The notes under the pieces: model-generated
Told to the model about the DNA's origin: nothing
The model's input: only the letters and a program-made list of their open reading frames with translations
Database searches by the model: none
Made by a program: the position numbers and the translations under genes
DNA from: Ruminococcus sp.
GTDB lineage: Bacteria > Bacillota > Clostridia > Oscillospirales > Ruminococcaceae
DNA: 36,275 bases
Direction of reading: 5' to 3'
Assembly (NCBI GenBank): GCA_017470905.1
Contig: JAFUXL010000027.1
Span: 1 to 36,275 of the forward strand
In this document: positions 1-36,275 of the stretch, in pieces
How positions within the stretch are numbered: position 1 is the stretch's first letter
Layout: every line of letters begins with the position of its first letter

Positions 1-130
1 CGGCTGACTCTTTCCGTAACGAACGCTAAGTTCAAGGAGGTGATCGTCAGTCCATTACCTTCTTATTATACAAAAATAAGCATAGCCTGTCACCACTATA
101 GTCAGTAGTAAAGACTATGCTAATATTGTA
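1..130 (+). other. Non-coding start of window; possible remnant of a small type I toxin locus
   Basis: There is no convincing complete gene here. A ribosome-binding-like AAGGAGGTGAT (35-45) is followed by a short open frame reading ITFLLYKNKHSLSPL to a TAG, but no start codon lies at the right distance. A 7-base inverted repeat (AGCATAG near 79-85, CTATGCT near 115-121) follows. This layout resembles the 3' part of small hydrophobic holin-like type I toxin genes of Firmicutes, with the start of the toxin missing. It could equally be unrelated sequence. Confidence 0.2.
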
Positions 131-148
131 CCAAAGAGGTGAAAAAAA

Positions 149-976
149 GTGAACAGAGACAAAAAATCCGCCGCACTGCTTCTTATTGAAGATGAAAGCA
201 TAGAAATTCCAGATATTGAGGAGCTTAATAAAATGCTTTCCGATGAAATCGGCAGGGACTCACCCGATTATGACCTCATTGACGAGATAACACAGCTTAT
301 CATGGAGAAAAAGGGGCTTGAAAGCAATGTCTCCCCCGAAAACGGAATATCCGCCATAAAGCGTCGCTCATTAAAGCACAGGCACGGAAAAAGGGCCTGG
401 AAATTCGCACTCACCGCCGCCGCTTCAATTCTCATCATGGGCAATGTGATAACCGTGAACGCAAAGGGCGAGAGCTTCCTTGCGGCGATAATCGAACAGA
501 CCCGACAGCAGATTGATTTTAATTTCAGAGACGACCACCGTTTCAGCGGAGAGGGTTCGCAGACATACGACCCCTACGGCATAAAGCAGCAATGCGAGGA
601 ATACGGCTTTATCCCCGAAGCCCCCATGTATCTGCCTGAAGAGCTGAGTTACTCCGTTTCAGATATGACGGACATGAACGACAATAACGGCAGCTACTTC
701 AAATTCACCTTTACAAATCAATTATCAAGCTTCACCGCACTGTATTTTGTATACAGCGACCCCGAAAACATGAACGAAATAGGTATAAAAAACGAAGTAA
801 AAGAGTACAGCGAAATAACCGTCAACGACCATTCCGCAGTGTTTGCCGCATATAAAACAGGCTACGGAACGGATTTTTACGGTCTTACCTACAGAAAAGG
901 AAATGTTATCGCAAATTTCTTCTTTGAACAGATAAGCGACGACGAAATTGACAAAATAATACAGTCCATAGAATGA
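149..976 (+). CDS. Membrane-anchored anti-sigma-factor-like protein (DUF4367 type)
   Basis: This is a 275-aa protein with a GTG start, preceded by AAAGAGGTG at good spacing. Residues 1-80 are a soluble, acidic then basic N-terminal part that would lie in the cytoplasm. Residues about 84-104 form one hydrophobic membrane span after a KRRSLKHRHGKR basic stretch. Residues 105-275 are extracytoplasmic and rich in Asp, Tyr and Phe, ending in a domain of the DUF4367 type often found in anti-sigma or sensor proteins of Ruminococcus and relatives. The matching sigma factor would be expected upstream, outside the window. The gene lies 66 bases before the dockerin gene on the same strand, with a small hairpin between them, so co-transcription is possible. 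The family call rests on architecture and on the C-terminal resemblance. The partner and signal are unknown. Confidence 0.6.
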   Translation: MNRDKKSAALLLIEDESIEIPDIEELNKMLSDEIGRDSPDYDLIDEITQLIMEKKGLESNVSPENGISAIKRRSLKHRHGKRAWKFALTAAASILIMGNVITVNAKGESFLAAIIEQTRQQIDFNFRDDHRFSGEGSQTYDPYGIKQQCEEYGFIPEAPMYLPEELSYSVSDMTDMNDNNGSYFKFTFTNQLSSFTALYFVYSDPENMNEIGIKNEVKEYSEITVNDHSAVFAAYKTGYGTDFYGLTYRKGNVIANFFFEQISDDEIDKIIQSIE

Positions 977-993
977 AAAATTATTCATGCAAT

Positions 994-1016
994 ATCCCTC
1001 CGCCTGCGGAGGATAT
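994..1016 (+). other. Intercistronic GC-rich hairpin
   Basis: ATATCCCTCCG and CGGAGGATAT can pair around a CCTG loop, with one bulged C. There is no T tract after it, so it is more likely an mRNA processing or stability element than a terminator. It lies between two genes on the same strand. Confidence 0.4.
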
Positions 1017-1042
1017 AAATATAAAGCAAAGGAGTAATCTGT

Positions 1043-2860
1043 ATGAAAAAACTTGTATCATTTTTATCTGCGGCGGCAGTCCTCATGAGCGCAAGCTGTT
1101 CAACAGCGGCTGCCGAAAACAGTGCTGACCTCTATGAGCTTGCGGCATCTCTCGGCGCAGACACGGATTATATCAATATCCCCGACAAATTCTACAAAGA
1201 CATTTACTATGACGAACTTGCGGCTATAGGAAAATACAATATTGCAAGGTATCAGCCTATAGTAAGCACAAGCTTATCGGATATGGTTTCCTCAAAGGTA
1301 TGGAATTATTACAGCGACAGCAGTCTTGGCACTTCAATCCTCGAAATTCTCTCCCACAACGGAAATATTCTCCCTGCGGATATAAAACAGGGAGCAGACA
1401 CTCTCAGTGCGATAGACAGCTATGACGAGATTAAGGACAACATAGAATATTATTCCTCATGGTATGACAACAGGATTTTTCGGCTTTATCACAACTATCT
1501 CCTCAACCGCCGAACAAAGGAAGAAAGAGTTGATATGCTCCTCGATATGGCTGAAAAGTCCATGACGAACGGGAAGTATTTTCTCATAATGTACGGCTGC
1601 TACATGGAGAAAATGGGCGATATAAGCGTTGACGAAGAGGACGGAAACTACATGGTTGGTTATGACAGCACCGAAAAGACATACATACAGCAGGTTCATT
1701 CGTCGGCAGGTATTGGCATAACAGACGGAAAATGGGAATTTAACGGCAAATCCTATGACAAGTGCGTACTCACCGTTGACAATCTTGCGGAAAAAGGCTT
1801 CTCGGAGGATACCTGCCTTTACATAAATTCGCAGACAAAGGAATTTTATGTTCCAGCATTTGCAAACAGCGTACAGGGAGAGCTTCAGCTTGTGTCCTTT
1901 GACGATACCGATATGCTCAATTTCAACGGAAATATAAAGCCCACACAGGACTACCACGTTGAAAACATCGACATAACAGGCATAGGACTGAGCAGCAAAA
2001 GAACAACTATTCTTAACCTCACGGCTGAGGACATTGACGGAAATAAGGAGTCATTTGACGAAAAGCCCTATGAAAATCAATACTATAATCACAACAGATA
2101 TTTTTGTTTAAAAGGCAAAAAGGTTGATTTCACATTTGTTGAGGACTGGAGTGATGAGGCTTATTTCACTGTCTATGACAACAATCAGTACGCTGATATA
2201 GGTCTTAAAAAGCAGGACGCACACGTTACTCTCGATAACGGAGCATTTACATTCCGGAGAGAAGTAATTGATGACAACATCTATCATAAACCCGGTGACC
2301 AGCTCCATATCGACATGGATTTGCGTTATGCCGGTGTCGAAACATCGCCGGCAAATGCACCCATCTGGGATTTCTCCACGGATATAATGGACGATATAAA
2401 GCTTACTCCTGCCGAAAACGGATTTTATGCCGAAACCAGCGGAAGTGCGGTTCTTACCTACTATATCCTGAGCTATATCGGCGATGAATATAAATCCGGG
2501 TCATATCCTCCGGAAGCAGACACAAAGGGCGCATCGGGCAGCGTAAAGCTTTCGGGAAATAAAGTCCTTATCAGCCTTAAGGACGGCTGTCCCTGCGTAT
2601 ATTATGACAGCGACAATGACGGAGTATTTGACGATGAATTTGCAAGAGGCGATACGAACTGTGACGGAAAAGTTGACTCTGCCGATGCCTCGGCTGTTAT
2701 GCAGAAATATGCCTCTATTTCGTCTATGCCCGAAGAAATTGCAAAATTAGAGCTTGAGCATAATACCGTTTCCCCCTACTACGATTTCAACGGTGACGGC
2801 ATTATAGATGCCTCCGATGCATCTGCAATACTCGCCGAATATGCAAAGTCCTCCACGTAA
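1043..2860 (+). CDS. Secreted dockerin-containing protein
   Basis: A 605-aa exported protein. Residues 1-25 form a signal peptide (KK, hydrophobic core, small residues before AAAEN); a Cys at residue 19 leaves lipidation possible but the lipobox is poor. The middle (about 30-520) has no domain I recognise: a helical first third, then beta-rich sequence with several Asp-rich loops. The C-terminus (about 536-602) is a type I dockerin with two Ca-binding repeats, DTNCDGKVDSADAS and DFNGDGIIDASDAS, joined by a 25-residue linker. Just before it DSDNDGVFDDE gives a further Ca-loop-like motif. Dockerins bind cohesins, so the protein probably docks onto a scaffoldin or a cell-surface cohesin, as in cellulosome-forming ruminococci. 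There is no catalytic signature for a glycoside hydrolase, so its cargo role is unknown. The ribosome site AAAGGAG lies 8 bases before the ATG. Confidence 0.85.
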   Translation: MKKLVSFLSAAAVLMSASCSTAAAENSADLYELAASLGADTDYINIPDKFYKDIYYDELAAIGKYNIARYQPIVSTSLSDMVSSKVWNYYSDSSLGTSILEILSHNGNILPADIKQGADTLSAIDSYDEIKDNIEYYSSWYDNRIFRLYHNYLLNRRTKEERVDMLLDMAEKSMTNGKYFLIMYGCYMEKMGDISVDEEDGNYMVGYDSTEKTYIQQVHSSAGIGITDGKWEFNGKSYDKCVLTVDNLAEKGFSEDTCLYINSQTKEFYVPAFANSVQGELQLVSFDDTDMLNFNGNIKPTQDYHVENIDITGIGLSSKRTTILNLTAEDIDGNKESFDEKPYENQYYNHNRYFCLKGKKVDFTFVEDWSDEAYFTVYDNNQYADIGLKKQDAHVTLDNGAFTFRREVIDDNIYHKPGDQLHIDMDLRYAGVETSPANAPIWDFSTDIMDDIKLTPAENGFYAETSGSAVLTYYILSYIGDEYKSGSYPPEADTKGASGSVKLSGNKVLISLKDGCPCVYYDSDNDGVFDDEFARGDTNCDGKVDSADASAVMQKYASISSMPEEIAKLELEHNTVSPYYDFNGDGIIDASDASAILAEYAKSST

Positions 2861-2886
2861 TTTGCTTTTCTCCTTATATATCTCGG

Positions 2887-2915
2887 TCTCCCCGTTTCGG
2901 CGGGGAGATGTTTTT
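2887..2915 (+). terminator. Rho-independent terminator after the dockerin gene
   Basis: A perfect 8-bp stem TCTCCCCG/CGGGGAGA with a 6-base loop is followed by TGTTTTT. It ends the dockerin transcript. Confidence 0.85.
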
Positions 2916-2986
2916 ATCAGATTAAATCAAATATTTTAATTTAAACATGGACTTTGTGTAAATTTTTATGTATTTTTTGAAAATCA

Positions 2987-3015
2987 TTGACAAAAATATT
3001 CAAAAGGTATATAAT
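2987..3015 (+). promoter_or_regulatory. Perfect consensus sigma-A promoter of the ATPase/HEPN operon
   Basis: TTGACA (2987-2992), a 17-base spacer and TATAAT (3010-3015) match the sigma-A consensus exactly. The expected start of transcription is near 3022, where a short inverted repeat GTACT-atgc-AGTAC (3022-3035) sits. A promoter this strong on an accessory operon suggests that it needs a repressor or works post-translationally; the palindrome is a candidate operator. Confidence 0.85.
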
Positions 3016-3071
3016 TAATTTGTACTATGCAGTACGGATTAGAAATTTATATCAAGGAGGAATAATCTATC

Positions 3072-6000
3072 ATGAGTATTCTCGACAGAAAACTCTCAGA
3101 CGCAAAAATCGGCTCGAAAATCCGATTTATCCAACAAAACGGCAATACTATCGAGGGAATAGTAACAGAAAATGACGGCACGGACTCCGTTTCAATACAG
3201 GTGTCGTCAATTGTCACCATCAGATATTCGCAGATAGCAGGCATCGAAACATTCACTTCGGGCGAAACCGAAACTGTTCCGACAAGGGTAACAGAACCCG
3301 ACAAGGACAAGCCCTCTGCCCGAAGAAGGAGGGAAATAAACTTTTCATGCTCCGAAAGCGATGTGAAAGCCTCTTTCAAGGCTATGGACAGCGATGCAAG
3401 GAGCAAGCTCAATCCCGTTTTCGGAAAGATACAAAGTGCCTTGAAAAGCCATGAGTCCGCAAAGCTGACCGAGGCTGCCGAACTCTGCTGGAATATCATG
3501 ACCAAGAACAGGTATGAGGAAAACCCGGAGGTAAACGCTTTCTATGCCTGTGTATGCGTTCTTGATGGTTATTTCAGCAATGCCGCAATATCGTTCAGGT
3601 ATGCGGATAATCTCAGAAATGCCTATCTTTCGGCATATTACGGCGCAGAAAAGGGAAACAGCGAGCTTTATGAGCTTGCCGCCGCATTTTCCGCACTTTA
3701 TATTTCCGAGGGAAATACGGAAAATCTTGACGAGGCTGCGGAAATTCTTGCATTTTCCTCCGCCGAATGCAACGATATATCCGCCCTGACGTATATCCTC
3801 TCAAACGACATACCGAGAGAGGCAATGAACGCAATTTTCTGCGCCCTTGAAATTCTTGCCGAAAAATGCGGAAAACGGATTGACCGTTCCGACAGTCCGC
3901 AGAGGTGCATGGAAATTATCCGTCCATACTACCATAACGAGAAGATAAATGATATTATAAAGGACTACGAAAAAGAACCTGAAAAGGAAGAAATACCGCC
4001 GCAAACCGTCATCGTAACTCCTGCTCCTCCCGAGCCGCCGAAGGAATGGTACAGCGGAACAATTACCTCCTATAATTATTTCGAGGGAAACGGAACAATC
4101 GAGGACGAGGACGGCAGGAAAATCCGCTATGAGCTTGACGGCATAGCCGATGCCTCACTGAAAACCAAGCTGGGCAAGATAAAATCCAAAAAGGATTTCA
4201 AGCCCTCGTTCGTCAAATTCAAGGCGGCAAGAAAAATGAGCATGGATTATGCCGTTGAAATAAAAATCAATAAAGAAATAAAAGAAACAAAAGAACCCGA
4301 ACCAGTCACCGAAGCTGTGACTTCACCCAATCTCCTCTATTCACAGGGAAAATATGAGGAGGCTATAGCAGGCTACAGAAAAAATCTCTCCGCCCCCGAC
4401 TGGGAAAATTCATTCGCACAGATAATAATGTGCTATCTTGCACTCTGGAATAAAAACGGCGATATGGGCTATTCTGACGAACTCAATGCCCTTACCGAAA
4501 AATACGGCGACAGGGAGCTTGCAAACGCAAAAACCTATGAAACGCTCTATCAGTACTATTTCAGAATACATGACTATTCAAAGGCTCTCTCCGCACTCAA
4601 CGGTCTTATTGAAGCGTGCGACAGTCATGACTTCAACCGCATTCTTAACTGTCTTTTGAGCAAGTCGAGGTGCTACCGCTGTCTGCACGACTATCAGTCC
4701 GCAATAGGTCAGCTCCGTGACTGGCTCGACATAGTTAAGAGAAATGCACTCACGGAACGCTACGACACGAGAAAATCCCTAATATACATCGAGCTTGCGG
4801 AGCTTTATTTCGAGGCAAAGGACTATGCCTCGGCGGAGAAATTCGCAAAGGACTCCTCCGGCTCGGAAGAGAGAAAAAATGCCCTCCTCGACAAAATCAA
4901 TGCCCTCACCAAAAAAGAAGAGGAGTATATTGACGATGAAACTGATGAAGATGACGAGGACGGCAGCGATGATACAACGGCTATGACGCTCCGTGAGGCA
5001 TACGATGAATATATCGACGACGGCGAAATTGATTTCACCGATGCCGATGTGGTCGAAAAAATATCATCGTTCGACAGAAAGCATCTCTACTGTCTGCTCA
5101 CATGGCTTTCAGCCGCCGCAGCCACTGCAAAGAAAACCACTGTTATAAACCTTTCGTCCGTAAGCAGCGAATACACCGTCACGCAGGCAGTGCAGAGCAT
5201 TGAAAGTATGTTCAGCTATGCGTATCGGAACCCGCTTGCGGAATGCGAATATACAAGCACACAGGTTATAAGCATTTTCGAGACTGCACGCAAATTCATG
5301 CCGCAGTACAGCGAGGGACTTATGATTTCGGCAGTTCTGCGGACGCTTTTCAACCCTGATATGCAGGATTATTATCTCGATGACCTCATAATCGTTGTGG
5401 AGCATTCCGATATATCCTCGGAATATCCCATGCTTGAAAATCTCCTCACGGCTGTCAAGTCATTTTATGAAACAACCGGCTGTGCGCTTGATGCTTTTGC
5501 AGGCTACAGGAGCAACGTTAATGTCATAGACAGCGTAATAAAAGAAGCCGCAGAGCTTTGCACCGCACTGGATTTCAGAAGCGAGTCCTTTGAAACGCAG
5601 GGTCAGGTGCGCAGATTGAGAGGTATGATGTTCTCCGATGAAAACAGCGAACTCAGAAAATGCCTGAATATTGTCGCAGAGAATAATACCTCCGAAATAA
5701 AATATGTCCGCAGCTGCATGGAGAAAATGTTTATCCGCAGCAACAAGCCACTTACCGCTGAAAATGCCGATATTATCAAGATAGACGCACTTATCGACTA
5801 CTACTGGGACAAGGCAAGGGATATGATACTCAGCGAGAAAAGACACGTTGAAAGACCTCACGACAAAATCAAGGGCAGCAAGAGAAACAATATCATAAAC
5901 TATGTAAAGAAAATTATCTCATGCGTATGCGACTGGCTTGCCGTTGCAGAGCATTCGGGCAACAACGATGAAGCCTATATCAAGCAGAAATACGATGCAA

Positions 6001-8690
6001 TTGCTCCGCAGATAATTACCATGCTCGATGAACTGCGCAAAACAGGCAGTGAAATTATAAGCAGGAACGGTTTCGACTGGGGTACGGACAGCATAAAGAC
6101 AACCGCAGAGGAACTACTCTCAAAGATGAACGGAAGCTACAACGCAAAATCAAAGAAATATTTCTTCATAGGATTTCTTTCGGGCGAGGATATACTCCTT
6201 GATGACGACTATCTCCCCGAACTGCGCTCGACATTCTGCAAATGGGGAAGAATGAATATCCTCAGCCGTATTGAACGCCATGCCTCCGAAAACCACTTCT
6301 CCTTTGAGGAGCGAATATCACAGATACTCAGTGATGACGAAACCAAGCATAATTTCCGCACGATAAGGCTCATAAAGGCTTATGCCGAGGATACGGAAAA
6401 TACCGCACTTGCCGAAAATAAAGAATTTGAACAGCTCAATGCCTGTCTCAAACAGGCAAAGAAACGCTTCGAGTCGGTATATCAGGATTTCAGCGTAGAA
6501 ATGGAACTCTTTGAAAGCAAGGGCGTAATATCCGATACTAACGGCGAAAAGACATCTATCCTCAAGCTTGCCCTCGACTGGTACAGAATAACGAGAATAA
6601 CCAATGATTTCGGCTTCTATGCAAGAATGCTCAACTACATAAGAAACCATATCTCCGTAAATGCCGCAGAAAAAGGTCAGTCTCTCATGCGCAGGCTGGA
6701 GGAGCTTGCCGACAATCCAAAATACGATTTCGGTGTTTATCCGAAAGAGCTTATAGAGGAATTTATAAACGACCAGAATTATACCGTTGCCGAATTTATG
6801 CTCAACTGCATAGTCAGGGGCGATACAAAGGCAGTTCCCGATTTCTCACGTGAGCCTCGCAGCTATTTCAATGATTTCGTTGACGAAAACTCTATCAACT
6901 ACAGGGCGGTTTTCGGAGCAGGCAAGAGCATTGTGGAGAAGATATACGAATATTCGGGAAAGAAAGACCTCGAAAAAGCCCTCCTGACAATAACCAACAA
7001 CGCAAGAAAGGAAACCAAGGGCGGTGCGGAACTCCTCAGAAACTGGCTGCCAAAGGGCGGCCCCGCAAAAGTTGAAGATTTGCAGCGTCTCCTCGAAAGA
7101 CTCGGATTTGACCCCGTTTCGATAACAGGCGAAAACAGCAGCAGCATTGAAAGCTATAAGGTTCTTTGCAGAAAGCGCAGCGGAAAGGTTATCTATCCGC
7201 ACTGCATACCTGCATTCGGCTCTCTCACGGAAACAGATGGCTTCAGAATTGCCTGCCTTTACGGAAAATTTGACTGCAACAGTCTCATGAACAGCTTCCG
7301 CATGATGAATACAACCGCAAAGCATACCCTTGTACTTCTCGACTATGCGCTCAACATGGAGGAACGCAGGAGACTTGCAAGAAAGATAAAGGAAGAAAAA
7401 TCCTTCTCAAAGACATTCATTGTCGTTGACAGGGTAGTACTTTTCTACCTTGCAAAGCATTATGCAGCCGATACCGTGGCAAGGCGTTTCATGGCTGTAA
7501 CTCTTCCCTTTGCGTATTATCAGCCGTTTATAGAAGCGTCTACGCAGACAATGCCTGCCGAACTCTTCACGGGAAGAGATGCCGAGCTTACTTCTATTGA
7601 GTCACCGGAGGGCGCAAACCTCGTTTACGGCGGCCGTCAGCTTGGCAAGAGCGCACTCCTCAAAATGGCACAGCATAATATCGACAAAAACGGAAACAAC
7701 GACAGAGCCGTCCTCCTCGATATACAGTATAAAAACTACAAGGAAGCGGCAAAGCTGCTCTCACAGGAGCTTATCACGAGGGATATTCTCGACCCCTCAT
7801 GCGAATGCGACAACTGGGACGACCTCGCGAGACATATCAAAAAGCGTCTCATGGACGAAAATCCCGACACACGCATAAATTATCTCCTTATCATGCTCGA
7901 TGAGGCTGACGAATTTATAAAAACCAGTGCCGCAGACGACAATCCCCCCATTGCAGCCGTCAAAAACCTTCCTGCGGGCAGGTTCAAGCTTGTAATGGCA
8001 GGTCTGCACAATCTCTCACGCTTCAACAGGGAAATGCTCCAGGGCAATTCAAACTTAATACACCTCAGTTCCGTTGTAATAAAGCAGTTTCAGCGTCCGG
8101 AGGCGATAAAGCTCCTCACAAATACCCTTGCATATCTCGGTTTCCGCTTTGACGAAAAGGTAATATCCCTTATTCTTGCAAAGACAAACTACTACCCCGG
8201 ACTTATACAGTTCTACTGTCAGAAGCTCCTTGAAGCCATGAAAGCCGATGACTATGCAGGCTACAGCGAAACAAACACCCCCTGCTATGAGGTCACGGAG
8301 GGTCATATAAAGAAAGTCCTCTCCGACAGTGCCTTTATGAACAAGGTAAACGAAAAGCTTGAGGCATCGCTTTTCACCGAGGAAAAGGGTCACAGCCGCT
8401 ATCATATCATCGCCCTTATTTTTGCCTATCTCTGCTACGATGCGCCTGCCGAGAAAAAATATACCGTTGACGACCTCATGAGAGTTGCCCGGGAATACAA
8501 GATAACCAGACTTACAAGCCTCAACAGGGAGAAAATTGAAGAACTCCTCAACGAGATGTGGGACCTCAACGTTCTCAGCAAGGAGGAAGAGTATTACCGC
8601 TTTGCAACCGAGGGCTTCCGTGAACTCCTCGGCAGCAGGGAGCAGGTTGAGGACTGCATGAGCGAATATTTTGAGGAGGTAATTGAATGA
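3072..8690 (+). CDS. Giant STAND-like ATPase with Sm-like, cold-shock-like and TPR regions
   Basis: A 1872-aa cytoplasmic protein; AAGGAGG is 11 bases before the ATG. Residues about 10-60 look like an Sm/Hfq-like small beta barrel. About 325-400 (WYSGTITSYNYFEGNGTI) is a cold-shock/OB-like barrel after a proline-rich linker. About 419-610 has TPR-like helical pairs, then a very acidic linker (614-638). A long helical middle follows. The C-terminal part begins near 1505 (ELFTGRDAEL) and carries a P-loop GGRQLGKSAL (near 1520) and a Walker B LLIMLDEADE (near 1604), followed by an Orc/STAND-type helical and winged-helix-like tail. STAND NTPases act as switches that assemble on sensing a ligand, and TPRs and small barrels fit as sensor regions for protein or nucleic acid. 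The next gene overlaps by four bases (ATGA), so the two are coupled. The pairing suggests an immune or stress sensor; this is inference. Confidence 0.65.
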   Translation: MSILDRKLSDAKIGSKIRFIQQNGNTIEGIVTENDGTDSVSIQVSSIVTIRYSQIAGIETFTSGETETVPTRVTEPDKDKPSARRRREINFSCSESDVKASFKAMDSDARSKLNPVFGKIQSALKSHESAKLTEAAELCWNIMTKNRYEENPEVNAFYACVCVLDGYFSNAAISFRYADNLRNAYLSAYYGAEKGNSELYELAAAFSALYISEGNTENLDEAAEILAFSSAECNDISALTYILSNDIPREAMNAIFCALEILAEKCGKRIDRSDSPQRCMEIIRPYYHNEKINDIIKDYEKEPEKEEIPPQTVIVTPAPPEPPKEWYSGTITSYNYFEGNGTIEDEDGRKIRYELDGIADASLKTKLGKIKSKKDFKPSFVKFKAARKMSMDYAVEIKINKEIKETKEPEPVTEAVTSPNLLYSQGKYEEAIAGYRKNLSAPDWENSFAQIIMCYLALWNKNGDMGYSDELNALTEKYGDRELANAKTYETLYQYYFRIHDYSKALSALNGLIEACDSHDFNRILNCLLSKSRCYRCLHDYQSAIGQLRDWLDIVKRNALTERYDTRKSLIYIELAELYFEAKDYASAEKFAKDSSGSEERKNALLDKINALTKKEEEYIDDETDEDDEDGSDDTTAMTLREAYDEYIDDGEIDFTDADVVEKISSFDRKHLYCLLTWLSAAAATAKKTTVINLSSVSSEYTVTQAVQSIESMFSYAYRNPLAECEYTSTQVISIFETARKFMPQYSEGLMISAVLRTLFNPDMQDYYLDDLIIVVEHSDISSEYPMLENLLTAVKSFYETTGCALDAFAGYRSNVNVIDSVIKEAAELCTALDFRSESFETQGQVRRLRGMMFSDENSELRKCLNIVAENNTSEIKYVRSCMEKMFIRSNKPLTAENADIIKIDALIDYYWDKARDMILSEKRHVERPHDKIKGSKRNNIINYVKKIISCVCDWLAVAEHSGNNDEAYIKQKYDAIAPQIITMLDELRKTGSEIISRNGFDWGTDSIKTTAEELLSKMNGSYNAKSKKYFFIGFLSGEDILLDDDYLPELRSTFCKWGRMNILSRIERHASENHFSFEERISQILSDDETKHNFRTIRLIKAYAEDTENTALAENKEFEQLNACLKQAKKRFESVYQDFSVEMELFESKGVISDTNGEKTSILKLALDWYRITRITNDFGFYARMLNYIRNHISVNAAEKGQSLMRRLEELADNPKYDFGVYPKELIEEFINDQNYTVAEFMLNCIVRGDTKAVPDFSREPRSYFNDFVDENSINYRAVFGAGKSIVEKIYEYSGKKDLEKALLTITNNARKETKGGAELLRNWLPKGGPAKVEDLQRLLERLGFDPVSITGENSSSIESYKVLCRKRSGKVIYPHCIPAFGSLTETDGFRIACLYGKFDCNSLMNSFRMMNTTAKHTLVLLDYALNMEERRRLARKIKEEKSFSKTFIVVDRVVLFYLAKHYAADTVARRFMAVTLPFAYYQPFIEASTQTMPAELFTGRDAELTSIESPEGANLVYGGRQLGKSALLKMAQHNIDKNGNNDRAVLLDIQYKNYKEAAKLLSQELITRDILDPSCECDNWDDLARHIKKRLMDENPDTRINYLLIMLDEADEFIKTSAADDNPPIAAVKNLPAGRFKLVMAGLHNLSRFNREMLQGNSNLIHLSSVVIKQFQRPEAIKLLTNTLAYLGFRFDEKVISLILAKTNYYPGLIQFYCQKLLEAMKADDYAGYSETNTPCYEVTEGHIKKVLSDSAFMNKVNEKLEASLFTEEKGHSRYHIIALIFAYLCYDAPAEKKYTVDDLMRVAREYKITRLTSLNREKIEELLNEMWDLNVLSKEEEYYRFATEGFRELLGSREQVEDCMSEYFEEVIE

Positions 8691-9739
8691 ATACCTCTGA
8701 ACTCTGGTGGAACAGGCTGATAAATTCCGTCCGTTTCCTCGATGATGTGAAAGATATTCTCATGGACGGAAAATCCGCTGTGATGAATTTTTCGGGGGAT
8801 ATACCATGGCTTGACACGATGCTCTATACCCTCGAACAAAAGCTCTCTTTCATGACGGATACACGCTCCTTTGAGGTGCATGATGCCTCCGCCGCAGGCT
8901 GCGAACCCGAAAAATACCTGTTTGAACGCTTTTGCAGCGAGGCTGAAAGAAAAAAATACTGGCCTAACACATATAAAACCTATGCAAGATTTCTTGCGCT
9001 TAATGAAAATACCACACTTCACCGCAGAATTGTGTGCGTTGTCGGAATAAACTCCGATAACGCACTCGCATGGCAGAAGGCAGTCACCGAATACCTCGAA
9101 AACAGAAAGTCCGAGGACAGGGGAGTGTTCATACTCATCGTTCAGGGTATGAATATACCTGAATCAAAGCTTATCGGAGAAGTGAAATATGACGACTATA
9201 TCTCCGATTACGACTGTCTCATGCTCTGTCTTACCATGCTTTCGGCAGAAAAATGCAGCAGTCTGAAAAAACAGTATGTCTCCGAAATTGCAAGCAATAT
9301 AGCAGGCAATAATATCGAAACTGCTGGCATTCTTGCACAGGCTGGGCTTAGTCTTGCGAAAGACCCTTTCGGCACGGCAGGAGATATTTTCCGTGAAAAT
9401 GATATTTCCGCAGACAGGCTCGACGACCTCGTGCAGAAATCCGTATGGGAAGCACAGATAAAGCTTGTCTTTCCGAGACTCGAGGATTTCAGGCGTGAGC
9501 TTGTCCAGAAATATCAGGATAAAATCCAGAAAGTCCTGCCTATCACAAGCACCAGCGGAGAGCGTGTCGATAAGGCTGCCGATGTCGAAATCGGTCAGCT
9601 TACATTCATATGCAACAAGGAAAAATTCATCGAAAAATCGGAATTTGATATGCTCAACAAAATGAAAAACGCAAGAAACCTCCTCGCACACAGGGACATT
9701 CTCACATACAACAGGCTTATGGAGCTGAATATCTTTTGA
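8687..9739 (+). CDS. Partner of the STAND-like ATPase, with C-terminal HEPN-like motif
   Basis: A 350-aa soluble protein whose ATG overlaps the stop of the ATPase gene (ATGA), with GAGGAGG upstream, so the two are made together. Residues 1-230 form an alpha/beta region I cannot assign (strands such as RIVCVVGI and GVFILIVQG, and Trp-rich helices). The last 35 residues are helical and contain NARNLLAH: R330, N331 and H335 match the R-N/D-x3-H active-site signature of HEPN ribonucleases, including Swt1-like types. If the match is real, this would be the effector RNase kept in check or switched on by the ATPase. The motif is short and could occur by chance, and only one copy is visible, although HEPN enzymes usually dimerise. 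No signal peptide or membrane span is present. Confidence 0.5.
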   Translation: MNTSELWWNRLINSVRFLDDVKDILMDGKSAVMNFSGDIPWLDTMLYTLEQKLSFMTDTRSFEVHDASAAGCEPEKYLFERFCSEAERKKYWPNTYKTYARFLALNENTTLHRRIVCVVGINSDNALAWQKAVTEYLENRKSEDRGVFILIVQGMNIPESKLIGEVKYDDYISDYDCLMLCLTMLSAEKCSSLKKQYVSEIASNIAGNNIETAGILAQAGLSLAKDPFGTAGDIFRENDISADRLDDLVQKSVWEAQIKLVFPRLEDFRRELVQKYQDKIQKVLPITSTSGERVDKAADVEIGQLTFICNKEKFIEKSEFDMLNKMKNARNLLAHRDILTYNRLMELNIF

Positions 9740-9799
9740 CGTAAAAGCTGTCTCTCTGCCTTTTGCGGTGAAATGTACAGAAAATACAATAAAAACGGT

Positions 9800-9828
9800 G
9801 TTTTCCTCCGCCTGTGGCGGGGGAAAAC
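9800..9828 (+). other. Hairpin downstream of the ATPase/HEPN operon
   Basis: GTTTTCC-TCCGCC and GGCGGG-GGAAAAC pair around a TGT loop. Only A-rich sequence follows on the plus strand, so as a plus-strand terminator it is weak. It may be a processing or attenuation hairpin before the decayed LRR gene. Confidence 0.4.
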
Positions 9829-9872
9829 AGAAAAACACAATAAATTTAACAAATATCCGGAGGTAAATAATT

Positions 9873-10605
9873 ATGAGCTTTGAAATTAAAAACGGTGTAC
9901 TTTGGAAATACCATGAAGAAAACGGAGAAACAGCGGTTGTTATACCCGACAGCGTAACGAGCATATGAGAATTTGCCTTTTCATCTTGTTTAGACATTGA
10001 ATCCGTAACGATACCCGACAGCGTTACAAGAATTGGAGAGGGGGCTTTTTCTGACTGTTACAGCCTTGAATCCATAACGGTAGGAAACGGTCTGGCAAGC
10101 ATAGGAGCGGATGCTTTTTCCGAGACAAAATGGCTTGAAAATTATCTTGATGATTTGGTTATTTTAAACGGCATACTGATGTACAATTCCCGAACACATA
10201 ATCTTCAGGGGCATTGATGTGCCGTTTAAACGAGACTACAAAAGAGGAGATATAAGAGAAAGCGTACAGGATTTTTTCAAGGTATTTTCCGAAAAGGATT
10301 TTTCCGTTAAAATTCCCCCGAAAACCAAATATGAAATTGCTTGCTATCTGTTCGGTCAGAACCAGGCTGATACCGAAACTTACGCTTATTTCAAAAAGAG
10401 TTTGCTCAAAATCTTGAAGTTTGCCATTGACAAGCGTGATACCGAAACGGTTAATAACGTCATCAAAGAGGGAAGCCTCATCACAGATAAAAACATCGAC
10501 AAGCTGATTGATTACGCAGAGGAAAAGGGCAGAACAGAATTTTCTGATATTCTGAAAAAACACAAGGAACAGCTTGAATTTCAGAATAAACCGAAAAATA
10601 AATAA
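9873..10605 (+). pseudogene. Decayed BspA-type leucine-rich-repeat protein
   Basis: A good ribosome site (CCGGAGG) precedes the ATG at 9873. The reading gives MSFEIKNGVLWKYHEENG, then BspA/TpLRR repeats: VVIPDSVTSI-stop-EFAFSSC, SVTIPDSVTRIGEGAFSDC, SITVGNGLASIGADAFS. The stop TGA (9966-9968) stands where the repeat consensus needs Gly (SIGEFAF), so GGA has changed to TGA. The frame then ends at 10215-10217, but the +1 frame continues in phase (IIFRGIDVPFKRDYKRGD) into a 128-aa open stretch to 10605. That stretch has helical, ankyrin-like sequence (NIDKLIDYAEEKG). The simplest reading is one former gene with a nonsense mutation and a frameshift between about 10150 and 10217. The 3' part could still be translated from GTG 10219, but it has no clear ribosome site. 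Confidence 0.65.
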
Positions 10606-10640
10606 TTAAAAAACGATGTTCCCAAGCCGCAGGAACAAAT

Positions 10641-10684
10641 AAAAACTGTCTCCCGTACTGTATTGCGTGGGAGACAGTTTTTTA
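10641..10684. terminator. Bidirectional terminator between convergent genes
   Basis: A 14-bp perfect stem AAAAACTGTCTCCC/GGGAGACAGTTTTT is flanked by A and T runs on both sides. It can end both the plus-strand LRR remnant and the minus-strand PurA-like operon, whose stop lies at 10685. Confidence 0.9.
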
Positions 10685-11857
10685 TTACAGCTTAATATCC
10701 GCTGCGGTTTCGCCGCAGGATTTATAGACCTTTTCTGCTTTCGCCATATAGCCTATACCTTCGGGCATGAGCTTTCCCGTGCGGCATATTATCATGCCGT
10801 CCGTCATGTCGAGATGTGTTACGGCTATCGAGATTTTATCGTTTTCGGCGTATTTTCTGTCAATTTCAAGGGATTTCATAAATTCGGGGAGGTCAAAGAA
10901 GCCGTATCTGAAATTTCCCTGAAATTCGTTGACAACATTCGTCTTGTCATACAGATTGTATTTTTCTTTTATTTCTTTACATTCCGTATCAAATCTTCCT
11001 GCGCCGTGCCTTGTGAAATAAGAGCGTGTTACATAGCATACCTCCGTATCACGTCTTTCGAGCCTGCCGAGTATGCTGCGGACGTTTTTCATGCCCGTAT
11101 TTGTGGGGGTGAGATTGGGAAAATAGTCCTCTCTGTCCCTGTCGAGCATAAGCCCCTGCGCCCCCTCGAATACGGCGGCATCATAATTTTCAATTATTTT
11201 TTCATTGGTTTCTATGCACAATTCTTTCATACACATCAAATCGTCAATATAATTGAGCGTTATGTTATCGTTTTCGAGGAGTTCAAAAAATTCGGGGGAA
11301 TTTTCCCTTGTTATGCCGAGATTTTCCGCACGTTCAAGGCAATATCCCGTATTTACGGATTTTATTTTCCGTGCAAGACCGTCAGTGCATTCGAGGGAAT
11401 TTTTTATATCTCCGTAGAGTATGCAGTTTTCGGGGCTGCCGCACCTTGTTATTGTTTCAAAAATACCCGTGCCGCAGCTTCCGTGGCGGCTGTCGGCTCT
11501 CAGTCTTTCGGCAAACTGATTTAACAGCATATCGCACGGGAGAGTGATACGGCATCTTCTGTCGATGAAGATTTTATTTTTTAAATCTTCGAGTGTATTT
11601 TTTTCTTTTATGAAAAGCATAGGGTTGACGATGAAAAATTCGGAGAGATATGTGTCTGCGCCTGCAAAATATCCTGCTCCTATGTGGGAGAATACGTGCC
11701 TTTCGCCCTTGTCGGTGCAGACGGTATGACCTGCCTGCGCACCGCCGTTTGTGCGGATATTTATAGTGAGGTTATTTTTTCGGCAGAAATAATCCGTCAT
11801 AAGTCCCTTTCCCTCGTCGCCGAAATTTGCACCGATAACCGCATATGCCTTTTTCAT
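10685..11857 (-). CDS. Divergent adenylosuccinate synthetase (PurA) paralogue
   Basis: A 390-aa protein of the PurA fold, shorter than the usual 425-430. The GTP/IMP start motif is kept: ANFGDEGKGL (D14, K18) and NGGAQAGHTV (H44), which in PurA hold the catalytic Asp and His. HGSCGTGIFET matches the IMP-phosphate loop GTTGRGIGPAY, and FEGAQGLMLD matches FEGAQGTLLD. The C-terminal substrate region departs from the enzyme: the usual TGRPRRCGWFD is replaced by a sequence ending RYGFFD, with the preceding Arg pair lost. PurA joins aspartate to IMP in AMP synthesis. Here the last place in a J-kinase/vWA operon and the altered pocket argue against a purine housekeeping role; it may act on another nucleotide or bind one as a signal. 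It starts 4 bases after the vWA stop, so the two are probably coupled. Confidence 0.7.
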   Translation of the reverse strand: MKKAYAVIGANFGDEGKGLMTDYFCRKNNLTINIRTNGGAQAGHTVCTDKGERHVFSHIGAGYFAGADTYLSEFFIVNPMLFIKEKNTLEDLKNKIFIDRRCRITLPCDMLLNQFAERLRADSRHGSCGTGIFETITRCGSPENCILYGDIKNSLECTDGLARKIKSVNTGYCLERAENLGITRENSPEFFELLENDNITLNYIDDLMCMKELCIETNEKIIENYDAAVFEGAQGLMLDRDREDYFPNLTPTNTGMKNVRSILGRLERRDTEVCYVTRSYFTRHGAGRFDTECKEIKEKYNLYDKTNVVNEFQGNFRYGFFDLPEFMKSLEIDRKYAENDKISIAVTHLDMTDGMIICRTGKLMPEGIGYMAKAEKVYKSCGETAADIKL

Positions 11858-11861
11858 AATA

Positions 11862-12770
11862 TCACCACTTTACTATATTGTCCATATTGTCCCTTCTGTT
11901 TCCGCTAAGACCGTTTATTGCATTCTGAACGGCAATTCTTGTGTCTCCGTCCCATGATTTTATAATCTCCTGCGTGTCCTTTCCTGCGATATTTTCGAGG
12001 ATAGAAACCATTATCTGTGGGAGGGCATTGTAATCCGTGACGGTTATCGCACGTTCGCCCATGAGGTCATGCCATTTTTCGGGGTGTACGATACCTGCGC
12101 TGCCGCCCTGCATGAGCATGAGATGAAAGACATCGTATTTTCTGCTTACCTGTGCGAGCAGAGCCTTTGTGTCAATGTCCTCTGTTATCTTGTCGCCGAA
12201 AACTCTCTCTATCTCTCCTGTTGTGAGCTTCTGCGGATAGCAGTCATCGCCCATTGTGAAGATAATGCCCTTTTTCCTGCGTTTTTCCCAAGCATCTGTA
12301 CGGGTTTTGTTTGCGGCGAAATACCACATGAGGGGATAGCTTTCAAAATTATTTCCGCCGCCGCCACGCTCAAACCAAAGCTCCGTTAGCTGACTTGCAA
12401 TTCTTATGTCGGACTCAAACTGTGTAGCCTGCAAGGGTGCGCTGTCGCAGGTTGAGTCGCCGACTGCTCCGAAAAGTATCTGCGGACCCTCAACGGGATT
12501 TCTGTCAAGTATCTCTTTCACGAGGTCGCCGAGCTTCTGCGCCGTAACGGAAAGTATCCTGCTCATTGAGCCGGTCACGTCAAGTCCGATTATAATCGGT
12601 GTAGTTACGGGGTGGTCGTCAGAGTCGCAGCTTTCCCTGAGTGTGATATTTTTCGGGTCGTATTTGGGGTCGATTTTCACGGCGGAATATATCTCTCCGA
12701 CACCTCTGCCGCTTATCCTCGAAGATGAATAGCTTTTCCAGTCCTTAGCCTTCCATGCACCGTATCCCAT
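11862..12770 (-). CDS. von Willebrand factor A domain protein
   Basis: A 302-aa soluble protein; AAGGAGG lies 7 bases before the ATG. Residues 57-68 (TPIIIGLDVTGS) are the first strand and MIDAS of a vWA domain, with D64, T66 and S68 where DxSxS is usual. A second acidic metal site follows in IIFTMGDDCYPQ, and a Gly-rich loop (ERGGGGNN) lies between. The N-terminal 50 residues contain a YSSSRISGRG stretch before the domain. vWA proteins of this kind bind partner proteins through Mg and often sit with chaperone or AAA modules. It is in the middle of the three-gene minus operon, 55 bases after the J-protein stop and 4 bases before the PurA-like start. The metal-dependent binding role follows from the family; the partner is not known. 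Confidence 0.75.
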   Translation of the reverse strand: MGYGAWKAKDWKSYSSSRISGRGVGEIYSAVKIDPKYDPKNITLRESCDSDDHPVTTPIIIGLDVTGSMSRILSVTAQKLGDLVKEILDRNPVEGPQILFGAVGDSTCDSAPLQATQFESDIRIASQLTELWFERGGGGNNFESYPLMWYFAANKTRTDAWEKRRKKGIIFTMGDDCYPQKLTTGEIERVFGDKITEDIDTKALLAQVSRKYDVFHLMLMQGGSAGIVHPEKWHDLMGERAITVTDYNALPQIMVSILENIAGKDTQEIIKSWDGDTRIAVQNAINGLSGNRRDNMDNIVKW

Positions 12771-12825
12771 AAAATTTTCCTCCTTGAATATATTTTTTCT
12801 CCCTCTTTATGTGAGGGATATTATC

Positions 12826-13806
12826 TCAAAAACCAGCCTTTATATCGGGCATAGAAACTGCAAATTCACAGAATTTTCTGCCCCCGAAAGCCTTTATTAA
12901 GGTATGCTCCCATTTTTCCATTTCCGTGAAAGCGTCCGCCGAGCATACGTCATCGTAAAAATATTTCACTGCATCGGGCGCATCATCGGGAAATATTCTC
13001 CTGCAAACCGCCTTTACACATTCGAGGTCGGAGGTATGCTCCGCAATGCCGCTCAATCTGCATGATACGGACATATCCTCATAGACGGACGACTGCACTC
13101 CGCAGAGCCTTTCTCCATTGCCGCAGGCGAACCACCAGCCGAAATTTATCCTCACGGTATGCTGAACGGGGTCAATAAGAAGATTTTCCTCATTTATGCA
13201 GTTCCAGACGATATTTCGTATTTCCGCATAACAGCATATTCCGAGCAGTCTTGATATTATCCATGCGGCGTGACGGCTTTCGAGCTTTCCGCCGTGGAAT
13301 TTCAGCACTGCCGAAAGGGGAATTTCCGTGCTTTTCTTTTTCATGTACACGAGTATGCCCTCATTTGTGCCGAAAACACGGTTTATCAGCGGCAGAAAGC
13401 TTTCTGCCTCTCTCAGTACCCTTTTGTTGGTATGTCTCCTGAAATATTCGTCCGATACGGCAGGAGAATTTGAGAAAGATTCGGCGGCATCGTCCGAGGA
13501 TATGAGGATACATAAGTCCTTTTCGGAAATATACTCCGTGCCGCAGCCGTGGGGAATATCCATTAAATAGGGAAAGTCAATCATATTTCCCTTTGAGCAG
13601 ACGGACAGTGTTTTATACTTGCGGTAATTTTCAATTCTCTTATACATTTCGTTTATTACCGCACAGGCTTCGACAGCTCTCGGGTCACTGCAACGGTCGG
13701 GGTGGAATTTAAGCATCAGCGCAATGTACAATGGCTTTGCAGCCTCGATATTATCGGGGAACAGGCGGCTGCAATACCGGCAGTTTATTATATCTTCAAT
13801 ATCCAT
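12826..13806 (-). CDS. J-domain protein with C-terminal kinase-like domain
   Basis: The ATG at 13806 is chosen because AAAGAGGTGA lies just before it; the open frame runs 46 codons further up, but into promoter sequence. The product is 326 aa. Residues 1-66 form a J-like domain with the HPD triad at 35-37 (LKFHPDR), which in DnaJ proteins stimulates Hsp70; a CxxC (9-12) precedes it. Residues about 120-326 resemble a protein kinase C-lobe: RHAAWIISRLLGICCYAE, then NIVWNCINEENLLID (198-212) at the catalytic-loop position and NFGWW (221-225) where DFG is expected. No clear N-lobe lysine or HRD Asp is visible, so it may be a pseudokinase. It is the first gene of the operon with the vWA and PurA-like genes. 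A role as a chaperone-targeting or signalling adaptor is inference. Confidence 0.65.
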   Translation of the reverse strand: MDIEDIINCRYCSRLFPDNIEAAKPLYIALMLKFHPDRCSDPRAVEACAVINEMYKRIENYRKYKTLSVCSKGNMIDFPYLMDIPHGCGTEYISEKDLCILISSDDAAESFSNSPAVSDEYFRRHTNKRVLREAESFLPLINRVFGTNEGILVYMKKKSTEIPLSAVLKFHGGKLESRHAAWIISRLLGICCYAEIRNIVWNCINEENLLIDPVQHTVRINFGWWFACGNGERLCGVQSSVYEDMSVSCRLSGIAEHTSDLECVKAVCRRIFPDDAPDAVKYFYDDVCSADAFTEMEKWEHTLIKAFGGRKFCEFAVSMPDIKAGF

Positions 13807-13830
13807 GACATCACCTCTTTTTATTAATAT

Positions 13831-13907
13831 CAAAACGATATAAACCGGATTTAAAATAATACAGATTTTCGTCTTTAAAACCTGTTTGATATGTTTATAT
13901 CTTTTTG
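13831..13907 (-). promoter_or_regulatory. Leader stem-loop of the J-kinase/vWA/PurA-like operon
   Basis: Two 15-base arms (13831-13845 and 13893-13907) are complementary at 14 of 15 positions, with 47 bases between. The outer arm lies at the expected start of transcription, so nearly the whole leader of about 100 bases would fold as a long hairpin ahead of the ribosome site. Confidence 0.5.
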
Positions 13908-13915
13908 TTATTATT

Positions 13916-13944
13916 ATAATATCACTAATTTTGCGATTTGTCAA
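13916..13944 (-). promoter_or_regulatory. Sigma-A promoter of the J-kinase operon
   Basis: On the minus strand TTGACA (13939-13944), a 17-base spacer and TATTAT (13916-13921) give a strong promoter reading toward 13806. Confidence 0.75.
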
Positions 13945-14244
13945 GGGTTTTTTGAAGTTTCTACCTTATGCACATACAGACCCTTTTATTTGGTATGTTT
14001 TTTGTTGAAATATACCGATTTTTGCATATTATCACGGACAGCTCCGGATTTTCTGAACCGCAGTTTTTTATTATAACTTATAAAATATCTGAAATTCGAC
14101 AAAATACTTCTTTTTAAGTGTTGAAAAATGACGATTTTTGTCGTAAAATGCAATATGTGGAAAAATGGATTAATACAGACTGTGAACGGCTGTATCAAGT
14201 CAGTTTACAGTTTAAAAAAAATTTATTAAAAGGGGTTTCAGCAT
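13945..14244. promoter_or_regulatory. Divergent intergenic region upstream of the Spo0A-like gene
   Basis: AT-rich, with no gene. A candidate plus-strand promoter is TTGAAA (14005-14010), a 16-base spacer and TATTAT (14027-14032). A Spo0A-box heptamer TTCGACA lies at 14095-14101 (TGTCGAA on the other strand) and a near match TGTCGTA at 14139-14145. An imperfect inverted repeat ACTGTGAAC/GTTTACAGT (14179-14187, 14203-14211) lies just before the gene. Autoregulation by the Spo0A-like protein is plausible, but the heptamer also occurs by chance inside genes of this window. Confidence 0.45.
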
Positions 14245-14985
14245 TTGAACAGAAAGATAAGTGTTATGATTTGCGGCGATTTGTCTGACGACAGCATAAA
14301 TATAGCAGCAAATCTCAGGAAAATGGACTTCTTCGCTTATTCCGTAAGCAGCGATGAAGAAACGGTAAAAGAATTAATCATGAGAGACAACCCCGACTTT
14401 ATTGTCGGCGACCTTACATCAAGCAAGGCAGATTTTCTCGGCTTGATAAATTTTTCAAAATTTCTCGGAGCAAAACGTCCGAAGTTTATAATAACCTCGG
14501 ACATCGACAACGGTTTTCTCATGAAACAGGTTATGGGAGCAGGGGCTTCGTATTTTCTCATAAAGCCCTACGATGCCGAAAAGCTTGCTTCCGTGATAAA
14601 TTCGGTGATTTCCATAAATTCACTTGCAAACTATGAAATAGAACTCGCCGTCACCGAGGCGATACGCAATCTCACCGTGCCTGCGAACATCAAGGGCTAC
14701 AACTACATACGAACCGCCATAATGATGTCTGTCAAAATAGGCAATCTTACGGGAAACATCACGACAAAGCTCTATCCCGATATAGCGGAATACTATCATA
14801 CTACCTCTTCAAGCGTGGAGAAGGCAATACGCCATGCAATAAAGGTATCGTGGAGTCGTGTCGGTGCAGATGCGGTAATGTCCTATTTCGGCTGTACTCC
14901 GAGTATATACAAGACACAGCCCACAAATTCGGAATACCTTGCCGCCGTTACCGATAAGGTAAGACTAATCATAAAGAACAAGTGA
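14245..14985 (+). CDS. spo0A: Spo0A-like response regulator with divergent receiver
   Basis: A 246-aa protein with a TTG start after AAAGGGG. Residues about 1-122 are a receiver: phosphoacceptor D56 (FIVGD), the conserved Thr in FIITSD and the Lys in FLIKPYD are present. One residue of the usual acidic pair is replaced by Gly (ICGDLSDD), and the usual MP after the phospho-Asp is absent. Residues about 135-246 are very close to the Spo0A DNA-binding domain (VPANIKGYNYIRTAI, LYPDIAEYYHTTSSSVEKA, IRHAIKVSWSR, KPTNSE-like QPTNSEYLA), which binds 0A boxes. Spo0A is the master switch into sporulation in Firmicutes. Here the classical neighbour spoIVB is absent and recJ follows. The receiver changes raise the possibility that phosphorelay input is altered. 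Assignment to the Spo0A family is firm; true orthology versus a paralogue is less sure. Confidence 0.8.
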   Translation: MNRKISVMICGDLSDDSINIAANLRKMDFFAYSVSSDEETVKELIMRDNPDFIVGDLTSSKADFLGLINFSKFLGAKRPKFIITSDIDNGFLMKQVMGAGASYFLIKPYDAEKLASVINSVISINSLANYEIELAVTEAIRNLTVPANIKGYNYIRTAIMMSVKIGNLTGNITTKLYPDIAEYYHTTSSSVEKAIRHAIKVSWSRVGADAVMSYFGCTPSIYKTQPTNSEYLAAVTDKVRLIIKNK

Positions 14986-15309
14986 AAATCGCACACAGAA
15001 CAGTCATGACTGATATTCATAAAAGCACGTAAGCAAAGGCTTGGTTTTTTCGGAATATCAATACTTCATCAGGTGCGGACAGGCATCATGAAAATCCGAT
15101 TTCCGAAAATTCATAATGCGCAGAGCAATAATTAAAAATTTTATATACATTTCGTTAAACTGTATGTATAATTTCCTCTTCGTTATCTTAAATCGGACAA
15201 GATTGGACAGCGAGGGGGATTTTGTATTGTGTCCGACCGAATTAGTAACCAAAAACTTTCAACTTTATAGGATAATCTGACGATTTTTTCATATATATCA
15301 TTTTACCCC
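14986..15309. other. Intergenic region without a supported gene
   Basis: It follows the Spo0A-like gene. A perfect 12-base palindrome CAGTCATGACTG lies at 15001-15012, and a weak AAGC-AAAG-GCTT stem followed by TTTTTT near 15031-15050 may serve as the terminator. A minus-strand open stretch of 64 codons (15058-15252) has no ribosome site or recognisable domain and is not called. Confidence 0.4.
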
Positions 15310-15338
15310 TTGAAATAAATCCCGAATAATGTTATAAT
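15310..15338 (+). promoter_or_regulatory. Sigma-A promoter (extended -10) of the recJ-rel operon
   Basis: TTGAAA (15310-15315), a 17-base spacer and TATAAT (15333-15338) preceded by TGT, giving an extended -10. The start of transcription is expected near 15345. Confidence 0.75.
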
Positions 15339-15348
15339 GTGTTTATAT

Positions 15349-15441
15349 ATATTCTGTGAATGTGTTCCCCGACTGCGGCGAGGGGAAAAGGACAAAATAT
15401 ACAGTATTGTCGGAAAACGCTCATTCACAGTATATTTTTTC
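15349..15441 (+). promoter_or_regulatory. Structured recJ leader, possible attenuator
   Basis: CTGTGAATG (15354-15362) pairs with CATTCACAG (15422-15430), extended by four more pairs after one mismatch, and the outer arm runs into TTTTTT (15435-15440). An inner hairpin TTCCCC/GGGGAA (15365-15370, 15382-15387) lies in the loop. The U run after a long stem is terminator-like, and the recJ ribosome site follows directly, so control by attenuation or RNA folding is possible. Confidence 0.5.
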
Positions 15442-15452
15442 AGGAGGAGCAT

Positions 15453-17483
15453 ATGAAGCGATGGAAATTCAGGTCATCAGACAGAAAAATCATCAGTAAA
15501 CTTATTCTTGACTGCGGTGTCACCTCTCTCACCGCATCGGCACTTGCGGCAAGAGGCTATACAGATGCCGGAAGGGTCATGGAGAAATTACAGTGCAGCG
15601 GTCTTTCCGACCCTTTTCTGCTGAAAGATATGCGTGAGGCGGCGGACGTTCTTAACCGTGCTGTGGAAAACGGCGAAAAAATCTGCGTTTACGGCGACTA
15701 TGACTGCGACGGAATTACGGCAACGGCGATTTTATATACCTACCTGTCTGAAATAGGCGCAGATGTGATATACTACATTCCCGAACGCTCGGAGGGCTAC
15801 GGTCTTAACAACAATGCCATAGACAGCATAAACGAAAAGGGCGTAAAGCTCATAGTTACCGTTGATAACGGAATATCGGCAATAAACGAGGCTGAATATA
15901 TATACTCCCTCGGTATGCGCCTTATAGTTACCGACCACCATCGTCAGGGCGAGGAGCTGCCCCGTGCGGAGGCTGTTGTCGATGCCCACAGAAACGACTG
16001 CTTTTCGCCGTTCAAATTCGCCTGCGGAGCAGTTATCGCCCTGAAGCTTGCGGCTGCAATGGACGGCGGTGACTATACAATGGTACTTGAACAGTTCGGC
16101 GACCTTGCCGCCATTGCCACAGTTGCGGATATAGTCAGCATGACGGGGGAGAACAGGTATATAGTTTCATACGGCCTTGAAATGATAAACCATACCGACC
16201 GCCCCGCACTTCTTGCCCTGAAAGAAGTGAGCGGCGCAGCCGATAAAACCGTCACTTCGGGAACTGTCGGCTTTACCCTTGCCCCCAGAATAAACGCATC
16301 TGGCAGGTTCGGCTCTCCGACAACGGCACTGAAGCTTTTTCTTTCCGAGGATTACGAGGAGGCTCTCGGTCTTGCCCGTGAGCTTGACAGGCTCAACAGG
16401 GAGAGAAAGGAAACCGAAAGCAGAATTATTTCCGAGATATATGAAATTGCTGACAAAGACCCCATGCTTCTCAGGAGACGTGTAATATATATATGCGGAA
16501 AAAACTGGCATCACGGCGTTATCGGAATTGCCGCCTCAAAAATCCTCGAACAGTTCGGCAAGCCCTGTTTTATCGCCTCCGAGGAAAACGGCGAAATACG
16601 TGGCTCTGCACGTTCGTTCGGCAGCTTTTCGGTATTCTCCGCACTGACATATTCATCGGAGGCACTGCAAAAATTCGGCGGTCATCCCGGAGCAGGAGGA
16701 TTTACGGTAAAGCCGGGTATGTCCGAAAAATTCGGTGAGCTTCTCGAACAGTACGCACTCGAAAATCATAAGGAAATGCCCGTTTTCACGGTTGATGCCG
16801 ATGCGGTCATAACGCCGCAGGAGCTTGCCGTGAAAAATATACAGGGTCTTGATGCTCTTGAACCTTTCGGCTGCGAAAACGAAGAACCGAGCTTTGCCAT
16901 ACAGAATGCGGAGGTTCTGGGAATAGTCCCCCTGTCGGGCGGTGTACATTCAAAGCTGCGCATAAAATTCGGGAATAATACTGCCGATGCGCTCATGTTC
17001 CGAACCCCTCCCGAAAGAATACCCGTCAAGACAGGCGAAAAATGCAGCATGATAGTGACCCTCGGCATAAACGAATACAAGGGCAGTGTCACGCCGTCCG
17101 TGTATATCTCCGACATACGTCCGGCAGATTTTGACCAGAATAAATATTTTTCCGCCGTTTCGGCTTTTGAAGCCTTTATGCGCAATGAACCGCTCCCGAA
17201 AAATTATTACCCGGCAATGCTGCCCTCACGGGAGGAAACTGTCAGGATATACAGGACAATCCCCGAAGAGGGGATAAATTCCGATATTCTGTATATGATG
17301 CTTATGAACAAACAGCTTAATTACTGCAAATTCTGTGTTGCGGCAGAGGCTCTGCGCCAGCTCGGAATAATAAGCCTTTCCTGTTCGGATTCCGTCATAA
17401 AGCGTCTGCCCGTGAAGAATAAAGCCGACCTCGGCTCTGCACCGATACTCGTCAGGCTCAGGGAATGTATAAGCAGTAACTGA
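15453..17483 (+). CDS. recJ: Single-stranded-DNA-specific exonuclease RecJ
   Basis: A 676-aa product. The ATG at 15453 is chosen because AGGAGG lies just before it; the frame is open 31 codons further up, but through the leader hairpin. DHH phosphoesterase motifs are seen in order: VYGDYDCDGITAT (about 79-91, Mn ligands), VTVDNGIS, LIVTDHHRQG (about 156-165) and VVDAHR. The DHHA1 domain includes NWHHGVIGIAASKI and FGGHPGAGGF (about 408-417). An OB-like region and a C-terminal extension follow. RecJ degrades single-stranded DNA 5' to 3' in RecFOR repair, mismatch repair and base excision repair. It is the first gene of an operon with rel, 29 bases before it. In many Firmicutes apt lies between recJ and rel; here it is absent. 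Confidence 0.93.
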   Translation: MKRWKFRSSDRKIISKLILDCGVTSLTASALAARGYTDAGRVMEKLQCSGLSDPFLLKDMREAADVLNRAVENGEKICVYGDYDCDGITATAILYTYLSEIGADVIYYIPERSEGYGLNNNAIDSINEKGVKLIVTVDNGISAINEAEYIYSLGMRLIVTDHHRQGEELPRAEAVVDAHRNDCFSPFKFACGAVIALKLAAAMDGGDYTMVLEQFGDLAAIATVADIVSMTGENRYIVSYGLEMINHTDRPALLALKEVSGAADKTVTSGTVGFTLAPRINASGRFGSPTTALKLFLSEDYEEALGLARELDRLNRERKETESRIISEIYEIADKDPMLLRRRVIYICGKNWHHGVIGIAASKILEQFGKPCFIASEENGEIRGSARSFGSFSVFSALTYSSEALQKFGGHPGAGGFTVKPGMSEKFGELLEQYALENHKEMPVFTVDADAVITPQELAVKNIQGLDALEPFGCENEEPSFAIQNAEVLGIVPLSGGVHSKLRIKFGNNTADALMFRTPPERIPVKTGEKCSMIVTLGINEYKGSVTPSVYISDIRPADFDQNKYFSAVSAFEAFMRNEPLPKNYYPAMLPSREETVRIYRTIPEEGINSDILYMMLMNKQLNYCKFCVAAEALRQLGIISLSCSDSVIKRLPVKNKADLGSAPILVRLRECISSN

Positions 17484-17512
17484 GCCATTATTTACCGAAG
17501 GAGGTTATAGTC

Positions 17513-19816
17513 ATGTCCGAAGAAAACAAAAGATTTGCTTCTCCCGCACCGCAGGAGATGAAAGTTTATGTCCCGGCTGCAGGCTCACAGGAAGAAGAAA
17601 CCGCTATTCAGCTAATAAGTAAAATTCCTGACTACGATGATAATTTCACTATCAAAGACATAATACAGAAGATTTTGCAGGATAACAAGCAGTACGACCT
17701 CAGCAAGATAATTTCGGCTTATGAATTTGCCGAGAATGCACACAAAGGTCAGAAACGTTCGTCAGGACAAGATTATATAATCCACCCCCTCACAGTCGCC
17801 TATATTCTCCTCGAATTCAGCATGGATACGGATACAATCTGTGCGGCTCTCCTGCACGATGTCGTTGAGGACACCTCCGCAACGCTCGATGATATAAAAA
17901 AGCGTTTCGGACAGGACGTTGCCCTCCTCGTTGACGGTGTTACAAAAATGAGCAAGGTTCCGACCAATACCAAGGAACAGCAGAGTGCGGAAAATATAAG
18001 AAAAATACTTATCGCAATGTATCAGGACGTGAGAGTTATACTCATAAAGCTTGCGGACAGACTTCACAATATGCGTACTCTGAAATACCGCCCGCGTTAC
18101 AAGCAGGTAAGCACCGCCGCCGAAACCATGAATATATACGTATCAATCGCCCACAGGCTCGGCATAAGGGCGATGAAGGAGGAGCTTGAGGATTTGTCCT
18201 TCCATTACCTCGACCCATACGGTTATGAGGAAGTTGAGAAAATGCTCGACAGACGAAAGGACGAACGAAAGAAAATCGTTGAGGACATCAAGGAGCGCAT
18301 AGCGCAGAGATGCAGTATGGTTCACTTTGAAGAACCGCCCATAATCGAGGGCAGAGTGAAAAGTATCTACAGCCTTTTCAAGAAAGTCCTTGTCAAGAAA
18401 AAAAATATGGACGAGATATATGACAAGTATGCCGTGAGAATAATCGTTTCAACAATTCCCGAATGTTACAACGTCCTTGGTATCATACATGATATGTTCA
18501 AGCCTGTTGACAACAGGTTCAAGGACTATATCTCAAAGCCGAAGGAGAATAAATACCAGTCTCTCCACACAACCGTTACAGGGGAGGAGGGCATACCCTT
18601 TGAAGTCCAGATAAGAACACGCCAGATGCATCAGATTGCCGAATACGGCGTTGCCGCACACTGGAAATACAAGGACGGTGTTATCACAAAGAACAGCGAG
18701 GATTCAAGACTTGCATGGATACGTCAGGTTCTCGAAGCCCAGCAGTCCGCAGACGATGTTGAAGAAATAGTAAGAGTAATAAAAAGCGATTTATCCCCCG
18801 AAGATATTGTCGTAATGACACCGAAAGGCAGGTCGATACAGCTCCCTGCAAAATCCAACTGCATAGACTTTGCCTATAAAGTCCATACAGAAGTCGGTCA
18901 CAAGACCATAGGCGCAAAGGTTGACGGAAGAATAGTTCCCCTCGACTATGAGCTGCAAACAGGTCAGATATGCGAGATAACCACCACGAAAGACCCCGAA
19001 AGAGGTCCCAACCGTGCATGGCTCAATATAGTCAAAACGAGTGAGGCACGCTCAAAAATAAGAGCATGGTTCAAAAAGGAATGTCGTGAGGATAATATCA
19101 TCGAGGGCAAAAAGGAGCTTTTAAAGGCTTTCAAGCGGAGCAGGATATACCTCAAGGAGGAACAGTTCACGGAATTTTTGCAGGAGGATTTCCGCCGGCA
19201 CAACTGCGAAACAATCGAGGATTTTTATGCCTCTGTCGGCTACGGCGGAATAAATCTCACAAATATAATACCGAGGCTTAAGGACAAATACGACAGGCTC
19301 TATATGGAAAATCCCGAAAGCGTTTCAGATGTCAACGCTCCGAAACGAACCGAAAAAAATCAGGGAAGCATAATCCTCGATGATATAAGCAACCTCGAAA
19401 AAAGCCCTGCACACTGCTGCAATCCTCTCCCCGGAGATGATATAATAGGCTTTATAACAAGGGGTCACGGTCTTAAAGTACACACAAAGAAGTGTACGAA
19501 TTATCTTTCGGCTCTGAAGAGGGGAAATCCCGAAGAGCTTGCAAGGTGGTGCAATATCTCATGGGCGGACGGCACCTGTTCCTCCGAACAGTCGAGAATA
19601 ACCGTTGTTGCGTCCGACCGTGTGGGTCTTGTATATAATATCACAGCCGTTCTGTCAGAGGCGAGAATACCGATAGTTCATTTGTCATCGAGAATTATGA
19701 AGAACGGAGATGCCATGATAGAATGTACGGTATCTGTGAAAAGCAAGGAACAGCTTGCAAGAATTTTCGAGAAGATAAAGAGTATAGAGGGTGTTATTTC
19801 CGTTGACAGAGCGTAA
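17513..19816 (+). CDS. relA: Bifunctional (p)ppGpp synthetase/hydrolase Rel
   Basis: A 767-aa protein; AAGGAGG is upstream of the ATG. Domains in order: HD hydrolase (about 70-200) with the metal site in LLHDVVEDT (near 115-120); RelA/SpoT synthetase (about 255-370) with RFKDYISKPK, YQSLHTTV and EVQIRT; TGS (about 430-490, VVMTPKGRSIQLP); a Zn-finger/CC segment with HCCNPLPGD (near 632) and a later Cys; and a C-terminal ACT domain (about 690-767). Both active sites look intact, so it should make and remove (p)ppGpp in response to uncharged tRNA on the ribosome. The N-terminus is about 50 residues longer than usual before the HD domain (MSEENKRFASPAPQEMKV). It is co-transcribed with recJ and followed by a terminator. 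Confidence 0.94.
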   Translation: MSEENKRFASPAPQEMKVYVPAAGSQEEETAIQLISKIPDYDDNFTIKDIIQKILQDNKQYDLSKIISAYEFAENAHKGQKRSSGQDYIIHPLTVAYILLEFSMDTDTICAALLHDVVEDTSATLDDIKKRFGQDVALLVDGVTKMSKVPTNTKEQQSAENIRKILIAMYQDVRVILIKLADRLHNMRTLKYRPRYKQVSTAAETMNIYVSIAHRLGIRAMKEELEDLSFHYLDPYGYEEVEKMLDRRKDERKKIVEDIKERIAQRCSMVHFEEPPIIEGRVKSIYSLFKKVLVKKKNMDEIYDKYAVRIIVSTIPECYNVLGIIHDMFKPVDNRFKDYISKPKENKYQSLHTTVTGEEGIPFEVQIRTRQMHQIAEYGVAAHWKYKDGVITKNSEDSRLAWIRQVLEAQQSADDVEEIVRVIKSDLSPEDIVVMTPKGRSIQLPAKSNCIDFAYKVHTEVGHKTIGAKVDGRIVPLDYELQTGQICEITTTKDPERGPNRAWLNIVKTSEARSKIRAWFKKECREDNIIEGKKELLKAFKRSRIYLKEEQFTEFLQEDFRRHNCETIEDFYASVGYGGINLTNIIPRLKDKYDRLYMENPESVSDVNAPKRTEKNQGSIILDDISNLEKSPAHCCNPLPGDDIIGFITRGHGLKVHTKKCTNYLSALKRGNPEELARWCNISWADGTCSSEQSRITVVASDRVGLVYNITAVLSEARIPIVHLSSRIMKNGDAMIECTVSVKSKEQLARIFEKIKSIEGVISVDRA

Positions 19817-19820
19817 GCTT

Positions 19821-19854
19821 AAATGCCGGTACATTCGGGTGTATCGGCATTTTT
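19821..19854 (+). terminator. Terminator of the recJ-rel operon
   Basis: A 13-bp stem AAATGCCGGTACA/TGTATCGGCATTT (one G-U pair) around TTCGGG is followed by a T run. The downstream methyltransferase frame is open through it, which is a reason to choose the later start at 19886. Confidence 0.88.
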
Positions 19855-19885
19855 AAATTATCAGAAATACTATGGAGGCAGTCCG

Positions 19886-21433
19886 ATGAGGAATTATTCA
19901 GACAATAAGAAAAGGGAGCTTTTAATATCGGCTCTTGAAAAATATCTCCCCGAAACGCTGACGGACGGGGAAATAAATTTCGACACTCTGCGTGAAACGC
20001 TCGGTATGTCCGAATATTATGAATTTACATGGGCAGGAAAGCAGAGTGTTCGCAGAGAAGCCGATGCTCCCGTCACGCACAGAGAACTGAAATATATCCC
20101 CGAAAAAAGCTTTAATCCCGATAATACGGAAAATATATATATAGAGGGCGACAACCTCGATGCATTGAAATTACTCCGCAGCGACTACGGCGGAAAAGTA
20201 AAGGTAATATACATCGACCCGCCGTATAACACGGGCAACAAGCTTGTGTATAACGATGATTTTTCCCTGACGAACAGGGAACTTGCCGAAATGTCGGGCA
20301 GGAGAGTAAAAGGCCCCCGTTTTCGTGAGGACTTGAAAAAAGGCTCTCTCATTCACACAAACTGGCTGAATATGATATATCCGAGACTTAAGGTTTCCCG
20401 TGAACTGCTTGCAGACAACGGGATTATATTTATCTCGATAGGCGAAAGGGAGATACATAATCTTCGTCAGATATGCGATGAAATATTCGGTGCGGAAAAT
20501 TATCTCAACCAGCTTATCTGGGTATCCAATATCACGGGACGGCAGATTTCCGGTCACGGTGCTGCGAAAACATATGAATACATACTCGTTTATGCAAAGG
20601 ATATAAGATGTGCGTGCAGCTTTTCCGTTGATATATTTTTCGCAAGGAATAAAATGCCCGATGCATATAAGGGCTTCAAAAAGGATATAAGAGAGGACGA
20701 AAGAGGAAAATTTGCAGTCGGCGATACGCTCTACAACCATAACAGAAAATTCAACGAGGAAACACGTCCAAATCTTGTCTTTTCCATATTTTACAATCCC
20801 CTTACGGGAGAGATACGCACGGGAGAGGTAAACGACGAAATAGAGGGATTTATAAAGCTCCCTCCTCATCCCAACGGCGACGGCATTCATAAATATCACG
20901 CATGGAGGTGGTCAAAAGAAAAAATCGCAAGAGAAAGCTATAACCTCATAGTCCTCCCTGTGAAAAAGGGATATGAAATATATACAAGGGTCAGAAATTT
21001 CAATAAGACCCTGCTGAAAGACCTGATAACCAATATTTCAAACGGTGACAAGGAATTGCAGAAATTATTCGGGGATAAAAAATATTTCGACTATCCGAAA
21101 TCCGTTGACCTTATTAAATTACTGATAGGCTCTGTAAAGGAAAATGATATTGTCCTCGATTTTTTCAGCGGAAGCTCGACAACCGCCCATGCCGTCATGG
21201 AACTTAATGCGGAGGACGGCGGAAAGAGAAAATTCATACTCGTTCAGCTCCCCGAAAATCCCGTCAGCAAAAGCGGCGCAGAAAGAGCAGGATATAAAAA
21301 TATATGCGAAATAGGAGAGGAACGCATACGCAGAGCAGTTGAAAAAATCCGTAAGGATAATCCGAATGCCGTTTTCGATGACGGTTTTAAGGTATTTGAA
21401 GTTGCGGATAAAAATGCAGGAGGAAATATATGA
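19886..21433 (+). CDS. Beta-class adenine-N6 DNA methyltransferase (modification subunit)
   Basis: A 515-aa product; the ATG at 19886 follows TGGAGG, while the longer frame from 19823 begins inside the rel terminator. Motif IV DPPYNTGN (about 110-117) precedes the SAM-binding motif I DFFSGSSTTAHA (about 425-436), the order of beta-class N6-adenine enzymes of the type III Mod/type II families. VQLPENPVSKSGAERAGYKNI near the C-terminus is also typical of Mod-like enzymes. The target recognition part lies between the motifs and is short, so the protein is smaller than most type III Mod subunits (about 600-700 aa). The partner nuclease overlaps by four bases (ATGA) and is small without helicase motifs, so a type II-like system is favoured over type III. 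The recognition sequence cannot be read from the protein. Confidence 0.88.
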   Translation: MRNYSDNKKRELLISALEKYLPETLTDGEINFDTLRETLGMSEYYEFTWAGKQSVRREADAPVTHRELKYIPEKSFNPDNTENIYIEGDNLDALKLLRSDYGGKVKVIYIDPPYNTGNKLVYNDDFSLTNRELAEMSGRRVKGPRFREDLKKGSLIHTNWLNMIYPRLKVSRELLADNGIIFISIGEREIHNLRQICDEIFGAENYLNQLIWVSNITGRQISGHGAAKTYEYILVYAKDIRCACSFSVDIFFARNKMPDAYKGFKKDIREDERGKFAVGDTLYNHNRKFNEETRPNLVFSIFYNPLTGEIRTGEVNDEIEGFIKLPPHPNGDGIHKYHAWRWSKEKIARESYNLIVLPVKKGYEIYTRVRNFNKTLLKDLITNISNGDKELQKLFGDKKYFDYPKSVDLIKLLIGSVKENDIVLDFFSGSSTTAHAVMELNAEDGGKRKFILVQLPENPVSKSGAERAGYKNICEIGEERIRRAVEKIRKDNPNAVFDDGFKVFEVADKNAGGNI

Positions 21434-22305
21434 TAAATTCAAGAAAAAAATTATCTCCCGAAGAGCATATCACGCTCTACTGGTACAGCCTTGCGGTTGA
21501 GGGCGCAAATTTAAAATATGAGGACTTCCGCATAACGGAGTCTCTCATAAACCGCTTCAATAAATATATGTCCGACTGGAGCAGGAATTTTCAGAATAAT
21601 CCGGCAAGGTTTGAAAAGCCAGTTGACTGGGATATTCAAAGACCGAAAACAGAATATTTCAGCAACCAGCTGCAAAAGGGTCACGAATTTGAAGTATGGG
21701 CAGAAGAGGAATTTAAAAAATACGGCATAGACATCGGCAGCTACAATGACGAAAAGGGTCAGTTTTCGGGTGAGAACAAGGCAGGAATTGAGATAAAGCA
21801 CGATATGAGATTTAAGGAAACGGGAAATCTCTATATCGAATACAAAGAGCGTCTGCGTTCGTCACAGCCCTGGGTCAACGGGGGAATACTCAAGGACGAC
21901 AATACAAAATACTGGCTTATCGGCGATACGAACAGGTATTTCATCTTTGAAAAGCAGGCTCTCATCGGGATATATCAAAGGCTTGCAAATAACGAAACGG
22001 TTTCGGGCTGCAAAATGACAGCGGAGAAACAGAACGGCACTTCAATGGGCTTCATAATGAATATGCAGGCGAGCAGGAAAATTCTTTTCGCAGGCAGTAT
22101 AGACGAATTTGTCAGAAAAACCAATCCGTCCGCAAAGTCTCCTGACATTTACTATGCGATAAATTCATTCTATCACGGCAGCAGGGATTGCAGATATATA
22201 AAAAACAAAAGCGATGAATTTATCACATTATTCCAATCACAGCAGGAGGCGGAGGCGGCAGGCTTCGCCCGATGCGGCAATCCCAGATGTTTCTGTGTAA
22301 AATAA
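21430..22305 (+). CDS. Putative PD-(D/E)xK restriction endonuclease with Cys-rich Zn-like tail
   Basis: A 291-aa protein coupled to the methyltransferase by an ATGA overlap. The middle has a nuclease-like core: GIEIKHD (D about 124), then LYIEYKER (E-x-K near 135-138), preceded by a helix GHEFEVWAEEEF with Glu residues, which fits PD-(D/E)xK folds. The last 45 residues (FYHGSRDCRYIKNK through FARCGNPRCFC) resemble the metal-binding tail of Ada-like or nuclease-linked zinc modules: one Cys in DCRYI and three in CGNPRCFC. It probably cuts DNA left unmethylated by its partner. There are no ATPase or helicase motifs, so ATP-independent type II cleavage is expected. The catalytic residues are assigned by eye only. 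Confidence 0.65.
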   Translation: MINSRKKLSPEEHITLYWYSLAVEGANLKYEDFRITESLINRFNKYMSDWSRNFQNNPARFEKPVDWDIQRPKTEYFSNQLQKGHEFEVWAEEEFKKYGIDIGSYNDEKGQFSGENKAGIEIKHDMRFKETGNLYIEYKERLRSSQPWVNGGILKDDNTKYWLIGDTNRYFIFEKQALIGIYQRLANNETVSGCKMTAEKQNGTSMGFIMNMQASRKILFAGSIDEFVRKTNPSAKSPDIYYAINSFYHGSRDCRYIKNKSDEFITLFQSQQEAEAAGFARCGNPRCFCVK

Positions 22306-22406
22306 TTTCCTTTTTTATTATATATCGGTAACTTAGCAAATCTGAAATTTTTCTGAAAATTTTTGGAATATATTGTGAAAAATATATAAAAATTCCTTGA
22401 TTTATA

Positions 22407-22435
22407 TTGAATTTTTTTGCTTTATATGGTATAAT
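22407..22435 (+). promoter_or_regulatory. Promoter of the FN3 lipoprotein gene
   Basis: TTGAAT (22407-22412), a 17-base spacer and TATAAT (22430-22435), in a strongly AT-rich stretch after the restriction gene. Confidence 0.75.
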
Positions 22436-22487
22436 CTGTATGAAATACGTGAATGTATTGACAGAGTAAACATGAAAGGACAACTGT

Positions 22488-23630
22488 ATGAAACATATAA
22501 AGCCAATACTTCTTTTTCTCGGAATGATGCTCGCATTTTATTCCTGTTCCGATACTGATGAAAATATCTCACAGCCCGAAACCATAGTGCAGAACGAAGA
22601 AATGGCAAGGGCAGGAAATTCCGGGGATATTATTCACCGGACAACCGCAGCGGAAACCACTGTCACAACCACAACAATTACTTCAACAACCACAGTGGAA
22701 ACCACCGTTACCACCGAAATAACCACCTCTTCACAGACCGAAACGGAAACCACGTCCACCTCCGAGACAAGCACCACAACAGCCGAAACCACCGAAACCA
22801 CCTCTTCATCGGAGACTTCAACGACAACGGAAACGACAACCTCATCGGAAACCACCACCACCACAGCCATGCCTGCGGTAACGGTCAAAAATCTCAATGT
22901 CTCGACCATTTCCGTTTCCTGTCTTAAGGTAACATGGGACGAGGAAGAGGACAGGGAATACAATGTCTTTGTCGATACAGATGCGGAATATGCGGAGAAT
23001 ATGCATTTAGTCTATAAGGACAATACACGCCTTTACATCACGGGACTGAGAGAAAATTCCTATTACGATATAACTGTCATACCTGTCGCAAATCAGGGCG
23101 AAACGGCAGTTTCTTCAACGGTTGAGGGGCATACCGAACAGGTTGAAGTCGTCTATGATTTCGATGAGGACGAAGAGGCTCACGAACAATATGACGATGG
23201 CAACAACACCGATTTCTTTGCAGGTGAAAGCTCCCTCGGACTTACCGCAGACCCGTCAAGAAGTGCAATTGCAGGCGCAATAAACGACCCTATAACCGAT
23301 ACGGGAATATGCCGAGACGAATACGGCGACTACTGCTGTGCAATGGGTACATATTTCGGATACTGCTGGGACAGATTTCTCGTTACCTTTGAGAACGGTC
23401 AGCAGATAACGGTCAAGATATGCGACTCAAAGGGCGACAGGTGGTATCATGAGTTTGGCGGATACGAAAACAACCACAATATTATAGAATTTATCTGGTA
23501 CGGCGCAGCTCCGCCAGCAGGTGTTGCTTTTACGGGAACATGGAGCAGCTATATATGGAACGGTCTTGACTTCACGCACATAGAGTCTATCCAGAAGATA
23601 AACTACCCCGAAAACACCGTGGAATACTGA
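22488..23630 (+). CDS. Secreted Thr-rich lipoprotein with a fibronectin type III domain
   Basis: A 380-aa exported protein; GAAAGGA lies before the ATG. Residues 1-20 form a signal sequence ending at Cys20 (AFYSC), a loose lipobox that suggests lipid anchoring. Residues about 52-128 are almost entirely Thr, Ser and Glu (many TTT and ETT units), a flexible and probably glycosylated spacer. Residues about 131-217 form an FN3-like domain (SVSCLKVTWDEE, LYITGLRENSYYDITVIPV). After an acidic linker, the C-terminal 120 residues make a separate domain with several Cys and Trp (CCAMGTYFGYCW, TVKICDSKGDRW), which I do not recognise; it may be a small beta-barrel or binding domain. It stands alone under its own promoter, convergent with the lectin-domain gene. 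A surface adhesion or substrate-binding role is inference. Confidence 0.65.
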   Translation: MKHIKPILLFLGMMLAFYSCSDTDENISQPETIVQNEEMARAGNSGDIIHRTTAAETTVTTTTITSTTTVETTVTTEITTSSQTETETTSTSETSTTTAETTETTSSSETSTTTETTTSSETTTTTAMPAVTVKNLNVSTISVSCLKVTWDEEEDREYNVFVDTDAEYAENMHLVYKDNTRLYITGLRENSYYDITVIPVANQGETAVSSTVEGHTEQVEVVYDFDEDEEAHEQYDDGNNTDFFAGESSLGLTADPSRSAIAGAINDPITDTGICRDEYGDYCCAMGTYFGYCWDRFLVTFENGQQITVKICDSKGDRWYHEFGGYENNHNIIEFIWYGAAPPAGVAFTGTWSSYIWNGLDFTHIESIQKINYPENTVEY

Positions 23631-23631
23631 T

Positions 23632-23666
23632 AAAAAATCAAGCTCTCCCTTTTTCGGGGAGAGCTT
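23632..23666. terminator. Terminator between convergent FN3 lipoprotein and lectin-domain genes
   Basis: A 10-bp stem AAGCTCTCCC/GGGAGAGCTT. On the minus strand it is followed by a T6 tract (from 23632-23637), making a strong terminator for the seven-gene minus operon. On the plus strand the T run is weak. Confidence 0.85.
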
Positions 23667-23669
23667 ATA

Positions 23670-24764
23670 TTATTCGTCAATCTCGCATATATAGCCGAAA
23701 TATTCATGCTTATAGGTACTGAGACTTGTGTTGCTGTTGTCGTTGAAGCTCCAGTTATCCTTTATATTCCAGAGCATAATGTACGGTTCAACGGTAGCCC
23801 TGTCACGGTCATAGCCCGAAGGTTCGCCCTCGTACCATAAACCGTTATCATAGATAAAATCAAGCGACGAGCCGTCCGTCCATGATGCGGTAACAGAGCC
23901 GTCCGACATGGACGTTTTTCCGCCGAGCCAGAGATAGCGCAGATTTAAACCCTGAAGGCTTCTGATAATCTCGTCATATTCCTGTCTGCTCTTGATATAG
24001 GCGAGATGACCGCCCTTTTCCTGACATTCCTGTTCAGCCTGTTCCCACGTGCAGGCACCTATGCATATGATAAATCTTTTATTCTGCACGGGTGGGTCTG
24101 TCGGTGGTTCAGCGACCTCAACGGAGATTTTATCCTCCTCGGTGACAGGTTCTGTTTCGGGGACGGTTTCAGGGATGGTTTCGGGTTCTGTTTCGGGAGC
24201 GGGTTCAGGCTCCTGTTCGGGTTCATCCTCCGGAACATCTTCGGAAATTTCCTCCTGCGGTTCTGTAAGTATATTTTCCTCGTCCTGCGGAGAGGGTGAC
24301 TGTTCACTGCTGTCCGAAAAAACCGAGATACTGCTGTTGCGTGAAAACATTGTTGTGTCGGGATTTTTAGTGACAAGAAAATAATATGCCGCTGCGGAGC
24401 ATACTATAACAAATGCAAACGCACCGAGTGAAGCCGTCACGATTTTTGAAAGCGAATGCTTCGGACCTTGCGTATCCGTAAGATTTGTACCGTATGTAAT
24501 CCTTGTGTCGTCAGTATTTTTATTATTATTGTCCTGCGACGGCGGAGCAGGCGGTTCGCCGTTATTAACGGGGGGAGTCTGATGATTTGCCGGCGGAGCA
24601 GGAGGAACAATACTTATAGAGTCCTCATCGGGTTTTTCGACTGCATTTGACTGCAAGTCGGTATTTTTTTTCGCAGACGGACTTCCTATCAGTGTCATTC
24701 CGCAGTTAAGGCAGAAAAATTTGCTGTCATCAAATTCACTTCCGCAGTTCGGACATTTTTTCAT
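23670..24764 (-). CDS. Zinc-ribbon, transmembrane, C-type-lectin-domain protein
   Basis: A 364-aa protein; AGAGGTGAT precedes the ATG. Residues 1-22 are a zinc ribbon with two CxxC pairs (C4, C7, C18, C21). Residues 48-80 are rich in Pro and Asn. One membrane span lies at about 107-131. Residues 150-225 are a Glu/Pro/Thr spacer of PETEPE-type repeats. Residues about 237-362 are a C-type-lectin-like domain: WEQAEQECQEKGGHLAYI, then YLWLGG, W-TDG, a GEPSG loop, an aromatic-rich NWSFND strand and a final YIC. The ribbon should be cytoplasmic and the lectin domain outside. Bacterial C-type lectin folds bind proteins or glycans. It is the last gene of the operon, 32 bases after the helical membrane protein, so it may be the surface-exposed part of that system. 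Confidence 0.78.
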   Translation of the reverse strand: MKKCPNCGSEFDDSKFFCLNCGMTLIGSPSAKKNTDLQSNAVEKPDEDSISIVPPAPPANHQTPPVNNGEPPAPPSQDNNNKNTDDTRITYGTNLTDTQGPKHSLSKIVTASLGAFAFVIVCSAAAYYFLVTKNPDTTMFSRNSSISVFSDSSEQSPSPQDEENILTEPQEEISEDVPEDEPEQEPEPAPETEPETIPETVPETEPVTEEDKISVEVAEPPTDPPVQNKRFIICIGACTWEQAEQECQEKGGHLAYIKSRQEYDEIIRSLQGLNLRYLWLGGKTSMSDGSVTASWTDGSSLDFIYDNGLWYEGEPSGYDRDRATVEPYIMLWNIKDNWSFNDNSNTSLSTYKHEYFGYICEIDE

Positions 24765-24796
24765 ATAATCACCTCTTGCTAAAAATCGGGAGTTTT

Positions 24797-26503
24797 TCAG
24801 ATTTTTCCAAATTCCGCCTTAATATCGTCAAAGCGGCTGTCGTTTTCGGAAAATTCCCTTTCATAATTTTCAAAGTCTCCGAGTATCTGTGCGAAAGCGT
24901 CCTTTGTATTCTGCGCCTCGATTTCGCAGTCCTTTATTATTTTTTCCTTGAGCCGACTGGAGAGAATTATTTTCATGACACCGCCGAAAATACCTCCTGC
25001 CGCAAGCACAAACATCACGGGTGTCCTCAGCATTACCGCTCCTATTACCGCAAGGAGGGCAATTCCGAACATAACGAATGCAGAAAGCAGCTTGACGTTT
25101 GAAAGCAGGGTCTGTTCCTTTTGTTTGTAATGGGCTTCTATTTTTGAGATTTCCTGCGAGGGATTTGAAAAATCCGCATTGGATTCGTATTCGCCGATTT
25201 TTATATTAAAATTTTTACGGCAGCGTGAGCGGTATTCCTTAACCTTTTTTTCTATTGCGGAGAAGTGAAAATTTTTCGAGAGTGTAAACATATTTTTTCT
25301 CTCTGCCGCACCGGTATCGTCTGTCGGGTGGTATATCCAGTCAGTCATTTCGTTTATAATATCGAATTTGTTGCGGTTATGTTCGAGATAATCGTTATAA
25401 GCCCTTTCCGCCGACTGCGTATCGCCCTGATGGGAGATTATATATTCGTTTTTCAGAATTTCGTTTCTGACATTTTTCTCCGAGAGATTTGCACGCTTTA
25501 CAACATCGTCCATGAATGAATTTAAATAATTTCTTTTCTCCTCATCAGAAACATTTTTAATTCTTGCCAGCATTTCGAGGTAATTCAGATTAGTCCTTGC
25601 CGCATTGAGCTGTCTGAGAAGAAAATCCTTTTCCGTGCAGTATTTTGAAAGCACGGGATAATTCATAGAACCGCTGACACGGTACATATTCAGGCAAGCC
25701 ATGATTTTTGCGACAACCATTTCTTCATTGAAGCCTGCCGATGCAATACATTCATTAACAAGCTGTCTGATGTAATTTTCAGCCGCATCCGTTACGGCAA
25801 CATCGGGCTTTTCGCCAAGAGTTCCGGCCGCAATCGAAAAGAAAAGCAGCATATCCTTCTGGTCTTCGCCCGTGTGTTCGCACTGTATGTAGGATTCAAA
25901 CCATTTCAGTGCAGGTTCGCTCCTGCCCAGACGCAGATAAAACGCAAAGAGAAATATACTCGTGCTTTTGAGGTCAAGCTCGCAGGCTCTCTCAACGGCT
26001 TTCTGCGCTGTTGTCCTGTCGTCATTTTTCCATGACATAATCGCAAGGAGTACACAGGTAAGCCAGTAATCGGGAAGCTGGAGGTGCTGTACCTCCACGG
26101 CTTTCATGAGTGTCCTGTCGCTTACAAAGCTGACCTCTATGTTATTCAGCATAGCCTCCACAATTTTGCGGACGGCACGGTAATTCGCAAATTCGTAATA
26201 TATTTTATTCTGACATTCACGGATTTTTTTATTTGCAAGCTCTATTCTCTTGTATCTTTCATACATTTTTTCGACTTCGCCCTCAAGCTCATAGGCTCTT
26301 ACGGCGATTGAATGCGAGTCATCCACACGGTTTCCGCCGTCGTGCAGGGTAGTATTTATTCTGTTCGAGAGCCTGTTCCACCTGCCCGATGCATTGTCAA
26401 CACCGACAGACAGTTCGTTCAGCTCACTCCTGAGTTCGTAATTTATTCTCTCCTGTTCGGAGATTTTGCTTCTTATAAGACTGATGTCTCCGTCAATACT
26501 CAA
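24797..26503 (-). CDS. Helical-repeat membrane protein, paralogue 3 of the AAA+ operon
   Basis: A 568-aa protein read from a TTG start that overlaps the ATPase stop by four bases (TTGA), with GGAGGGTGA upstream. The N-terminal 105 residues are coiled-coil-like helices. Residues about 110-260 hold TPR-like pairs with the signature PDYWLTCVLLAIMSWKND and FAFYLRLGRSEPALKWFE, shared with the two paralogues at 28805 and 30460. A HQGDTQSAERAYNDY segment recurs in all three. Two membrane spans lie at about 472-514, close together, followed by a 54-residue charged helical tail. Both ends should be cytoplasmic. I do not recognise a named family. The triplication beside a single AAA+ ATPase suggests subunits of one hetero-oligomeric membrane complex. 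Confidence 0.7.
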   Translation of the reverse strand: MSIDGDISLIRSKISEQERINYELRSELNELSVGVDNASGRWNRLSNRINTTLHDGGNRVDDSHSIAVRAYELEGEVEKMYERYKRIELANKKIRECQNKIYYEFANYRAVRKIVEAMLNNIEVSFVSDRTLMKAVEVQHLQLPDYWLTCVLLAIMSWKNDDRTTAQKAVERACELDLKSTSIFLFAFYLRLGRSEPALKWFESYIQCEHTGEDQKDMLLFFSIAAGTLGEKPDVAVTDAAENYIRQLVNECIASAGFNEEMVVAKIMACLNMYRVSGSMNYPVLSKYCTEKDFLLRQLNAARTNLNYLEMLARIKNVSDEEKRNYLNSFMDDVVKRANLSEKNVRNEILKNEYIISHQGDTQSAERAYNDYLEHNRNKFDIINEMTDWIYHPTDDTGAAERKNMFTLSKNFHFSAIEKKVKEYRSRCRKNFNIKIGEYESNADFSNPSQEISKIEAHYKQKEQTLLSNVKLLSAFVMFGIALLAVIGAVMLRTPVMFVLAAGGIFGGVMKIILSSRLKEKIIKDCEIEAQNTKDAFAQILGDFENYEREFSENDSRFDDIKAEFGKI

Positions 26504-28011
26504 TTTTCATCACCCTCCGTTCTCTGCGCACTGACAGCACGTTTTCTGCCCCAGTCACGGATTATTTTTATCTTTTCAAAATTGCTTTTTGATACGGGTA
26601 CAACGGAAGAGAAGCATTCACGGATGGTTTTCATCGAAACTGCCTCCTTTCCGTAGACCATAAGGCGGTATGCCGCCTCCTTTACGGCATATTCGATTTC
26701 TGCAAAGGAAAAATCCTTTGAAAGCGTGAGCAGCTCCTCCATATGCTGCGGACTGAGCTTTATATGCAGACAGCGTGAGGTATACTGTTCAATTGCCGTG
26801 CGGCGTTCCCCGGCGGCCGGGAGGTCAACGAAAAATGTCTCCGAAAATCTTCCCTTTCTGAAAAGCTCCGCAGGCAGACGGGTAATATCGTTTGCCGTTG
26901 CCGTCATGAAAACACGGCTTTTCGATTCCTGTAGCCAGAATAGGAATTTTCCAAGAATGCGCTGACTTGTATCATTCGAGCCGTCGGCGGCGGAAAGGGA
27001 TTTTTCAATTTCGTCTATCCAGAGTATGCACGGGGATACATTGTCGATAAACTGCAAAGCCTCTTCCATTTTTCTTTCGCTTTCGCCCATCCATTTGTCG
27101 TAAACTGCGCCTATGTCGAAGCGGAAAAGCGGCAGCTCCCATTCCTTTGCAATCATCTTTGCGGAAAATGATTTTCCGCAGCCCGGCACACCCACGAGGA
27201 GTATGCCCTTCGGAGGAGTGAGTCCGTAGAGATTTAATTCTTCATCGGAGGCGAAAAAGATTTTCTTTTTCTCTTCAAGCCATGATTTAAGATTTTCCAG
27301 CCCCGATATTACGAGCCTGTCGTCAACCTCTATTTCGCTCACTGCCGAAACGGGCGCATACAGACGGCTTTTCTGACTTGTGAGCCTGTGTATATTTTTT
27401 ACATAAAGCCCCTCGGAGGTAACTATCTCGTTTGAGAGGATATTGTCTATTTGAATTTCGGTAAATCCACGCAGGAGATTTGCCGCCCTCATCATATCTG
27501 CTTTCTGCCAGTCTATATTAAAGCGAGCCTGATACTGCTTCACGAAATTCTGTATCTGTTCGTATCTTTCATTGAGGTGCGGCAGGTCAAGCTTTACTAT
27601 CATTCCGAACTGCGCGATACGGCTGAAAACCCTGTCGTCCGTTATGAGTATCAGTGTCGAGCTTGATTCCTTTGCAAGATAGAGGACATTTATAAGGTCA
27701 CGGGAATAAATCGTATCATCGCTTATTCTGCGCACATCTCCGTAGACAAAGGTTGTCCTCTGCTTTTTTCTGAACATATCGGCGATGAATTGCAGGGGGT
27801 CGTTCTTCACGTCCATGCTCTGCTGAGGCTTTCCGAGAACAGTTACCTGCTTTGCGTCTGTATAGTAATACATTTCTATCTGTCTTTCGGAGGCAATGGA
27901 GGTCAGAAGTCTTTCGCAGCGTTCACGTTCGGAAGAACTGATTATAATAAGAGGTGTCCTTGCAATGATGTAATTTTCCGTTTCGGCTTTTGTTGTAAGG
28001 TAATTGCTCAT
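26500..28011 (-). CDS. AAA+ ATPase of the Ycf46 type
   Basis: A 503-aa soluble protein; AAAGGAGG precedes the ATG, which overlaps the stop of the previous gene (ATGA). Residues 1-200 match the N-terminal domain of Ycf46-like ATPases (ARTPLIIISSSERERCERLL, then LILITDD). The AAA+ module runs from about 235: Walker A GVPGCGKS (274-281), a pore-loop-like KWMGESE (306-312), Walker B ILWIDE (329-334), sensor 1 TATAND (370-375) and arginine finger RKGRF (385-389), with the helical lid to about 470. All catalytic residues are present, so it should hydrolyse ATP as a hexamer that remodels a protein. There is no membrane span or protease domain. Its place between two small proteins and a membrane paralogue points to those as its substrates or anchors. 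Confidence 0.85.
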   Translation of the reverse strand: MSNYLTTKAETENYIIARTPLIIISSSERERCERLLTSIASERQIEMYYYTDAKQVTVLGKPQQSMDVKNDPLQFIADMFRKKQRTTFVYGDVRRISDDTIYSRDLINVLYLAKESSSTLILITDDRVFSRIAQFGMIVKLDLPHLNERYEQIQNFVKQYQARFNIDWQKADMMRAANLLRGFTEIQIDNILSNEIVTSEGLYVKNIHRLTSQKSRLYAPVSAVSEIEVDDRLVISGLENLKSWLEEKKKIFFASDEELNLYGLTPPKGILLVGVPGCGKSFSAKMIAKEWELPLFRFDIGAVYDKWMGESERKMEEALQFIDNVSPCILWIDEIEKSLSAADGSNDTSQRILGKFLFWLQESKSRVFMTATANDITRLPAELFRKGRFSETFFVDLPAAGERRTAIEQYTSRCLHIKLSPQHMEELLTLSKDFSFAEIEYAVKEAAYRLMVYGKEAVSMKTIRECFSSVVPVSKSNFEKIKIIRDWGRKRAVSAQRTEGDEN

Positions 28012-28529
28012 AAATCCTCCTTTTGACTGTCGTTTTCGGGGAAAAGACGTATCCGTTTTATCTGATAGAGTACGTCCTCAAGCTGAGTGTCATGCTGCTG
28101 CGCACAAGAATAATAAAGTGTGCGATACGCATTGAGCCAGAATTTTTCCGCCTCGCTGCGGACGGAGGATTCAAGCTCTCTGCGGAATTTTTCGCTCATG
28201 AATTTCAGGTTTCTGAAGAAAAGGCAGAAAGACAATTTCTGCGCAAAATGTACATACGGAAGATACAGGCTTTCCGTTTCGCCGAATATTGCATACATAT
28301 TCCATTCACGCTGAAATTCGTGTATGTACTGCGAAAGCATGGCATTTATCGTCTTGACAAGCTCTGTTTCGAGATATTGCAGCGAATGCTCGCTGTCACG
28401 GCAGATACCGCCGCACAGAAGCTTATACTCATCATGATTTACGGAACGTTTTTTAAGTATTTCAAAGCATTCAAGCCACTGTGCGTAATGCGTGGGGCTT
28501 GATGTGATTTCCTTTTCTGACAGCATCAT
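28008..28529 (-). CDS. Small helical protein of the AAA+ operon, unknown function
   Basis: A 173-aa protein with no domain I recognise. It is predicted to be almost all alpha-helical, with aromatic-rich amphipathic helices (LPYVHFAQKLSFCLFFRN, FWLNAYRTLYYSCAQQ) and no signal or clear membrane span. Its ATG overlaps the stop of the 83-aa gene (ATGA) and its own stop overlaps the ATPase start, with no ribosome site of its own, so it depends on translational coupling. This tight linkage suggests fixed stoichiometry with the ATPase, for example an adaptor or regulatory subunit. Confidence 0.65.
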   Translation of the reverse strand: MMLSEKEITSSPTHYAQWLECFEILKKRSVNHDEYKLLCGGICRDSEHSLQYLETELVKTINAMLSQYIHEFQREWNMYAIFGETESLYLPYVHFAQKLSFCLFFRNLKFMSEKFRRELESSVRSEAEKFWLNAYRTLYYSCAQQHDTQLEDVLYQIKRIRLFPENDSQKEDL

Positions 28530-28777
28530 TTCAGGAATGTAAAGGGCGGTTCAAGGTTCCAGTCGGGAAGCTTTTTATTCATCTCTCTGAGACGTTCATC
28601 TGTAAGAGCAGGAGCCTGCGTTTCCTCGGAAATTTTTTCCTCGCTGAAACGCTCCTTCATCATATCTTCAAATTCGAGGTCGTCATCAGATTTTTTTGAT
28701 ATGGAGACAGTGTTTTTATTTTCTTTATTTTCGGTTTCTTCGTCCGGTTTCTTTTTAAGGCTTACGATATTTGACAT
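28526..28777 (-). CDS. Small acidic disordered protein with conserved-looking C-terminal peptide
   Basis: An 83-aa protein; AAAGGAG lies before the ATG. Residues 1-60 are rich in Lys, Glu, Asp and Ser and look disordered. The end LPDWNLEPPFTFLK is Pro- and aromatic-rich and looks like a short linear motif that docks on a partner. No known domain is visible. Its position between the membrane paralogues and the coupled 173-aa/ATPase pair suggests an adaptor or substrate tag for the AAA+ protein. That role is inference from layout alone. Confidence 0.6.
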   Translation of the reverse strand: MSNIVSLKKKPDEETENKENKNTVSISKKSDDDLEFEDMMKERFSEEKISEETQAPALTDERLREMNKKLPDWNLEPPFTFLK

Positions 28778-28804
28778 AAGAATACTCCTTTATTCAATAT
28801 TTTA

Positions 28805-30439
28805 TCAAAGATAAGCAAGCATCGAGAGAATATTCTCCTTTTTGGCAACATTCTCCGAAAAATATCTCTGAAATTCGGTTATCTGCGACATTGTGCCTTC
28901 AAGTGCATTGATTGCTTTCTGAACACGTTCGGCAAATTTCTTTTTTCCGCTGACAATACGCAGGAACAGTGCAGCCGCAGCTCCTGCCATGAGAACAAGT
29001 CCCGCAAAAATTGCGCCCGTAAAGCCGTATTTGACTATATGCACTACAGATACAGCCGTTACCGCAAGACCGAGGAAAAATACTATCATAAGGACGATAT
29101 TCAGTCCGTTGACATAAACCATCCTGAATTCGTTGTTTTTGAAGAAATTATTCAGGCTTGTGCGCTGTTCTTCGAGGTCGTGACCGTTGCTGACGCTCTG
29201 CCATTCGTCAATTGAAAGGCTGTATTGCAGGGGACAGCGTTCCCTGACCCTTGCCGTCCACATTTCGAGCGCAGACGAAAACCACTGCTTTGTACTCTGT
29301 ATTCCGAATTTTCTGACCTGAACATCGGTTTCTTCGTCATATATCGCCCAGTTGACCATCTGCTTTCCGAAATTGTAATTCTGATTGCGCAGCTTCTGTA
29401 TCTCGTCATACTGCTCCTCGGCAACCTGCTTGTCGCCGTCATTGCTGATAACAAGCCGGAAATATTCCTGCTCCGCCTTTATTTCCATTTCCTCCTCATC
29501 GTAATTTGTTATGAGATTTGTGAGGATAGCATCTATACGGCTCTTGTAGTCGCCGCTCGTCTGCATGGTTCCGTCAACATTTATGCTTTCTATGAGGCTT
29601 ATCAGCTTATCGTATTTTGATGCGTCTGCACAGGAATTTTTTACTTCCTCCGAATTTGCGCAGAAGGATGAAATCATATCATAGCTGAAATTCACGTTCC
29701 TGTTGAATTTTTCAAAATAGCTGACATAATCCTGAACAAGCCCCTCGCATATTTCGGGCTTTTCGGAAATTATTCTTATCCAGCCGTTTATTATCTCTGT
29801 GACTTCATGTTCAAGCTGCTTGTCCGTGCCGAAAATTCCGCTTCTGAAAGCCTGTATCATGATTGCCGTTTCGTGCTGTAATTTCAGGGGGTCGAGCGAT
29901 TTGCAGTAGAGCGAAAACCATCTTCTTGCCGTTTCGTTTCTCCCGAAACGCAGATTGAGCAGACAGAAAAACAGAGAGGATTTCACGGGGTCTCTGCGCA
30001 CGCATTCCGAGAGCGCATTCTGTGCAACATCGGGGTAATTATTGACCCATGCAGTAACCGCCATAAGCGCATATGAGAGCCAGTATCTTGAGCTGGTTAT
30101 CCAAAGCTCTTCGGACAGCTCCTCTATGGTGCTGTTGCGCACGAGATTTATATCAAAATCCCTCACGACACCGATAATCGTTTTTCGCACGGCATCGTAA
30201 TTTCCGAACCTTTCCTTGATTAACTGGTCAAGTCTTATTATATTTTCGTGTGCTATCTGTTTTTCTTCGCCCCTCATTATATTTGTGCTGAATTCACTTA
30301 TTTTATCGTGGATATTCTGCACAACGGAGTGAATTTTCTTTGTCGAGCTGTCAACATTTCTGACGTGTACATCGACATTGGATTCAAAATTCTGGACGGA
30401 GTTGTTAAGCTGATTGAGTGCGCTGTTTACGTTTGACAT
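28805..30439 (-). CDS. Helical-repeat membrane protein, paralogue 2 of the AAA+ operon
   Basis: A 544-aa protein; GAGGAG lies before the ATG. The N-terminal 60 residues (NSALNQLNNSVQNFESNVDV) are coiled-coil-like. The helical repeat region shows the shared signature YWLSYALMAVTAWVNN and FFCLLNLRFGRNETARRWF, which matches the other paralogues closely. An NDGDKQVAEEQYDEI segment follows further on. Two membrane spans lie at about 441-498, then a 46-residue amphipathic cytoplasmic tail. It shares this plan with the 585-aa and 568-aa products but is well diverged, so the duplications are old and the copies have probably specialised. It ends 28 bases before the 83-aa gene. Confidence 0.7.
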   Translation of the reverse strand: MSNVNSALNQLNNSVQNFESNVDVHVRNVDSSTKKIHSVVQNIHDKISEFSTNIMRGEEKQIAHENIIRLDQLIKERFGNYDAVRKTIIGVVRDFDINLVRNSTIEELSEELWITSSRYWLSYALMAVTAWVNNYPDVAQNALSECVRRDPVKSSLFFCLLNLRFGRNETARRWFSLYCKSLDPLKLQHETAIMIQAFRSGIFGTDKQLEHEVTEIINGWIRIISEKPEICEGLVQDYVSYFEKFNRNVNFSYDMISSFCANSEEVKNSCADASKYDKLISLIESINVDGTMQTSGDYKSRIDAILTNLITNYDEEEMEIKAEQEYFRLVISNDGDKQVAEEQYDEIQKLRNQNYNFGKQMVNWAIYDEETDVQVRKFGIQSTKQWFSSALEMWTARVRERCPLQYSLSIDEWQSVSNGHDLEEQRTSLNNFFKNNEFRMVYVNGLNIVLMIVFFLGLAVTAVSVVHIVKYGFTGAIFAGLVLMAGAAAALFLRIVSGKKKFAERVQKAINALEGTMSQITEFQRYFSENVAKKENILSMLAYL

Positions 30440-30459
30440 ATATTCTCCTCGCTTTCATA

Positions 30460-32217
30460 TCAGAATTTGCCGATAATATACGAAATATCATCTGTATGTT
30501 CGTAATTTGCCTGTATTTTTCTGCGCCAGTCAGCCATTTCGTCAAGAACGCTGCGGAATTTTACTATTGCAATTCTGCACTGCTCCTTGTGTCTGTTTGT
30601 AAGCTCCGTCCACTGTTTCCATGTAAGGAAACCGCCGATAATTCCTGCCGCTGCGCCGAGAGTGAGAAATACCGCAAAGTTGTCGGATTTTACGGAGAGG
30701 GCGGCAATGCCGAGCAGAAGAATTGCACCTGCACATATGAAAAGGAAAATCTTAATGATGCTGTCTCCGAGAATGAAATGTACTCTGTTTTTCTCGTAAT
30801 GCTGTTCGATTTTGTTTTCGCATATTTCCCTTTCGTTTTCGCTGCATTCAAGGCGCAGCGGCTGCATATTGCGGCTTATCATGACATTTATGGGGTAGCG
30901 TTCCTTCATCATATTACGGCATTCTTCAAAATATCTCTGAATACCACGGTCTATCTGTTCTTTCAGCTTTCCGACCGAGAATTTTTTTACTGTTATGTCA
31001 ACGGCTTTGTAATCATCGGAAAATGCCCAGTAAATCATCAAATCGCCGAATGTGTGTGTTTCGTACATATGACCGTAAACGGACTGAAATTTTTCCTCCG
31101 CAGCCTTTGTATCGCCCTTTGCCGCCATTATTTCCTCATTGCGGCGAATTTCCTTTATTATTTTAAATTCTTCCGTGTCGTAGGCATCTATCAGGTTATA
31201 AAGTACGTTTTCGATATGTTCTTTCATATCCCCGGCATGAGTTTCCTGCATTTCATATACATCGCTGTAATATTTTATCATAAGCTGTACCTTTTCGGAC
31301 TGACTGAGGAGATACTTTACATTGTCGTATTCGGGACAGAAGCTCCTGAAATCGGGGTATTCCGTATCTGTCGAATGGATATATGTCTTTACATATTCAT
31401 ACGACCTGTCGGCAGCCTTTTTTGAAAAATCCACGCTTGTCGCCTTTGTCTGTTCAAGCATGGTGTTGAAATATTTTTCGGCTGTTTTCTGTATTTCGGC
31501 ATCGGTATTCAGTCCGCCCGTGAGGTATAAATTCAGTATATGCTGCCATTCTTCGGGTATTTTATTTACATCCGTCTCGCCGAGGAATGTCAGGAACCAG
31601 CTTCTTGCCGTTTCGGTACGCTGAAAGCGAAGATTTACGAGCATGAAGAACACGCACGACCTGTACTTGTCCATTTTGAGGGATTTGTTGAGCGCACGGT
31701 ATGCAGCTTCCTTTTCGTTGCTTGCCCAGAGCATTACTGCGGATATGGCATATGCAAGCCAGTAATCTGTATTTGCAAGGTAGGCTTTTTCAACTTTTTT
31801 GCGCATAGTCTCGCTCGAAATGATATGCGAGTCGATGCCTATGACATATCCGAGGGCAATTCGGCGCAGTTCGTTGTAAAACTTGAATTTTGTGCTGTAT
31901 ATATCATTGTACTGCGTAAGATTTTTCGATGCGGTGGAGAGATTTTTGAACAGGAAATAATTTTCGGTTATATCAATTATCTTCTGATAAAGTTCATCTA
32001 CAATTCCGCCCTCTTCTTCGAGATTGTCCGCAAGATATTTAACCTTATGCGTTACGGGTTCGTCTGTCTTTGAGATATTTTCCGCAACTATGTAGCAGTT
32101 CTGCACGGCAAGCTCCACTTCAGCCTCCAGCCTTACATTTTCCTCCACGAGGTAGTTGTATTCATTCACAAGGCGGTTGTACTCGGCGACCTTCGCCTGA
32201 TATTCTTCATCTGTCAT
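30460..32217 (-). CDS. Helical-repeat membrane protein, paralogue 1, first gene of the AAA+ operon
   Basis: A 585-aa product. The ATG at 32217 follows AAGGAGGAA; the frame is open 33 codons further, but across the promoter. The first 45 residues are a coiled coil (EYQAKVAEYNRLVNEYNYL). The shared repeat signature is YWLAYAISAVMLWASN and FFMLVNLRFQRTETARSWF. AKGDTKAAEEKFQSVY matches the GDT/GDK segments of the paralogues. Two membrane spans lie at about 487-536, then a charged 49-residue tail. As first gene under the strong promoter with a Spo0A-like box it may set the level of the complex. Function is unknown; a scaffold role is inferred from coiled coil, TPR-like repeats and membrane hairpin. 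Confidence 0.7.
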   Translation of the reverse strand: MTDEEYQAKVAEYNRLVNEYNYLVEENVRLEAEVELAVQNCYIVAENISKTDEPVTHKVKYLADNLEEEGGIVDELYQKIIDITENYFLFKNLSTASKNLTQYNDIYSTKFKFYNELRRIALGYVIGIDSHIISSETMRKKVEKAYLANTDYWLAYAISAVMLWASNEKEAAYRALNKSLKMDKYRSCVFFMLVNLRFQRTETARSWFLTFLGETDVNKIPEEWQHILNLYLTGGLNTDAEIQKTAEKYFNTMLEQTKATSVDFSKKAADRSYEYVKTYIHSTDTEYPDFRSFCPEYDNVKYLLSQSEKVQLMIKYYSDVYEMQETHAGDMKEHIENVLYNLIDAYDTEEFKIIKEIRRNEEIMAAKGDTKAAEEKFQSVYGHMYETHTFGDLMIYWAFSDDYKAVDITVKKFSVGKLKEQIDRGIQRYFEECRNMMKERYPINVMISRNMQPLRLECSENEREICENKIEQHYEKNRVHFILGDSIIKIFLFICAGAILLLGIAALSVKSDNFAVFLTLGAAAGIIGGFLTWKQWTELTNRHKEQCRIAIVKFRSVLDEMADWRRKIQANYEHTDDISYIIGKF

Positions 32218-32287
32218 AGCGTTCCTCCTTATTAATCCGTATTTTCTGTGTGGTTTACAGAATAAGCCTTTTTTACGATACCAGAAT

Positions 32288-32329
32288 ATTATATCATATG
32301 TATCAGAAAAAGTCAAGTTGTTTTCGACA
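32288..32329 (-). promoter_or_regulatory. Promoter and Spo0A-box-like site of the AAA+ operon
   Basis: On the minus strand TTGACT (32311-32316), a 17-base spacer and TATAAT (32288-32293). Six bases upstream of the -35 lies TGTCGAA (32323-32329), the consensus Spo0A-box heptamer, at about -42 to -48, a place from which Spo0A activates or represses sigma-A promoters. The same heptamer occurs several times inside genes here, so the box alone is weak evidence. Confidence 0.6.
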
Positions 32330-32432
32330 AGTTTCTGATTAAATCCATGCTTTTATTGTGGAATTTACACATAAAAACACCATGATTTTCCGCCGCAGCA
32401 TGGAGAACAGGGCTTTTACGGCGACCGTCCGC

Positions 32433-32462
32433 AAAAAAACAGGCAGATAAACATCTGCCTGT
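32433..32462 (-). terminator. Terminator of the metal-binding lipoprotein gene
   Basis: A 10-bp perfect stem ACAGGCAGAT/ATCTGCCTGT with a 4-base loop, followed on the minus strand by a T6 run. Confidence 0.92.
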
Positions 32463-32479
32463 CATGGTTTTGCGAAGTC

Positions 32480-33478
32480 TTATTTCATTATATCTTTAAG
32501 AACGTCATAATTTCTGCGCATGAGTGAAAGATAGGTTGCGCCGTTGTCTATATCACTTTTTGAAACGGACTGAATGGAGTTTAATTCGGCAATTTTAACG
32601 TACTTACCCGAGGTTCTTATGACAGTATCTGCGATTGATTTGTCCGAATTTTCAAGAGTAAATACAGTATCGCAGTCAAGCTCCTTTATTTTGTCCGCCA
32701 AAAAGGCAATAGTTTCGAAGCTTGCCTCCGTTTCGGCTGAACATCCCACAAATGCGGCATAATAATCAAGACCGTAATCGTCCACAAAGTAGCGGAAAGG
32801 AAATCTGTCTCCGAATATCAGCGTTTTCACGGAGGAGCTGTCAATAAGCTCTCTGAAATCGCCGTCAAGCTCATTGAGCTGCGAAATATAGGTTTCAAGA
32901 TTTGATTTATACTCATCAGAATTTTCGGGGTCGATTGCGGCTATGTTTTTTTCTATTTCGGTGCATAATATCTCTGCGTTTTTCAGCGAAAGCCAGATAT
33001 GCTCGTCATACTCCGTTTCTTCCGTGCCGCCGTCATCTTCTTCATCTTCCTCCTGCATACCCTCTTTAAACTCCTCAACCTTGGCGGCATCACCGAGAAT
33101 ATCCATAAGATTTATAACCATCATATCCTTGTTTGATGCGTCGGAGAGGGTATCCTCGACCCATTCATCGGACTCGCCGCCCACATAGACAAACATATCG
33201 CATGAGGAGATTTTCATTATATCGTCCGCTGTCGGCTGAAAGCTGTGCAGGTCAATGCCTTTATCAAGAAGATATGTTATATCAGCATTTTCCGCCCTGC
33301 CGCCGAGAATTTCCCTTACCCAGTCATATTCGGGGAAAATCGTGCATACTATGCTGAATGATTTTGAGTCTGCGTTTTCCGCCGCAGAAATATCGTTATT
33401 TTCGGTATTTCCGCAGCCTGTCATTCCTGCGGCAATAATAAAGCCGAGTGCCGTAACGCCTAATTTTTTAGAAAACAT
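32480..33478 (-). CDS. Metal-binding lipoprotein of the ZnuA/AdcA family (ABC transporter substrate-binding)
   Basis: A 332-aa product from the ATG at 33478, preceded by GGGGG; the longer frame crosses the promoter. Residues 1-22 are a lipoprotein signal ending MTGC (Cys22). The cluster A-I substrate-binding fold is seen: FSIVCTIFPEYDWVREI, DLHSFQPT (H78), DEHIWLS (H160) and LNSIQSVS. The third metal His of the family (FHDAFGY) is replaced (FGDRFPFRYF), leaving D224 nearby, and the usual His-rich loop is instead an acidic stretch (EEDEEDDGGTEETEYDE, about 143-159). So metal preference or affinity may differ from classical Zn or Mn binders. It is a single-gene unit, with no permease or ATPase beside it, behind a Fur-type box. 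Confidence 0.82.
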   Translation of the reverse strand: MFSKKLGVTALGFIIAAGMTGCGNTENNDISAAENADSKSFSIVCTIFPEYDWVREILGGRAENADITYLLDKGIDLHSFQPTADDIMKISSCDMFVYVGGESDEWVEDTLSDASNKDMMVINLMDILGDAAKVEEFKEGMQEEDEEDDGGTEETEYDEHIWLSLKNAEILCTEIEKNIAAIDPENSDEYKSNLETYISQLNELDGDFRELIDSSSVKTLIFGDRFPFRYFVDDYGLDYYAAFVGCSAETEASFETIAFLADKIKELDCDTVFTLENSDKSIADTVIRTSGKYVKIAELNSIQSVSKSDIDNGATYLSLMRRNYDVLKDIMK

Positions 33479-33512
33479 AAAAGTATACCCCCGTTCTGGA
33501 TTAAATCGAAAA

Positions 33513-33527
33513 TGATAATTATTTTCA
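33513..33527 (-). promoter_or_regulatory. Fur/Zur-family operator-like 7-1-7 box
   Basis: TGATAATTATTTTCA fits the TGATAAT-N-ATTATCA Fur-type 7-1-7 palindrome at all but one base. It lies just downstream of the expected start of transcription, where a bound repressor would block the metal-lipoprotein gene. Which Fur-family member (Fur, Zur, PerR) binds cannot be told. Confidence 0.6.
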
Positions 33528-33535
33528 TATTTGAT

Positions 33536-33564
33536 ATTATACCACATAGTCTTGACTAAGTCAA
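33536..33564 (-). promoter_or_regulatory. Promoter of the metal-binding lipoprotein gene
   Basis: On the minus strand TTGACT (33559-33564), a 17-base spacer and TATAAT (33536-33541). A 13-base palindrome TTGACTAAGTCAA (33552-33564) overlaps the -35 and may be a second operator. Confidence 0.75.
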
Positions 33565-33630
33565 TGACATTATATGAAAAATTCCGTTTCTAATCATTTC
33601 AAATGCCGTATTTGCGAGCTTATCAGAACT

Positions 33631-33690
33631 TTTTGGTAGATTCATATATTATCGAAATCCGATTTTTATCTACCAGATTTTCTACCAAAA
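33631..33690. repeat. Inverted and direct repeats beside the integrase, candidate attachment region
   Basis: TTTTGGTAGA (33631-33640) and TCTACCAAAA (33681-33690) are a perfect 10-bp inverted repeat. TCTACCA occurs again at 33669-33675, giving a direct repeat 12 bases before the second arm. Such repeats next to the 3' end of a tyrosine integrase gene are typical of integrase core or arm sites, so the element end probably lies here. Confidence 0.45.
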
Positions 33691-33742
33691 TCGCTCTTTT
33701 TTCGTTCTCTTTTTCTCGCTATCCATTTTTCGATATTATATT

Positions 33743-35227
33743 TTATAATCTCGATGTTTCCGATTCACCTGTAGCCGTGGGTGTTTCGCTTTTCTTTTTT
33801 CTACCGCCAGACTTTTTAGGTGCAGGCGTTTCTGTTGTTGTAGACTTATCGCTTGCAGATTTCTTGTCCGAAGTCTTTTTCGCAGACGGCTTTTTGCTTG
33901 CCGTTTTCTTCGTGGACTTCTTCTCAGGTGCAGGCTCGGTATTCTCCGCAGGAGTGTTGCTCTGCTGTTCCGCTTCACCGTCAAGCACCCTTGCGATAGT
34001 TTCCGCAGAAATGACCTTTGCGTTGTACTCCAAGTGACTGTAAAGGTTCGCCGTGATTGAATAGTTACTGTGACCGAGCCACTCCTGAATCGCCTTCATC
34101 GGAACATCGTTTGCAAGCAAAAGACTTGCACATGAATGTCTCAAATCATGGAAACGCAGATGTCTCAAACCGTTCTTTGTGATAACGTAGTGGAAACGGC
34201 TTGTCACATATTCGGGCGAAATCAGCTTGCCATAGTTGTCACGGCAGATAAAACCGTCGAACTCCGTATCATAAGACTTTCCGCACACTTTCCTGAAGTG
34301 AGCTTCAAGCTCTTTCTTTTCAAGGAGCATTTTCTCGATATGCGGTATCAGCGGAAGTGTTCTTCTTGTGGAGTTGGTTTTCAGTCTCGTTTCCACGAAC
34401 AGCTTTCTGTGACCGTTCTCATCGTAGTCGCTGACAACCTTGCGCTGAATGGAAATCGTCTTGTTGACAAAATCCACCGCATCCCATCTCAGACCAAGCA
34501 CCTCACTGCGACGCAGACCGTAGTAGGCGGCAATGTGTACCACCACTTCAAGCCTGTCACCCTTGAACACCTCAAACAGCTGATACAGCTCCTCTTTGTT
34601 GTAAAAAGTCGCTTCATATTTATCCGCTCTCGGCATAACAAGTTTGTCCATCGGGTGGAGCAACAGATACTCCATTTTCACCGCATAGGCAAGTCCCGAA
34701 TGTATCGCAAGATAATACTGTTTCACGGCACTGCCCTTGCAGCCCTCACCGAGCTTGTGATTGAGAAACTCCTGAACGTGATTATGTCTCAGCTCTCCGA
34801 GCGTGATACCCGGATAGTGAACGTCCAGATACTCCACAAAACGCTTGTTGGCACTTTTGTAGGTCTGATAGGTGGTTCTTGCAAGGTTCGGGCGCATTGA
34901 TGCCAGCCATTCGTCCACATACTCTCCCATTGTCATCTTCGATTCGGGAGTTTCAGTCATAACAGCATACGGCTCTCTTACCGCAGAAACAGGTGCGGAC
35001 TGTGACTTCTTGGGATTTTCAAGCTCACCCGTTCTGAACTGCTCATCAAACTCCGCCACAATCTTATCGACCGCTGCATTCAGAGCCTTTTTTGTGCATT
35101 TCTCGGGCAGACCTGTTGTCACCCACTTGCGCTTACGCTTACCCTCGCTGTCCCTGTAGTCAAAAACAACGTACTGTTTTCCGTTCTTCACGGAAGTGAT
35201 ATATTTATAAGGCAGACTTGCTTTCAT
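33743..35227 (-). CDS. Tyrosine recombinase/integrase of an integrative element, Lys-rich tail
   Basis: A 494-aa product if read from the ATG at 35227, 8 bases after AAGGAGG; the ATG at 35233 is only 2 bases from it. The N-terminus (about 1-75) is an AP2-like arm-binding domain (YVVFDYRDSEGKRKRKWVTTGL). About 98-190 is the SAM-like core-binding domain. The catalytic domain (about 205-410) has all residues: R239 (GLRRSEVLGL), K283, H360 and R363 (HDLRHSCASLLL), H386 (LGHSNY) and Tyr396 (NLYSHL). It integrates or excises the element with the small excisionase upstream. An unusual tail of about 75 residues rich in Lys, Ser, Thr and Pro (EKKSTKKTASKKPSAKK), histone-H1-like, follows the catalytic domain and may bind DNA without sequence preference. 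Confidence 0.92.
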   Translation of the reverse strand: MKASLPYKYITSVKNGKQYVVFDYRDSEGKRKRKWVTTGLPEKCTKKALNAAVDKIVAEFDEQFRTGELENPKKSQSAPVSAVREPYAVMTETPESKMTMGEYVDEWLASMRPNLARTTYQTYKSANKRFVEYLDVHYPGITLGELRHNHVQEFLNHKLGEGCKGSAVKQYYLAIHSGLAYAVKMEYLLLHPMDKLVMPRADKYEATFYNKEELYQLFEVFKGDRLEVVVHIAAYYGLRRSEVLGLRWDAVDFVNKTISIQRKVVSDYDENGHRKLFVETRLKTNSTRRTLPLIPHIEKMLLEKKELEAHFRKVCGKSYDTEFDGFICRDNYGKLISPEYVTSRFHYVITKNGLRHLRFHDLRHSCASLLLANDVPMKAIQEWLGHSNYSITANLYSHLEYNAKVISAETIARVLDGEAEQQSNTPAENTEPAPEKKSTKKTASKKPSAKKTSDKKSASDKSTTTETPAPKKSGGRKKKSETPTATGESETSRL

Positions 35228-35278
35228 TATCATTTCCTCCTTGATTGAAAGCGGCAGAAGTCTGCTGTTGACTCTTTA

Positions 35279-35307
35279 ATTATATCACAGAACCAAATAT
35301 ATTGCAA
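35279..35307 (-). promoter_or_regulatory. Integrase promoter
   Basis: On the minus strand TTGCAA (35302-35307), a 17-base spacer and TATAAT (35279-35284). A small hairpin GCAGA/TCTGC lies in the leader before the ribosome site. Confidence 0.7.
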
Positions 35308-35352
35308 GACTATTTCACCGCAAATCGTTATTTTCGGCGCATTATCCGGATT

Positions 35353-35577
35353 TCAACCGAGATTCTTGTGCGCTATGAGAAAGTCTATCACGTCCTCTTT
35401 CAGAACCCTAATGTGACGACCGCTTTTTTCGATACGCTCAATCTCTCCGCTGCGGATCAGGGCATAAACCTTTGTAGACCCGAGGTCAAGTATCTCGCAT
35501 ACTTGTTTAACAGTCAGCACGGGCGGATATTTCCTGAAATTATTCGCAAGAGACTTCCGTGTTGCACTCATCGCCAT
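35353..35577 (-). CDS. Excisionase-like helix-turn-helix protein
   Basis: A 74-aa product from the ATG at 35577, preceded by GAGAGGAGGG; eleven more upstream codons are open but would begin inside the ribosome site. YPPVLTVKQVCEILDLGSTKVYALIRSGEIERI and the following HIRVLKEDVIDFL form a MerR/Xis-like winged helix (HTH_17 type) as in excisionases of Gram-positive integrative elements. It lies directly upstream of the integrase, with separate promoters, and should bend DNA at the element ends to favour excision. It may also regulate integrase. Confidence 0.85.
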   Translation of the reverse strand: MAMSATRKSLANNFRKYPPVLTVKQVCEILDLGSTKVYALIRSGEIERIEKSGRHIRVLKEDVIDFLIAHKNLG

Positions 35578-35614
35578 AACTACCCTCCTCTCAGGAGAAA
35601 AAGAAAACAAAATT

Positions 35615-35642
35615 AGCGTAGTGTTTCATATTCAATTGTCAA
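35615..35642 (-). promoter_or_regulatory. Possible promoter of the excisionase gene
   Basis: On the minus strand a perfect TTGACA (35637-35642), a 16-base spacer and a poor -10 TACGCT (35615-35620). Confidence 0.4.
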
Positions 35643-35709
35643 GATGCTGTTTGTACATCTGTCTGTCAGTTATTTCTGTGTCCGAACGTTGATGTACTGT
35701 TGGCAGTCC

Positions 35710-35725
35710 CTGTTCTGCAGAACAG
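35710..35725. repeat. 16-base perfect palindrome upstream of the excisionase gene
   Basis: CTGTTCTGCAGAACAG reads the same on both strands and lies about 70 bases upstream of the excisionase -35. A looser GACAGC/GCTG-type inverted repeat follows at about 35733-35755. They are candidate operators or recombination accessory sites, since the 185-base gap holds no gene. Confidence 0.45.
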
Positions 35726-35795
35726 AAACTCCCGACAGCATATCAAGCTGCCGTCAGACAACAAAGTCATTGCAAATGCTTATGCAAAAATCATT

Positions 35796-35981
35796 TTATT
35801 GCTTTGATTTTGACTTTTTCTCTGATTTTCTCTGTGTGTTGAGTTTGTCCTCATTCTTGTAGAACGGACAGTAACCACGCTTAAAATTGGTATCTGTTAA
35901 TGCAATACATTTTCCCTCTCGGTTAGCGAAGCAATCACCATGATAATTGCAATTAGGTAAATCGACTACCGGTGTTTTCAT
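35796..35981 (-). CDS. Small Cys-rich protein of the integrative element
   Basis: A 61-aa protein from the ATG at 35981, chosen for the GTGGAG 8 bases before it. It has Cys and His in a zinc-finger-like arrangement (LPNCNYHGDCF, then GKCIAL and GYCPFY), four Cys and one His in the first 45 residues, and a Lys/Ser tail (SEKKSKSKQ). Such short proteins are common beside integrase and excisionase in Clostridial elements, but I know no function. It may bind metal. It lies 17 bases downstream of the antirepressor remnant on the same strand. Confidence 0.6.
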   Translation of the reverse strand: MKTPVVDLPNCNYHGDCFANREGKCIALTDTNFKRGYCPFYKNEDKLNTQRKSEKKSKSKQ

Positions 35982-35997
35982 ATTTTTATCTCCACAT

Positions 35998-36135
35998 TCA
36001 TTCATCACGTTCAATGATTGGCAGAATACCATCCTCTTTCAGAAGTTCGTAGATGAAAAGCCGTCCAGCCTGCGTCCACTGCGTATGGGGTTTTGCTACA
36101 ATATTTCCCTTGTCGTCCTTTATCGGGTATGTTTT
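35998..36135 (-). pseudogene. C-terminal remnant of a phage antirepressor-like protein
   Basis: A minus-strand frame ending TGA at 35998-36000 reads TYPIKDDKGNIVAKPHTQ, then WTQAGRLFIYELLKEDGI and a short end. The W-T-x-x-G-x-x-x-I/L-Y-E-L pattern resembles the C-terminal (KilAC-type) domain of phage antirepressors. The frame runs without a start into the IS-like sequence near 36135, so the rest of the gene has been cut off by that insertion or lies on its far side. The family call rests on about 45 residues. Confidence 0.45.
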
Positions 36136-36275
36136 AACGTGAGTTCGATGAAAAAAGAATAGAAAAAACCGCCCAAATGTGCTATAATGAGAATAACGAC
36201 AAACTCAAAGCAGCAGAAAGGCGGTTTTTTCTATGGAACAGGTGGAAGTTTTTTGTGATGTGGATGATTTTTGTA
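36127..36275 (+). mobile_element. Left end of an IS982-like insertion sequence, running off the window
   Basis: The left border is probably near 36127-36145 (AACGTGAGTTCGATG, candidate terminal repeat; exact end not proven). A perfect 13-bp inverted repeat AGAAAAAACCGCC/GGCGGTTTTTTCT (36161-36173, 36220-36232) flanks a TATAAT at 36183-36188 and ends one base before the transposase ATG, so the ribosome site would be hidden in a hairpin in transcripts entering from outside. That is a known way for IS elements to prevent activation by readthrough. Confidence 0.6.
36233..36275 (+). CDS. Transposase, N-terminal fragment (IS982-like)
   Basis: Only 14 codons are in the window: MEQVEVFCDVDDFV. The FCDVDDF start is typical of IS982-family transposases, whose catalytic DDE part would lie beyond the window. 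The ribosome site GAAAGGCGG overlaps the right arm of the leader inverted repeat. Confidence 0.55.
   Translation, partial: MEQVEVFCDVDDFC

Follow-up and report, generated by a model that had tools for sequence, protein, structure and literature searches.

A seven-gene Ruminococcus operon as a putative three-B variant of an unnamed AAA+ ATPase cassette whose relatives sometimes carry toxin genes

What kind of machine is encoded where three related membrane proteins, one AAA+ ATPase, two small proteins and a lectin-like protein share a single run of genes? We examined such a locus in a 36,275-nucleotide stretch of Ruminococcus sp. DNA (contig JAFUXL010000027.1), analyzed whole and called the window below. 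Seven open reading frames (ORFs), all on the minus strand, run from 32217 to 23670 in the order B1, B2, C, D, E, B3, and lectin protein, and their coordinates bear out the placement given by a first-pass annotation made from the sequence. ORFs were called mechanically, with M written for alternative start codons, and transmembrane (TM) spans were taken from a simple hydropathy scan. Read along the minus strand, the features are as follows.

32438..32463, minus strand: terminator-like hairpin of 11 pairs with a T tail, behind a ZnuA-like gene; marks the unit's upstream border
32288..32316, minus strand: promoter-like site, TTGACT-17-TATAAT, its second hexamer preceded by TG; ~70 bases before B1
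30460..32217, minus strand: B1, 585 aa; two close TM spans near the C terminus and a coiled-coil-like start
28805..30439, minus strand: B2, 544 aa; of the three paralogues, the closest to B of other genomes
28526..28777, minus strand: C, 83 aa; C-terminal motif L-P-D-W-N-L-E-P-P
28008..28529, minus strand: D, 173 aa; of a family with a conserved P-x-x-Y-A-x-W near the start
26500..28011, minus strand: E, 503 aa; AAA+ ATPase, p97/Ycf46-like
24797..26503, minus strand: B3, 568 aa; four-base overlap with E
23670..24764, minus strand: lectin protein, 364 aa; zinc ribbon (1-24), one TM span (about 108), C-type lectin-like domain (239-303)
23639..23667, minus strand: terminator-like hairpin of 11 pairs with a T tail, behind the lectin gene; downstream border

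These genes form one transcription unit with a promoter and terminators. The four-base overlaps claimed for three junctions are real (C/D, D/E, and E/B3), and the remaining gaps measure 20, 27, and 32 bases. The promoter-like site at 32316-32288 has 11 of 12 consensus matches and is among the two best of the 21 sites in 23400-33700, a total that is not above that of shuffled sequences (mean 19.0, sd 4.4). Neither Rfam nor a tRNA scan gave a match in the window.

We next consider the membrane proteins and the motor. The matches of B1 to B2 (2.7e-44 at 23% identity) and of B3 to B2 (1.7e-28 at 21%) show the three proteins to be paralogues, and the hydropathy scan places two close hydrophobic spans in each, at 487/514, 448/475, and 472/496 in B1, B2, and B3. 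The TPR-like region once assigned to them was not established; TPR_14 matched B3 at 0.0017, below its cut-off, no TPR match in B exceeded a curated cut-off, and of 71 B members searched at E 0.01, one had a TPR match. SLATT, MFS, and DUF2207 readings of B, each sub-threshold and found in 1 of the 71 members, were dropped. Comparison of B with PDB sequences returned coiled-coil-type noise only.

E belongs to the Ycf46/p97 clade of AAA+ ATPases. It carries a Walker A motif (GVPGCGKS), a Walker B motif (LWIDEIEK), and an aromatic pore loop (K-W-M), and it matches PF00004 at 1.4e-27. Alignment to the VCP-like structure 5vc7 brings GVPGCGKS, WIDEIEK, and KWMGESE into register, including the pore-loop tryptophan, and together with the Pfam match it supports the earlier identification of a remodeling ATPase of the Ycf46/p97 kind. 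To our knowledge, the targets of Ycf46-type ATPases are poorly known. The sequence lends no support to the idea that the N-terminal part of E is a dead, degenerate second AAA domain: by eye, 14 sequences showed no Walker A pattern over their first 235 aa, and a profile search of PDB sequences brought up no AAA structure.

The annotation had suggested checking whether the seven families co-occur as a block. A genome scan with B yielded 218 relatives, and we kept the best 80, ranked by likeness to a Fusobacterium B; two of these loci (L076 and L091) share one contig. Five families, designated A to E, lie on one strand in 68 of these best 80 loci, with 8 of the 80 cut by contig ends and 4 really incomplete, so the homologues are not scattered without the ATPase. 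Gene order was BCDEA in 54 and ABCDE in 15 of 86 loci mapped, and the median spacings, measured from mechanical starts, were 13 bases for B-C, -4 for C-D, and 13 for D-E. The cassette occurs in four phyla (Bacillota, Fusobacteriota, Actinomycetota, and Pseudomonadota), a Fusobacterium record included. A block thus recurs with its ATPase across phyla, but the widespread unit is the five-gene A-E set and not the seven genes of the window. Families A to D matched no named family above cut-off, and A found nothing convincing among PDB sequences. No named, described system matched the block, and no description of the cassette appeared among the matches listed in open-licence PMC text, as judged from the starts of abstracts.

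The window contains B, C, D, and E in order on one strand. With control profiles built from other loci only, whose members had been chosen by first B-E profiles seeded with alignments holding window rows, B2 (296 bits), B3 (164 bits), and B1 (157 bits) ranked first for B among 443 window and 9097 control ORFs, and D (28.9 bits, E 5e-7) and E (495 bits) were first-ranked for their own profiles. C is the weakest link: it was rank 1 of 9540 ORFs but at only 12.1 bits (E 0.14), and its assignment therefore comes mainly from its place and from the L-P-x-W-x-L-x-P-P end that is the family motif. A zinc ribbon is common in relatives of C, and none was seen in the window protein. No window ORF corresponds to protein A, which was also not found in the 74%-complete window genome (a search run with no positive control) or in the 20-kb stretches of two related genomes, L113 (same genus) and L114 (same family), that have the three-B order in common with the window. 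Since A was not found in the window, we filed the operon as a variant; it is a diverged three-B variant of the unnamed five-gene cassette. The three B genes are a local arrangement in an operon from which the widespread protein A is absent.

The lectin gene lies outside the five families. Its C-type lectin-like domain passed the curated cut-off of PF00059 (7.4e-7; 30.3 bits versus 22.6), so this part of the earlier description stands; what it had missed is the N-terminal zinc ribbon (PF13248, 2e-5; 24.3 bits, under its cut-off of 27) and the single TM span. Genes for one-TM zinc-ribbon proteins are ~10 times denser within 1 kb of the block than at greater distances, which supports the view of the lectin protein as a partner of the system.

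The carriers of the cassette bear on a second proposal, that of a defense machine. On this reading, which we consider unlikely, the cassette would act against phages or plasmids, with B as a two-TM effector and D, C, and A sensing or regulating; E would remodel the complex on infection and B would open the membrane (abortive infection). The cassette is found on plasmids of Comamonas and Komagataeibacter and in a streptococcal satellite phage record, and its distribution is patchy (a B match in 5 of 398 genomes of the phylum, 2 of these full-length). In the phage record, it may fall outside the satellite phage itself, because it sits at the record's end, behind an integrase-like fragment (by eye). 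Viral contigs scanned with window proteins one at a time yielded no relative; a scan with the B alignment found one contig, whose E is identical to that of an Anaerovibrio locus (L072). For the SLATT two-TM effector domain, B1 gave a match short of the threshold (0.0011), but among 71 B members SLATT appears in one, below cut-off. E matches IetA models with its AAA domain alone, at 63 bits versus an NCBIfam cut-off of 510. PADLOC 2.0.0 gave only stray matches for A to D (D with PD-T4-6, 0.0014; A with PglZ, 0.00066), and no convincing match to system proteins beyond the AAA domain. Some neighboring genes match defense models, for example, a type IV restriction enzyme (3e-82), PD-T4-6 (4e-36), and AbiD (2e-28), but no defense model was matched by more than one of the 78 neighbors scanned, a scan with no background set. 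Those 78 came from the 112 genes that lie within the block or adjoin it, out of 409 candidates; cargo, most zinc-ribbon TM, and c2/c3/c6 genes and likely artefacts were left out by hand, as were cut ends, near-duplicates, and a few others. The defense proposal thus gains slightly from mobile carriers and isolated defense genes nearby, and toxin and immunity genes inside the operon, described below, are not a defense trait.

In 6 of the 80 loci, E is followed by a long acidic protein in which FDDC-type motifs recur; in five of the six, this protein sits before A (the sixth, L043, is cut by a contig end). The FDDC and HNYG motifs were first noticed by eye and counted afterward; each of these six cargos has at least two F/Y-D-D-C-type motifs, and no other of 1470 gene-like ORFs has two. 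The C-terminal end of the L045 cargo is a papain-fold toxin (PF15644, 4e-15), and a SUKH-1 immunity gene (PF09346, 2e-9) directly follows the L036 cargo. In L113, which has the three-B order, a 765-aa repeat protein with a 161-aa gene behind it ends 17 bases before B1, and the 765-aa protein has the motif H-N-Y-G-R-[DE]-D-Y in common with the L045 toxin. The cargos of L018, L026, L036, L037, and L113 had no Pfam toxin match and that of L043 is cut off; these are labeled toxins because of their layout and the motifs seen by eye.

All six FDDC cargo loci are among the seven with the gene pair c3-c2 directly upstream of B, c2 being a HerA-type ATPase (PF01935, 1e-9); the Fisher p is 2.3e-8, with test and motif both picked after the loci had been inspected. 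Partial pairs were scored as lacking, namely, L030 (c3 only), L053 (c2, at a contig start), L032 (a c2 fragment), and L050 (a c2-like gene behind A), and none of these four has an FDDC cargo, the stretch behind B being cut in L053. The seventh locus, L046, has the HerA pair without cargo. HerA homologues were also present, without B, in 7 genomes of the same 398, and at least 4 of these 7 have toxin-like and SUKH-like genes beside HerA (by eye). HerA toxin loci thus exist without the block and HerA beside the block without cargo, and therefore neither needs the other. On a quick E tree, toxin-bearing loci are scattered (7 changes for 7 loci, no fewer than in shuffles, whose mean is 6.8), with at least 4 of the 7 changes forced by well-supported branches.

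Against a toxin role, FDDC-type cargo is lacking in 74 of the 80 loci, and none of the cargo, HerA, or one-TM zinc-ribbon genes was seen next to the block in the satellite-phage record, in the Paenibacillus loci, or in the proteobacterial loci. The 74 loci with no FDDC-type cargo suit the idea of membrane protein quality control, an unfoldase with adaptors that has no role in conflict and carries toxins as passengers between E and A. Protease genes fit as well: an AAA+/M41 protease gene lies directly behind A in L030, and a zinc-ribbon M48 protease gene lies beside the block in L052 (by Pfam) and, by clustering, in L038, L051, L061, and L068. We nonetheless regard quality control as improbable, the least credible of the readings weighed here, as the patchy distribution is unlike house-keeping and cargo co-occurs with HerA (p 2e-8, a test chosen after seeing the data).

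In the window itself, no toxin gene with a variable C terminus plus immunity gene was recognized adjoining the operon from ORFs and Pfam. In a search with no positive control, neither the HerA protein nor the L113 toxin-like protein matched anything in the 74%-complete window genome, and a viral-contig scan with the L045 toxin-like protein found no relative. We note that the toxin link of the relatives is not visible from the window alone.

The annotation had also raised envelope stress. In a machine of the PspA/ESCRT type, E would disassemble a coiled-coil scaffold of B, and the lectin protein would sense wall damage. One locus speaks for this: upstream of B1, L114 has genes for a four-TM protein and for a zinc-ribbon protein of the SPFH/Band-7 type (PF13421, 6e-37), a mix that recalls the Bacillus subtilis ydjF operon as given in the available part of PMC11237479. 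Zinc-ribbon membrane proteins also cluster at the block. However, the SPFH gene occurs at that locus only, no PspA_IM30 or Snf7 domain was found in B among 71 members at E 0.01, and the toxin-type genes in the operon are left unexplained, so that we judge an envelope role to be rather unlikely.

Because toxin genes occur within the operon in some relatives, the cassette may handle or export toxins between bacteria. The gene set and its order, the single unit, the conservation, the motor motifs, and the toxin-type and HerA genes in related operons would best be explained, we suggest with not quite even confidence, by a membrane-anchored unfoldase for polymorphic toxins, of which the window would encode a three-anchor version. 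B would anchor the machine by its two TM spans, and its coiled coil and helical region would be cytosolic. The p97-type motor E would dock on B via C and D and thread protein substrates by its conserved aromatic pore loop. Substrates would, at least in part, be polymorphic toxins with long acidic N-terminal leaders and repeated short motifs, which the module would recognize by those motifs and unfold or hold ready. Toxins might then be handed on to an exit in the membrane, which in some relatives would be a HerA-type ATPase whose gene lies directly upstream. Outside contact or sensing would come from zinc-ribbon/one-TM proteins whose outer domains vary, in the window a C-type lectin domain. 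More speculatively, and less likely than not in our view, A to E could be the core of an undescribed machine for toxin handling and export in which the membrane-anchored p97-type unfoldase reads repeated leader motifs and, in some lineages, feeds HerA; this reading would cover four phyla, with the window as a three-anchor, lectin-bearing version.

Four nameless families that stay together with a single ATPase across four phyla, and in 68 of 80 loci, amount to a large gap in what is described. Should the toxin link prove causal, Gram-positive bacteria would have a new route to handle or deliver antibacterial toxins, and a Ycf46-type ATPase would have a natural substrate. The cassette occurs in small, complete five-gene versions and is hence easily tested.

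Several known systems resemble the cassette in part. The AAA domain of IetAS is of the same broad clade as E, but E falls far below the equivalog cut-off, and PADLOC shows no second IetAS protein among the seven. PspA/ESCRT-like operons likewise combine a membrane-bound protein with an AAA+ ATPase, and the SPFH gene adds a likeness at one locus, whereas B lacks a PspA/Snf7 match; PspA adjoins a two-AAA protein with an inactive first copy (PMC11237479, available part). A subset of loci, with toxins and a HerA-superfamily ATPase, resembles type VII secretion, but c2 is of the DUF87/HerA type and the block ATPase is a p97-type AAA+, and no WXG100 or EsaC match was present in the Pfam results of the proteins scanned. 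E can be aligned with Ycf46 and relatives over its full length at about 31-32% identity, yet on a quick tree with long branches, a fully supported split separates all 75 block ATPases from five ATPases found outside the block, and the two cyanobacterial ATPases among these five have DUF1257 and DUF2997 genes nearby, not A-D. Some loci share with polymorphic toxin systems a long N-terminal region, a varying C-terminal part, and an adjacent immunity gene, but a trafficking part of the A-E type is not described in the available part of PMC3482391. Finally, E has a full-length match (29.5%) to a Treponema ATPase whose gene lies between baseplate genes of an extracellular contractile injection system (eCIS) on T. 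succinifaciens pTRESU01. The window operon differs in having no sheath, tube, or baseplate genes, none being present among the 20 window proteins scanned with Pfam, and Pvc15, the AAA+ ATPase of the Photorhabdus eCIS, has an N domain and two AAA domains where E has one detectable AAA domain. According to the available part of PMC11495950, Pvc15 loads effectors by an N-terminal signal, and E possibly does a similar job, the loading of toxins by an N-terminal leader.

Seven open reading frames occupy the minus strand where the first-pass annotation had placed an operon, and the four-base overlaps it described at three junctions were found at C/D, D/E and E/B3; the remaining gaps are 20 to 32 bases. 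The promoter it described corresponds to a promoter-like site ∼70 bases 5′ of B1 that agrees with the consensus at 11 of 12 positions. Only one other site in the region scores as high, and promoter-like sites as a whole showed no excess there (21 versus 19.0 in shuffles, sd 4.4). Because hairpin terminators lie 5′ of this promoter, behind a ZnuA-like gene, and directly behind the lectin gene, the operon is closed at both ends. Features around it are as follows.

33743-35233, minus strand: tyrosine recombinase/integrase (PF00589, 2.5e-22), on the same strand as the operon and the ZnuA-like gene and upstream of both
33536-33564, minus strand: promoter-like site of the ZnuA-like gene
32480-33547: ZnuA-like gene
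32288-32316, minus strand: promoter-like site of the operon, TTGACT-17-TATAAT with TG extension; hexamers, spacer length and extension identical to those at 33536-33564
22488-23630, plus strand: 380-aa lipoprotein-like, threonine-rich protein, convergent with the lectin gene; no family above cut-off in a Pfam scan
3072-9739, plus strand: large unexplained pair with a four-base overlap, 1872 aa (one weak TPR match) and 350 aa (no match in a Pfam scan)

The region with the integrase and the operon may be a mobile insertion.

The membrane proteins B1, B2 and B3 are indeed paralogous (2.7e-44, 1.7e-28), each with two hydrophobic spans near the C terminus as annotated; the label of a TPR-like region was not upheld. 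The last protein has one transmembrane (TM) span and the expected C-type lectin domain, and also a zinc ribbon (sub-threshold match). A role in defence is a rival reading that we consider unlikely. Window B, C and D gave no family above cut-off in Pfam, PADLOC, NCBIfam or PHROGs, nor did the relatives, including A, in Pfam or PADLOC, with stray weak matches only.

In other genomes, families B, C, D and E recur as a block together with a fifth, A. A B-alignment scan of 84,980 species genomes gave 218 relatives, and among the best 80 of these 218, whose loci were fetched, 68 contained complete A-E and none had block genes on both strands. Of the other 12, eight run out within 1.1 kb of the end of their contig and four are truly incomplete, with only B in L039 and L091, B and C in L058, and no recognized C in L076. 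Gene order was BCDEA in 54 and ABCDE in 15 of 86 mapped loci. In one locus (L030, 6758-10156), the gene directly behind A encodes 1132 aa and combines AAA_2, AAA and Peptidase M41 domains. Tblastn with the ATPase E matched 125 phage and 1659 plasmid records, 1 and 72 of them, respectively, covering at least 80% of the query. The closest full-length relatives (36-38%) came from five records: satellite phage Javan368, plasmids of Comamonas (one record) and Komagataeibacter (two), and a Fusobacterium record; the same gene set adjoins E in the four inspected (one Komagataeibacter record of the two), with A of ∼160 aa, B ∼570, C ∼60-70 and D ∼150-190. Tblastn with Fusobacterium B matched only those five E-bearing records (four among 72,556 plasmid records, one among 50,697 phage records), so other E-like ATPases are without a recognizable B. 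This Fusobacterium record (L009, NZ_CP084075.1, Fusobacterium vincentii) is filed as a plasmid, but its size of 2.1 Mb makes it more likely the chromosome.

The window operon is a variant of this block. With control profiles built solely from other loci, window B2, B3 and B1 (B profile), D and E (own profiles) ranked first among 9540 ORFs, as did C, but at an E-value of only 0.14. Protein A was not found in the window ORFs, the window's own incomplete genome, or loci L113 and L114. The order B1-B2-C-D-E-B3 recurs in a genome of the same genus (G574, L113) and one of the same family (G806, L114). It was found in 2 of 100 genomes of the genus sample, own genome counted, and full-length matches in 2 of 396 of the family sample (own and G806), six further matches being short. 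In a quick tree, E proteins of the three three-B loci group with full support inside 75 block rows, which split from five Ycf46/eCIS-type ATPases (long branches call for caution). Unlike in the window, no lectin gene follows B3 in the other two loci; the proteins there (L113 10409-11740, L114 7124-8557) are secreted-dockerin-like by eye. Upstream of the G806 operon (L114 15952-19999) lie an SPFH/Band-7 zinc-ribbon protein, a four-TM protein and a protein of 664 aa whose start resembles a zinc ribbon. The phylum sample held one further full block (L135), Comamonas-like by eye, on a short contig (C31, 5.9 kb) of G338; it may be a contaminant of that genome.

One-TM zinc-ribbon genes cluster at the block, a pattern that the window's last gene fits: 15 lie within 1 kb, in 13 of 80 loci (one on the opposite strand), against 9 at 1-10 kb (bins summed) and one more inside the block, or 10.3 versus ∼1.0 per 100 kb available. 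By eye, outer ends of such proteins in L040, L045, L046 and L058 resemble the window lectin domain, and another L045 outer end matches the F5/8-type family PF25302 (4.5e-30). Envelope remodelling is a rival reading that we likewise judge improbable; PspA-like precedents are described in PMC11237479.

E aligns with VCP-like ATPases at both Walker motifs, A and B, and at the pore loop, which reads K-W-M-G-E-S-E in the window and K-W-V-G-E-S-E in 5vc7. Plain quality control is a rival reading that strikes us as very unlikely. The C protein (51-338 aa in mechanically called ORFs) has by eye an N-terminal zinc ribbon in many genomes and ends in [L/F]-P-x-W-x-x-x-P, mostly then P and R-R or a similar basic end; this layout suggests an adaptor that carries an invariant peptide for binding.

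Six loci (L018, L026, L036, L037, L043 and L045) carry behind E a long acidic protein with at least two F/Y-D-D-C-type motifs, before A in five and broken off by the contig end in L043; among 1470 gene-like ORFs, no others have two or more. The L045 cargo ends in PF15644 (4e-15), and SUKH-1 follows the L036 cargo (2e-9). Cargos of L018, L026, L037 and L036 had no toxin match in a Pfam scan; the first three contain HExxH by eye. All six loci have c3-c2 directly upstream of B, where c3 combines a zinc ribbon with two or three TM spans and HerA is c2 (PF01935 match in L045); L046 has the pair without cargo. Across the loci of the best 80 of 218 relatives, cargo was thus present in 6 and absent from 1 of those with the pair, and present in 0 and absent from 73 of the others (p 2.3e-8), in a test chosen post hoc, once the pattern had been noticed. 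On the E tree, the seven toxin loci required 7 changes (6.8 in shuffles), at least 4 of them forced, so the toxin link was gained or lost repeatedly. An L113 repeat protein shares H-N-Y-G with the L045 toxin; it had no match in a Pfam scan, and we read its end as papain-like.

HerA relatives occurred in 7 of 398 phylum genomes, in none of which B was found, and by eye at least four (L129, L132, L133 and L134) have toxin-like and SUKH-like genes beside HerA; none were noticed in L128, L130 or L131. The HerA toxin locus is therefore a broader category, which the block joins in some cases. In the four loci with toxin-like genes, which lack the block, long proteins neighbour HerA and toxin-like C termini are visible by eye, possibly a separate unnamed toxin system.

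The reading we tentatively favour is a membrane-anchored unfoldase handling or loading polymorphic toxins. The toxin link holds for relatives of the window operon and not for the window itself. A description of the block was not found in the open literature; preprints and subscription journals fell mostly outside this scope, and a recent description is possible. The accessible part of PMC7159879 contains no block-like arrangement, and known toxin trafficking routes are covered in part of PMC3482391. According to PMC11495950, the eCIS AAA+ protein Pvc15 loads toxins through leader peptides, a precedent for AAA+ toxin loading as proposed for the block.
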